Assembly (NCBI GenBank): GCA_009773455.1
Contig: WSXU01000023.1
Location: 1 to 46,356 of the forward strand
Length of the DNA stretch: 46,356 nt
Reading direction: 5' to 3'
Origin: Bacteroidota bacterium
GTDB lineage: Bacteria > Bacteroidota > Bacteroidia > Bacteroidales > Lentimicrobiaceae
Shown here piece by piece: positions 1 to 46,356 of the stretch (position 1 is its first letter; each line of letters opens with the position of its first letter). Both the position numbers and the translations under genes were made by a program. The notes beneath the pieces are model-generated. The model was not told the origin of the DNA. It was given only the letters and a program-made list of their open reading frames with translations, and did not search any database.

Positions 1-2222
1 TCACCGACCAGATCGCCCCGCAGTTTATCCAGATCGGTCCGCTCTGCCTCAACAGTGTGCCACCGGCCCTGCCGCTGACATCCGACAACGGCCTCACCGG
101 AACCTGGAACCCGGCAACCATCAATACAGGCACCATCGGAACTACAACCTATACGTTTACCCCGGATGCAGGACAATGCGGTGTAGCGTTTGCGATGGAT
201 ATCACCATCACCGATCAGATCGCGCCGCTGTTTGCACAGATCGGTCCACTCTGCCTCAACAGTGTACCGCAAGCCCTGCCATTGACTTCCGACAACGGCC
301 TCACCGGAACCTGGAACCCGGCAACCATCAATACCGGAGTTATCGGAACAACAACCTACACCTTTATGCCGGATGCCGGTCAGTGCGGTGCTGCAGTCAG
401 CATGGACATCACCATTACCGATCAGATCGCGCCGCTGTTTACCCAGATCGGTCCACTCTGTCTGAACAGTGTGCCGCCGGCCTTGCCACTTACCTCCGGC
501 AATGGCCTCACCGGAACCTGGAACCCGGCTACTATCAACACAGGTGCAATCGGAACTACAACCTACACCTTTACCCCGGATGCCGGACTCTGCGGTGCAG
601 TTGTTACCATGGACATTACCATTACCGACCAGCTTACACCGCAGTTTGTCCAGATCGGTCCGCTCTGCCTCAACAGTATGCCACCAGCCCTGCCGCTGAC
701 TTCTGAAGAAGGTGTTACCGGAACCTGGAATCCGGCAGTGATCAGTACCGGTGCGATCGGACAAGCCACCTATACCTTTACACCCGATGCCGTTTCAGCC
801 TGTGCCACAGCGACGGTTATGGTTATTGAGGTGAGTAGTCCGGTAATTACTTCGGCTCCGGAAGTATTCAACGCAACCAATGGTCAGCCCAACGGATCTG
901 TGGTTATCAATGCCGCTGGCAATGGACTGGAATACAGCTACGACGGCGGAGTGAGCTGGGGACCGGATAATACGCACAACGGATTGTTCCCCGGTGATTA
1001 CACGGCATTGATCAGGGATGTTCATCTTTGCGAAATTTCGGTAAACTATACCATCGAAAATAATATCGTGGGTAATATCTTCCTGGCAGCAGAAAACAGC
1101 ATAACCTGTATGGGAACCCCGATGCCGGTGCCTGTTGATGTGCAGGGATTTACCGGGGTGGCTTCGTTTGAGCTGCAGATGAACTATGACCCGACACGCT
1201 TGGGTTTTGGAGGCTATGACCAGGTGAATCCGGGTCTTCTCAATGGTACACTGAGTGTTACCGGTCCGGTTTCCGGGTTTATTCAGATTACCTGGACCGG
1301 CAACGGCCCGACCAACATAGCTGATGGTGAAAAACTGCTTAATCTCAACTTTAATACCTTAGCTCCGGGGACCGCTGACCTGCAATGGATGGATCCTGTC
1401 TGTACCTTCTATGCTGCCGACAGTTATCCGATTCCCGGTTTTTATACCAACGGCAGCGCTTACATCAAGCCATCGCCTGATGTGGAATTAAGCGGCGGCG
1501 GGATGTATTGTGAAGGGGATACTGCTGTATTGATGGCATCATCCATTGACGGACAGCTTCTTGACTATCAGTGGTCGGGCCCCGGAGGATCATCCCATGA
1601 TGCCCAGGATTGGGTGTTGCCTGAACTTACACTCAGCGATGCAGGAGATTATTCACTTTACGCCATCAATGCTGAAGCCTGTAGTGAAACCATGCCACTC
1701 AGCCTGGAAGTTAACCCGAAACCTGTGTTCAGTATAGCACAATCCGATTCATTGTGCGCAGGCACCCCTTATCTTCTCGATGCCGGCAATGGATATGAAA
1801 GTTATCTCTGGCAGGATGGATCGGAGTTGCCCACCTTGCTGGTGAGAGATGCCGGACAATATACCGTTGAAGTGGTCAATGATAAAGGTTGTGCTGGGCA
1901 GTCCAGCGTATGGCTGGTGCCATGCTCCCTTGAGATGACCATTCCAACAGCCTTTACCCCTGATGGGAACAATCTGAACGATAATTTCAAACCGGTGATC
2001 GAAGGCGATATCCAGCCATCGAGGTTCCATATGCTGATCTACAATAAATGGGGAGAACTTGTATTTGAAACCTCCGACTACAGCAGCGGATGGGATGGTA
2101 CTTTCAAAGGAAGTCCGGCACCACGGGGCATTTATGTATTTGTCTTAAGTTTTGAAGTTCCCGGTTATATCAACTCTTCACTCAACAGCCCGGTTCGCGG
2201 AACCGTTACTTTGTTGAGGTAA
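1..2222 (+). CDS. Repeat-rich cell-surface protein with gliding-motility-type C-terminal domain (5' partial)
   Basis: The reading frame is open from base 3, so the start and signal peptide lie left of the window. The visible part has, in order: four tandem 69-residue Ig-like repeats (each with a TWNPATINTG core and a YTFTPDAG strand), one SprB-like repeat (about bases 880-1065), a cohesin-like domain (about 1077-1470, with MNYDPTRLGF), an Ig-like domain containing a YQWSGPGG motif, and a C-terminal domain of about 90 residues starting at IPTAFTPDGNNLND. The last is the CHU_C/gliding-motility-associated domain that directs export by the type IX secretion system. The tail from the SprB-like repeat to the end matches the order of domains in the protein at 29066-34075, so the two are probably paralogues. 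Role inferred: secreted adhesin or matrix protein. Ligand unknown. Confidence 0.88.
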   Translation, partial: TDQIAPQFIQIGPLCLNSVPPALPLTSDNGLTGTWNPATINTGTIGTTTYTFTPDAGQCGVAFAMDITITDQIAPLFAQIGPLCLNSVPQALPLTSDNGLTGTWNPATINTGVIGTTTYTFMPDAGQCGAAVSMDITITDQIAPLFTQIGPLCLNSVPPALPLTSGNGLTGTWNPATINTGAIGTTTYTFTPDAGLCGAVVTMDITITDQLTPQFVQIGPLCLNSMPPALPLTSEEGVTGTWNPAVISTGAIGQATYTFTPDAVSACATATVMVIEVSSPVITSAPEVFNATNGQPNGSVVINAAGNGLEYSYDGGVSWGPDNTHNGLFPGDYTALIRDVHLCEISVNYTIENNIVGNIFLAAENSITCMGTPMPVPVDVQGFTGVASFELQMNYDPTRLGFGGYDQVNPGLLNGTLSVTGPVSGFIQITWTGNGPTNIADGEKLLNLNFNTLAPGTADLQWMDPVCTFYAADSYPIPGFYTNGSAYIKPSPDVELSGGGMYCEGDTAVLMASSIDGQLLDYQWSGPGGSSHDAQDWVLPELTLSDAGDYSLYAINAEACSETMPLSLEVNPKPVFSIAQSDSLCAGTPYLLDAGNGYESYLWQDGSELPTLLVRDAGQYTVEVVNDKGCAGQSSVWLVPCSLEMTIPTAFTPDGNNLNDNFKPVIEGDIQPSRFHMLIYNKWGELVFETSDYSSGWDGTFKGSPAPRGIYVFVLSFEVPGYINSSLNSPVRGTVTLLR
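57..884 (+). repeat. 207-bp tandem repeat, four copies, inside the surface-protein gene
   Basis: Equivalent codons in the segment encoding NSVPPALPLTS fall at 57, 264, 471 and 678, giving an exact 207-bp (69-codon) period. The first three copies are close to each other and the fourth diverges at its end. The repeat continues to the left window edge, so more copies are likely outside. Confidence 0.93.
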
Positions 2223-2270
2223 CCGGAAGTACGCATCATAAGATGAGCGCCAACGAGGGGGTTAGGTGCA

Positions 2271-2285
2271 CGCGCTGCAAGCGCG
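2271..2285. other. GC-rich hairpin between genes
   Basis: CGCGCT-GCA-AGCGCG forms a perfect 6-bp stem about 50 bases after the stop of the surface-protein gene. No U-tract follows, so this is not a classical terminator. The 154-base gap around it is otherwise unremarkable. Confidence 0.4.
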
Positions 2286-2376
2286 CGCCAGCGGGTACAT
2301 TTCCACGCCACAATGTGGGGGAGGTCGGTGCCGGCATCGCTAAAAAATCGTAATTTCACCCCAAAATCTGACAACT

Positions 2377-3063
2377 ATGAAACGCATACTGATGATTGCG
2401 GTGATGCTTGCCTGCACTACGCTGCTTTATGGACAGCCTAAGCGTGTTCTGCTGACCATACAATCCGGTATCAGTGTTCCCTTGTTTGATTTTGCTTCAA
2501 CTGAACTTGGAAAGGGTTGTTTTACACTTCCGGGGTTTACCGGATCACTGGAAACTCAACTGGTAATCAATGAAAAGTGGTATGGGGTGGTTCAGGGGGG
2601 CATTCAGCTTAATCCGGTTGATGTAGGGCTTCTAGGCTACGAAAAAATGCAGGCCGACCCGTTTCTGCAGTCTATGTATATCCGGAGTGATCCCTTCAGG
2701 GTGATCCACCTGATGGCCGGCCCCGGTTATCTCAGGCACTTGGGAGAGTTTTTCACACTTGAAGGTCAGCTGACTGCGGGTGTGTTTTTTTCATCTACGC
2801 CGTATCAGCTGCACAAAACAGAATATTTCCTGACCGGACCTCCTTTTTATGAAATCACGGCATCAAAGGATGTGAGCTTTGCTTACGGGGCAGGCATCAG
2901 ACTGGTGTATGATCTTACTCCTTGCTATCAGCTGGGAATAAGCAGTCAGTATTTACAATCAAGGGCCTCCTATAACTTTACCACCGGCTCGGGCATCCGT
3001 ACTGACATCAGAAACATAAGCCTCTGGAATACATCACTGGCCCTGATTGTCAAACTCTTTTAA
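2377..3063 (+). CDS. Secreted protein, probable small outer-membrane beta-barrel
   Basis: 228 residues starting at ATG, with a signal peptide (MKRILMIAVMLACTTLLYGQ, cleavage probably after the YGQ region). The rest is rich in alternating hydrophobic/polar stretches with many Gly and aromatic residues, and it ends in a hydrophobic strand finishing with Phe (ALIVKLF), the usual signature of an outer-membrane barrel. It lies 154 bases downstream of a T9SS cargo gene on the same strand. A PorP/SprF-like partner role is possible, but the protein is shorter than that family (about 300 residues) and I do not recognise the family signature. No specific function is assigned. Confidence 0.7.
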   Translation: MKRILMIAVMLACTTLLYGQPKRVLLTIQSGISVPLFDFASTELGKGCFTLPGFTGSLETQLVINEKWYGVVQGGIQLNPVDVGLLGYEKMQADPFLQSMYIRSDPFRVIHLMAGPGYLRHLGEFFTLEGQLTAGVFFSSTPYQLHKTEYFLTGPPFYEITASKDVSFAYGAGIRLVYDLTPCYQLGISSQYLQSRASYNFTTGSGIRTDIRNISLWNTSLALIVKLF

Positions 3064-3096
3064 GATCATCCGGATTGGAGTAGTCCGCTAATCACC

Positions 3097-3121
3097 AGAG
3101 GCTGACCATCAGCCAGCCTCT
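3097..3121 (+). terminator. Hairpin after the barrel gene, terminator-like
   Basis: AGAGGCTG and CAGCCTCT form an 8-bp stem around a 9-nt loop, starting 34 bases after the stop codon at 3063. No U-run follows, so termination here is uncertain. The rest of 3064-3355 shows no gene. Confidence 0.4.
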
Positions 3122-3355
3122 TCACCAAATAACGCGAATTCGATATATTAGTGAATGATTTACAGTAACCTAAATATTTTTAAAACAATTTTGGAGTCGT
3201 ATTTGGTGTTTTAGTGGTTTGGTGGCAGAGAGAATGTTGCCACAGAAGCACCAAAGCACGGAATTTCACCAAAAACCTGTTCTTAACGATTTGATTATCT
3301 TTAGCTTAATATTGATACAATAAATCGGACTTACGTTAAACAGATAATCTGAGGA

Positions 3356-4072
3356 TTAATTGGATTTCATATTGTGGAAGACGTTTGTAATATCTTCATC
3401 GTCATCCATACGTTCCAGCATTTTCTCCACATCGGCCTGCTGCTCAGCGGTAAGGCTCTTGATGTCGTTCGGAATGCGCTCGAAAGCAAAGGATTTGATC
3501 TCAAAACCATTATCTTCAAGATATTTCTGAATCGGCCCGAAGCTGGTAAATTCGGCATAGATCATAATTTCTCCTTCATCGGTAAAAATCTCTTCGATGC
3601 CATAATCGATCATCTCCAACTCAAGCTCTTCCAGGTCGATGCCATCTTTCATGCCGACCCTGAACGAACATTTCCTTTCAAACAGGAAATCGAGCATTCC
3701 CATGGTGCCGAGGCTGCCGCCGTTTCTTGTGAAATAGCTGCGGACATTGGCCACAGTGCGGGTGGGATTATCGGTAGCCGTTTCAACTACAACGGCAATG
3801 CCATGTGGGGCGTATCCTTCGTAAACAACTTCCTTATAGTCGGTTGAGTCTTTTGAAACAGCCCGTTTAATAGCCCTTTCAACATTTTCCTTCGGCATAT
3901 TCTCACTGCGGGCATTCTGCACCAGCAGCCTGAGCTTCGGATTCAATGCCGGATCGGGCCCTCCGGCCTTAACGGCGATTTCAATGTCTTTACCCAGTCG
4001 GGTGAATACACGGGCCATATTGCCCCAGCGTTTCATTTTCCTTGCCTTGCGGAATTCAAATGCTCTTCCCAT
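3356..4072 (-). CDS. yebC: YebC/PmpR (TACO1) family protein
   Basis: 238 residues, the usual length of the family. It opens MGRAFEFRKARKMKRWGNMA, the conserved N-terminal block, followed by FTRLGKDIEIAVKAGGPDP and NPKLRLLVQNARSENMPK. The middle carries YEGYAPHGIAVVVE and the TDNPTRTVANVRS motif, then NGGSLG. Members are described as DNA-binding regulators or, for the TACO1 lineage, as factors that help ribosomes through difficult stretches. Sequence alone does not separate the two roles. It is divergent from the amidohydrolase gene, with a long repeat array between them. A candidate -7 box (TAATTTTG) lies 56 bases upstream of the start. Confidence 0.95.
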   Translation of the reverse strand: MGRAFEFRKARKMKRWGNMARVFTRLGKDIEIAVKAGGPDPALNPKLRLLVQNARSENMPKENVERAIKRAVSKDSTDYKEVVYEGYAPHGIAVVVETATDNPTRTVANVRSYFTRNGGSLGTMGMLDFLFERKCSFRVGMKDGIDLEELELEMIDYGIEEIFTDEGEIMIYAEFTSFGPIQKYLEDNGFEIKSFAFERIPNDIKSLTAEQQADVEKMLERMDDDEDITNVFHNMKSN

Positions 4073-4127
4073 GGAATGATTTCTTCTTGTATGATTGAAT
4101 AAAATTCTGATTCTTCAATTAAGCCGT

Positions 4128-4135
4128 CAAAATTA
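4128..4135 (-). promoter_or_regulatory. Candidate -7 box for yebC
   Basis: On the minus strand this reads TAATTTTG, matching the Bacteroidota -7 consensus TAnnTTTG. It would give a leader of roughly 50 nt. No clear TTTG -33 element is seen. Confidence 0.4.
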
Positions 4136-4203
4136 ACAGGATTCGGCGAATAATACTAATACTGAAATCAATGGATTTAACAATCATCTGGAATAAGCCT
4201 GAA

Positions 4204-4590
4204 CCCTTCCTACGGCGGGCAATCCTGTAGCATTGTAACCCTGTAACCCTGTAACCCTGTAACCCTGAAACGTTGAAACCCCTCCTCCGGCGGGCAGGCC
4301 TGAAATTTTGAAATTTTGAAATTTTGAAACCATGAAACCATGAAACCATGAAACCTGAAACCCCTCCTTCGACGGGCAGGCTTGAAACTTTGAAACTCTG
4401 AAACTTTGAAACTCTGAAACCATGAAACCATGAAACCATGAAACCATGAAACCATGAAACCATGAAACATGAAACAATGAAACATGAAACCCCTCCTTCG
4501 TCGGGCAATCCTGTAACATTGTAACCCTGTAACCCTGTAACCCTGAAACGTTGAAACCCCTCCTTCAGCAGAACGGTCTGAAACATTGAA
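4204..4590. repeat. Composite array of 8-bp repeats separated by a conserved spacer
   Basis: Runs of 8-bp units change type from block to block: GTAACCCT, GAAATTTT, GAAACCAT, GAAACTTT/GAAACTCT. Five copies of a spacer close to CCCCTCCTTCGNCGGGCAGG separate the blocks, at about 4204, 4279, 4361, 4491 and 4558. The last copy is degenerate. The first block (4204-4287) and the fourth (4491-4563) are nearly identical over about 75 bases but carry four versus three GTAACCCT units, a sign of slippage or unequal exchange. Since 8 is not a multiple of 3, all three minus-strand frames stay open across the array and read as repetitive peptides. I treat these as artefacts. The array fills the space between two divergent genes. 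Confidence 0.92.
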
Positions 4591-4662
4591 ATCATAGACC
4601 TCATCCATTAAACGAACTTCTTCTAAATTAACCCGTCCTGCTTTTGCTAAGCAAACCCTTGG

Positions 4663-4670
4663 TATCTTTG
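4663..4670 (+). promoter_or_regulatory. Candidate -7 box for the M20 amidohydrolase gene
   Basis: TATCTTTG matches TAnnTTTG exactly and lies 15 bases before the ATG at 4686. A TTTG at 4643-4646 is present, but the 16-base spacing is shorter than the usual 19-21. The box argues against the upstream TTG at 4644 as the start codon. Confidence 0.5.
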
Positions 4671-4685
4671 TGCAAAGCATCCTTT

Positions 4686-5822
4686 ATGCAAGAAACGCTG
4701 ATGAACCTGCGTCGCGAACTGCACCGTTTTCCTGAATTATCGGGCAATGAAAAACAAACGGCCGGCAGAATTGCGAAGTTCCTGAAACCGCTGAAACCCG
4801 ACCTGATCCTTGAGAAACTGGGAGGCCATGGTGTGCTGGCTGTATTCAGCAGCGGGCAACCGGGTCCGGAAGTGCTGTTCAGGGCCGATACCGATGCTTT
4901 GCCAATCAGCGAAACAACGAATGTTGACTACCGTTCCGTGCAATCCGGGGTGTCGCATAAGTGTGGACACGACGGGCATTCAGCCATCCTGGCCGGACTT
5001 GCAGCCCATATTTCAGCCAACCGGCCACAAAAAGGGAAATACCTCCTGTTGTTCCAGCCTGCCGAAGAAACCGGCATGGGAGCAAAAGCCGTGCTTTCCG
5101 ATCCCTCTTTTGCCGGCTTTAACCCTGATTATTGTTTTGCCCTTCACAATCTGCCAGGATATACCCGAAATTCCATCATCGTAAGAAATGGCACATTCGC
5201 CGCTGCATCCATGGGAATGATCATCCGGCTTAAAGGGCGTACATCCCATGCTTCCGAACCGGACAAGGGGCAGAGCCCCGCAGCGGCCATGGCCCGGCTG
5301 ATGGCGAGTCTGCCAAAACTTTCAGGCAACGGTCCGGCTTTTGGGTATTCCGACTTTGCTTTACTGACATTGATCTACGGAAGCCTTGGCACACCAGCCT
5401 TTGGAACCTCCCCGGGCGAAGCAGTACTGATGGCTACCCTGCGCGCCTACCTCGATTCGGATATGAAGTTACTGATAGACAAAGCATTGGCCCTGGTGAG
5501 AAAAATGGCTGAAACTGCCCAGCTTACCTTTGATATCAGCTATGCTGAAGAATTTCCGGCTACCACGAATCACCCGGATGCAGTAAAATTTGTGACTGAA
5601 GCAGCTTCAAAGTTAGGATTGCCCATCGTTGAAGCAGGACTTCCATTCCGATGGTCTGAAGATTTTGCCCATTTCGCCGGTCGCAGCAAATCTACCCTCT
5701 TTGGTATCGGTGCCGGAAAAACCCACCTCCCCCTTCACGACCCTGATTATGATTTCCCCGATAAAATTATCGGTGCCGGCGTTTCGGTATGGCAGACACT
5801 CTATGAAAGGTTTGCTTTCTGA
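4686..5822 (+). CDS. M20 family metallo-amidohydrolase (N-acyl amino acid amidohydrolase type)
   Basis: 378 residues from ATG 4686. A TTG at 4644 would add 14 residues but lies upstream of the -7 box. Family members cleave N-acyl or amide bonds of amino acids (hippurate, N-acetyl amino acids, IAA conjugates) with two metal ions. Visible motifs are FRADTDALPI, the metal-binding HKCGHDGHSAIL (residues 91-102, with the Cys and His ligands) and FQPAEETGMGAK carrying the catalytic and ligand Glu pair near residues 127-128. A C-terminal segment WSEDFAHF and a final HDPDYDFPD complete the site. There is no signal peptide, so it acts in the cytoplasm. The exact substrate cannot be read from sequence. 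Confidence 0.92.
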   Translation: MQETLMNLRRELHRFPELSGNEKQTAGRIAKFLKPLKPDLILEKLGGHGVLAVFSSGQPGPEVLFRADTDALPISETTNVDYRSVQSGVSHKCGHDGHSAILAGLAAHISANRPQKGKYLLLFQPAEETGMGAKAVLSDPSFAGFNPDYCFALHNLPGYTRNSIIVRNGTFAAASMGMIIRLKGRTSHASEPDKGQSPAAAMARLMASLPKLSGNGPAFGYSDFALLTLIYGSLGTPAFGTSPGEAVLMATLRAYLDSDMKLLIDKALALVRKMAETAQLTFDISYAEEFPATTNHPDAVKFVTEAASKLGLPIVEAGLPFRWSEDFAHFAGRSKSTLFGIGAGKTHLPLHDPDYDFPDKIIGAGVSVWQTLYERFAF

Positions 5823-5936
5823 TCAACTTCAGGCAGATTCTTCCTTTGAATACAGGCGCAGCATTTCATTCCGCTTCCTTGTTGACTTTTTTTTCATATC
5901 CTGATACCGGAATGTCGGTAGTTCAGAACTATATTT

Positions 5937-5944
5937 TATATTTG
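5937..5944 (+). promoter_or_regulatory. Candidate -7 box upstream of the glycosyltransferase gene
   Basis: TATATTTG matches the consensus, but it lies about 220 bases before the start codon and has no clear -33 element. The 345-base gap 5823-6167 holds no other feature I can support. Confidence 0.3.
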
Positions 5945-6167
5945 GTGAGGAATTGCGGAAGGGGGAAACAAAGGGTAAAGGTATCTTGTTTATCCTGAGT
6001 CAGACCAGAATCATACAATTGTCGGGATGACATATAGCATCCGGATGATTTCTGGTTTCCTGATGCGGGCCATTATCCGGATATTGGGAGCTTTGATCCG
6101 GGATTTTTTTATATAAATTGAATTAACATAGCCTGGTTGCATCAATGCCGGGTTAATCCCTCCGGGA

Positions 6168-7400
6168 ATGAAAATGATTATCAATGCCGGTAACATCAGG
6201 GTAGGCGGGATGTTGCAGGTGGCCCTTTCCTTTATTCATGAGCTCAGAAATATTCCTGAGCATGAATATCATGTGTTCCTTTCACCTGAGGTTGAACGGC
6301 AGGTTCGTAAAGATAAATTCCCCGCTAACTTTCAGTTTTACTCCTTTATCCGCTTTTCAGGTTATTCTGATCTGCTGATGCGGAAATGGATGGATTACAA
6401 GAAACTAAGGCGTTTGCAGTTACTCGAACGCGTGATCAATCCCGATGTTGTCTTTTCGGTTTTTGGCCCCACCTACTGGAAGCCAAAGGCACCGCATGTG
6501 GCCGGATTTGCCACCCCCCATTACGTCTATCCCGAATCTCCCTATTTTAGTGAAGTTCCTTTCAGCCACCGAATCAAACAGAGCCTCTTCGGAAAGCTCA
6601 GGCAGTTAATGATGATCAGAAACATCGATTACCTGATCGCCGAGACGGCCGGGGTTAAGGACCGGCTGATCAATTATCTGAAAGTGGATGAGCACAGGGT
6701 TTTTCATGTATCCAATACACTGAATGAGGTTTACAATCAACCTGAGAAATGGACATTCAGGGCTAAATTGCCCGCAAGGGAACCCGGAGAGCTCAGATTG
6801 GTAACCATATCGGCCAATCATCTGTTCAAGAACCTGCAGATTATCAACGAAGTGATCAACCAGGTGAGGATACTCCGGCCTAATCTGAACATTAAGTTCA
6901 TTCTGACCATACACCGGCGGGAATTTAAAAACCTGGGAACCAACCGCCGTTATGTTCATTTTACAAACCGGCTCAATGTGAATGAGTGCCCGTTTTTGTA
7001 TTCCCAGTGTGACTTCATGTTTCTGCCGACTTTACTTGAGTGTTTTTCTGCCTCATATCCAGAAGCCATGAAAATGGGATTGCCCATACTGACATCAGAT
7101 CTGGCTTTTGCCCGTGAAGTCTGCCAGGATGCTGCCTTGTACTTCGATCCGGTGGATGCGCGCGACATCGCGGAAAAAATTGTCTACCTGCACGAAAACC
7201 CTGATTTGCAGGAAAAGATGCGGACCTCCGGGTTTGAAAAACTTGACGCATTCGGTAATTCCCGCGAGAGGGCCGAGAAATTTATACAGGTAGCAAAACT
7301 GGCGGCAAGTGTCCCATCCAGCCAGAAACGAGGACTGCACAGCGGAATTATTTTACCATCTTTAAAGATGCCATCCGCCCCTGCGAATCCATTAGCCTGA
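6168..7400 (+). CDS. Glycosyltransferase, GT4-like (GT-B fold)
   Basis: 410 residues. The C-terminal half holds the nucleotide-sugar site of GT4 enzymes: ISANHLFKNLQ (equivalent to the usual S.. ..KN segment), FLPTLLECFSASYPEAMKMG with the E-x7-E pair at residues 291 and 299, and LPILTSDLAFAREVCQDAALYFDP. The N-terminus reads MKMIINAGNIRVGGMLQVA, with the Gly-rich acceptor loop. There is no signal peptide or membrane span. It probably adds a sugar during surface polysaccharide or LPS synthesis; donor and acceptor are unknown. The last 18 codons overlap the convergent endonuclease gene by 53 bases, so the tail after about residue 392 may be a recent extension. Confidence 0.88.
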   Translation: MKMIINAGNIRVGGMLQVALSFIHELRNIPEHEYHVFLSPEVERQVRKDKFPANFQFYSFIRFSGYSDLLMRKWMDYKKLRRLQLLERVINPDVVFSVFGPTYWKPKAPHVAGFATPHYVYPESPYFSEVPFSHRIKQSLFGKLRQLMMIRNIDYLIAETAGVKDRLINYLKVDEHRVFHVSNTLNEVYNQPEKWTFRAKLPAREPGELRLVTISANHLFKNLQIINEVINQVRILRPNLNIKFILTIHRREFKNLGTNRRYVHFTNRLNVNECPFLYSQCDFMFLPTLLECFSASYPEAMKMGLPILTSDLAFAREVCQDAALYFDPVDARDIAEKIVYLHENPDLQEKMRTSGFEKLDAFGNSRERAEKFIQVAKLAASVPSSQKRGLHSGIILPSLKMPSAPANPLA

Positions 7401-8625
7401 TGATGTAAACACCCCGGTTCAGACGCCCGGTATCAAGCCTTATTTCGTTTCTTCCCCTGTTGAGCCGGTGTCTTTCCAGACGGATTGCCTGTCCTGTCAG
7501 TGAAACCACCGAGAGGGTTATGTCGGTTTCTTTTGTCACTGCCACCATTATGCCGGCACTCCGGTCATCGTAAAAGTGAATGCCGGTGTTTCTGAATACA
7601 GCCGGCCACTCAACACTTCCCGGTCCTCCTGAAGTCAACCTTAGGTCAAGCCTGACCGGAAGGTGATCCGAATTGTTGTACAGCGCATTCAGCACATTTG
7701 ACGGCACTGATGTATTAGCCGGTGAGTCTGTGATGGATTTGTTGAAGTGTTTTCCATCCTGGCCCGTCGCACGATAGGAATTGGTGATGTACTTCAATCC
7801 CATGGTGCCGTTGATCAGCTGGGCAGTGGCCATGATATGGTCAAAACGGTCGTCCATGCCACCGGTGGCCTGGCATCCGGCAGAAGCGGTGGTGACCGAC
7901 TGGGTGTGCCATGAGGCAAAAGAACTGTTGCCCGACCAGTTTCCGGATTTACTTACCGGATCAAAAAACCTGAAATCCCCGGCCGACAGGTTTGTGAGGT
8001 TCAGGTAACAAATCTCGGACGATGAATAGGTATTCAGATCGCCCATAAGCAGGTAATTCCCGGGCTCCTTGTAATTTTTCAGATAACTGATAACATTATT
8101 GGTCATGTCAGCCCTGTCGTCTTCGTCACTTGCATAACTTCCGGCCTTAAGGTGAGCCACCACACAGTGCAGATAAACGGTGTCGCCTCGCTCCAGGTCC
8201 GGCGTTTTGCAGTACAAGGTGTACAGGTCGGCATCCCGTATAAAATACTGTACTAACTCGTGCGATTTCAGAACCAGCTTTTCCTTGTTGTAATAAAACA
8301 TATTCACGATGTCGGATCCGGCAACATTGTTGATGGGGCCCTTCGCATACCATGTCCTGCCACTGGTGTTCATCACGCTGTTAAGAATCCTGTTGTGATA
8401 AAATTCATAACTGCTGATTTCATTCACTGTCAGAATATCCGGCAACTCATAATCAATGATGGTCTTGATCCAGCCATCCTTGTTTTCATGGTTGTTGTTT
8501 GCCGTGGTGCAATAGGAGGTGTAGTTGCCGTAATTGAGCAGGTTATAGTGCATGATCTTCAGGGTGTCCTGTGAACGGGCCGAAAATGCTGCGATGATCA
8601 GAATGAGTGTCCCTAATTTCTTCAT
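7348..8625 (-). CDS. Secreted endonuclease/exonuclease/phosphatase-fold protein with T9SS type A tail
   Basis: 425 residues from the ATG at 8625, which begins a clear signal peptide (MKKLGTLILIIAAFSARSQ). An in-frame start at 8673 would put 16 extra residues in front of it and would overlap a -7 box. The EEP fold is seen in IMHYNLLNYG, DILTVNEIS, LLMGDLNTYSSS and SDHLPVRLDL, the metal-binding and catalytic blocks shared by DNase I-like nucleases and phosphatases. The final 80 or so residues have the type A sorting pattern, ending NRGVYIIRLMDSQG then K-rich. It is therefore likely exported and surface-attached or released, perhaps as an extracellular nuclease for phosphate or DNA use. A phosphodiesterase role is an alternative. 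Confidence 0.9.
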   Translation of the reverse strand: MKKLGTLILIIAAFSARSQDTLKIMHYNLLNYGNYTSYCTTANNNHENKDGWIKTIIDYELPDILTVNEISSYEFYHNRILNSVMNTSGRTWYAKGPINNVAGSDIVNMFYYNKEKLVLKSHELVQYFIRDADLYTLYCKTPDLERGDTVYLHCVVAHLKAGSYASDEDDRADMTNNVISYLKNYKEPGNYLLMGDLNTYSSSEICYLNLTNLSAGDFRFFDPVSKSGNWSGNSSFASWHTQSVTTASAGCQATGGMDDRFDHIMATAQLINGTMGLKYITNSYRATGQDGKHFNKSITDSPANTSVPSNVLNALYNNSDHLPVRLDLRLTSGGPGSVEWPAVFRNTGIHFYDDRSAGIMVAVTKETDITLSVVSLTGQAIRLERHRLNRGRNEIRLDTGRLNRGVYIIRLMDSQGRMASLKMVK

Positions 8626-8670
8626 CAGGTGCAGGAGTGATTTCTTGATTTGATTAAGATGGTATTTATA

Positions 8671-8678
8671 CAAATTTA
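8671..8678 (-). promoter_or_regulatory. Candidate -7 box for the secreted endonuclease gene
   Basis: The minus strand reads TAAATTTG, 45 bases upstream of the ATG at 8625. No -33 TTTG is seen at the expected distance. Confidence 0.4.
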
Positions 8679-8697
8679 GACAAAGTGAGGGAAAATT

Positions 8698-8745
8698 TTT
8701 AATGTCTAATGTCTGATATCTGATTTCCGATTTCTGATGTATGAA
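8698..8745. repeat. Short degenerate 7-8-bp repeat tract between genes
   Basis: Variants of ATGTCTGA/TTTCTGAT follow one another with a period near 8 bases. This resembles, in a weaker form, the array at 4204-4590. Confidence 0.5.
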
Positions 8746-8790
8746 TCCGTTTACGTCTTTGCTTGTGTTGCAAACAGAATGGAGCCTGAA

Positions 8791-9936
8791 CTATAGTTTG
8801 CTATATTGACCGGCAATTCCATCCGAATTGTTGAACATAAATTTTCTGACATCTTCCAGGGTGTTCACTTTCTCGTGCCAGTCGGGATCAGGGAAGTTCT
8901 TCAATGCCTGGTCAATGTTGGTTTCGTTGACAAAGTCGCTGATCACCGTACATCCTTCCAGTTTATTCAGGGGTTCCAGAAAGATATAACCGTCGAACAA
9001 CTGTTCCAGTGTAAAGTCGTTGTAGCCCATGGCATTGAGACTTCTGTCGGGAAGCTTTCCTGCCGGTGAATGCAGCAGGTCAAAACCTGCGGGCTTATTG
9101 TCATTTAGAGCCATTAATTTCTCTATGGCCCCTTCACAGGGGGAAACCGCAAAATACCGGTCCCCTTCCTTCATGGTGAATGCCTGGTGCAGGATGATGC
9201 TGAACACCTTTCCGGGATATTTCCTGAACAGCCGGTTTCCCAGCCAGTCATGGTCAAAATCATAGAAATTATCACCGTTGTATTTATAAAATGCAGAACC
9301 ATACCTTGAATAGGCATGCGGCGTACCCACCAGGGCCAGGATTTTTTCGTTTTTCAGGATAACCTCTTTTTCAATGACTTCAGCCCTGAATTTGTCGATG
9401 GTCCCCATCGGGAAGACCCGACCCATAGATTCAGGATTTCTGGTCCCGGTGAACTTCTCCCAGTGAAAGATGTAGCTTAAATTGATGATTCTGAACTTTC
9501 TGGTTTTTTCGGGCAGCGACCGGTTGAGTTGCCAGGCTGCCTTATAAACATCAAGATACTCCTGAAAGCCCCAGGTTACATTGTAGGTAAACATGATTTC
9601 CCTGGCAAGCTGCTCGTTGTAGGTTTCTGAGGTAACCAGTGCATCCAGCTTGTCCTGAACTTCAAAGGCACCGAACTCCATCCCGATTTGGTAAATACCG
9701 TTATCATACAGCTTCGGCACCAGCGACTGCACAAACAGCAGGTTTTCCCTTACCATATGGTGTTCACCCAGGAACACAACATCATAATTCCTGAATTTAT
9801 CAATCACATAAGTTTGAGGGTCCGGGGCCGATTTTTTGATGTAATCAATCATGCCGGGAGTAACCTCCTGCGCAGTAAGGCTGAGGTGAAATATCAGCAT
9901 GAAAAGGAGAAAAGGGATTCCGGAAAGGGTTTTCAT
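8791..9936 (-). CDS. ChaN/erythromycin-esterase-like secreted protein
   Basis: 381 residues from the ATG at 9936, which opens a signal peptide (KTLSGIPFLLFMLIFHLSLTAQ). An upstream in-frame ATG at 9996 is less likely because it precedes the signal. The core motif VVFLGEHHMVRENLLF followed by GMEFG is the start of the ChaN/EreA/TIKI-type fold, where the Glu and His residues bind heme-iron or a metal or take part in hydrolysis. A later block, ILALVGTPHAYSRYG, carries another conserved His. ChaN members bind heme at the cell surface and EreA-like members hydrolyse esters. Which applies here is open, and no resistance role should be inferred. The gene stands alone between unrelated genes. Confidence 0.7.
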   Translation of the reverse strand: MKTLSGIPFLLFMLIFHLSLTAQEVTPGMIDYIKKSAPDPQTYVIDKFRNYDVVFLGEHHMVRENLLFVQSLVPKLYDNGIYQIGMEFGAFEVQDKLDALVTSETYNEQLAREIMFTYNVTWGFQEYLDVYKAAWQLNRSLPEKTRKFRIINLSYIFHWEKFTGTRNPESMGRVFPMGTIDKFRAEVIEKEVILKNEKILALVGTPHAYSRYGSAFYKYNGDNFYDFDHDWLGNRLFRKYPGKVFSIILHQAFTMKEGDRYFAVSPCEGAIEKLMALNDNKPAGFDLLHSPAGKLPDRSLNAMGYNDFTLEQLFDGYIFLEPLNKLEGCTVISDFVNETNIDQALKNFPDPDWHEKVNTLEDVRKFMFNNSDGIAGQYSKL

Positions 9937-10143
9937 AGAAGTACAGCTATCATGGCAATGGAATACTAAGGTAGTGAATTTACCTTTAAAAAACACTGAT
10001 GAACTCCGGCTGAGATTTCGGACTGACTAACGATCAAAAAAGGCAGTATATTCCTTGCCGCTGTTCAGGATACCAATTCAAAGCAAAGGTCAAGGGCTGT
10101 GAACTGAAGAGAAAAGGAGTAATCGTTTAAATTCCTGAATCAT

Positions 10144-11529
10144 CTATTTATGCACATTCCGGATAAACTCTTCCACTTCAGGAACACCACCCTGGTAAAT
10201 CAGGTAACCGTTGTAGGGCTCCCGTGATGTGATCTCATCGTTGATGGGGGTCAACATCAGTTTTTTCACCTCTTCATGGTCGGTGGTTTGTCCCAGCGCC
10301 CAGCCCAGTTTGATGTAAGCGGCTTCCGGCAGCATATTGGCCGCAGGAACAATGCCCTTGGCCATCAGGTCGCGACCGGTGTCATAGACAAACATATGGG
10401 CATATCCCCACAAGGTCTGAACAGTCATATAGATATGAACGCCGGCGGCATGGGCCCGCTCAATGGCGGGATAAATGGGCTTGTTTACATGACCCAGCCC
10501 TGTGCCTGCAATCACGATACCTTTGTATCCGTTGCTGACCAGCGAATCGATGATATCCGGCTGCATATTGGGATAGTAATAAACAATGGCCACTTTCTCT
10601 TCGAAATAGGGGAGAATGGTCACATTTCTGTCCTTGCGCCTGTGGTTGTATTCTTTTTTAATCGGTTCAACCCCTTTGCGGGTTACGGTAGCCAACGGGG
10701 TGTCGCCGATGGTGCGGAAAGTGGAGCGGTAAGAAGAGTGCATTTTCCTCACCCTGGTTCCGCGATGCAGAAATCCGTATTCATCGCTGGTGGGCCCGAA
10801 CATACAGACCATAACCTCGGCAATGTCACCATGACCGGCAGCGGTGGTGGCATGCATCAGGTTCAGCGCGGCGTCGGAACTCGGACGGTCGGATGAACGC
10901 TGGGAGCCAACGAGCACAATGGGTACCGGAGAATTCTGCACCATATAGGTCAGTGCGGCAGCGGTATGATGCAGGGTGTCGGTTCCATGTCCGATCACAA
11001 TCCCGTCAACACCATTTTCGATCTCTTTCCCAATGGCAATGGCCAGTTTCCGGTAATTATCCGGGGCCATGTTCTCACTGAACACCGCGAAAACCTTCTC
11101 TGTGGTGAGGTTACAGATCTGGGCCAGCTCAGGCACAGCACCATACAGTTCCCCTGGTGAAAAAGCGGGAATAACGGCACCTGTGCGGTAGTCGAGACGC
11201 GAAGCAATGGTTCCTCCCGTTCCGATCAGCTTCACTTTCGGCAGACCGGGTGTATTGGGGAATTCCTTTTCAGGGATCTTGTAGTTGGCTTTTTTGTAGC
11301 CTGTTTCTTTCATTCCGGTAATGGTCGCAATGTCGATACCGATGTTGTAACCGGTAATGATCTTCATTACAATGTGCTGATCGTCATCGTTTTCCGCCCT
11401 GGGCAGCACGGTGCCGGTAAAAGGACCGCGGGTGGTGGTCACTTCAGCCTGTCCCCATACACGGACATTGAATTTCTTAAGTACTTCGAGTGAAGCTCCT
11501 TTATATCCCTGAAAAATATCGTCGGCCAT
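10144..11529 (-). CDS. gatD: Glu-tRNA(Gln) amidotransferase subunit D (archaeal type)
   Basis: 461 residues. GatD is the asparaginase-like subunit that frees ammonia from an amide donor for GatE, which converts Glu-tRNA(Gln) to Gln-tRNA(Gln). The N-terminal domain of about 90 residues ends in the GatD hallmark GYNIGI (60-65) and is absent from ordinary asparaginases. The catalytic domain follows: IGTGGTIAS with nucleophile Thr107, GHGTDTLHHTAAAL with Thr183-Asp184, VGSQRSSDRPSSDA, and GTRVRKMHSS with Lys262. All four catalytic positions known from archaeal GatD are present. It lies 255 bases downstream of gatE on the same strand, so the complete enzyme can be made from this locus. A plain L-asparaginase is unlikely given the extra domain and the partner gene. 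Confidence 0.95.
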   Translation of the reverse strand: MADDIFQGYKGASLEVLKKFNVRVWGQAEVTTTRGPFTGTVLPRAENDDDQHIVMKIITGYNIGIDIATITGMKETGYKKANYKIPEKEFPNTPGLPKVKLIGTGGTIASRLDYRTGAVIPAFSPGELYGAVPELAQICNLTTEKVFAVFSENMAPDNYRKLAIAIGKEIENGVDGIVIGHGTDTLHHTAAALTYMVQNSPVPIVLVGSQRSSDRPSSDAALNLMHATTAAGHGDIAEVMVCMFGPTSDEYGFLHRGTRVRKMHSSYRSTFRTIGDTPLATVTRKGVEPIKKEYNHRRKDRNVTILPYFEEKVAIVYYYPNMQPDIIDSLVSNGYKGIVIAGTGLGHVNKPIYPAIERAHAAGVHIYMTVQTLWGYAHMFVYDTGRDLMAKGIVPAANMLPEAAYIKLGWALGQTTDHEEVKKLMLTPINDEITSREPYNGYLIYQGGVPEVEEFIRNVHK

Positions 11530-11681
11530 TTTGTTGGATTGTGTTTTGAGTATTGATTGAGTGTTTTTTTTTACATCCTGATTATATGGTTCCGGAGGTT
11601 TCTCTGATTTGCTGATTGGAATTCAGTTTCATTTTTTAACCGTAAACCTTAAATCAATGTTGTTTAGTTAAGAAAAATTGT

Positions 11682-11726
11682 CTTCGACTTCGCTCAGACT
11701 GACAGCCATCCTGAGCGAAGTCGAAG
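11682..11726. repeat. REP-like perfect inverted repeat between gatE and gatD
   Basis: CTTCGACTTCGCTCAG (11682-11697) and CTGAGCGAAGTCGAAG (11711-11726) are exact reverse complements, a 16-bp stem with a 13-nt loop. The arm resembles a palindromic motif I recall as scattered through many environmental bacterial genomes. It may terminate or attenuate transcription between the two subunit genes, or stabilise the upstream mRNA. No U-tract follows on the minus strand. Confidence 0.85.
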
Positions 11727-11784
11727 GATACTATACATTTTGTTTTCAAATCCGAAACCTTAGCTATTTGACATAAATCGTAAA

Positions 11785-13746
11785 TCAAATCATCTTCGCC
11801 AGTTCGGTCAGCTCCACATTCCCAATAGCCGAACGCCTGAGTTGTCCCATAATCCAGTCCTTCTCAACTCCGGGTCTTTCGGTATGCTGAATCTCGGCAA
11901 ATTTGGTTTTCAGGAATGGCAACTTTCCAAGAAGTTCCTCCCGGGCTACTTTTTTAAATTTTATGCTGGTCAGGGCGGATTCGAATTCGAGTTTCGGATG
12001 CTCATACACATGGGGAAGCATCAGCCAGGCTATCTCTGGTGACAGTGCCTTTTCTTTGATGTATTTCAGCAGGCCGTAAACAATCCTGTAATTGAATTCG
12101 GCCACCGGTCTGGCATGTCCTTCCACAAATTTAAGTTTGTGTCCGAAAAGTGTTCCCACAAATGCCGGATTGTATCCCAGTTCATTCACGATCCTTTCAA
12201 TCAGCGGGAAAAGGTCTTTCTTAAAGATATAGGTATAGGTATCTTCAGGTATTCCCCAGTTCTTCATAATATGATAACGGTCAATCACTTCCTGCGGAAG
12301 GTTACTGCCCAGCTTGTCGATCAGGCTGTTTTCGAGCGGAATGGGAGCGCTGTCGGTATCGGGATACATACGGTCGGCACCCGGCAACACCCGCTCAAAA
12401 ATGGTGGTTCCGTTTTCAAAAGATTTTCGTGTTTCGTTCGGTATCCCTTCGAAAGCCATGAGGCAGCGTTCCTGGATGGTTTCAGTGGCCGTGGCCATGT
12501 CTTCTTCAGGTCCCCATACGATGATCTGGGCATCACCATTCGCGGCCTTCAGCAATTTCCGGATACTGTCCCAGTCTTTCGGGGTGATGACCTGGTCAAA
12601 CTGCTCGGTATGCACCATATTTGGTTTTTCGAGACAGGCAATTACCTTCAGCCGGTCGGTGAGCTCGTTGGCAAACATTTTACCGGGCTGGGTGAAGTGG
12701 GAAAGTGTCCCTTCAAATCCCGGAAGGTTAACGGCAATTATTTTATGCTTCAACCGCTTGGTGTCGGCCAGTGGGGCGTAATCAAACTTGAAGTCGTGGA
12801 AGTCGAGCTCCACCTGGTTGATTTTCCAGTTTTTATAATCCTGAATGCTTGCTTTCAGCCTGTCGCGCAACATCAGCAGCGACCATTGCCTGAAACATTC
12901 GTTGTGCGTGAGTTCAGGAATCCAGCGGGTATGGGCTACGCCTTTGATTTCAACCCGTGAGCCGCCACGGCAGCTTACATTCACATCTTCGCGGCCGGCG
13001 CCGATGCCTGTACGGACTTTACCGGTGCTTCGGTTGAGAAAGCGGATGTAATTGCAGGCTTCCTTCACCTCGTCCGGATTTACCATATCGGGATAGGTAA
13101 CTGTTTCGATCAGCGGCATACCCAGACGATCGGTCCGGTAGATGCGGGTATGACCAATATCGGAAACTTCGCGGCAGGAATCTTCTTCGAGGCTGAGCTG
13201 GATCAGGCGGATATTTTTATGTTTAAGTGGAATCATACCTTCAACACCTATAATCGCTGTACGCTGGAATCCGGTCGGGATGCTGCCGTCGAGGTATTGT
13301 TTACGGGTGATGTGCACCTCACCGACGATGTTGAGTTTTGAAAGCAGCGATATTTCGATGGCGATCTCCAGTGCTTCCCTATTGAGTGGAAATGGTGGTG
13401 TATCGTCAACTTCATAGGTACAGGTGGTCTCGTTCTTCAGCCGGTAAACGATGTTTTTCCTTGTCTTGAATTCCATCAGGGCGGTTCCGTCGTATTCACC
13501 CAGTTCGCTCAGGGTCGGACGCATATGTCTGATGACTTCAGCATCGAATACATCGGGTTTGTTGTAGAGGCCTGCCGGGCAATGGCAGAATAGTTTTTCC
13601 CTGGTCTTCAGCTGCTGGTGTACTTCCAGCCCGGACATAAATCCTATGCGGTCGTAGGTTTCCTGGGTGGCATCCTGCCGTTTGACATATCCTGCTGCTT
13701 CAAGTGTTTTACGGTAGTTTTCGCTGGGGTCGAAAGGTTGATTCAT
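11785..13746 (-). CDS. gatE: Glu-tRNA(Gln) amidotransferase subunit E (archaeal type)
   Basis: 653 residues from the ATG at 13746. An in-frame upstream start at 13806 would lie inside the promoter, so it is rejected. GatE binds Glu-tRNA(Gln), phosphorylates the glutamate with ATP and amidates it with ammonia from GatD. The GatB/E cradle domain shows IGFMSGLEVHQQLKT (residues 34-48) and LFCHCP, then SIPTGFQRTAI, LEEDSCRE and GRREDVNVS-like GAGREDVNVSCRGG. Next comes the inserted GAD domain, found in GatE and bacterial AspRS but not in GatB, beginning near KIIAVNLPGFEGTL. After it comes the GatE-type block PGADRMYPDTDSAPIPL. A YqeY-like helical tail closes the protein. The length fits archaeal GatE (about 620-640) and not GatB (about 480). 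Bacteria normally use GatCAB or GlnRS, so this is an unusual gene. Confidence 0.95.
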   Translation of the reverse strand: MNQPFDPSENYRKTLEAAGYVKRQDATQETYDRIGFMSGLEVHQQLKTREKLFCHCPAGLYNKPDVFDAEVIRHMRPTLSELGEYDGTALMEFKTRKNIVYRLKNETTCTYEVDDTPPFPLNREALEIAIEISLLSKLNIVGEVHITRKQYLDGSIPTGFQRTAIIGVEGMIPLKHKNIRLIQLSLEEDSCREVSDIGHTRIYRTDRLGMPLIETVTYPDMVNPDEVKEACNYIRFLNRSTGKVRTGIGAGREDVNVSCRGGSRVEIKGVAHTRWIPELTHNECFRQWSLLMLRDRLKASIQDYKNWKINQVELDFHDFKFDYAPLADTKRLKHKIIAVNLPGFEGTLSHFTQPGKMFANELTDRLKVIACLEKPNMVHTEQFDQVITPKDWDSIRKLLKAANGDAQIIVWGPEEDMATATETIQERCLMAFEGIPNETRKSFENGTTIFERVLPGADRMYPDTDSAPIPLENSLIDKLGSNLPQEVIDRYHIMKNWGIPEDTYTYIFKKDLFPLIERIVNELGYNPAFVGTLFGHKLKFVEGHARPVAEFNYRIVYGLLKYIKEKALSPEIAWLMLPHVYEHPKLEFESALTSIKFKKVAREELLGKLPFLKTKFAEIQHTERPGVEKDWIMGQLRRSAIGNVELTELAKMI

Positions 13747-13775
13747 CCTGTTTGATGGGTAGGTTAAGAAGAGGT

Positions 13776-13807
13776 CAAACCTACACGAATTTTCGGAATC
13801 CAGCAAA
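13776..13807 (-). promoter_or_regulatory. Bacteroidota-type promoter for gatE
   Basis: On the minus strand: TTTG (13807-13804), a 20-base spacer, then TAGGTTTG (13783-13776). This matches the TTTG-N19-21-TAnnTTTG consensus fully. Transcription would begin near 13770, leaving a leader of roughly 25 nt before the ATG. The archaeal-type genes are thus read from a native-style promoter. Confidence 0.75.
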
Positions 13808-14236
13808 AGAATTTCGGGGGAAGTTTTGCTAAAAATTATTGGGTTTGGATTTGATGATTAGCAGATTTGAGGATTTGAGAATTCGTTGATTCGTGGATTT
13901 GTGGATTGTAATATAGAATATTGGAATAATGAAAGAATGATTAAGACATTTCCAGACTGTTAATCCTGTTAATCCTGTCGAATGAATTGATTAATGAAAC
14001 GATTGATTGACGTTTTTCCCGACTCCCGACTGTTTACTGTTTAGTTCCGGGCGGTCCCCGGCTGGTCTCGTCTTGATAGCTGCCGGAAAAAGACCACTAC
14101 GACCCTGTGCCTGACCAGAACTTGTTCGTTGGATAAACCAGCATTAGTATCACTGGTTTTTACTTTAAGCCTGTCAGAGGCGGATAAACTTTGAGCTCGC
14201 CAAAGGCGGGAAAACTTTGAGCTTTAATTTTACTAA
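13808..14236. other. Intergenic region without genes; 8-bp-period tract at 13851-13905
   Basis: No ORF here looks real. Bases 13851-13905 run through variants of GATTTGAG, GATTCGTG and GATTTGTG with an 8-base period. Further right are short direct repeats (CCCGACT twice near 14021, GTTTACT/GTTTAGT near 14033) and two related segments near 14172 and 14202, each ending in AACTTTGAGCT. These resemble mosaic intergenic repeats rather than coding DNA. Confidence 0.6.
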
Positions 14237-14293
14237 ATTCGTAGCATAGAACCCAAGCCAAAACCGGTATTTGAAAAACGCATCTTCTGGGAT

Positions 14294-14548
14294 GTGGATT
14301 TTGACAAACTCGATTACGATGCCAAAGCGAACTTCGTGATTGAGCGAGTCTTTGAGCGCGGCGATGTGGAAGACATCCGCCAGTGCCGGCGCTATTACGG
14401 AGACGAAAAGGTGACGGAAGCCCTGCTGAAAGCTAAGTTTCTGCCGGAGCACCGCATCCATCTGGCCAGCGCTATGATTGGTAAACCATTGGAAGAATTC
14501 AGATGCTATATACTCAGACAGTTGAACCCGGGACTTTATCCGTATTAA
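14294..14548 (+). CDS. Partner gene of an AbiEii-type nucleotidyltransferase (DUF6922-like), probably with a lost start
   Basis: Open from GTG 14294, 84 residues: FVIERVFERGDVEDIRQCRRYYG, then KAKFLPEHRIHLASA and a C-terminus ending LNPGLYPY. This matches, from memory, a family of small proteins encoded just upstream of AbiEii-like nucleotidyltransferases. Homologous-looking sequence continues upstream in frame (EPKPVFEKRIFWDV) back to an ATA codon at 14246, where an ATG would be expected; the frame is closed by a stop at 14234. The true start may therefore have been lost, or ATA/GTG may be used. Its 3' end overlaps the next gene by 46 bases. An antitoxin-like role is inferred only from position. 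Confidence 0.6.
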   Translation: MDFDKLDYDAKANFVIERVFERGDVEDIRQCRRYYGDEKVTEALLKAKFLPEHRIHLASAMIGKPLEEFRCYILRQLNPGLYPY

Positions 14549-15129
14549 GCAAGCTGATGGATTTGCCTTCTTTAAGGCAATTCAGTCTGGTTGGTGGAAC
14601 TGCCATGTCACTTCGGTATGGTCATCGTAGTTCTGTCGATCTGGGTCTTTTTTACCATCAGAATTTCGATCATTCTCACATTGAAGCGGAACTCAGATCA
14701 GAATTTGGTGATGGATTTATCTTTGAACATGGCCACCGGCAATTGGGAATATTCTGCTATATAGAGAAAGTGAAGGTTGATATTGTTCATTTTCCACATT
14801 TACCAATCGGGGATATTGTCGTTGAGTCCGGAATACGAATGTATGATGATAGTGACATCGCGGCGATGAAGATTCAGGCCATTCTGGGGCTTGCCCGGAA
14901 AAAGGATTTCTGGGATTTGCACTAACTGCTGAAACATCATTCTTTACAACAGATTATGGACTGGTACAAACAAAAATACCCCGGTCAGATGCTCGCCATA
15001 AGTATTCCTAACGCAATAGCTTATTTTACAGAAGCCGATGAAAGCGCCCCCCCCGTCAGCTTCAAAGGACAGACCTGGCCTCAGATTAAGAAAGATATCT
15101 CGAAAGTTGTTAGTGAATATCTGAGGTAA
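14503..15129 (+). pseudogene. AbiEii/AbiGii-type nucleotidyltransferase, interrupted by a stop codon
   Basis: The intact part (14503-14925, 140 residues) opens MLYTQTVEPGTLSVLSKLMD and has the nucleotidyltransferase motif LVGGTAMSLRYGHRSSVDLGLF. After LARKKDFWDLH there is a TAA at 14923-14925, but the same frame goes on without interruption to 15129, encoding LLKHHSLQQIMDWYKQKYP and a helical tail ending VSEYLR. That is the expected rest of the family, so the stop is a nonsense change in a roughly 208-codon gene. The second Asp of the usual SVDLDLF metal motif is Gly48 (GGT at 14644-14646, one base from GAT), so catalysis would be impaired even with readthrough. Intact members are toxins of abortive-infection systems. 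This copy looks dead. Confidence 0.82.
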
Positions 15130-15214
15130 ACCGAACCGGCATTCTCTTTTGAGATGAAAATTTGCGATGGAGCGACTTAAGCGAAAGAAAGCGATCAAGA
15201 GAAAATTAATCTGT

Positions 15215-15286
15215 GGAAATTCCTGCCAGCCGGCAGGCGGGCGTCAGATCCCTGCCATGTGGCAGGCAAGCGTGTCATCCGTGTTC
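15215..15286. repeat. Short palindromic repeats (CCTGCC.../GGCAGG)
   Basis: Two neighbouring palindromes: CCTGCCAG-CCGGCAGG near 15217 and CCTGCCA-TG-TGGCAGG near 15251. The sequence is related to the CGGGCAGG spacer in the array at 4204-4590, which suggests one family of mobile or scattered palindromes. The rest of 15130-15467 holds no gene. Confidence 0.55.
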
Positions 15287-15321
15287 TTATATGGATCGGC
15301 CTTGACAGCCACGCGATGAAT

Positions 15322-15329
15322 TATCTTTG
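15322..15329 (+). promoter_or_regulatory. Candidate -7 box upstream of the thiol-protein operon
   Basis: TATCTTTG matches the consensus. A CTTG at 15301-15304 could be a weak -33 at a 17-base spacing. The leader would be about 130 nt. Confidence 0.4.
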
Positions 15330-15467
15330 TGTTTTATTGCGACATTTGCGGTGAATAAAAACGGGTGTTGCAACAATTCTCACCAATGCCTGTTAATTAC
15401 GCAACCGTATCTTATGGGTTATGCAGCGGTAACTAATGCAAACCCCGAAAAATGCCCACCCTGAAGA

Positions 15468-15725
15468 ATGAAAAAACTTGAACTTTATACTACATTTGCC
15501 TGTCCGCACTGTAAAACGATGAAAAGAACCATCAGCGAAGTACTCCCGGAATTTGAAGGACAGTTTCAGTTCAGTGAGATTTCGGCAAGTTCGCCGATCG
15601 GATATATAAAAAGCCTGAAAAATAATATCCATTCAGCACCCACATTATTGATCGACGGCCGGGTAATGGCCCGTACCGCTCTCAGTAAAACAGAATTGAT
15701 AAACCTTCTAAAATCAGAATTATGA
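15468..15725 (+). CDS. Small thioredoxin/glutaredoxin-like protein with CPHC motif
   Basis: 85 residues. It opens KKLELYTTFACPHCKTMKR, a thioredoxin-fold first strand and CxxC active site at residues 12-15 (Cys-Pro-His-Cys, the DsbA-like dipeptide). It contains the cis-Pro segment SAPTLLIDGRVM and ends with a helix. There is no signal peptide, so it is cytoplasmic or faces the cytoplasm. The stop codon overlaps the next gene's start (ATGA), so the two are translationally coupled. It probably reduces or oxidises a specific partner, which may be the membrane protein that follows; this is inference. Confidence 0.82.
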   Translation: MKKLELYTTFACPHCKTMKRTISEVLPEFEGQFQFSEISASSPIGYIKSLKNNIHSAPTLLIDGRVMARTALSKTELINLLKSEL

Positions 15726-15955
15726 GTACAGAGAAAAAACCTTTGCGCTGCCCCATGGGTGTTCCCGGTGGTATCATTGCTGCCCTGGCCGGCCTGGCCG
15801 GTATCATCATCAGTGCCATGAACTCGGAATGGCTTTCACTGGCCCTTTCAGTCGGCCTGTTTATGGTTGCCCTTCCGTTTGTCAGGGTTACCATGATGGT
15901 TCACTCAGCCAACGATCGGTTGGATGCCCTTGAGAAAAAGGCAGGTACAAAGTAG
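15722..15955 (+). CDS. Small two-span inner-membrane protein
   Basis: 77 residues. Two hydrophobic spans (about residues 16-33 and 38-56) are followed by a polar tail NDRLDALEKKAGTK. The N-terminus carries one Cys (RCPMGVPGG). The start ATG overlaps the stop of the CPHC thiol-protein gene, so both are made together. I do not recognise a family. The coupling suggests a membrane anchor or redox partner for the thiol protein. Confidence 0.72.
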   Translation: MSTEKKPLRCPMGVPGGIIAALAGLAGIIISAMNSEWLSLALSVGLFMVALPFVRVTMMVHSANDRLDALEKKAGTK

Positions 15956-15982
15956 CTGTAACTTTGTAAAGATTATCCGGAA

Positions 15983-16020
15983 AGCGATGCACCTGCAAAG
16001 GTAAAGGCATCGCTTTTTTA
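15983..16020 (+). terminator. Rho-independent terminator after the thiol/membrane operon
   Basis: AGCGATGC (15983-15990) and GCATCGCT (16007-16014) pair fully. An inner ACCT/AGGT stem extends the hairpin and a run of T follows at 16015. Confidence 0.88.
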
Positions 16021-16042
16021 ATGGTTATAGCCCGGATTGTAT

Positions 16043-16050
16043 TAGTTTTG
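16043..16050 (+). promoter_or_regulatory. Candidate -7 box for the OstA-like gene
   Basis: TAGTTTTG matches TAnnTTTG and sits 22 bases before the ATG at 16073, giving a short leader. A TTTA about 22 bases upstream is a weak -33 match. Confidence 0.45.
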
Positions 16051-16072
16051 CATCAGCTAAGCAAGATCACTC

Positions 16073-17578
16073 ATGCGCAACATTATCCTGAACCTTATCA
16101 TCCTGGTATTACTTTCTTCCGGTGCTATTGCCCAGCAGACCCGCAAAATCAGGCTTGTACAGGCCGATGTTATGAGTTACGACAAGCGGCTTGGGGCTGA
16201 TGTTCAGCGGATTATCGGGAATGCCATCTTCGAACACGATGGAGCCCTTCTTTATTGCGATTCGGCTCACCTCAACAATGCCACCAACAGCATGAAAGCC
16301 TACAGCAGGGTACACATCAAGTCCAGCGATACCCTGAACCTGTATGGCGACTCCATCTATTACAGCGGTGAAACCCGTATTGCCGAAGTCTTTGATCATG
16401 TTAAACTGATCGATAAACAAACCACACTTACCACCGACAAGATGATTTTCGACCGGAATACGGGGATCGCGTCATACCTGACGGGTGGTCACATTGTAAA
16501 CGGACGCAATACGCTCGACAGCCGCCGGGGATATTACCACACCAATACCAAGGACTTCTTTTTCCGCGATCATGTGGTGCTGGTCAACCCCGACTATGTC
16601 ATGAACTGCGACACTCTGCGCTACAATACCCAGAGTAAAATCAGCTGGTTCAGGGGGCCTACCACCATCAAGGGAAAAGATACCGATATCTATGCCGAAA
16701 ACGGATGGTACAATACCATCACTGACATTTCGGAATTCAATGAGAATGCCCGGGTTAAGAATGGCGACCAGGTACTGACGGGTGACAGCCTTTATTATGA
16801 AAGAAAAAACGGATATGGTCAGGCATTCAGGAACATACAGGTGATAGATACTGTGCAGGATATGATTGTTACCGGTCAGTATGCCATTTACCAGAAAAAA
16901 CTGGGGTATACCATGATCACACAACGGCCTGAAGCCCTGTTTATGGAGGACAGTGACACCTTATTCATGCATTCCGATACCATGCGGGCAACCTTCGATT
17001 CAACGCGGAAAACCAAAGAGGTATTTGCTTATTTTCATGTGAAGTATTACCGGCAGGACATCCAGGGGATGGCCGATTCACTGGTTTATACCTTCAGCGA
17101 CTCTACCATGCGTATGATGGGCACCCCGGTGATCTGGACCGACGACAACCAGCTTACCGCCGATTCCATTCACATCACCACAGCCAACAAGCAGCTGAAG
17201 AACATGTTCCTCTACAATGCGGCGTTTATCATTTCGAAAGATACCCTCGGTACGGGATACAATCAGATTAAAGGCCGCAATATGACCGGTTATTTTAAGG
17301 AGAACGAACTCACCTCAATAAAGGTGGAAGGCAATTCCGAAACCATCTACTGGGTAAGGGAGGAAGATGGGACGCTTACCGGCATCAACAAGGCTTTTTC
17401 GAGTAATATGTCTATCCGTTTGAAAGACAAAAAGATGCAGCAAATAGTATACATCGAGAAGCCCGAGGCAGTGTTATATCCTGAGGGGGAACTGGGTCAG
17501 GCAGATTTACTCCTCAAGAATTTTCAATGGCTGGGCGACCGGCGTCCGTTGAAGCGTCAGGATATTTTTACCTGGTAA
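16073..17578 (+). CDS. OstA-like (LptA-related) periplasmic LPS-transport protein
   Basis: 501 residues with a signal peptide (RNIILNLIILVLLSSGAIAQ). The body is built of repeating beta-strand units typical of the OstA/LptA jelly roll: IIGNAIFEHDGALLYCDSA, MKAYSRVHIKSSDTLNLYGD, and later VLTGDSLYYERKNGYGQAF and MTGYFKENELTSIKVEGN. Known OstA-fold proteins carry lipopolysaccharide across the periplasm to LptD. Bacteroidota have a long OstA-like protein of about this length, so a role in LPS transport beside the LptD encoded at 21452-24112 is likely. It is read from its own -7 box after a terminator and abuts a convergent gene with no spare base. Confidence 0.88.
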   Translation: MRNIILNLIILVLLSSGAIAQQTRKIRLVQADVMSYDKRLGADVQRIIGNAIFEHDGALLYCDSAHLNNATNSMKAYSRVHIKSSDTLNLYGDSIYYSGETRIAEVFDHVKLIDKQTTLTTDKMIFDRNTGIASYLTGGHIVNGRNTLDSRRGYYHTNTKDFFFRDHVVLVNPDYVMNCDTLRYNTQSKISWFRGPTTIKGKDTDIYAENGWYNTITDISEFNENARVKNGDQVLTGDSLYYERKNGYGQAFRNIQVIDTVQDMIVTGQYAIYQKKLGYTMITQRPEALFMEDSDTLFMHSDTMRATFDSTRKTKEVFAYFHVKYYRQDIQGMADSLVYTFSDSTMRMMGTPVIWTDDNQLTADSIHITTANKQLKNMFLYNAAFIISKDTLGTGYNQIKGRNMTGYFKENELTSIKVEGNSETIYWVREEDGTLTGINKAFSSNMSIRLKDKKMQQIVYIEKPEAVLYPEGELGQADLLLKNFQWLGDRRPLKRQDIFTW

Positions 17579-18166
17579 TTAGCGGATGGCTGCCCTGATT
17601 TCCTTTTCAATATCCACAAACTTCTGTCTCCAGTTACCGATCTCCGTCCTTGCTGCCTCCAGGTTTTCAATCATCTCATCTTTTTGTGACGGATCAAAAT
17701 CAGCTTTCCTTGAAAGATTAACCAGCATTTCACCCACCGATCGTGCCGCATTGGCTTCTCCGCCAATGTAATCCCAGATCAGTTGCTTTAACGTGTCGGG
17801 GTCTCCAAAGCTGATGTTCGTCTTAAGCTGGAAAATGCCTTTCTTTTCAAGGTTCATGGCTGCATTGCGAAGGGTGTCGCACAATTCAAACTGACGGTAT
17901 TTTTGTTCCCAAAGCAGAAAGTTGCCCATTTCGAATATCATCCTTCGGGCTTTTGCGTCATCGCCGTATTTTAGCTCACCACTCACAGTGGTAAGGTGCT
18001 GTTTAAGAATGGTCAGCGTTTCATCAATAAGTTCAGCCGTATCGGCCAATGCCTCCTTCATTTCCCTTTTTTCTGTTTCAGGAATTTCTGCGGCAGCTTT
18101 AACTCCCTTGAAAAGGGCGCCGATAATGTCAAATACCTCGCTCAGACCTGCTATTTTGATTTCCAT
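17579..18166 (-). CDS. Hypothetical helical cytoplasmic protein
   Basis: 195 residues from the ATG at 18166. An in-frame start 10 codons upstream is less convincing. The sequence is almost entirely alpha-helical and charged (ETEKREMKEALADTAELID, ENLEAARTEIGNWRQKFVD), with no signal peptide, no membrane span and no motif I recognise. The stop codon directly abuts the stop of the convergent OstA-like gene. I assign no function. Confidence 0.75.
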   Translation of the reverse strand: MEIKIAGLSEVFDIIGALFKGVKAAAEIPETEKREMKEALADTAELIDETLTILKQHLTTVSGELKYGDDAKARRMIFEMGNFLLWEQKYRQFELCDTLRNAAMNLEKKGIFQLKTNISFGDPDTLKQLIWDYIGGEANAARSVGEMLVNLSRKADFDPSQKDEMIENLEAARTEIGNWRQKFVDIEKEIRAAIR

Positions 18167-18372
18167 GATGTTTGTTTCTGGTTTGGAATACAACAATCAG
18201 GGTCGTACCTTGTTCAGGTGTGTTTGATCTCATTCAGGGAAAAAGTCAGAAATCAGATTCCCGGGGGATTCACCTGGCCGGAAAAAAGATGGACGCACCG
18301 GTGTGGCTGCGTTCATGATTGTTATCATTGAAAGGATGTTCTGAAATCACTATTTCCGTTAGGCGGAAGTCC

Positions 18373-18780
18373 TTATTCCAATGGAATATTGCCGGGTGTC
18401 TGTCTTTCGGCATCATCTGCTTCAATGATTTCAGTTACCACATAATTGCTCATTCCACGCCATGGTAAAGGGTGAAGGTATTCTTTGTACCGTAGCTCAA
18501 CAAAGCGGCCTCCGCAGCGCTCCAGAACAGCAGCTATGCTGTCATTTCTCACACTGAATTCAAACTCATTACTCTGAATTGCACCCGGTGTCTGCGTCCT
18601 GAATCCATCCTGGATCAGCCGGCCTTCCCAGGTTTTAAATATGTAGCCTTTTTTCACGAAAAAGTTTAGGTTGCCTGCCTTTACACCTTCACCAAATACA
18701 AAGTAATAGCGCCACCAGAGGAAAACAGCAAGGAAAATGACAATAACAGTACCTGCAATAATGATGGGTTTCTTTTTCAT
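18373..18780 (-). CDS. Small single-pass membrane protein (family often labelled 6-phosphogluconate dehydrogenase in error)
   Basis: 135 residues from the ATG at 18780, which follows a -7 box. MKKKPIIIAGTVIVIFLAVFLWW is one membrane span, followed by the segment GEGVKAGNLNFFVKKGYIFKTWEGRL and a later EFEFSV. This pattern (G.RAG....KKG..FKT.EG) occurs in short membrane proteins of Bacteroidota that, from memory, are sometimes annotated as 6-phosphogluconate dehydrogenase. Nothing here resembles that enzyme. The function is unknown. Most of the protein lies outside the membrane. Confidence 0.7.
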   Translation of the reverse strand: MKKKPIIIAGTVIVIFLAVFLWWRYYFVFGEGVKAGNLNFFVKKGYIFKTWEGRLIQDGFRTQTPGAIQSNEFEFSVRNDSIAAVLERCGGRFVELRYKEYLHPLPWRGMSNYVVTEIIEADDAERQTPGNIPLE

Positions 18781-18825
18781 ATCCGTGAGTTTTAAAGAAT
18801 TCCTGAATCCTTTATCATGTGTAGT

Positions 18826-18833
18826 CAAAGATA
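18826..18833 (-). promoter_or_regulatory. Candidate -7 box for the small membrane-protein gene
   Basis: The minus strand reads TATCTTTG, 45 bases upstream of the ATG at 18780. It overlaps an alternative in-frame start at 18828, which supports the shorter protein. Confidence 0.5.
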
Positions 18834-19029
18834 GCCAATTTTTATAATGGAATCCTGATCAATTCCTGCCGGCGGAGCAGCAATGGTTCGATATGCATGG
18901 TATCAGGTCCTTCCGGCAGAAGAAAATGGCAGATTAAACATCAGAAATGAATAGGATGCACGATGATGGTGCATTTGCAAGCCAGCCGGAACGATCCGGG
19001 TGTAGCAGGAAACAACAGAAAGTACAGAA

Positions 19030-20049
19030 TTATTTATTATCCGTCGGTTCAGCGGGTAAAGGGGGTTGATAGCCATTCCGCCTGGAGTTCTTTCCGAATA
19101 CCGAAAAGTGAATGTAACGTTCAGGGTGCAACTTCATATCTTCGATCAGCTGTTTGAGCTCTTTGGATGAGGCTTCCAACTCGTTGTACATCTTATCGTT
19201 GTTTACCAGTTGACCAAGGGTGCCCTGTCCGGTTTCGATTTTCTGAACGATGACCGACAACCCTGAAACTGATTTATTCAGGTTGGACATGGTATTGGCG
19301 ATGTTGGCCCTGGCCAGGGTGTCGCTGATGTTGGCGGCATTGGTGAGCACCCTGCTGAGGTTCTCATTGTTCTGCTTCAGGTTGGCGCTGATCGATTCAA
19401 CGTTGCTCAGAATCCTTACCAGCCTGGTTTGCTGGCTTGTGAGCAGGGTGTCGGCCGATTGCGAGGCACTCTGAAGGTTAGCCATGGTGTTTTTCAGACT
19501 TTCGATGGTGTTGATCAGGTTGTCGCGTGTTTGTTTGTTGAAAACGTCGCTGACAACCGTTAGTACCGTATCGATGGAGTTTATCATGTTTTCCGCTTTG
19601 CGGATAATGGGCTGAACCATATCATTGACTTCGTCCTGGAGGCTGGTTTGCACCTGCGAGATAAGTGTATCGCCCGAAACAGCGTCTTCAACACCATTGC
19701 CGATGACAATCTGTATGCCTCTGGTACCCAGAAGGTCAGAACTGAAAATACGTGCTATTGAATTCTTTGGAATCCTGATGCTGTTCGACATACTTAGCTC
19801 CACAATCACTTTGCCGGGCCTGTCGGGATGAAAGCGCATACTGCTGACCTGACCCACGGCCAGACCGTTGATGGTGACGGCATTGGCAGTCATAAGGCCG
19901 GCGACATTATCGTAGACAGCGTAGAATGTGCGCTGTCTGTTGAAAATATCCTTGCCCTTCAGGAAGTTAAACCCCCAGATAAAAGCTGTAAGGGTAATAA
20001 CGGTTAGCAGACCGACCTTTAGTTCACGTGTAAGTTTGAGTGCCTTCAT
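19030..20049 (-). CDS. MCE/MlaD-family protein (phospholipid ABC transport, periplasmic part)
   Basis: 339 residues. An N-terminal span (VGLLTVITLTAFIWGFNFL) anchors it in the inner membrane. The MCE domain follows at about residues 40-115: YAVYDNVAGLMTANAVTINGLAVGQVSSM, then IPKNSIARIFSSDLLGTRGIQIV. The rest is a long helical, coiled-coil stretch, as in MlaD-like proteins that form a hexameric ring or needle for lipid traffic between membranes. The gene starts 19 bases after the amidase stop, so both are co-transcribed. No ATPase or permease gene is in the window. Confidence 0.9.
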   Translation of the reverse strand: MKALKLTRELKVGLLTVITLTAFIWGFNFLKGKDIFNRQRTFYAVYDNVAGLMTANAVTINGLAVGQVSSMRFHPDRPGKVIVELSMSNSIRIPKNSIARIFSSDLLGTRGIQIVIGNGVEDAVSGDTLISQVQTSLQDEVNDMVQPIIRKAENMINSIDTVLTVVSDVFNKQTRDNLINTIESLKNTMANLQSASQSADTLLTSQQTRLVRILSNVESISANLKQNNENLSRVLTNAANISDTLARANIANTMSNLNKSVSGLSVIVQKIETGQGTLGQLVNNDKMYNELEASSKELKQLIEDMKLHPERYIHFSVFGKNSRRNGYQPPLPAEPTDNK

Positions 20050-20068
20050 AATTCAGGTGCAAAGATAA

Positions 20069-21244
20069 TCAGTTTTTCAGCAATTTCAGGGCTTCATCAA
20101 AGGGAATGCGCTCACCGTTTACAAAGGCTACTACGAAGGCATCTTTAAATCCTTTTGCGGCCACTTCACCCACCAGTTTTTGTGCATCTTCGGGAGTTTT
20201 CTCATTCCCGACGGTGTATTTGTAAATCCCCTGGTGAAGATACCATCCGACACTGTCAAGATCCCTGAACTGAACCGCATCAGTGCTGAGCTTTGTTTTT
20301 GAAATGAGAAACTGAACCTTGAAAACGGGTGTACCAATGCCCTGACTGTTGTCGGTTATTGTATTTCCGCTATTTACAGGCTCTTCTTTCTTTTCTGCGG
20401 GAGGTTCTTCATTTTTAACGGCCGGCGTGCTGACCGGGTTTTCTGCTATTTGCTCCTGATTATCATTTCCTGTTTTTTCTACCGATTGCTTGTATTCCTT
20501 CACCGCAGAATAGATAGCCTGGGCAAGCTTATTCTGTCCGTCTTCCGATACCAGTATTTTCTCATCATTCAGATTGCTGATAAACCCGGTTTCGATGAGA
20601 ACGGATGGCATGGTGGTTTTATACAGAACGAGAAACCCGGCTTGCTTCACTCCGCGGTTATACATATTCACCTTCTCCCTGAGATGGTTCTGAACCATCG
20701 AAGCCAGGTTGAGACTCTGATCGAGGAAGGCATTCTGGAGCATCGAAAAAAAGATATATCCTTCAGGGGAAGAAGGATCGAACCCATCATACTGCACATG
20801 ATAATCATCTTCGAGCAGGATTGCTTTGTTTTCAAGCTGTGCTACCGCAAGGTTGGCCTGGCTTTTATGCAGCCCCATGACATAGGTTTCTGATCCGTAT
20901 GGCGATGTGGATGGGTTGGCATTGCAGTGAATCGAAATAAACAGATCGGCTTTGGCCTCATTGGCAATCTTTGCACGTCTGTATAGTTCAACAAAGACAT
21001 CTGTTTTCCGGGTGTAGATTACCTCAACATCTTTAAGGTTTTCCTTGATGTATTTCCCTGTTTTCAGCGCAACCGAAAGGGCAATGTCCTTTTCCTTGGC
21101 ATTTTTCCCGGTAGCACCCCCGTCGTGTCCGCCGTGCCCGGCATCAATCACAACCCTCCTGACTTTTTGGGCTTCCAGTGTAAAAGGCAGCAGGAGTATG
21201 CCTGTTAACAGAATAATTAATGAAAAAATACGTTTTAACCCCAT
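20069..21244 (-). CDS. N-acetylmuramoyl-L-alanine amidase (AmiC-type) with C-terminal SPOR-like domain
   Basis: 391 residues with a signal peptide (GLKRIFSLIILLTGILLLPFTLEAQ). The Amidase_3 zinc site is complete: VVIDAGHGGHDGG (His), Glu of the NAKEKDI segment, FISIHCNANP (His) and VLIETGFISN (catalytic Glu). The enzyme cuts the peptide from MurNAc in peptidoglycan during cell separation. A Pro/Glu-rich linker (about 260-300) leads to a domain of about 80 residues (FKVQFLISKTKLS to LKLLKN) that looks like a SPOR peptidoglycan-binding domain. It is divergent from lptD and followed by the mce gene, an order I recall as common in Bacteroidota. Confidence 0.93.
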   Translation of the reverse strand: MGLKRIFSLIILLTGILLLPFTLEAQKVRRVVIDAGHGGHDGGATGKNAKEKDIALSVALKTGKYIKENLKDVEVIYTRKTDVFVELYRRAKIANEAKADLFISIHCNANPSTSPYGSETYVMGLHKSQANLAVAQLENKAILLEDDYHVQYDGFDPSSPEGYIFFSMLQNAFLDQSLNLASMVQNHLREKVNMYNRGVKQAGFLVLYKTTMPSVLIETGFISNLNDEKILVSEDGQNKLAQAIYSAVKEYKQSVEKTGNDNQEQIAENPVSTPAVKNEEPPAEKKEEPVNSGNTITDNSQGIGTPVFKVQFLISKTKLSTDAVQFRDLDSVGWYLHQGIYKYTVGNEKTPEDAQKLVGEVAAKGFKDAFVVAFVNGERIPFDEALKLLKN

Positions 21245-21451
21245 CTATATTTTGATTAGTTTTGATCCCCGGTTTCCGGCATAATCAATGAAATACTGTT
21301 TTTCATTCAACCTTCATGATATCAGGAATTTATAACCTGTTTCAGGTTCGGGATCATGCTGGTTCAATTGGGTTGCCCGGTTACTGAAGCCTTTTCCTGA
21401 ACATTGAATAGACAAATTTAGCATTAATTGAAATACGCTGCATATAAAAAA

Positions 21452-24112
21452 ATGCCCTGTTCCCGGAACTGGCTGCTGAGCTTTTTTATGGTGATTTTTA
21501 TTTCCTTACTGCAGCCGACCACCGCGGTTGCACAGGAAGTGATTAAACCTCTATCCGCAGCCGATACCCTTAAGCCGCAGACCGATTCCATTGTTTTTAA
21601 CGTACCCGATTCTCTTTTATTTTCTGCTGATTCTGTCGGGCTGACAGGGACAAAACAGAAAAAGAAGAGTGCCATTTCATCAAAGGTTGAATACAGTGCG
21701 ACAGATTCTGTAAGTCTGGATATGGTCCGGCAAAAGGTTTTTCTATACCGTGATGCCGACATTAAATATGAAAAGATCATCCAGAAGGCAGCCTATATAG
21801 AAATCAACTTCAATACGTCTGTTCTGAAGGCCTTGCCTGGAAAGGATTCAACAGGGAAAACCTACGGAAAGCCTGAATTTTCGGAGGGCGGACAATCGTT
21901 CAGTTCGGAAGAGATGCAGTATAATTTCAAAACCCGGAAGGGGATGATCAAAAATGTGATCACCAAAGAAGGGGAGGGATACCTGCATGGTGAAGTGGTA
22001 AAGAAAATGGATAATGACGTCAGCAACATGAGGCACGGGGGCTACACAACCTGTAACCTCGAAGATCCGCACTTCAGCATTAAATTCACAAAAGCAAAGG
22101 TTATTCCCGACAATAAGATAGTCACGGGCCCGGCTTATATGTCAATTGAAGGGGTTCCTCTGCCACTGGTGCTTCCGTTCGGATTGTTCCCCAATAAGAA
22201 AGGGCAGATGTCAGGCATTGTGATTCCTACTTATGGTGAATCAGCCAACAGGGGATTCTACCTCGAAAACGGCGGTTATTATTTCGGTATCAGCGATTAT
22301 ATGGAACTCAGACTGGTCGGGGATGTTTATTCTCACGGCAGCTGGGCTGTGAAGCCTTTGTTCAACTACAGAAAACGCTATAAATTCAGTGGTTCCTTAA
22401 ATTTCAACTATTCCATCAACATCGAAGGAATAAAGGAGTCGCCTTCTTATTCACGCAAACGCGATTTCAGGCTGGCCTGGACACACCGGCAGGATCCCAA
22501 GGCAAGACCGAAAAGTCAGTTCAATGCCAGCGTCAATTTCGGATCTTCCACATTCAATAAATACAATCCTGTCAGTGCACAGGATCACCTCACCAATACC
22601 TTCGGATCGAGTGTCAGTTATTCGACCAATTTCAAAAACAAGGTAAATTTCTCGGCAGCCCTGCGGCACAGCCAGAATACCACCAACAAATCGGTAAACC
22701 TCACCCTGCCCGATATCTCATTGTCAACCAACAGGTTCAACCCTTTCCGTAGGCCTGGTAAATCGGCCGATCTGAAGTGGTACGACAACATCAGTGTAAA
22801 CTATACCATGTCGGCCAGAAATGAGATCAACATCCATGAAGCAACCCTTTTCAAGCCGGAGATGTGGGACTCGGTTCAGAACGGTATGCAACACGTCATA
22901 CCCATCTCTTCGAGTGTGAAGATCCTTAAGTTTTTTACACTGACGAATTCAATCAATTATACCGAACGCTGGTATTCAAAGAGTATACTGAAACATTGGG
23001 TAAACGACAGCCTGTTTACTGAGACTGACACAACCTTCGGGTACATCGACACCGACACCATCACCGGATTCAAGGCCGGCCGCGATTTCAGCTTTAATTC
23101 ATCACTGAACACAACCCTCTACGGAATGCTCCAGTTTAAGAAGGGACCAGTCAGGGCAATCCGGCATGTGATGCGTCCATCGGTTACCTTCTCACTGCGG
23201 CCCGATTTCGGTAAGCCTGAGTTCGGCTACTATAAAGAAGTTCAGAAAGATACACTCGGGAATGTACAACGATATTCCATCTTCAGTGATGGCAGGTATA
23301 CCTCCCTTTATGGCTCACCGCCCGATGGGAAATCGGGCAGGGTAGGGCTGAGTTTCAGCAACAACCTTGAAATGAAAGTCCGTTCAAAAAGTGATACCAT
23401 CACCGGTATGAAAAAGGTGATGCTGATCGAAAGCTTTTCCATCGGCACTTCCTACGACCTGGCAAGGGATTCGCTGCGGTGGGCTCCGGTTACCTTAAGT
23501 GCCAGGACTACCCTGTTTAAAAAACTGCAGGTTCAGTATTCCGCTTCTTTTGATCCCTATATACAGGACACTTTAGGCAGGTCACTCAATCAGTTTGAAT
23601 GGGATGTCAACCACAGGTTACTAAGGCGCGACAATACTTCGTGGAATTTTTCACTGGCATGGAACTTCAGTTCAGGCAAAAACAATACAGTAAAAAGGGT
23701 TTCGCCCACGGCAACACCCGATCAGTTGCAGGAAATAGCGACCAATCCCCAGGGTTATATCGACTGGAACAATCCCTGGAATCTCAACTTTATCTACAAC
23801 CTGCGCTATACAGGGATTCTCAACCCCATGAACGAAAGTGTTAAGCGTGAACTGGTGCAGACCCTTGGTTTCAATGGCGATATCAACATCACACCCAAAT
23901 GGAAGCTCAACCTGACATCGGGTTATGACTTCGAAAGCAATAAGCTGTCCTATACTTCTGTCAATGTGTACCGCGATCTCCATTGCTGGGAAATGCGCTT
24001 CAACTGGATTCCGATTGGTTACCTGAAAAGCTGGAATTTTTACATCAAAGTAAAAGCATCCGTTTTACAGGACCTGAAACTGAACAGGAAAAAGGACTTC
24101 AGGGATAATTAG
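21452..24112 (+). CDS. LptD-like outer-membrane LPS assembly protein
   Basis: 886 residues from the ATG at 21452. A TTG eight codons upstream is rejected because the signal peptide (NWLLSFFMVIFISLLQPTTAVAQ) begins after the ATG. It has a short OstA-like N-terminal region (about residues 80-220, including YIEINFNTSVLKA and MQYNFKTRKGMIKNV). A long C-terminal barrel of aromatic-rich strands follows, with the LptD-typical PLPLVLPFGLFPNKKGQMSGIVIP block. LptD inserts LPS into the outer leaflet. Bacteroidota versions are long and lack some cysteines of the enterobacterial protein. It is divergent from the amidase gene. Confidence 0.9.
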   Translation: MPCSRNWLLSFFMVIFISLLQPTTAVAQEVIKPLSAADTLKPQTDSIVFNVPDSLLFSADSVGLTGTKQKKKSAISSKVEYSATDSVSLDMVRQKVFLYRDADIKYEKIIQKAAYIEINFNTSVLKALPGKDSTGKTYGKPEFSEGGQSFSSEEMQYNFKTRKGMIKNVITKEGEGYLHGEVVKKMDNDVSNMRHGGYTTCNLEDPHFSIKFTKAKVIPDNKIVTGPAYMSIEGVPLPLVLPFGLFPNKKGQMSGIVIPTYGESANRGFYLENGGYYFGISDYMELRLVGDVYSHGSWAVKPLFNYRKRYKFSGSLNFNYSINIEGIKESPSYSRKRDFRLAWTHRQDPKARPKSQFNASVNFGSSTFNKYNPVSAQDHLTNTFGSSVSYSTNFKNKVNFSAALRHSQNTTNKSVNLTLPDISLSTNRFNPFRRPGKSADLKWYDNISVNYTMSARNEINIHEATLFKPEMWDSVQNGMQHVIPISSSVKILKFFTLTNSINYTERWYSKSILKHWVNDSLFTETDTTFGYIDTDTITGFKAGRDFSFNSSLNTTLYGMLQFKKGPVRAIRHVMRPSVTFSLRPDFGKPEFGYYKEVQKDTLGNVQRYSIFSDGRYTSLYGSPPDGKSGRVGLSFSNNLEMKVRSKSDTITGMKKVMLIESFSIGTSYDLARDSLRWAPVTLSARTTLFKKLQVQYSASFDPYIQDTLGRSLNQFEWDVNHRLLRRDNTSWNFSLAWNFSSGKNNTVKRVSPTATPDQLQEIATNPQGYIDWNNPWNLNFIYNLRYTGILNPMNESVKRELVQTLGFNGDINITPKWKLNLTSGYDFESNKLSYTSVNVYRDLHCWEMRFNWIPIGYLKSWNFYIKVKASVLQDLKLNRKKDFRDN

Positions 24113-24167
24113 CCGGTCAGTTGCCGATTGGTTCAATAATCCATTATTCCGTTTTCCGACGATTCCC

Positions 24168-24175
24168 TATATTTG
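24168..24175 (+). promoter_or_regulatory. Candidate -7 box directly before the ClC gene
   Basis: TATATTTG ends only 6 bases before the ATG at 24182. Transcription would begin at or next to the start codon, which suggests a leaderless or nearly leaderless mRNA. Confidence 0.5.
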
Positions 24176-24181
24176 TAGCAT

Positions 24182-25957
24182 ATGATTGTTACCACAACCC
24201 TGATCAGGATACACAAGTGGCGTGTCAAAAACATGAGCCACCACAATTTTATCCTGATTCTCAGCCTGATTGTCGGGCTTATCAGTGGGTTGTCGGCCGT
24301 GGTGCTTAAGAACACCGTCTATTACACCCACTTTTTCCTGATTCGCGGGTTCGATATCGATTCCGGCAATTACCTCTACCTGGCATATCCGCTGGCAGGG
24401 ATGGCCCTGACGGTTCTGTTCATCCGATATGTGGTAAAGGACAATATATCTCACGGGGTGAGCAAAATATTGTACGCCATTTCCAGGAACAACAGCCACC
24501 TCAAAGTCCACAACAACTATTCTTCGATGATCGCCAGTACAATTACCGTCGGTTTTGGCGGATCCGTAGGGCTGGAGGCCCCTATTGTACTCACCGGGGC
24601 TTCCATTGGCTCAAACCTGGCCAGGGTGATGCGGATGGATTACAGGTCGATCACACTGATGATCGGGTGCGGAGCAGCCGGAGCCATCGCAGGAATTTTC
24701 AAAGCACCGGTAGCAGCAGTGATTTTTGCCCTCGAAGTACTGATGCTTGATCTCACCATGGGATCGCTCATTCCCCTGCTCATCGCCGCTGTGACCGGTG
24801 CCACGGTTTCATCTTTTCTGATGGGAAAGGCAGTTTTATTTTCCTTCTCGGTAACGGACCCGTTCAACCTCCACAATATTCCCTTCTATATGATTCTTGG
24901 GGTGATCACCGGCTTTGTATCACTCTATTTTACCAGGGCCAATTTATTTATTGAAACGGCTTTCACCAGGATTAACAGTCCTTACACCAGGCTCCTTCTG
25001 GGTGGTTTAGCCCTGAGTCTGCTTATTTTTCTTTTTCCTCCACTTTATGGTGAGGGTTATGAAGTGCTCACCGATATCCTGAACGGACGGGGAGATGCCA
25101 TAGTGAACAACAGCCTGTTTCACAGTTTCAGTGAGTCGCACTGGTTGTTCATTTCATTCCTGCTCATGGTTTTATTCTTCAAGGTTATAGCCATGACCTT
25201 TACCAATGCCGGCGGGGGTGTAGGTGGAATTTTTGCTCCTTCTTTGTTTATGGGAGGGGTTACCGGGTTCCTGACAGCCCGATTTTTCAATTACTTTGAC
25301 TTTATCAGGCTGCCTGAAAGCAATTTTGCCCTTGCCGGGATGGCCGGGGTCATGGCTGCTGTGATGCATGCCCCGCTCACCGCCATCTTTCTTATCGCGG
25401 AAATTACCGGGGGATATGAGTTTTTTATCCCCCTGATCATCACGTCAACCATCGCTTTCCTGACCATCAATTTTTATGAGCCCCACAGCATCTACACCAA
25501 GAGGCTGGCTGCCAGGGGGGAACTGATCACCCATGACAAGGATAAGGCGGCACTGTCGCGCATGCAGATCAACAGGCTTATTGAGCATAATTTTCTGACT
25601 GTCGGCCCGGATGCTACCCTTGGTGAACTGGTTAAAGTAATTGCCCGTTCCGAACGCAATGTTTTTCCGGTTACCGATGGGGATAACAATTTCCTGGGAG
25701 TTGTGTTTATCAATGAAATCAGGCACATCATGTTCAACCATGAGCTTTATGATACAACCTTTGTCAGGAATCTGATGTTTATGCCTGAACCCCGGGTTAA
25801 CATAGATGAAACCATGGAAGATGTCGCGCACAAGTTCAGTGAATGTGCCCATTATAATCTTCCGGTACTTGATCGGGGAAAGTACATCGGTTTTGTATCC
25901 AGGGCCAATGTGTTTTCGGCATACAGGAACCTGGTGAGGGAATCGTCGCAGGATTAG
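24182..25957 (+). CDS. ClC family chloride channel/antiporter with C-terminal CBS pair
   Basis: 591 residues. About ten to twelve hydrophobic segments span residues 20-430. The selectivity-filter region GFGGSVGLEAPIVLTGASIGS holds the glutamate at the gating position, so a Cl-/H+ antiporter is possible. A further filter block is GGGVGGIFAPSLFMGG. Residues from about 450 on form two CBS domains (FLTVGPDATLGELVKVIARS and LMFMPEPRVNIDETMEDV), which usually bind adenine nucleotides and regulate the channel. A Met 17 codons in (24233) could be an alternative start, but the N-terminal RIHKWRVKN segment fits the family. It exports or exchanges chloride across the inner membrane. Confidence 0.93.
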   Translation: MIVTTTLIRIHKWRVKNMSHHNFILILSLIVGLISGLSAVVLKNTVYYTHFFLIRGFDIDSGNYLYLAYPLAGMALTVLFIRYVVKDNISHGVSKILYAISRNNSHLKVHNNYSSMIASTITVGFGGSVGLEAPIVLTGASIGSNLARVMRMDYRSITLMIGCGAAGAIAGIFKAPVAAVIFALEVLMLDLTMGSLIPLLIAAVTGATVSSFLMGKAVLFSFSVTDPFNLHNIPFYMILGVITGFVSLYFTRANLFIETAFTRINSPYTRLLLGGLALSLLIFLFPPLYGEGYEVLTDILNGRGDAIVNNSLFHSFSESHWLFISFLLMVLFFKVIAMTFTNAGGGVGGIFAPSLFMGGVTGFLTARFFNYFDFIRLPESNFALAGMAGVMAAVMHAPLTAIFLIAEITGGYEFFIPLIITSTIAFLTINFYEPHSIYTKRLAARGELITHDKDKAALSRMQINRLIEHNFLTVGPDATLGELVKVIARSERNVFPVTDGDNNFLGVVFINEIRHIMFNHELYDTTFVRNLMFMPEPRVNIDETMEDVAHKFSECAHYNLPVLDRGKYIGFVSRANVFSAYRNLVRESSQD

Positions 25958-26005
25958 ATATAGGTAGGATTGTTTAATCATAAAATCCAACAGAAAAAAT
26001 CAATA

Positions 26006-26746
26006 ATGAATAAAAACAGCAATCATCCATTCCTGCTTTTTCTGGGTATAATGCTGATCTATCAGTTTCTGCTGTCTGTTCTGGTTATTGTTTATGGATA
26101 TGAGGGCAGTTTTCTGCTACTCAATGGCTTTCATCCCAATGGATTTGATGCCCCGATGTTTTTGATGACCCATCTTGGTGATGCCTTGATTCTTACCTCA
26201 CTGCTTGGATTTCTATTTATCCGCAGGGATCCGGCACTCGTCATTCTGATTATCATTGTGGTTATAATTACTGGTCTGACAGGCCAGCTGATGAAAAATT
26301 TTCTCTTCGATTCATGGGACAGGCCGCTGAGTGTTCTTGGAGATAAAGGTAAGGTATATACTGTCTACGGATACCGTCTTTTCAGGAATTCATTCCCGTC
26401 GGGTCACAGCATTACGGTAGCTGCCGCCATCACAACCCTTGTCATGGTGCTTAAGCCGGGTAAGCCGGTTATTGTGGTTCTGGCCATTCTCACGGCGCTG
26501 ATTTCTTATACACGCATCTATGTCGGTGCACATTTCGCCGGTGATGTGTTGGCGGGAACCATTATTGGCATTGCTGGTTCTGCCTACCTGACCACCCGGT
26601 TTTATCCGGCTGTGAGCCGCTGGGTTGAACAGTTGCCCGGGAGAAGACTTTCCCTGATAAAAATTACCCTGTTTGCAATGGCAGTTTCAGGAATGGCCGG
26701 TGGAATTATCATGGCCGGTGATTATCTTAAACTGATGATAGAATAA
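26006..26746 (+). CDS. PAP2-superfamily membrane phosphatase
   Basis: 246 residues from ATG 26006; a TTG 12 codons upstream is rejected. About six hydrophobic spans. The three PAP2 blocks are present: KNFLFDSWDRP (a slightly long KX6RP), SFPSGHS and YTRIYVGAHFAGDVLAG (the SRX5HX3D-type block with Tyr-Thr-Arg replacing the usual Ser-Arg start). Family members dephosphorylate lipid phosphates such as undecaprenyl pyrophosphate or lipid A. It is followed after 18 bases by exonuclease III and starts 48 bases after the ClC stop, so the three may share one transcript. Confidence 0.88.
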   Translation: MNKNSNHPFLLFLGIMLIYQFLLSVLVIVYGYEGSFLLLNGFHPNGFDAPMFLMTHLGDALILTSLLGFLFIRRDPALVILIIIVVIITGLTGQLMKNFLFDSWDRPLSVLGDKGKVYTVYGYRLFRNSFPSGHSITVAAAITTLVMVLKPGKPVIVVLAILTALISYTRIYVGAHFAGDVLAGTIIGIAGSAYLTTRFYPAVSRWVEQLPGRRLSLIKITLFAMAVSGMAGGIIMAGDYLKLMIE

Positions 26747-26764
26747 ACCGGGCACACTCACGAG

Positions 26765-27529
26765 ATGAAAATAATCACCTATAATGTCAACGGCGTCAGG
26801 TCGGCTATAAGCAAGGGCCTGGTTACCTGGATGATGCGTGAAAAGCCGGATGTGCTTTGCCTTCAGGAGATCAAGGCCAATGCCGATCAGATCCCGATGG
26901 AGGAATTTCAGGCCCTGGGTTATCATTGTCACTGGTTTTCAGCCGAAAAAAAAGGGTACAGCGGTGTCGGCCTGCTCAGCCTGAAAAAGCCTGATCATGT
27001 GGAATATGGCATCGGCATCGACCGCTTTGATGCCGAAGGCCGGCTCATCAGGGCCGATTTCGGCGATGTTTCGGTGATCAGTGTTTACCATCCCTCAGGA
27101 ACCACCGGTGAGATCCGTCAGACCCTGAAGATGGAATGGCTCGGTGAATTTTACGATTATGCGCACTTCCTGCTTGAATCGCGGCCAAAGCTGATCCTTT
27201 CGGGTGATTATAACATTTGTCACCGGCCCATCGATATTCATGATCCGGTCAGGAATGCGACCAATTCGGGTTTCCTTCCGGAAGAAAGGGAATGGATGGA
27301 AGATTTTCTGAACAGCGGATTTACCGATACTTTCAGGGTGTTCAACAAGCATCCGCATCATTATACCTGGTGGAGTTACCGTGCCGGGGCCCGTACCCGG
27401 AACCTCGGATGGCGCATCGATTACAATATGGTCAGCAATGCACTCCGGCCTGATCTGATGAATGCCTGGATACAGCCTGATGCCATGCACTCCGACCACT
27501 GCCCGGCGGTGCTTGACATCGATTGCTGA
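26765..27529 (+). CDS. xth: Exodeoxyribonuclease III (AP endonuclease)
   Basis: 254 residues, the normal length of the family. The catalytic blocks are complete: ITYNVNGVRSAI, VLCLQEIKA (metal Glu), GYSGVGLLS, SVYHPSG, LSGDYNICH, WWSYRAGARTRNLGWRIDY and MHSDHCPAVLDI (catalytic Asp-His). The enzyme cuts DNA at abasic sites and trims 3' ends in base excision repair. There is no signal peptide. It sits 18 bases after the PAP2 gene, with a terminator right behind it. Confidence 0.95.
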   Translation: MKIITYNVNGVRSAISKGLVTWMMREKPDVLCLQEIKANADQIPMEEFQALGYHCHWFSAEKKGYSGVGLLSLKKPDHVEYGIGIDRFDAEGRLIRADFGDVSVISVYHPSGTTGEIRQTLKMEWLGEFYDYAHFLLESRPKLILSGDYNICHRPIDIHDPVRNATNSGFLPEEREWMEDFLNSGFTDTFRVFNKHPHHYTWWSYRAGARTRNLGWRIDYNMVSNALRPDLMNAWIQPDAMHSDHCPAVLDIDC

Positions 27530-27540
27530 AATCCTTTACT

Positions 27541-27560
27541 CCCGGCCCGCCGGGCTTTTT
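27541..27560 (+). terminator. Rho-independent terminator after xth
   Basis: CCCGG-CCCG-CCGGG gives a 5-bp GC stem with a 4-nt loop, followed by C and five T. It lies 12 bases past the xth stop, between convergent genes. Confidence 0.75.
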
Positions 27561-27574
27561 CAGACTCGCCCGAT

Positions 27575-28795
27575 TCAGTAGACGGGCATCTCAACCTTGC
27601 CGATGAACAACAGGGTGTTGCTGAGTCTTTCCCTGATGGCAAAAATAAACGGCTTGTCAACCACGAAAGGTTCCGGTGCACTGGTTACTTCAATGCCAAT
27701 GGTGGTTACAGCGGCAGCTTCAGTGCCTTCTTCATTCACATCAACAAAGGTGTTCTGCTTCACAAAACTGACAAAGATATTTTCATCTGAAATACCTGTC
27801 AGATCCGCTAGAGCAGGGTTAAAGGCATCGGTCATGCCGAGCACCTGAAGCTGATCGTTGAGGTATTTTTCATAATCGAATTTAAACTTCGGGATGACGA
27901 TTACTGCTGACAGGGGTGTGATGATGGCATCGAGCCCTCCCGTGATGGCCAGCCATGATTCATGATTGAAATCCTGAAGATAACTGCTCAGGGTTCCATT
28001 GGGGACAATGATGTCCATAGCATAATTCTGTTGTCCGTAGTTCAACTCTATGGCTGTACATTGGTTATCAGAATATTTTCTGTAGGGGAAGTTACCCATC
28101 ATCATGGGCACATTCGCACCGTCACCGTTTTCAGGGTTAAATCGCACCGGCGATGTCAGCAAATTGTCAAACTGATAGGTCCACCGGCCTTTGAAATACA
28201 GGGCATTCATCAGAAACATTACGGCATCCGGTGAGATTTCTTCGAGTACCTTCTCAATTTTTCCGTTGGTATTATCACTTGCCCAGCCATTGATGGTATT
28301 CACGGATGAAGGGTTGTTAAAATCAAGGGCTTCGGTCCTCGCATTGTATGCGGTTTCCAGCCTTTCAAGGAAAGGGCTTTTGACTTCAAAGCCCTGCCTG
28401 TACCAGACCGAATTGGCCAGGGCGAGGTTGATTTCCGGATCGATGGTTAGCAGCTGGGCCACCAGGCTCTGGTAGGTGTCGTTGATTTCTTCCATCGTCA
28501 GATCCTGGTATCCCACCATATCCCGGATCTGGGAGTATGTACCTGAACCGCACCCGTTGAGCAGCATCGATAAAGCCGTGCTGGCGCTTAGGGGCGAAAG
28601 CATCAGGTTTCCATCATCCGCAACAGCGGTTTCCCTGAAAAGATCAATCCCGAATTCATTGCTGTTGGCTATAACCTGGCTGGCTTTGGCAGAAAGGTTA
28701 ACCGGTTTGGGATCTCTGGGACCGGCAGGTGTTTCTTTTTTGCATCCCATACTCAGCAGAACGGGTATCACAAGTATCAAAACATGAATTTTCAT
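27575..28795 (-). CDS. Serpin-family protease inhibitor, lipoprotein
   Basis: 406 residues from the ATG at 28795. The signal peptide ends in a lipobox (LLSMGCKKE), so the protein is lipid-anchored. The serpin fold follows: NLMLSPLSASTALSMLLNG, ANSVWYRQGFEVKSPFLE, NGWASDNTNGKIEKVLEE, MFLMNALYFKGRWTYQFD and the C-terminal KPFIFAIRERLSNTLLFIGKV. The reactive-loop hinge EEGTEAAAVT (from residue 355) has small residues at the positions needed for loop insertion, so it is likely a working inhibitor. The scissile bond lies in the IGIEVTSAPEP part and cannot be placed by eye. It probably protects the cell from serine or cysteine proteases, its own or foreign. Confidence 0.93.
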   Translation of the reverse strand: MKIHVLILVIPVLLSMGCKKETPAGPRDPKPVNLSAKASQVIANSNEFGIDLFRETAVADDGNLMLSPLSASTALSMLLNGCGSGTYSQIRDMVGYQDLTMEEINDTYQSLVAQLLTIDPEINLALANSVWYRQGFEVKSPFLERLETAYNARTEALDFNNPSSVNTINGWASDNTNGKIEKVLEEISPDAVMFLMNALYFKGRWTYQFDNLLTSPVRFNPENGDGANVPMMMGNFPYRKYSDNQCTAIELNYGQQNYAMDIIVPNGTLSSYLQDFNHESWLAITGGLDAIITPLSAVIVIPKFKFDYEKYLNDQLQVLGMTDAFNPALADLTGISDENIFVSFVKQNTFVDVNEEGTEAAAVTTIGIEVTSAPEPFVVDKPFIFAIRERLSNTLLFIGKVEMPVY

Positions 28796-28819
28796 ATAAC
28801 CTTTTTTTGAGTGAAACAC

Positions 28820-28833
28820 CAGGTCCTGACCTG
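28820..28833. promoter_or_regulatory. Palindrome upstream of the serpin gene
   Basis: CAGGTC-CT-GACCTG is a perfect 6-bp inverted repeat 25 bases upstream of the serpin ATG, a size and place that would suit an operator. No regulator is encoded next to it. Confidence 0.3.
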
Positions 28834-28892
28834 AGAGGTTGATTTATTCAATACAGAGATAACAAATGCCAGGAAAGGTTGCACGTAAGAAA

Positions 28893-28929
28893 GAAAAAAC
28901 AGCTGCAGAAGTTTTTGTTCCGCAGCTGT
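28893..28929 (-). terminator. Rho-independent terminator of the adhesin operon
   Basis: On the minus strand ACAGCTGC and GCAGCTGT form an 8-bp stem (28929-28922 and 28906-28899), followed by six T (28898-28893). It lies about 135 bases after the stop of the SprB-repeat gene. Confidence 0.85.
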
Positions 28930-29065
28930 AAAAATAAGAGAAGAAATTGTATTTAAAGACCCCCGGTAAACAGGAATCTGCTGGTAAAATGTCCCCCCGA
29001 CCTTTTAATCCTGGCAGATTTCTGCAAAATACTGATTGCATTCAACGATCATTTCCCCGCATTTT

Positions 29066-32000
29066 TTATCTGATGATGGTTACATCTCCTGTTACCGGAC
29101 TCGAAAGCGTCCTGGTTACGTAGGATGGTGCCTCATAAGAGATGACATAAACGTAAACACCCGGTGGCGCAGGTACGCCTTCGATGGTTCCATCCCATCC
29201 TTTACCGGTATCCGAAGAGGTAAACAACAGTTGTCCCCACTTGGAATAGATACTCATATTGTACAGCGAAGGTTCAAATCCGTTGAACAATGGTTTGAAG
29301 GAGTCGTTCAGGTTATCACCATTCGGTGTAAACGCATTGGGTATAAGCAGCTCAATGTTGCAGGGCACCAGTTGTACCGTGTCAACAGCTTTACAGCTAT
29401 TGGTATCAACAACCTGTACCCAGTAAATGCCTTGTTCATAAACAAGCTGGCTTTCAGCCGTGCTGCCATCCTGCCACAGGTACGAAGCATATCCGCTTCC
29501 CGGTGCGAGCAATACCTGCTGTCCGTAGCAGATGGTGTCGGCATAACCGATATAGATGACTGGTTTCGGGTTAACCTTGACAGAAACCAGTTTTGTGGTA
29601 TTGCAGAAGTCAGGATTCGTGGCGATCACCTGGTACTGGCCACCATCATTCATGCCCAACCTTCCCAGTTGCCAGTCGGATCCGTTGTGCTTGAATCCGG
29701 AAGGTCCGGTCCATTCAAACAGAAGCTGCTGGTCATCAAGAGAGCCTGCCTGCAGGGTTAAGGTGTCTTCTTCGCAATATACGCCATCACCTGACGTGTA
29801 TACCAACGGACTCGGCAGAACTTCGGCCAGCCCCTGGGTATAAATGGCCGGAATCTCATAGCCTGCCGAAGCATAGATTATACACTGCAGCCAATGCCAT
29901 TCAAGATCGGTATTTCCTGCCGCAATGGCATTAAACCCGAGGGAGAACAACAGGTCTCCGCCCGGAACAGTTGTAGATCCGGTATTCTGATAAGTAATTC
30001 TGAGAACACCCGGATAGACGAATGATGTACTGACCCCGGCTGCATTCAGGGCCGGGTTATATTGTGAAATTCCGGTAAATTCAATAACGCCCGGATCGTA
30101 TGAGAGTTCGATCGTAAATCCTGAAACATTGGTAAAGTCATAGGCCAGCACTGGTACACCAACAGGTGTGTTTACACAGCCAATGACCCTTCCGGCCATC
30201 AGCTGAACCTCCCCATTGATCAGATTCCGGATAATAAATCCGAGTGATGTGATGCAGCCGTTTGCATCTTTCACAAAGGCTGTGTAGTTGCCTGGTAGCA
30301 GGCCATAGAAGGTGTCAGACGATTGCCACAGGATACCATCAAGAGAATATTCCATTGGTTCGGCCTGACTGTCTGCGATTACTTCGGCAATACCATCCGG
30401 TTGTCCGTCGTTGGCCGGTGTGCAACTGACTTCAATAATGGAAGGACCAGCGAGAGCCGGAACTATGAGTCCGGTCAGTTGTTCTTCGCAGCCATGGCTG
30501 TCTCTTACAACAACTGTATAAACGCCTGAGGTCAATCCGGTAAATTCGCCGGATGATTGCCATGAAGCTGTTCCTTCAAGCCTGTATTCATGGCTTCCTG
30601 AGCCACCCGTAGAAGTAATAATGATCTTTCCGTTGGGCTCACCACAGGTTGATGGTACAATAGATTCTGAAGCAACAATAGCCGGGGGACTCGTTACAAC
30701 AAAGAGTCCGAGCGGCATGGTGCATCCGGCTTTGTTGGCGTCGCCCAGCCAAATATCATAGGTTCCTGCAGCAAGGCCGGTAAAGTTTCCTGTTAATGTC
30801 CAGTTTGCTCCGCCATCAATGCTGAACTCATAGGTTCCTGAACCACCAGTGATGTTTGTAAACGATATTTCACCATCCAATGCACCAATGCAGGAAACCT
30901 CTGTCTGAACAACCGTTGCACTTAACTGGCCTGGTTCTTCAATGGTAACTGAAGCCGAGGCTGTGCTGCCCAGGGCGTCGGTAACGGTGATTGTATAAGA
31001 TCCGGCCATCAATCCTGTTGCTGATGCAGTTGTCTGTGCTGCAGGATCATTCCAGAGGTGAGAATATGGCTCAACACCTCCTGTAGCAGTAGAAGAAGCC
31101 TGACCATCAGTATATCCGAAGCATGAAACATGCTGAACAACAATTGCGGTTACTGCCAGTCCCGGGATTGGGTCTGTCAGGGTAACAGCGCCATTAGCGG
31201 TACAACCGTGAGCGTCGGTAACGGTAACATTGTAAGTGCCGGCACTGAGACCGGTTGCAGTTGCTGTGGATTGTGCGGCCGGGTCATCCCACAGGTAAGT
31301 ATAAGGTGCGGTTCCGCCCGATTCAATGGCTGTTGCCTGACCATCATTGCCACCTGGCGTGGTCGGATTGATTCCTGAAACATTCACCAGAAGTTCACCC
31401 GGTTCGGTTATGGTAACCGAAGCCGTAACGGTTGTGTTGGTTGCATCGGTCACCGATACAGTGTAGGTTCCGGCCGCCAGTCCTGTAGCCGTGGCGGTGA
31501 TTTGCGCTGCCGGATCATTCCAGAGATAACTGTATGGTGCAACACCATTGGTTGCCGTGGCAGTTGCCTGACCATCACTGAATCCGAAGCAGGAAACATG
31601 TTGATCAACAACAGCAGTAACAGAAAGGTCAGAGGCCGGATCGGTCAGTATAATCTGACCGGTTGCCGTACAACCATGAGCATCCGTAACTGTAACATTG
31701 TAGGTGCCTGCGGTGAGTCCGTTTGCTGTTGCCGTGGTTTGTGCGGCCGGATCATCCCACAAATAGGAATATGGCGGTGTTCCACCGGTAACGGTAGCTG
31801 TAGCCTGACCATTGCCGGCGCCCATAGGATTCGGGTTGATTCCTGTTACATTGACAATAAGTTCATCCGGTTCGGTGATGGTAACCGAAGCGGCGACAGT
31901 GGTATTGGTAGCATCGGATACCGATACGATGTAGGTTCCGGCTGCCAGCCCGGTGGCCGTTGCAGTGGTTTGTGCTGCCGGATCATTCCAGAGGTAACTA

Positions 32001-34075
32001 TATGGTGCAACGCCGTTGGTTGCTGTTGCCGTTGCCTGACCATCACTCAGCCCGAAGCAGGAAACATGCTGATCAACAACAGCAGTAACCGAAAGGTCAG
32101 AGGCCGGATCGGTCAGGATAATCTGACCGGTTGCCGTACAACCATGGGCATCCGTAACTGTAACATGGTAGGTACCTGCTGTGAGTCCTGTCGCTGTTGC
32201 CGTGGTTTGTGCGGCCGGATCATCCCACAAATAGGTATATGGCGGTGTTCCGCCGTTTGCGTTGGCTGTAGCCTGACCATTGGCAGCGCCCATTGGATTC
32301 GGATTAATTCCCGAAACAATCACGATCAATTCGTTTGGTTCTGTGATGGTTACTGAGGCAACAACTGAACTTCCGTCTGCATCGGTTACTGTAACAGTAT
32401 AGTTGCCGGCCTGCAGGTTGATGGCTGTTGGTGTGGTCTGGGCTGCCGGGTCATTCCACAAATAGCCGTATGGTGCTGTGCCGCCTGTAGCCGTAACAGT
32501 TGCCTGACCATCGCTGTAGCCAAAACAGGAAACATGCTGATCAACCAATGCACTGGCATTCAATCCCGGGCCCGGGTCAGTCAGGGTAATTGTTTTTTCT
32601 GCCCGGCACCCGTTGGCATCGGTCACTGAAACTGTGTAAGTGCCTGCAGTCAATCCAGTAGCTGTAGCTGTGGTTTGTGCCAATGGATCATCCCAAAGAT
32701 AGGTGTAAGGCAGGGTGCCTCCCGTGACAATCGCTATGGCCTGTCCATCGTTGCCCCCCGGTACAGATGGGTTGGTTCCACTGACATTCACGATAAGTTC
32801 ATCGGGTTGGGTAATGATAACGGTGGTATTGACACTATAACCTGTTGCATCTGTAACCGAAACGGTGTATGTACCGGCAGGCAGATTGGTTGCAGTGGCA
32901 GTGGTTTGTGCCATCGGATCACTCCAGAGATAACTGTATGGCTCTGTTCCACCGGTAGCAGAAGCCGTTGCCTGTCCATCGCTGTAGCCAAAGCAGGATA
33001 CCTGCAGGTCAACAATGGCTGTTATGGCAAGGTCTGAGGTCGGTTCAGTCAGGGTGATGGTCCTGTTGGTTCTGCAGCCATTGGCGTCAGTCACTTCAAC
33101 AGTATAGGTGCCTGCAACAAGTGCTGTTGCAGTGGCGGTAGTTTGCGCAAGCGGATCATCCCACAGATAGGTGTAAGGAGCGGTTCCACCGGTCACTATA
33201 GCTGTAGCTTCTCCATCATTGCCTCCCGGAATGGAAGGATTGGTGCCATTGATGTTTACTGTAAGTTCATCAGGCTGCGTGATGGTTACTGTGCCGGATA
33301 TTGTACATCCCGAAGCATCGGTGATGGTGAAGTTGTAATCACCTGCAGCATAGCCCTCATACAATCCATCGGCATGAACAATGCCTTCAAGTTCAAAGGT
33401 ATAGGGCTCAGTTCCTCCTGAAGCAACCAGCTGAACTGATCCGTCTGATAAACCGTAGCAACTGACATTTGTAATCAGGTTGTCTGTCTGGAGGTCGCCA
33501 AAGGTGATGGTTACCGAAGATTCAGCAGGCGGGCAGCTTCCTTCACGTCCGAAGCCGGTTGCTGTCAGTGTGAGTGTAACGGTGCCCAGCGAGATGTCGG
33601 TTGGCCCGAATGTATAGGTCGGGTTCAGCAACGTGGCATCATCAAAGGATCCGTCACCTGTACTTGTCCATTGCAGGTTCATGAATTCCGACGCGGTGGC
33701 ATTGATAAGGGTATATGGATTGCTGCTGCACAGGGTAACATCTTCTCCTGCATCAGCCTGAGGTATTTCAAATACCCTGATGGTGCCGAGTTCAAGACTA
33801 TCGCATCCGTGAATACTGGTTTGAATCACAGAAAGAATATACTCTCCGGCTGCCACATTCCAGAGGATGGTGACCGTATCGGCTGTTTCCGGTAAACTGG
33901 TGATGGTTCCGACCGGATCGGTGAGTGACCAGGCATAGGTTGAATTCAGCTCTCCGTCGATGCGGTAATGTCTTTCTGAACCAACACATACACTGTCGAT
34001 CACATACGTCTGGCCGGCCGCTCCTAAAGCGACGGCAAGAAGTAATGTCAACAATATATGTTTCAGCCTGATCAT
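29066..34075 (-). CDS. SprB-repeat surface adhesin with gliding-motility-type C-terminal domain
   Basis: 1,669 residues. Signal peptide (IRLKHILLTLLLAVALGAAGQ), then an Ig/PKD-like N-terminal region (to about 185). About 14 SprB-type repeats follow (about 190-1270). Most alternate between type A (VSCFGYSDGQATATATGG ... LWNDP) and type B (NPxxPGGNDGQATA ... LWDDP), with a combined period of 156 residues. Then come a cohesin-like domain (about 29815-30215; ELSYDPGVIEFTG), an Ig-like domain (FEWTGPSGF) and the CHU_C domain of about 92 residues from LIPNAFTPNGDNLND to the end. SprB of gliding Bacteroidota is a mobile surface adhesin exported by T9SS, and this protein is likely a similar adhesin. 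It starts 1 base after the stop of the upstream gene. The Cys in each type A repeat is unpaired within the repeat. Confidence 0.92.
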   Translation of the reverse strand: MIRLKHILLTLLLAVALGAAGQTYVIDSVCVGSERHYRIDGELNSTYAWSLTDPVGTITSLPETADTVTILWNVAAGEYILSVIQTSIHGCDSLELGTIRVFEIPQADAGEDVTLCSSNPYTLINATASEFMNLQWTSTGDGSFDDATLLNPTYTFGPTDISLGTVTLTLTATGFGREGSCPPAESSVTITFGDLQTDNLITNVSCYGLSDGSVQLVASGGTEPYTFELEGIVHADGLYEGYAAGDYNFTITDASGCTISGTVTITQPDELTVNINGTNPSIPGGNDGEATAIVTGGTAPYTYLWDDPLAQTTATATALVAGTYTVEVTDANGCRTNRTITLTEPTSDLAITAIVDLQVSCFGYSDGQATASATGGTEPYSYLWSDPMAQTTATATNLPAGTYTVSVTDATGYSVNTTVIITQPDELIVNVSGTNPSVPGGNDGQAIAIVTGGTLPYTYLWDDPLAQTTATATGLTAGTYTVSVTDANGCRAEKTITLTDPGPGLNASALVDQHVSCFGYSDGQATVTATGGTAPYGYLWNDPAAQTTPTAINLQAGNYTVTVTDADGSSVVASVTITEPNELIVIVSGINPNPMGAANGQATANANGGTPPYTYLWDDPAAQTTATATGLTAGTYHVTVTDAHGCTATGQIILTDPASDLSVTAVVDQHVSCFGLSDGQATATATNGVAPYSYLWNDPAAQTTATATGLAAGTYIVSVSDATNTTVAASVTITEPDELIVNVTGINPNPMGAGNGQATATVTGGTPPYSYLWDDPAAQTTATANGLTAGTYNVTVTDAHGCTATGQIILTDPASDLSVTAVVDQHVSCFGFSDGQATATATNGVAPYSYLWNDPAAQITATATGLAAGTYTVSVTDATNTTVTASVTITEPGELLVNVSGINPTTPGGNDGQATAIESGGTAPYTYLWDDPAAQSTATATGLSAGTYNVTVTDAHGCTANGAVTLTDPIPGLAVTAIVVQHVSCFGYTDGQASSTATGGVEPYSHLWNDPAAQTTASATGLMAGSYTITVTDALGSTASASVTIEEPGQLSATVVQTEVSCIGALDGEISFTNITGGSGTYEFSIDGGANWTLTGNFTGLAAGTYDIWLGDANKAGCTMPLGLFVVTSPPAIVASESIVPSTCGEPNGKIIITSTGGSGSHEYRLEGTASWQSSGEFTGLTSGVYTVVVRDSHGCEEQLTGLIVPALAGPSIIEVSCTPANDGQPDGIAEVIADSQAEPMEYSLDGILWQSSDTFYGLLPGNYTAFVKDANGCITSLGFIIRNLINGEVQLMAGRVIGCVNTPVGVPVLAYDFTNVSGFTIELSYDPGVIEFTGISQYNPALNAAGVSTSFVYPGVLRITYQNTGSTTVPGGDLLFSLGFNAIAAGNTDLEWHWLQCIIYASAGYEIPAIYTQGLAEVLPSPLVYTSGDGVYCEEDTLTLQAGSLDDQQLLFEWTGPSGFKHNGSDWQLGRLGMNDGGQYQVIATNPDFCNTTKLVSVKVNPKPVIYIGYADTICYGQQVLLAPGSGYASYLWQDGSTAESQLVYEQGIYWVQVVDTNSCKAVDTVQLVPCNIELLIPNAFTPNGDNLNDSFKPLFNGFEPSLYNMSIYSKWGQLLFTSSDTGKGWDGTIEGVPAPPGVYVYVISYEAPSYVTRTLSSPVTGDVTIIR
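30400..33500 (-). repeat. SprB-repeat array with 468-bp A-B super-repeat
   Basis: TGATCAAC in equivalent positions at 31602 and 32070 gives an exact 468-bp period (156 codons). These two neighbouring units are the most alike. Other units have the same A-B order with more divergence, and the three repeats nearest the 3' end are irregular. Confidence 0.88.
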
Positions 34076-34076
34076 G

Positions 34077-34757
34077 CTATTTTTTCTTTGTTAAGGGTTC
34101 ATATTGGTAAATACGTGAACTGCCTGGTTTCGGATTAACCGTTACCGTGACAGAGTTCGACGGATTGTTGTTTGTTCCGTTTATATCGGTTACCGATGTT
34201 ACGGTGTAGGTCGTTGTAGTGGTAGGAGTGAGTGTCAGAATATAGGGGCTTGCCATGATGTTGTCATAGGTTATTGTTGAAGTTCCATCAAAAACATTGA
34301 TACTCCAGGGCGCTTCTCCTGTCAGGTTGATCACAAGCGTTGCATCATCCCCTTTACAGATGGGTGATGGATCATCCAGTACCGCGTAGGGCAGTGCTTC
34401 AAGCACCGTCATCATACCCAGTCTGATGTTTGAGCATCCGGTAGCGGATGTGGCAGTCACTTTAAAGTAGTAGACGCCAGGTGTAACCCAGGTAACCTGG
34501 ACCATTGGTCCTGTGTTGCTTCCAGTGAAATAAGCATCAGCAGGCGGACAGTTACCGGGGATGGCTGCAAAATTTATACTTACATCATCGGTGTAGAGGT
34601 CCCAGGTATATGTTGTACCAACGACTTCCTCCACACCAAGGTCTGAAGTTTGACCAGCATACACAGTATTCGTCTGGGCCATGGCAGGGGCCATGGTCAG
34701 CAGCAATGCAATTGCCACCAGGAACAGACGTAATATGTTATACAATGGTCGTTTCAT
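34077..34757 (-). CDS. Small secreted protein with PKD-like domain, adhesin-operon member
   Basis: 226 residues with a signal peptide (KRPLYNILRLFLVAIALLLTMAPAMAQ). The body contains a PKD-like segment (TTYTWDLYTDDVSINF ... PGVYYFKVTATSATGCSNIRLG) and a second Ig-like strand set (SPICKGDDATLVINLTGEAPW ... TYTVTSVTDING). It ends in a basic tail and has no T9SS domain that I recognise. The stop lies 1 base before the start of the SprB-repeat gene, so the two are made from one mRNA. It may be a partner or periplasmic chaperone of the adhesin. That is inference from position. Confidence 0.82.
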   Translation of the reverse strand: MKRPLYNILRLFLVAIALLLTMAPAMAQTNTVYAGQTSDLGVEEVVGTTYTWDLYTDDVSINFAAIPGNCPPADAYFTGSNTGPMVQVTWVTPGVYYFKVTATSATGCSNIRLGMMTVLEALPYAVLDDPSPICKGDDATLVINLTGEAPWSINVFDGTSTITYDNIMASPYILTLTPTTTTTYTVTSVTDINGTNNNPSNSVTVTVNPKPGSSRIYQYEPLTKKK

Positions 34758-34985
34758 CTAATATGTTCAGAGCTTTTGGCTCATTGTTGTTGTTGCTTCG
34801 TTGTTTTTTGTCCTCTTTAAGTTCTTCAGATTTGTTTTCATTCGTTCCTGAGGGCCATGAAATCTCATGGACCCTTTACATTTCCCCTGAGGTAATTTTT
34901 CAAATTTCTGGTCAATATAAATAGTTGATAATCAACAATATAAATATTGAAAAAATCGTTCTCAACAGGGCATACCTCTCCCTGT

Positions 34986-35148
34986 ACCGGTTTTGAGGCC
35001 GGTTTTCCAGGCGCTGGTCGTAGCCATAGGGCTGGCGCCCGACTCCTGGCTGCTGAGTCTCTTGGCCGGTGTGTTACCGGGATCCTGTGATACCTGGGTA
35101 TAACTTCCCCTTGTATCATGGATACCTTGTCCCTGGGTCGGTTCGACC
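34986..35148. ncRNA. Hairpin-dense GC-rich block, possible structured RNA
   Basis: Six non-overlapping stem candidates follow one another: ACCGG/CCGGT (34986-35003), GGCGC/GCGCC (35010-35039), GACTC/GAGTC (35041-35059), TACC/GGTA (35091-35100), GTATC-ATG-GATAC (35113-35125) and GGTCG-GTT-CGACC (35136-35148). The block is much richer in G and C than its AT-rich flanks and codes for nothing recognisable. Strand is not decidable. A decayed gene is the main alternative. Confidence 0.25.
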
Positions 35149-35860
35149 ATTGGGGCTCAATAACACCTGGTGGCGCTCCCCTGTTGCCGTGTACACGACA
35201 TACAGGGCCAAACACCGGGCCATGTTTATTGTGCGCGTTATCCATTCATTCTTAGAGAATTAGATGGTTAATGCAATATGTAAAAGATCCGACTACTTAC
35301 CAATAAGTGCAATAGACAGTCTTCTCTGGACAGCTGTATTACCGGTTATGGAACACCACACCCGGAATCCGCGGATTGCTATATAGAAAAAACCTTCAAT
35401 GCATGGTTTACATCAAACTTGTAGTTACGTGTTGGTATTCGCTGCCGGTTCTTTTCGGTTTTTCATAGAAAATATGAGCCTTCCGTGTAACTTTAGGTAC
35501 ACGTCAGACCACCGATATCGGAGCCGGTCCGTTCCATATCAAGAGCACATGTGATTCATCGAATTCATTTTTAATGCGTTCAATGTTGTAACAAGGCTAT
35601 GCTACGTAAAGAAATTATACAGTTCCTGCGGGCAGCCAGTAAAATGGCAATGCCGGAGGCTGTCCGCATCCGGATATTATGGCATTCAGCCACTTATCCA
35701 CTGTATCTGTCGGTTCATAAATGCTGATTTTACAATGCTCTTCAAACGTTTTACGGTTTTCCTGATTTTCACCTGCCCGGCCATAAGCCGAAAGGCAAAA
35801 TCCGGAATCGTAAATCCGAAATCCGAAATCAACAATCTTTTCTTTTTCCTACCCTTGTTC

Positions 35861-35893
35861 CCCTCCGCCTGCACCAATAATGCAGGCAGAGGG
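35861..35893 (-). terminator. Strong hairpin after the secreted-protein gene
   Basis: CCCTCCGCCTGCA and TGCAGGCAGAGGG pair over 13 positions around a 7-nt loop; on the minus strand the single mismatch becomes a G-U pair. It begins 54 bases after the stop at 35947. There is no U-tract, so it may instead protect the mRNA end or attenuate. Confidence 0.5.
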
Positions 35894-35946
35894 AATTTTC
35901 AGGTATGAAAAAGCAACAAATGCGTTAAACGCCTGTATCTTTAAGA

Positions 35947-37014
35947 TTAAGGCAGTTTCTGGATAAATGCCGGCATAGTTGCGCCCGGGTTGATGGTAGG
36001 ACGTGCCAGAATTGTGTAAGTAGCTTCTTTTGCAAATGGATCGGCCTGTGCACAAGGATCGGGAACAGGACCTGCACCACCCCAGATATCACTTTCGGTA
36101 TATCCGGTCGGCAGATAACCATCGATACCAACAAGGATCGGCTGGTCGGCCAGTGTTTCGAAGTTCACATTGTCAATCCTGATGCGGATAAGGATCGGTG
36201 TACCAGCAACAGCATCGGTTATGGTTGCATCGTCGGTTGATACAAAGTCACCACCTGCTGTGTTACCTGCAGGTACGTTAAATGTATGCCATGCACCGGC
36301 TCCGGTGATATCCTGATTCCATTCAACAGCGATGTAGTTCTGTCCGAGACCTGCAAGGGCCGGGATCCTGATTGATGGCCTCCAGTCTCCGAGGATACCG
36401 CTACCGGTTACCCTGTAGAAGATGGCGTTCTCACCATAGGTGTATTCAACAGATGCGAGCAACGGATCTGCATTTGGTGTGATAACTGCACCTGTAACAG
36501 GGGCTGCACACTGCTCGGCGTTTGCAAATGGTGTTCCGTCGGTTTCTGCGCCTTCGATAGCAAGGAGGAAGGTGTTGATAGGATCGATCTGCCATACCCT
36601 GATGTTTTCAGCTGCACAGACTGGCGTCGAGGTTGAATTGTTTTCAGAATACCTTAACACAAGGTAGAATGGCGTAACTGAAGAGACAGCTGCCGGTGTC
36701 CACGAAATGTTAATCTGATTAGAAGTAACACCTGCGGCATCGTGATAATCGGAATACCCCGGGGTTGCTTCATCAACAGTAAAGAAAACGTTGACTTCAG
36801 GAATAATGGACGGAACATCCAGAATGTTCACATTCTGGGTTACATACCAGTCATAGGTTCCGGCTCCGGTGTATCCGGTGCCTGCAATGGTCACATCATA
36901 GGTGTAGGGTACTCCGGCTGCGGGTGTAAAACCGTTGGCAACACACTGAGCGTTAACTGATGAAATACCGGCAAATAAAGCCAGGAAGAGTACTAATAAA
37001 AGTTGCTTTTTCAT
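35947..37014 (-). CDS. Secreted protein of the adhesin cluster, function unknown
   Basis: 355 residues with a clear signal peptide (KKQLLLVLFLALFAGISSVNAQ). The N-terminal half has a PKD-like pattern (YTYDVTIAGTGYTGAGTYDWYVTQ, INISWTPAAVSSVTPFYLVLRYSE) similar in style to the small protein at 34077-34757. The middle has paired Cys residues (CAAENIRVW, QCAAPVTGA) and the end is acidic and Pro-rich, without a type A or gliding-type sorting domain. It lies 172 bases downstream of the giant adhesin gene on the same strand. It may be an accessory subunit of the surface structure. Confidence 0.78.
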   Translation of the reverse strand: MKKQLLLVLFLALFAGISSVNAQCVANGFTPAAGVPYTYDVTIAGTGYTGAGTYDWYVTQNVNILDVPSIIPEVNVFFTVDEATPGYSDYHDAAGVTSNQINISWTPAAVSSVTPFYLVLRYSENNSTSTPVCAAENIRVWQIDPINTFLLAIEGAETDGTPFANAEQCAAPVTGAVITPNADPLLASVEYTYGENAIFYRVTGSGILGDWRPSIRIPALAGLGQNYIAVEWNQDITGAGAWHTFNVPAGNTAGGDFVSTDDATITDAVAGTPILIRIRIDNVNFETLADQPILVGIDGYLPTGYTESDIWGGAGPVPDPCAQADPFAKEATYTILARPTINPGATMPAFIQKLP

Positions 37015-37104
37015 TTTTTTAATTTTTAGGGTTTGTTAATTGTTTAAAAATGCATTCTTGGTAATCGTGAAAAAAATTGGTTAGAATTAAGTTTGTTTGT
37101 TTTT

Positions 37105-37120
37105 GCTACCTGTTGGTAGC
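37105..37120. other. Hairpin between the giant adhesin and the next gene
   Basis: GCTACC-TGTT-GGTAGC is a perfect 6-bp stem 67 bases past the giant gene's stop. No U-tract follows on the minus strand. The 172-base gap is AT-rich around it. Confidence 0.4.
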
Positions 37121-37186
37121 TGATTCTCATTGCTTTTCCTGTTTCATAGGCAATAGTTTTAGATGAATACTTTTTTTAACTGGAGA

Positions 37187-40100
37187 CTAAGGATCCGTAA
37201 TGTCAGGCCGTGGGAGAACGGTGAGTATGACAGAAGCGGATGTTTCGTTGCCGTAAGCATCGGTTACGGTATAAGTGATAAGATTGGTTCCGAGTGGGAA
37301 ATTGATGGGCGTTGATAGCGAAATCTGACCATTTCCGGTAAGGTCGATGGTGGCGTCATTGCCAAAATCAACTTCCCATGAAATGGTCACAGCGCCCGGG
37401 CAGTTATCTGAAATCCCCGTAAGGTCAAGCAGGGTATTGCCGTTGGTCAGAATATAATAATCGCGGCGGTCCGGTGTCAGATCGTCAATGTAATAAGTTC
37501 CGCCGGGATTGTAAATGGCAGAAATGAAACCTTCAACGCAATAACCGTCAGCCAGTACCGGCAAAGTGAAAACAGGTGACTGATCATCGGTAATTGTGAT
37601 TGTCTGCAAACAATCGTCTGTACCTGAAACATTGGTTGCTGTCCAGGTTATGGTGGTAGTTCCTACATTGAACACATAATTTCCGATGGGCCCTGTGCCG
37701 GCATCGATGGTTGCCCCGGTCATATCCCACGACCAGGTTACCGGATCACCTGCATTCACAGTAGGTTCTGCGGGATTAACCTGAGCTGAACATAGGCCTG
37801 CATCAGCACTTTGTGTTACCCCGGCAGCACAGGTGATGTCGGGAAGGTCATTGGATTGAACAGTTACAGTAAACTGACAAATGGCCTCATTCCCGCAGGC
37901 GTCGGTGGCAGTGTAGGTTACCGTGGTAGTTCCTGTATTGAACTGGAAAGGTGAAGGTATTACCCCTGTTCCGGAGCCGGCAGTCGGTGCTGACATCACC
38001 CAATCCAACGCTATATTCATGGTGGCTGTGCAATTGTCTGAATACACCGGATCAGTCAGGGTAATTGTAGCATAAGTGAAGCCCGGATCAGAAACTGTGG
38101 TAATATTTCCGGGGCAAAACGTAAATGCCGGAATGGTGGTGTCATCAATATTAAAGGTGTGATCAGTGGTATTTACATTTCCACAAGGATCTGTGACAGT
38201 ATAAGTTCTGACAATCACCACCGGACAGGTTCCGGCCGGGGTACCATCGACATGTGCAACAACCAGGCCGGCATCAAGTGCGCAGTTATCGGCAACTGCT
38301 ACACCCAGGGCTTCGAGGGCAGCAACGGTGTTAACAGCAGGTGGCAGATCGGCAGCAGAACATCCTTCTATATTTGTGTTGGCGATGCTGCCAGTGATGG
38401 TTGGATCGATGGTATCATCTATATTAAATGACTGGTCTGCAGTATTTTCATTACCGCAAGCATCTGTAACTGTATAAGTCCTTACCACCACCAACGGGCA
38501 GGTACCTGCCGGAGTGCCATCGGCGGATGTTACAGTCAGGTCGGCATCATCGGAACAGTTATCGGCAATGGCAACACCCAGGGCTTCCAATGCAGAAACA
38601 GAATTGACGGCAGCCGGCAAATCGGCGGCTGAGCAGCCTTCTATATCCGTATCTGCAATGGATCCGGTAATTTGCGGAATGGTGGTATCTTCAATATTAA
38701 AAGTCTGGTCAACTGTATTTTCATTTCCGCACGGGTCGGTCACAGTATAGGTCCTGATCACCACTACCGGACAGGTTCCCGCGGGTGCACCATCAGAATG
38801 AGTGACTGTGAGGCCTGCATCCGGAGAACAGTTGTCCGACACGGCAACTCCAAGTACCTCAAGTGCTGCCACAGTGTTAACAGCAGCAGGAAGGTCTGCT
38901 GCCGAACATCCTTCCACATTGGTTGCAGCAATCGCTCCCGTGATGACAGGAATTGTGGTATCTTCTATATTGAATGTTTGGTCAACAGTATTTTCATTTC
39001 CACAGAGATCAGTAACGGTATAGATCCTGATAACCACCACAGGACAGGTTCCTGCAGGTACGCCATCGGAATGAGTGACATTCAGGCTTAAATCCGGAGA
39101 GCAGTTGTCTGATACGGCAACCCCGAGCGCTTCAAGGGCAGCAACGGTATTAACTGCAGCAGGAAGATCTGTGGCAGAACATCCTTCCACATTGGTTGCA
39201 GCAATCGCTCCCGTGATGACAGGAATTGTGGTATCATCGATGTTAAAGGTTTGATCAGCAGTATTTTCATTTCCGCAGGGATCTGTAACAGTGTATGTCC
39301 TGATGACCACTACCGGGCACGTTCCGGCCGGTACACCATCATAATGGGTTACTGTCAGCGAGGCATCGGGAGAACAGTTGTCGGAAACCGCGACCCCCAG
39401 TGCTTCAAGCGCTGCAACAGTATTGACTGCGGCAGGAAGGTCGGCAATAGAGCATCCTTCAACATTGGTATCGGCTATTGTTCCGGTAATGGCAGGTATG
39501 GTGGTATCTTCTATATTAAATATCTGGTTTACAGTGTTATAGTTACCACAAGGATCTGTGACGGTATACGTCCTGATGACCACCACAGGGCAGGTTCCGG
39601 CCGGTGTTCCATCGGTATAGGTGACAACCAGTGCGGCATCTGCTGAACAGTTGTCCGATACAGCAACCCCCAGTGCTTCAAGGGCTGCAACAGTATTGAC
39701 AGCGGCAGGAAGGTCAGCAGCAGAGCAACCTTCAACATCGGTTGCTGTAATTGATCCGGTGATGACTGGTACTGTAGTGTCTTCAATGTTAAAGGTCTGG
39801 TTGGCTGTACTATAATTTCCACACAGATCTGTAATGGTATAAGTCCTGATGACCACCACCGGGCAGGTTCCGGCTGGTGCTCCATTGCTAAAGGTGACTG
39901 TAAGGCCGGCATCAGGAGTGCAATTATCAGAGATGGCAAGTCCCAGGGCCTCAAGGGCTGCTACTGTATTTACTGCAGCCGGAAGATCTGCAGCAGTGCA
40001 TCCCTGTAAAATGGTAACATTGATGGTTCCGGTGACGACCGGATTTGTTGTATCGTCAATATTGAAGGTTTGAGCAATGGAACTGCTGTTTCCGCAATGA

Positions 40101-43100
40101 TCGGTTACTGTGTAGGTTCTGATAACAACCACCGGACAGGTTCCGTTTGGAGTACCATCCGAATAGGTAACCACCAGGTTTGCATCCGTTGAACAATTGT
40201 CGGTTATTGCGGGCCCGAGTGCTTCGAGGGCAGCAACGGTATTTACTGCAGCCGGTAAGTCCGAAACAGAACAACCTTCGATGGTCGTAAGCGGGATTAA
40301 TCCTGTGATCACAGGGTTGTCCACATCATCCACAAGGATAAGCTCATCGGCTGTACCATTACACCCGTTGTTATCTGTTACCATGAGCAACAGATTGTAG
40401 GTATCTGCACAAGTATTTCCGGCTGTAACACTTACCTGTTGAAGGTTGGTAGCACCGGGTAATGTACCGTTGCCGGTTATACTCCAGTCGTATCCGGTCA
40501 TTCCTGCATTGCCATCATACAGGTTATCTGAGCCTGGGCACACAACCCAATCACCTGTGATATAGGCCGATGGCAAGGCATTTATCGTTACTGTGGTTGA
40601 TGCAGCGATAGCCCTGGTGCAGCCATTGTCATCGGTAACGCTGGTCAGATTATAGACAAATGTTCCCTGCGTATTGGTGGCAGCAAAAATGAAAACACTG
40701 AGGTCTGTGCCCCAGGTAGTAATTGTTTGGGTTGGTCCGCCATCGATATTGTATTCAAAGGTATATGGCGGGGTACCACCTGAACCATTGAACCAGATAA
40801 ATGGTGATCCGGCAAACTGGCAGTAACTGCCTCCCCCGGTAATGGTGGCATTCGGAGCCTCATTAATTGTTACAAATACATCATCGGTCTGAGGGCTGCA
40901 GCCATAGGAGTCACGCACGGTAACCTGGTAAGTTCCCTCGGCTGCCAGGGTCACATTGGGTATGGTGGGATTCTCCTGATTTGAAGTAAAGCCATTCGGT
41001 CCTGTCCAGCTTACGGTATAGGGTGCCAGACCACCACTGATATTTGCTGTAAGTTGTAGCGTTTCCCCTTCGCAGGCAATATTTGCACCACCCTGTGCTG
41101 CCGGGGCGAATGTAAATGGGATCGGGTCAAGGGTTCCGAAAGAAATATCGTCAAGTCCAAAGTCATTACCTCCGAGATCAGGGCGAAGATTGATGATCCT
41201 GATTACCGCGGTTGTTGCAGCTCCTGAATTCCAGGTTGGGTTGCTGTAAAATCTGACCCAGTTCGAAGGAGAGACCTGTGAATTGTTGGCAGGTCCGGGA
41301 CCAAGCTCGGCAATGGTTCCCACCGGAACGCCATTTACCTCAAACTGCAGACGGGCATAATTCCCTGCATCATTGACACTCATGGCATAGGCCGAGAAAT
41401 AATAATCCAGTCCGGGCACAACGGTGACCGTCTGTTGCCAGATTCTGAGTGTATTACCCAACCCGTTGACAATCAGAAATTGTCCGGAACCCGGGTTGGT
41501 GCGGTCTCTGCCAAAAAAGTCAGTATGATAGTTAAATCCATCTGTTCCAACGCTGTATAATCCTTCAGGCCATAGCTCGTTCTGCAGGGCCGGATTATCG
41601 GCTACATATCCATAATCAGTGATAAATCCGGTATTCCCGGCATTGAAATTGCCATTGGTTACCAGTTCATTTGATGCATTCAGGTAGGCTGTGGCCACAC
41701 AACCATTGGCACCGGTTACGGTGACATTGTATATGCCGGCTTCATCAACACAGATGACCTGGTTGGTTGACGGAGGAACGGTGTTCCACAGGTAAGTGCC
41801 ACCACCTGTAGCTGTCAGCTGAATACATCCCGGCTGACTGCAGTAGTCGGCATTGATGGCTGCGGGTGGCAGCGGGAGGGTTGTTACAGTGGTGGAGGCA
41901 CTGGCGCTGCACAATGACAGGGGGTTGGTATAACTGACGGTATAAACTCTGGTTTCAGTCTGGCTTACGTTGGCCGGGTTGGCTTCAGTTGAAGTGAAAC
42001 CGGCAGGAAGGGAGGTCCAGCTGATGATTGGTATTGTATTGCTTGAAGTAGCCGTCAGGGTCACGTTATCAATCGCCCAGTAACGGTCATCATCGCCCGA
42101 ATAATAAAACCTGATGTAAAAAGTAGCATTTCCGCAGTAAATACTCAGGTCAATGCTTGGATGGACAAAGCCATTTGCTGATCCCTGGGTTGCTGAATAA
42201 ACTGCCACATCTGTCCATGCTGTACCGTTGGTAGAAACCTGCACCCGGGCCCTGGAATTGGACTCATGGCGATAGTAATGATAAAAATCAAGTGACAGTG
42301 AAATATACCCGGTTGTATTGATTACAGGGCTTCGGAGATAGGTATCCGTGGCTCCGTTGTTGCGGCTGTTTGCATGATAAAACTGAGAATTATCATTCGA
42401 ATGGTAAGTGAGATTATTATAATTATAACCGTCAGGTCTCAGGGTCCACCTTGCTGCAACGGGATTGCCTGAAATTGTCCATGTATTGGTCGGATCATTG
42501 AAATCCTCTTCCAGGATGGGCGTAGGTGCATAACTGAGACTCGATGACGATAAAAGATCAAATTGAACACCCGGGCAGACGGCTGTTGGATCTGAGCTGG
42601 CATTTACACTTGGAATGGGGTCAACGGTTACTGTTATCGTAAAAGGACTACTGATACACCCACCGGAGATTGAAGTAGCCGTAACAATATATTCGACGGT
42701 ACCTGAGGTGGCATTGCTTGGATTGGACAGAACCTGACTGATCGTATTTCCTGAGCCATCAGAAGCGCCTGTAATGCCCCCTGTTATGGTGCCTCTGATC
42801 CAGCTGAATGTTGAAGGGGTACTGGACGTTAAAGTCAGGTTTGTATTTGAACCTGAACAGATCCTGATGCCGGCACTGTTGGTGACAACCGGCCGGGGAT
42901 GAACAGTAACGGTTATGATAAACGGAGAACCCTGGCAACTGCCCGATGTTGCTGAAGGTGTCACAATGTATTGAACAGTTCCGGCTGTCGAATTGCTGGG
43001 GTTTGTTAGTATCTGGTTGATGGAATTCCCCGATCCTGCTGAAGCCCCGGTTATTCCTCCTGTGATGGTTCCGATGGTCCAGGTAAAGGAACTTGCAATG

Positions 43101-46100
43101 GTTGCAGTTAGATTAATACCTGTCGGGAACCCGCTACAGATCTGTGTTGTGGGTGAATTGGTAATTACAGGTTCCGGACTGATGGTCAGTGTTATCGTGC
43201 TTGAATTTCCTGGGCATCCCAGGGAACTCACGGCCTGAACAGTATAAACCACATTTACCGGGTTGGTTGTTGTGTTTGTCCATGCATCATCGGCAATGAC
43301 ATTGGCATTAAAACCATAACCCAGTACAGGGTTTCCGGCCGAAGCAGTCAGGCCGTTTGTAACAATGTCCGTGATACGGTAAGAAGCTGCCGCAACACCA
43401 TTGGTGCTGTTGCCGATCACTACCCCGGAAGCCACATCACTACAGATTGCAGCAGGAGATTGATTAACGAGTACAGGTGCCGGATTTACAGTCACATTGA
43501 CCTTTACTTCATCATTGGAGCACTCATCGGCTGTCGCCGTAATAGCGTAAACTACAATGGCGGGCAGGTTTGAAGTATTGGTTAGCACCTGGTTTATCTC
43601 ATTCCCCATGCCGTCAGAGAAGCCGGTCGTACCTGAACCCACGTTCAGGTAAGCTTCCCAGGTAAAAATAACTCCTGATATGTTGCTCGACAGTTCAATA
43701 ACTGTACTTTCTCCTGTGCATATACCCTGATCCGTGGGGCTTGCGGTGACTGTAATTATCTGATTGGCCAGAATGGTAACACTGTGGCTGTTTGAACATC
43801 CGGTTGCTGTATTGGTTTCGACCAGGGTATATACCGTGGTTTCAGCAGGAGTCACTTCAGGATCCGAATCAGTTGAAGTAAACCCGACTGGAACAGAAGT
43901 CCAGCTGTAGGTATTTCCGGGAACCGGAGGAGCTCCGATTTGTATGGTAGCCCCTACGCATATGGCACCATCCGGGCCTGTTTCCGCTGCAGGCAAGGGA
44001 TTCACGGTTACACTCAGGGTGCTGGCCGGCCCGTTTCCACAGCTGTTCTGTGGTACTACCTGCACATTTCCTGAATTGATGCCGGAAGTAACATCAATCG
44101 TGTTGGTTCCCTGCCCTGAATTGATTGTCCATCCCGCAGGAACTGACCACAGATAAGTAATACCGGGTGTATTGGTCACACTGTATGTGTGCGAAGTTCC
44201 TTCGCAAAACAATGCGTCCCCGGAGATAACACCGGCAGAAAATGGCAACAGAAATACATTGACAGCCAGGGTGGCAGAGGGGCCATTGCCGCAACCATTC
44301 GAAGGTGTAACAACCACATTGCCTGAAATACTTCCGATCGTTGCCGTCATTGAATAGGTGCCTTGTCCGCCGGTAATTACCCAGTCGGCCGGCACTGTCC
44401 AGTTATAGGTGACTCCCGGAATAAAAGTAACATTGTAATTCTGTGAACTTGCCTGACAGGGATTGGTATTTCCTGATATTGATGATGTTGCGTTCGGAAC
44501 AGTCAGGTTCACGGTAATGGTTCTAGATTGCATGGTCCCTGTACCGCAATCATTTGAAGGGGTAACCGATATCACACCGGTGTTATTTCCGGCAGTAACA
44601 GTCACAGCGTTTGTGCCCTGACCGCCGGTGATGGTCCATCCTGCCGGAACGGCCCAGGTATATACCACAAACGGTACCGCGGTAACTGAATATGTCTGGG
44701 ATGATCCCTGGCAAACGGGGTTATTTCCTGTGATGGGGTCTGGCTGTGCAGGAACTGTTGCCTGAGGCGTTACAGCCAGATTTCTTGGAGAGCTTCCTCC
44801 GCAGGCATTACCTGCTGTAACAGAAACGTTTCCGGCATTGGCACCTACGGTTGTGGTAATTGAATTTGTACCCTGCCCGGCAGTGATGGCCCACCCGGCC
44901 GGAACAGTCCAGGCATAGATCACCCCGGGCACATTAACCACTGAGTATGTTTTAACAGATCCGACACAGGGTGCAATTTCCCCGGTAATTAAACTGGGCT
45001 GCAAAGGACTCGAAAGGATAACGGTAATATCCATCGTTTGTGCCGTTCCATTGCCGCAGGCATTTGAAGGTGTTACCGTCAATGTTCCTGAAGTATTACC
45101 AAAAAGAATACTCACCACATTGGTGCCCTGTCCTGATTGAACTGTAGCTCCCGGGAAAGCCCAGGTGTAAGTTACACCGGGTGGGGGAGGAGGCATGACC
45201 ATAAACGGATGGGAGCTGTTGCGGCAAACAGAGGTGGTAACCGGTGAAATTGCACCCGGCTGGGCTGGCAGTGTGGCTACAGTTAACGCCAGGCTCCTGG
45301 AAGTTCCGTTTCCGCAAACATTTGAAGGAACAACGGTGACATTTCCATTGGTAACCCCGACTGTTACTGTCACCGAATTGGTTCCCTGTCCGGCGGTAAT
45401 GGTCCAGCCAGCCGGGAAAGCCCAGGTATAGGTTACCGAAGGAACGTTGGTAACACTGTAAACCTGTGATGAACCCTGACAGGGATTTGCATTCCCTGAA
45501 ATCGCATCCGGCTGGGCCGGAACCGAATTCGGGGTTAACGCCAGTGTCTGGGCAGTTCCGTTGCCACACGAATTTGAAGGGGTAACGGTAACATTGCCTG
45601 CCGTTGCTCCGGCAGTAACCGTCACACTGTTTGTGCCCTGGCCTGCAGTTATGGTCCAACCTGCCGGGAATGCCCATGTATAAGTAACCCCGGCAACATT
45701 GGTGACCGAATAAACCAGTAGTGTCGTGCCGGCACAGGGAGACAGCTGACCGCTGATTGCGCCGGGTTGAGCCGGTACTGATGTGACAGTAATTGCCAGT
45801 GTTTGTGCAGTTCCGTTTCCGCAGGCATTGGAGGGGGTAACAGTTACGTTACCAATAGCTGACCCAACGGTAACAGTAACTGAGTTTGTACCCTGTCCGG
45901 CGGTAATGGTCCAGTCGGCCGGGAACGACCAGGTGTAAGTTACACCGGCCACATTGGTAATGCTATAGGTCTGGGAGGAACCTGTACAGGGGGTGACTGA
46001 CCCTGTTATAGCGGAAGGTTGATTCGGGACGTTTGTTATCGTGACTGCAAGCGAGCGGGCAGTTCCATTGCCGCAACCGTTGGATGGGGTAACCTGGATG

Positions 46101-46356
46101 TTCCCGGCTGTGGCTCCAACGGTAACCGTAATTGTATTTGTACCCTGTCCCGCAGTAATGGTCCATCCTGCAGGCACAGTCCAGGTATAGGTGACTCCGG
46201 CAACATTTGTTACGCTGTAGGTTTGCGATGACCCGTTGCAGGGAGTGGTTGCTCCTGAAATGACGGAAGGCTGGGCCGGAACAGTGGATGTTGTAACGGC
46301 CAGTGCCCGGGCAGTGCCATTGCCGCAGGCATTCGAAGGGGTAACCTGAATGTTGC
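37187..46356 (-). CDS. Giant multidomain surface protein with PKD-like and HYR-like repeats (5' partial)
   Basis: The frame is open to the right window edge, so at least 3,056 residues are encoded here and the start lies outside. From the N-terminal side: nine PKD-like repeats plus a partial tenth (84-85 residues each; YTWAFPAGWTITAGQGTN core) at 46356-43995; PKD/Ig-like domains with ICSG motifs (about 43990-42600); a jelly-roll/MAM-like domain (about 42520-42040, starting EEDFNDPTNTW and containing AIDNVTL); a carbohydrate-binding-like beta-sandwich (about 41690-41100, NGNFNAGN to GLDDISFG); more Ig-like domains; eight 91-residue HYR-like repeats (EGCSAADLPAAVNTVAALEALG); and HYR domains to the end. 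The protein stops at LPRPDITDP with no T9SS C-terminal domain visible. It probably forms a long extracellular fibre. Attachment and ligand are unknown. Confidence 0.9.
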   Translation of the reverse strand, partial: NIQVTPSNACGNGTARALAVTTSTVPAQPSVISGATTPCNGSSQTYSVTNVAGVTYTWTVPAGWTITAGQGTNTITVTVGATAGNIQVTPSNGCGNGTARSLAVTITNVPNQPSAITGSVTPCTGSSQTYSITNVAGVTYTWSFPADWTITAGQGTNSVTVTVGSAIGNVTVTPSNACGNGTAQTLAITVTSVPAQPGAISGQLSPCAGTTLLVYSVTNVAGVTYTWAFPAGWTITAGQGTNSVTVTAGATAGNVTVTPSNSCGNGTAQTLALTPNSVPAQPDAISGNANPCQGSSQVYSVTNVPSVTYTWAFPAGWTITAGQGTNSVTVTVGVTNGNVTVVPSNVCGNGTSRSLALTVATLPAQPGAISPVTTSVCRNSSHPFMVMPPPPPGVTYTWAFPGATVQSGQGTNVVSILFGNTSGTLTVTPSNACGNGTAQTMDITVILSSPLQPSLITGEIAPCVGSVKTYSVVNVPGVIYAWTVPAGWAITAGQGTNSITTTVGANAGNVSVTAGNACGGSSPRNLAVTPQATVPAQPDPITGNNPVCQGSSQTYSVTAVPFVVYTWAVPAGWTITGGQGTNAVTVTAGNNTGVISVTPSNDCGTGTMQSRTITVNLTVPNATSSISGNTNPCQASSQNYNVTFIPGVTYNWTVPADWVITGGQGTYSMTATIGSISGNVVVTPSNGCGNGPSATLAVNVFLLPFSAGVISGDALFCEGTSHTYSVTNTPGITYLWSVPAGWTINSGQGTNTIDVTSGINSGNVQVVPQNSCGNGPASTLSVTVNPLPAAETGPDGAICVGATIQIGAPPVPGNTYSWTSVPVGFTSTDSDPEVTPAETTVYTLVETNTATGCSNSHSVTILANQIITVTASPTDQGICTGESTVIELSSNISGVIFTWEAYLNVGSGTTGFSDGMGNEINQVLTNTSNLPAIVVYAITATADECSNDEVKVNVTVNPAPVLVNQSPAAICSDVASGVVIGNSTNGVAAASYRITDIVTNGLTASAGNPVLGYGFNANVIADDAWTNTTTNPVNVVYTVQAVSSLGCPGNSSTITLTISPEPVITNSPTTQICSGFPTGINLTATIASSFTWTIGTITGGITGASAGSGNSINQILTNPSNSTAGTVQYIVTPSATSGSCQGSPFIITVTVHPRPVVTNSAGIRICSGSNTNLTLTSSTPSTFSWIRGTITGGITGASDGSGNTISQVLSNPSNATSGTVEYIVTATSISGGCISSPFTITVTVDPIPSVNASSDPTAVCPGVQFDLLSSSSLSYAPTPILEEDFNDPTNTWTISGNPVAARWTLRPDGYNYNNLTYHSNDNSQFYHANSRNNGATDTYLRSPVINTTGYISLSLDFYHYYRHESNSRARVQVSTNGTAWTDVAVYSATQGSANGFVHPSIDLSIYCGNATFYIRFYYSGDDDRYWAIDNVTLTATSSNTIPIISWTSLPAGFTSTEANPANVSQTETRVYTVSYTNPLSLCSASASTTVTTLPLPPAAINADYCSQPGCIQLTATGGGTYLWNTVPPSTNQVICVDEAGIYNVTVTGANGCVATAYLNASNELVTNGNFNAGNTGFITDYGYVADNPALQNELWPEGLYSVGTDGFNYHTDFFGRDRTNPGSGQFLIVNGLGNTLRIWQQTVTVVPGLDYYFSAYAMSVNDAGNYARLQFEVNGVPVGTIAELGPGPANNSQVSPSNWVRFYSNPTWNSGAATTAVIRIINLRPDLGGNDFGLDDISFGTLDPIPFTFAPAAQGGANIACEGETLQLTANISGGLAPYTVSWTGPNGFTSNQENPTIPNVTLAAEGTYQVTVRDSYGCSPQTDDVFVTINEAPNATITGGGSYCQFAGSPFIWFNGSGGTPPYTFEYNIDGGPTQTITTWGTDLSVFIFAATNTQGTFVYNLTSVTDDNGCTRAIAASTTVTINALPSAYITGDWVVCPGSDNLYDGNAGMTGYDWSITGNGTLPGATNLQQVSVTAGNTCADTYNLLLMVTDNNGCNGTADELILVDDVDNPVITGLIPLTTIEGCSVSDLPAAVNTVAALEALGPAITDNCSTDANLVVTYSDGTPNGTCPVVVIRTYTVTDHCGNSSSIAQTFNIDDTTNPVVTGTINVTILQGCTAADLPAAVNTVAALEALGLAISDNCTPDAGLTVTFSNGAPAGTCPVVVIRTYTITDLCGNYSTANQTFNIEDTTVPVITGSITATDVEGCSAADLPAAVNTVAALEALGVAVSDNCSADAALVVTYTDGTPAGTCPVVVIRTYTVTDPCGNYNTVNQIFNIEDTTIPAITGTIADTNVEGCSIADLPAAVNTVAALEALGVAVSDNCSPDASLTVTHYDGVPAGTCPVVVIRTYTVTDPCGNENTADQTFNIDDTTIPVITGAIAATNVEGCSATDLPAAVNTVAALEALGVAVSDNCSPDLSLNVTHSDGVPAGTCPVVVIRIYTVTDLCGNENTVDQTFNIEDTTIPVITGAIAATNVEGCSAADLPAAVNTVAALEVLGVAVSDNCSPDAGLTVTHSDGAPAGTCPVVVIRTYTVTDPCGNENTVDQTFNIEDTTIPQITGSIADTDIEGCSAADLPAAVNSVSALEALGVAIADNCSDDADLTVTSADGTPAGTCPLVVVRTYTVTDACGNENTADQSFNIDDTIDPTITGSIANTNIEGCSAADLPPAVNTVAALEALGVAVADNCALDAGLVVAHVDGTPAGTCPVVIVRTYTVTDPCGNVNTTDHTFNIDDTTIPAFTFCPGNITTVSDPGFTYATITLTDPVYSDNCTATMNIALDWVMSAPTAGSGTGVIPSPFQFNTGTTTVTYTATDACGNEAICQFTVTVQSNDLPDITCAAGVTQSADAGLCSAQVNPAEPTVNAGDPVTWSWDMTGATIDAGTGPIGNYVFNVGTTTITWTATNVSGTDDCLQTITITDDQSPVFTLPVLADGYCVEGFISAIYNPGGTYYIDDLTPDRRDYYILTNGNTLLDLTGISDNCPGAVTISWEVDFGNDATIDLTGNGQISLSTPINFPLGTNLITYTVTDAYGNETSASVILTVLPRPDITDP
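38150..40320 (-). repeat. 273-bp HYR-like tandem repeat, eight copies
   Basis: Equivalent bases recur every 273 bp (91 codons). Two neighbouring copies are identical over 59 bases (38904-38962 and 39177-39235), a sign of recent duplication or gene conversion. The outer copies are more diverged. Confidence 0.92.
43995..46356 (-). repeat. 252-255-bp PKD-like tandem repeat, nine copies plus a partial
   Basis: Landmark GGTCC bases fall at 45653, 45908 and 46160, giving spacings of 255 and 252 bp. Small length differences are whole codons. The array runs off the right edge of the window. Confidence 0.9.

Follow-up and report, generated by a model that had tools for sequence, protein, structure and literature searches.

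Genes for both subunits of an archaeal-type GatDE amidotransferase in a Bacteroidota genome that also encodes GlnRS

The locus described here, which encodes the Glu-tRNA amidotransferase subunits GatD and GatE in a Bacteroidota genome, raises the question, and poses a direct test, of what a Glu-to-Gln converting enzyme does where Gln is charged directly. Two 2022 reviews restrict GatDE to archaea and describe archaea as lacking GlnRS, an absence which one of them ties to the co-evolution of GatDE and tRNA-Gln. Related passages occur in PMC7373986, PMC8007984, PMC9499178, PMC8762117, PMC9976931, PMC3655853, and PMC7541841; in PMC4206432, PMC13047044, and PMC12283126 the mention is confined to the reference list. 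A search by title and abstract, with most subscription journals outside its coverage, found no description of bacterial GatDE. A bacterial branch, present mostly alongside GlnRS in the genomes searched, breaks both the archaea-only and the no-GlnRS rule.

Both genes lie on the minus strand of the window, that is, of the whole 46,356-nucleotide stretch of DNA that was analyzed. The downstream gene, gatD (positions 10144 to 11529), was recognized from its open reading frame, profile matches and catalytic residues as encoding an asparaginase-like amidase of 461 amino acids, which scores 492 bits against TIGR02153 (cut-off 324) and 494.6 bits against NF003217 (cut-off 310). Its GatD_N domain with the GYNIGI motif (11323 to 11442, minus strand) matches PF18195 at 38.4–41.8 bits (cut-off 25.7). 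Residues T107, T183, D184, and K262 align with T101, T177, D178, and K254 of 2d6f, which we take to be the catalytic residues, and the four positions are invariant wherever filled in an alignment of 59 bacterial and 52 archaeal rows, which favors a working amidotransferase. Among three genomes of the genus GatD is 90–92% identical with synonymous sites saturated, a pattern which suggests strong constraint and likewise favors an amidotransferase; of the 12 pairs compared, a single one yielded a dN/dS value, the others being saturated at synonymous sites.

The upstream gene, gatE, was called as an open reading frame from 11785 to 13806 (minus strand; 673 amino acids counted from TTG). This TTG falls inside a Bacteroidota-type promoter found by sequence match, TTG-N20-TAGGTTTG at 13776 to 13806 (minus strand), and the start is therefore likely to be the ATG at 13746, about 30 bases downstream of the promoter, which gives a gene from 11785 to 13746 and a protein of 653 amino acids. 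Within the window this promoter is one of two full matches on the minus strand, with none on the plus strand, so the full promoter expected in front of the upstream gene is present. GatE scores 403.3 bits against TIGR00134 (cut-off 319.55) and 451.7 bits against NF003107, just below the cut-off of 456. The original prediction of an intact archaeal-type pair, with the GYNIGI domain and all four catalytic residues in GatD, is thus borne out by the profiles and the alignment; GatE is complete as claimed, but its inserted GAD domain (12490 to 12750, minus strand) is weaker by sequence than had been stated, at 17.6 bits against PF02938 (cut-off 23.4). Residues E61, H63, C74, C76, E207, E208, and E234 (673-residue numbering), presumably those of the Mg and Zn sites, are kept in all filled rows. 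In an alignment of 47 bacterial and 35 archaeal GatE sequences, each of the 16 positions examined is conserved in every filled row or in almost every one, which again favors an amidotransferase. The AlphaFold model has a mean pLDDT of 89.9, and its top PDB matches are the GatE chains of 1zq1 and 2d6f, which it matches over 514–541 columns.

Among solved structures, the pair is also closest by sequence to these two, the archaeal GatDE of Pyrococcus abyssi (1zq1) and the complex with tRNA(Gln) (2d6f), to which both subunits are alike over most of their length, with 45–47% identity in the aligned part for GatD and about 34% for GatE. Shared features are the GatD_N domain, the catalytic and metal-site residues and the predicted GatE fold. 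The proteins differ from the archaeal ones in a diverged GatE tail, an extra C-terminal segment of GatD and a separate clade, and the host differs in being a bacterium with GlnRS, a discriminating-type GluRS and U1-A72 tRNA-Gln; membership in GatDE is kept because the mismatches in tRNA-Gln (A1:U72) and in GluRS and GlnRS are features of the host and not of the protein family. Bacterial GatCAB performs the same overall type of reaction and shares the GatB_N domain (PF02934), which is common to GatE and GatB. Unlike GatCAB, however, the GatD found here is of the asparaginase type and not a GatA-type amidase, and the host genome has no match to the GatA family, its sole GatB match being GatE itself.

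The two proteins were not found to belong with ordinary asparaginases and GatB: they score as GatD and GatE, and in trees from which plain asparaginases and GatB were left out they fall into bacterial clades (100/100 for GatD, SH-aLRT 100 for GatE) grouped with Asgard rows. The Lokiarchaeia and Odinarchaeia sequences join the bacterial clade with full support in both trees, and the start of the GatD C-terminal extension is visible in the Odin GatD and in one other Asgard GatD. A transferred origin, as first proposed, is therefore likely, and the two trees favor an amidotransferase derived from Asgard archaea; most simply, the bacterial clade would go back to a single derivation from an Asgard-like archaeal source, after which GatDE would have been kept and passed among bacteria, mainly users of GlnRS. 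The Asgard hosts differ in that a search of one Loki genome and one Odin genome gave no GlnRS match over the cut-off, whereas most bacterial carriers have GlnRS.

The transfer is not particular to this lineage. GatD_N was found in 88 of 198 Bacteroidales genomes, both proteins occur in the cultured Marinifilum flexuosum, and GTDB genomes gave at least 116 matches to a GatD motif, 55 of which, among the matches listed, are in records titled as bacteria from about a dozen phyla. This spread also weighs against a contaminant or chimeric contig, an explanation which we reject as scarcely credible even though the host assembly consists of 159 contigs with 2.05% contamination; the neighbors of gatED in the window include LptD and proteins with T9SS sorting domains, and two further genomes of the genus carry gatED together with one neighboring gene family in common with the window.

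A check of the host genome for glnS, gatA, gatB, and the type of GluRS showed which of the routes to Gln-tRNA(Gln) are present. GlnRS, whose presence is one half of the second outcome originally named as refuting, is intact (TIGR00440, 726 bits), and GluRS has Arg at the position of Thermus thermophilus R358, which we take to mark the discriminating type; PF01425 gave no match for GatA in this genome, and PF02934 matched only the GatE of the window. Both tRNA-Gln genes found, read by eye, pair U1 with A72. Given these features, replacement of the bacterial route, one of the two outcomes first suggested, is not supported, and GatDE stands at most beside the direct one; a duplicate of the bacterial route is possible.

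Our preferred though tentative reading of the sequences, to which we give a little less than an even chance, is that the pair is a working Glu-tRNA amidotransferase of the bacterial GatDE clade which acts beside GlnRS and converts mischarged Glu-tRNA(Gln). As the conserved residues would predict, GatD would free ammonia from Gln or Asn and pass it through a channel to GatE, where the side chain of tRNA-bound Glu would be phosphorylated at the expense of ATP and then amidated. The bulk of Gln-tRNA(Gln) would come from GlnRS, and GatDE would serve for correction or back-up by amidating mischarged Glu-tRNA(Gln) to Gln-tRNA(Gln). Several observations count against such a role: little Glu-tRNA(Gln) should be available as substrate in a cell with GlnRS and a GluRS of the discriminating type, 110 of the 198 Bacteroidales genomes have no GatD_N match, GatD and GlnRS show no association within Bacteroidales, the GatE tail has diverged, and the U1-A72 of the host tRNA-Gln differs from the A1:U72 that archaeal GatDE is reported to read in its substrate (PMC9499178).

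The main rival of Glu-tRNA(Gln) conversion is a changed substrate, in which the chemistry was kept and the target became another aminoacyl-tRNA or a carboxylate outside tRNA; this would account for the coexistence with GlnRS, and we consider it possible but somewhat doubtful. The presence of GlnRS, the discriminating-type GluRS and the U1-A72 tRNA-Gln speak for it, as do the two ends of the proteins. The GatE tail, the part expected to hold tRNA, is helical and diverged (11788 to 12087, minus strand; from the profile end and the modeled helices): the TIGR00134 match stops at 567 of 622, which counts against a Glu-tRNA(Gln) amidotransferase, and no YqeY-type Pfam match to the tail is listed at E values up to 10, with the helices there confidently modeled. 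GatD carries a conserved C-terminal extension (REPYNGYLIYQGGVPEVEEFIRNVHK; 10147 to 10224, minus strand), the strict pattern of which is present in 48 of 55 bacterial loci vs. three of 61 archaeal loci. GatD is also better conserved than GatE, with median identities of 82% vs. 67% in 10 Bacteroidales loci. Against a new substrate, the active and metal sites are unaltered, the two subunits are still paired, and an LRGR-type motif still ends many bacterial GatE tails outside Bacteroidales. Nor do the surroundings hint at another pathway: apart from gatE and gatD no neighboring gene family recurs in more than four of 11 loci, the most widespread being one whose protein has a weak match to a T9SS sorting domain. 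As for a special RNA substrate, neither ARAGORN nor Rfam, the latter at gathering scores, detected a tRNA or other RNA gene anywhere in the window.

The same conservation bears on whether GatD and GatE act separately, for example with GatD serving in the cytosol as an asparaginase or a glutaminase. The asparaginase domains of GatD, its higher conservation and the few loci in which the genes lie apart fit this explanation, which we nevertheless hold to be very improbable since both active sites are kept and the two genes are neighbors in each of the 11 loci that were read at length, among them that of the window. In two of these loci a single gene intervenes, and the one intervening gene that was scanned encodes an M28 peptidase with a sorting domain. 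This pairing favors an amidotransferase. The adjacency originally noted in the window is confirmed, with 255 bases between gatE and gatD, within which lies a perfect 16-base inverted repeat (11682 to 11726).

The distribution of GlnRS bears on whether GatDE might instead be the main or only source of Gln-tRNA(Gln), GlnRS contributing little or being silent. Four Bacteroidales genomes with GatD_N (G428, G468, G533, and G571) lack both a strong GlnRS match and a GatB match above the cut-off, as such a role would have it. These are, however, assemblies of 130–230 contigs, and GlnRS is present in G570, which shares its genus with G468; the host GlnRS is intact and far above the cut-off, and a strong GlnRS match is present in 81 of the 88 GatD-bearing Bacteroidales genomes. 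Within Bacteroidales, carrying GatD does not go with loss of GlnRS, a strong match being missing in 7/88 carriers vs. 10/110 others, nor have carriers shifted to a non-discriminating GluRS: the Arg equivalent to R358 is kept in all 31 aligned sequences, 16 of them from genomes with GatD and 15 from genomes without it. Other GluRS columns that differ between the two sets were not read as function because the sets differ in ancestry. Of the three GatE-bearing genomes of the phylum without GlnRS, two (G287 and G314) contain a match of the GatB type. We therefore regard GatDE as main source as improbable.

Outside the class of the window, a strong GlnRS match accompanies GatE in 26 of 29 genomes vs. 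78 of 268 without GatE, which favors the corrective route; the link, for which Fisher's test gives p = 2e-10 with genomes and p = 0.03 with families as the unit, is partly shared ancestry, as the count by family indicates. GlnRS was over the cut-off in 14 of 17 bacterial genomes hand-picked from the 55 named loci. In a more specific and doubtful form of the corrective route, GatDE and GlnRS would be a co-retained pair, in which an Asgard-derived GatDE adapted to U1-A72 tRNA-Gln repairs Glu-tRNA(Gln), and the pair would also have reached some archaea; if true, this would be a correction enzyme for mischarged tRNA that acts by conversion and not by hydrolysis. Since Marinifilum flexuosum DSM 21950 is a cultured carrier, the role of GatDE is testable. 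Among archaea, GlnRS was over the cut-off in two Thermoplasmatota MAGs with a GatD of the bacterial branch and in one Asgard MAG with a GatD of the adjoining branch.

The gatD gene lies at 10144-11529 on the minus strand (461 aa) and gatE in an ORF at 11785-13806 on the same strand, and both are unbroken open frames separated by 255 bases, in agreement with the original prediction that two intact and adjacent subunits of an archaeal-type amidotransferase are present. GatD scores above the thresholds of two NCBIfam models for this subunit, TIGR02153 (492 bits, cut-off 324) and NF003217 (494.6 bits, cut-off 310), and above that of Pfam GatD_N (38.4 bits, cut-off 25.7); GatE passes TIGR00134 (403.3 bits, cut-off 319.55), in an alignment which ends at model position 567 of 622, and falls narrowly below the cut-off of NF003107 (451.7 bits against 456). 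Sequence support for the GAD insert of GatE is weak (17.6 bits against a cut-off of 23.4), and a profile search with E values up to 10 matched no YqeY-type tail; in the AlphaFold model of GatE (alignment of 32 sequences, mean pLDDT 89.9, pTM 0.87) the tail region is made of confident helices. Sequence comparison with solved structures gives the archaeal GatDE pairs 1zq1 and 2d6f as the nearest, and the GatE model has its top PDB matches in the GatE subunits of 1zq1 (E 1.3e-43) and 2d6f. All four catalytic residues predicted for GatD and the checked active- and metal-site residues of GatE are conserved in both the bacterial and the archaeal rows. Membership of the two proteins in GatDE is well supported.

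The full Bacteroidota promoter predicted before the upstream gene (TTG, 20 bases, TAGGTTTG) was found on the minus strand at 13806-13776; a scan of both strands of the window with spacings of 18-23 bases gave two full matches, both of them on the minus strand. As the TTG "start" of the ORF belongs to this promoter, translation of gatE probably begins at the ATG at 13746, giving a product of 653 aa. The gap between gatE and gatD contains a perfect 16-base inverted repeat, CTTCGACTTCGCTCAG, at 11682-11726, of which no second copy was found in the window with up to two mismatches allowed. Because this repeat occupies the gap upstream of gatD, this gene may be controlled separately.

In all 11 loci read at length, the window included, gatE and gatD adjoin in the same order, with one intervening gene in two of them (the one that was scanned encodes an M28 peptidase). 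Among the matches listed from a wider scan, both genes were on one strand in 38 of 55 bacterial loci (one pair being 4.8 kb apart) and on opposite strands in two, while GatE was not in the stretch for the other 15, some of which are cut by contig or locus ends. Within the genus GatD is 90-92% identical and GatE 76-83%, and median identities to the window across 10 loci of the order Bacteroidales are 82% for GatD against 67% for GatE. GatD is under strong selection, since its 90-92% identity is retained despite saturated synonymous sites. Bacterial GatD carries an extra conserved segment at its C-terminus (EPYNGYL..QGG..EVEEFI), whose strict pattern was present in 48 of the 55 bacterial loci among the matches listed; of the misses, five are cut by the stretch end (L137, L163, L207, L219, and L231), L221 has one changed letter and L169 is without the segment. 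Three of 61 archaeal loci among the matches listed also have it, from Odinarchaeia (L158), an Asgard archaeon (L239), and Thermoplasmata (L206).

The genome of the window (4.81 Mb, 159 contigs, 95.4% complete) contains two genes of the tRNA-synt_1c family, one GlnRS (L002:1390-3066; TIGR00440, 726 bits, cut-off 426) and one bacterial GluRS (L003:1018-2643; TIGR00464, 493 bits, cut-off 290). In this genome GatB_N has no match apart from GatE of the window, and the amidase family to which GatA belongs has none at all; true absence of GatA and GatB is likely, and short of certain because the assembly is incomplete. In the host GluRS the position equivalent to T. thermophilus Arg358 is Arg, the mark of a discriminating GluRS, and this Arg is found in all 31 aligned GluRS, from 16 GatD-bearing genomes (host included) and 15 GatD-lacking ones; the Marinifilum GluRS has it too. 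Among 42 tRNA matches are two tRNA-Gln (CUG and UUG, the former about 100 bases behind glnS), both read here as U1-A72, and archaeal GatDE is reported to read the D-loop and A1:U72 of the tRNA (PMC9499178). While the proteins are well supported as GatDE, the host setting departs from the archaeal system in two features. GlnRS, the GluRS type, U1-A72 tRNA-Gln, and the diverged GatE tail all speak against a need for the old substrate, which makes a changed substrate for GatDE the main rival explanation, and one we consider rather unlikely.

Of 198 genomes of the order, 88 carry GatD_N (in 69 of 150 genera) and 177 have GlnRS above its cut-off, with split matches in some of the rest. No GlnRS match better than 1e-40 was obtained in seven of 88 GatD-bearing against 10 of 110 GatD-lacking genomes (Fisher p 0.8), and true GatB was over cut-off in 13 of the 198, eight of these with GatD. 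These counts mean that within the order GatDE coexists with GlnRS, and sometimes with GatCAB, and that its presence does not track the Gln-tRNA route. Four GatD-bearing genomes of the order showed neither GlnRS nor GatB (G428, G468, G533, and G571; 96, 99, 83, and 84% complete, in 130-230 contigs). Across the 395 genomes of the phylum, 30 had GatE over cut-off, of which all 29 besides the window's own lie outside the class Bacteroidia. Outside the class (297 genomes), GlnRS matched strongly (better than 1e-90) in 26 of 29 genomes with GatE against 78 of 268 without it (Fisher p 2e-10, a value overstated by counting relatives as independent); by family, GatE occurred in seven of 25 families with GlnRS and in none of 18 without it (p 0.03). 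The three GatE-bearing genomes without GlnRS are G251, G287, and G314, the last two having a GatB-type match. In G156 (L033), a genome of another class, GatDE is of the same type as in the window (85 and 63% identical), which is what a later transfer or mis-binning would give.

A GatD motif scan of GTDB genomes, a sample of uncertain ordering, returned at least 116 loci, and ORF comparison confirmed GatD in 116 of 116 among the matches listed (55 titled as bacteria, 61 as archaea). The bacterial titles among these are Bacteroidales, Marinifilum, Lentimicrobiaceae, Saprospiraceae, Melioribacteraceae, Ignavibacteria, Chlorobiota, Caldithrix, Acidobacteria, Holophagales, Aminicenantes, Gemmatimonadetes, Planctomycetes, Zixibacteria, Cloacimonetes, Fermentibacteria, Aegiribacteria, CSSED10-310, a Bdellovibrio, one proteobacterium, and records titled only "bacterium"; most are MAGs, and Marinifilum flexuosum DSM 21950 (L232) is a named strain. 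GlnRS was over cut-off in 14 of 17 GatD-bearing bacterial genomes hand-picked from these loci, the others being those of L156, L187, and L174. The GatDE carrier L156 (Phycisphaerales, G590, a single contig) has only a C-terminal piece of GlnRS (L261:1145-1405, 87 aa, 57% identical).

By sequence, both subunits and their active sites are intact, and the two are kept as a pair. GatD would supply ammonia from Gln or Asn and GatE would phosphorylate and amidate tRNA-bound Glu. The intact sites and the coexistence with GlnRS outside the order favor conversion by GatDE of mischarged Glu-tRNA(Gln) beside GlnRS, a reading we put forward tentatively, its substrate being the least certain part.

Trees were built after exclusion of rows below set lengths and of two further rows, and have no outgroup. 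In the GatD tree (63 rows, mixture model, C-terminal segment excluded) all bacterial rows, the window's included, form one clade (100/100), within which the Thermoplasmatota MAGs L206 and L212 are nested, and this clade is joined to the Asgard rows (Loki, Odin, and L239) at 100/100, with the branching order within Asgard unsettled; a quick tree of 111 rows agrees. The GatE tree (82 rows, without L206 and L212) likewise places the window's protein in a single bacterial clade (support 100), on the same side of a branch (100) as Loki and Odin, with the Asgard rows in their own group (98). The Thorarchaeal row is placed elsewhere in both. The simplest reading is a single ancient transfer out of an Asgard-like lineage, with later movement between bacteria and to some archaea, the direction being inferred since unrooted trees alone do not give it.

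GlnRS was over cut-off in three archaeal MAGs whose GatD lies in or beside the bacterial branch: G591 (Thermoplasmata, GatD locus L206; 755 bits, single 5.16 Mb contig; L255 and L257), G610 (Thermoplasmatota, L212; 622 bits, at a contig end; L253), and the Asgard G609 (L239; L251:7181-9091, 636 aa, TIGR00440 about 660 bits). Each has a second, weaker match, which groups with GluRS of Loki and Odin, and no GlnRS was over cut-off in the Loki and Odin genomes searched. The G591 and G610 enzymes are sisters (98/97), and that of G609 matches the archaeal GluRS model from the N-terminus on. The G591 gene has a member of the lysS_arch family 1.3 kb away, a family not known to be confined to archaea, and the G609 neighbors (UvrA and an oligopeptidase B-like gene) do not settle the domain of origin. 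As these genomes are MAGs, GlnRS in GatD-bearing archaea is a lead and not a result. The G609 case is of note in that archaea are said to be without GlnRS. Between its gatD and gatE, G591 has a glutamine synthetase-like gene that scores below its cut-off.

One 2022 review restricts GatDE today to archaea (PMC9499178), another from the same year places it "exclusively in archaea ... an archaeal signature protein" (PMC8762117), and according to a 2020 mycobacterial paper there is no precedent at all for a dimeric amidotransferase of its kind (PMC7541841). Our literature search, with most subscription journals outside its reach, found no description of bacterial GatDE; the bacterial proteins are expected to be already named as such in databases via the NCBI models. 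Elsewhere in the window, this Bacteroidota genome encodes a full-length serpin (27575-28819, minus strand; PF00079, 330 bits), and an ORF of 2996 aa (37187-46177, minus strand) lies near one of 1669 aa (29066-34075, minus strand).
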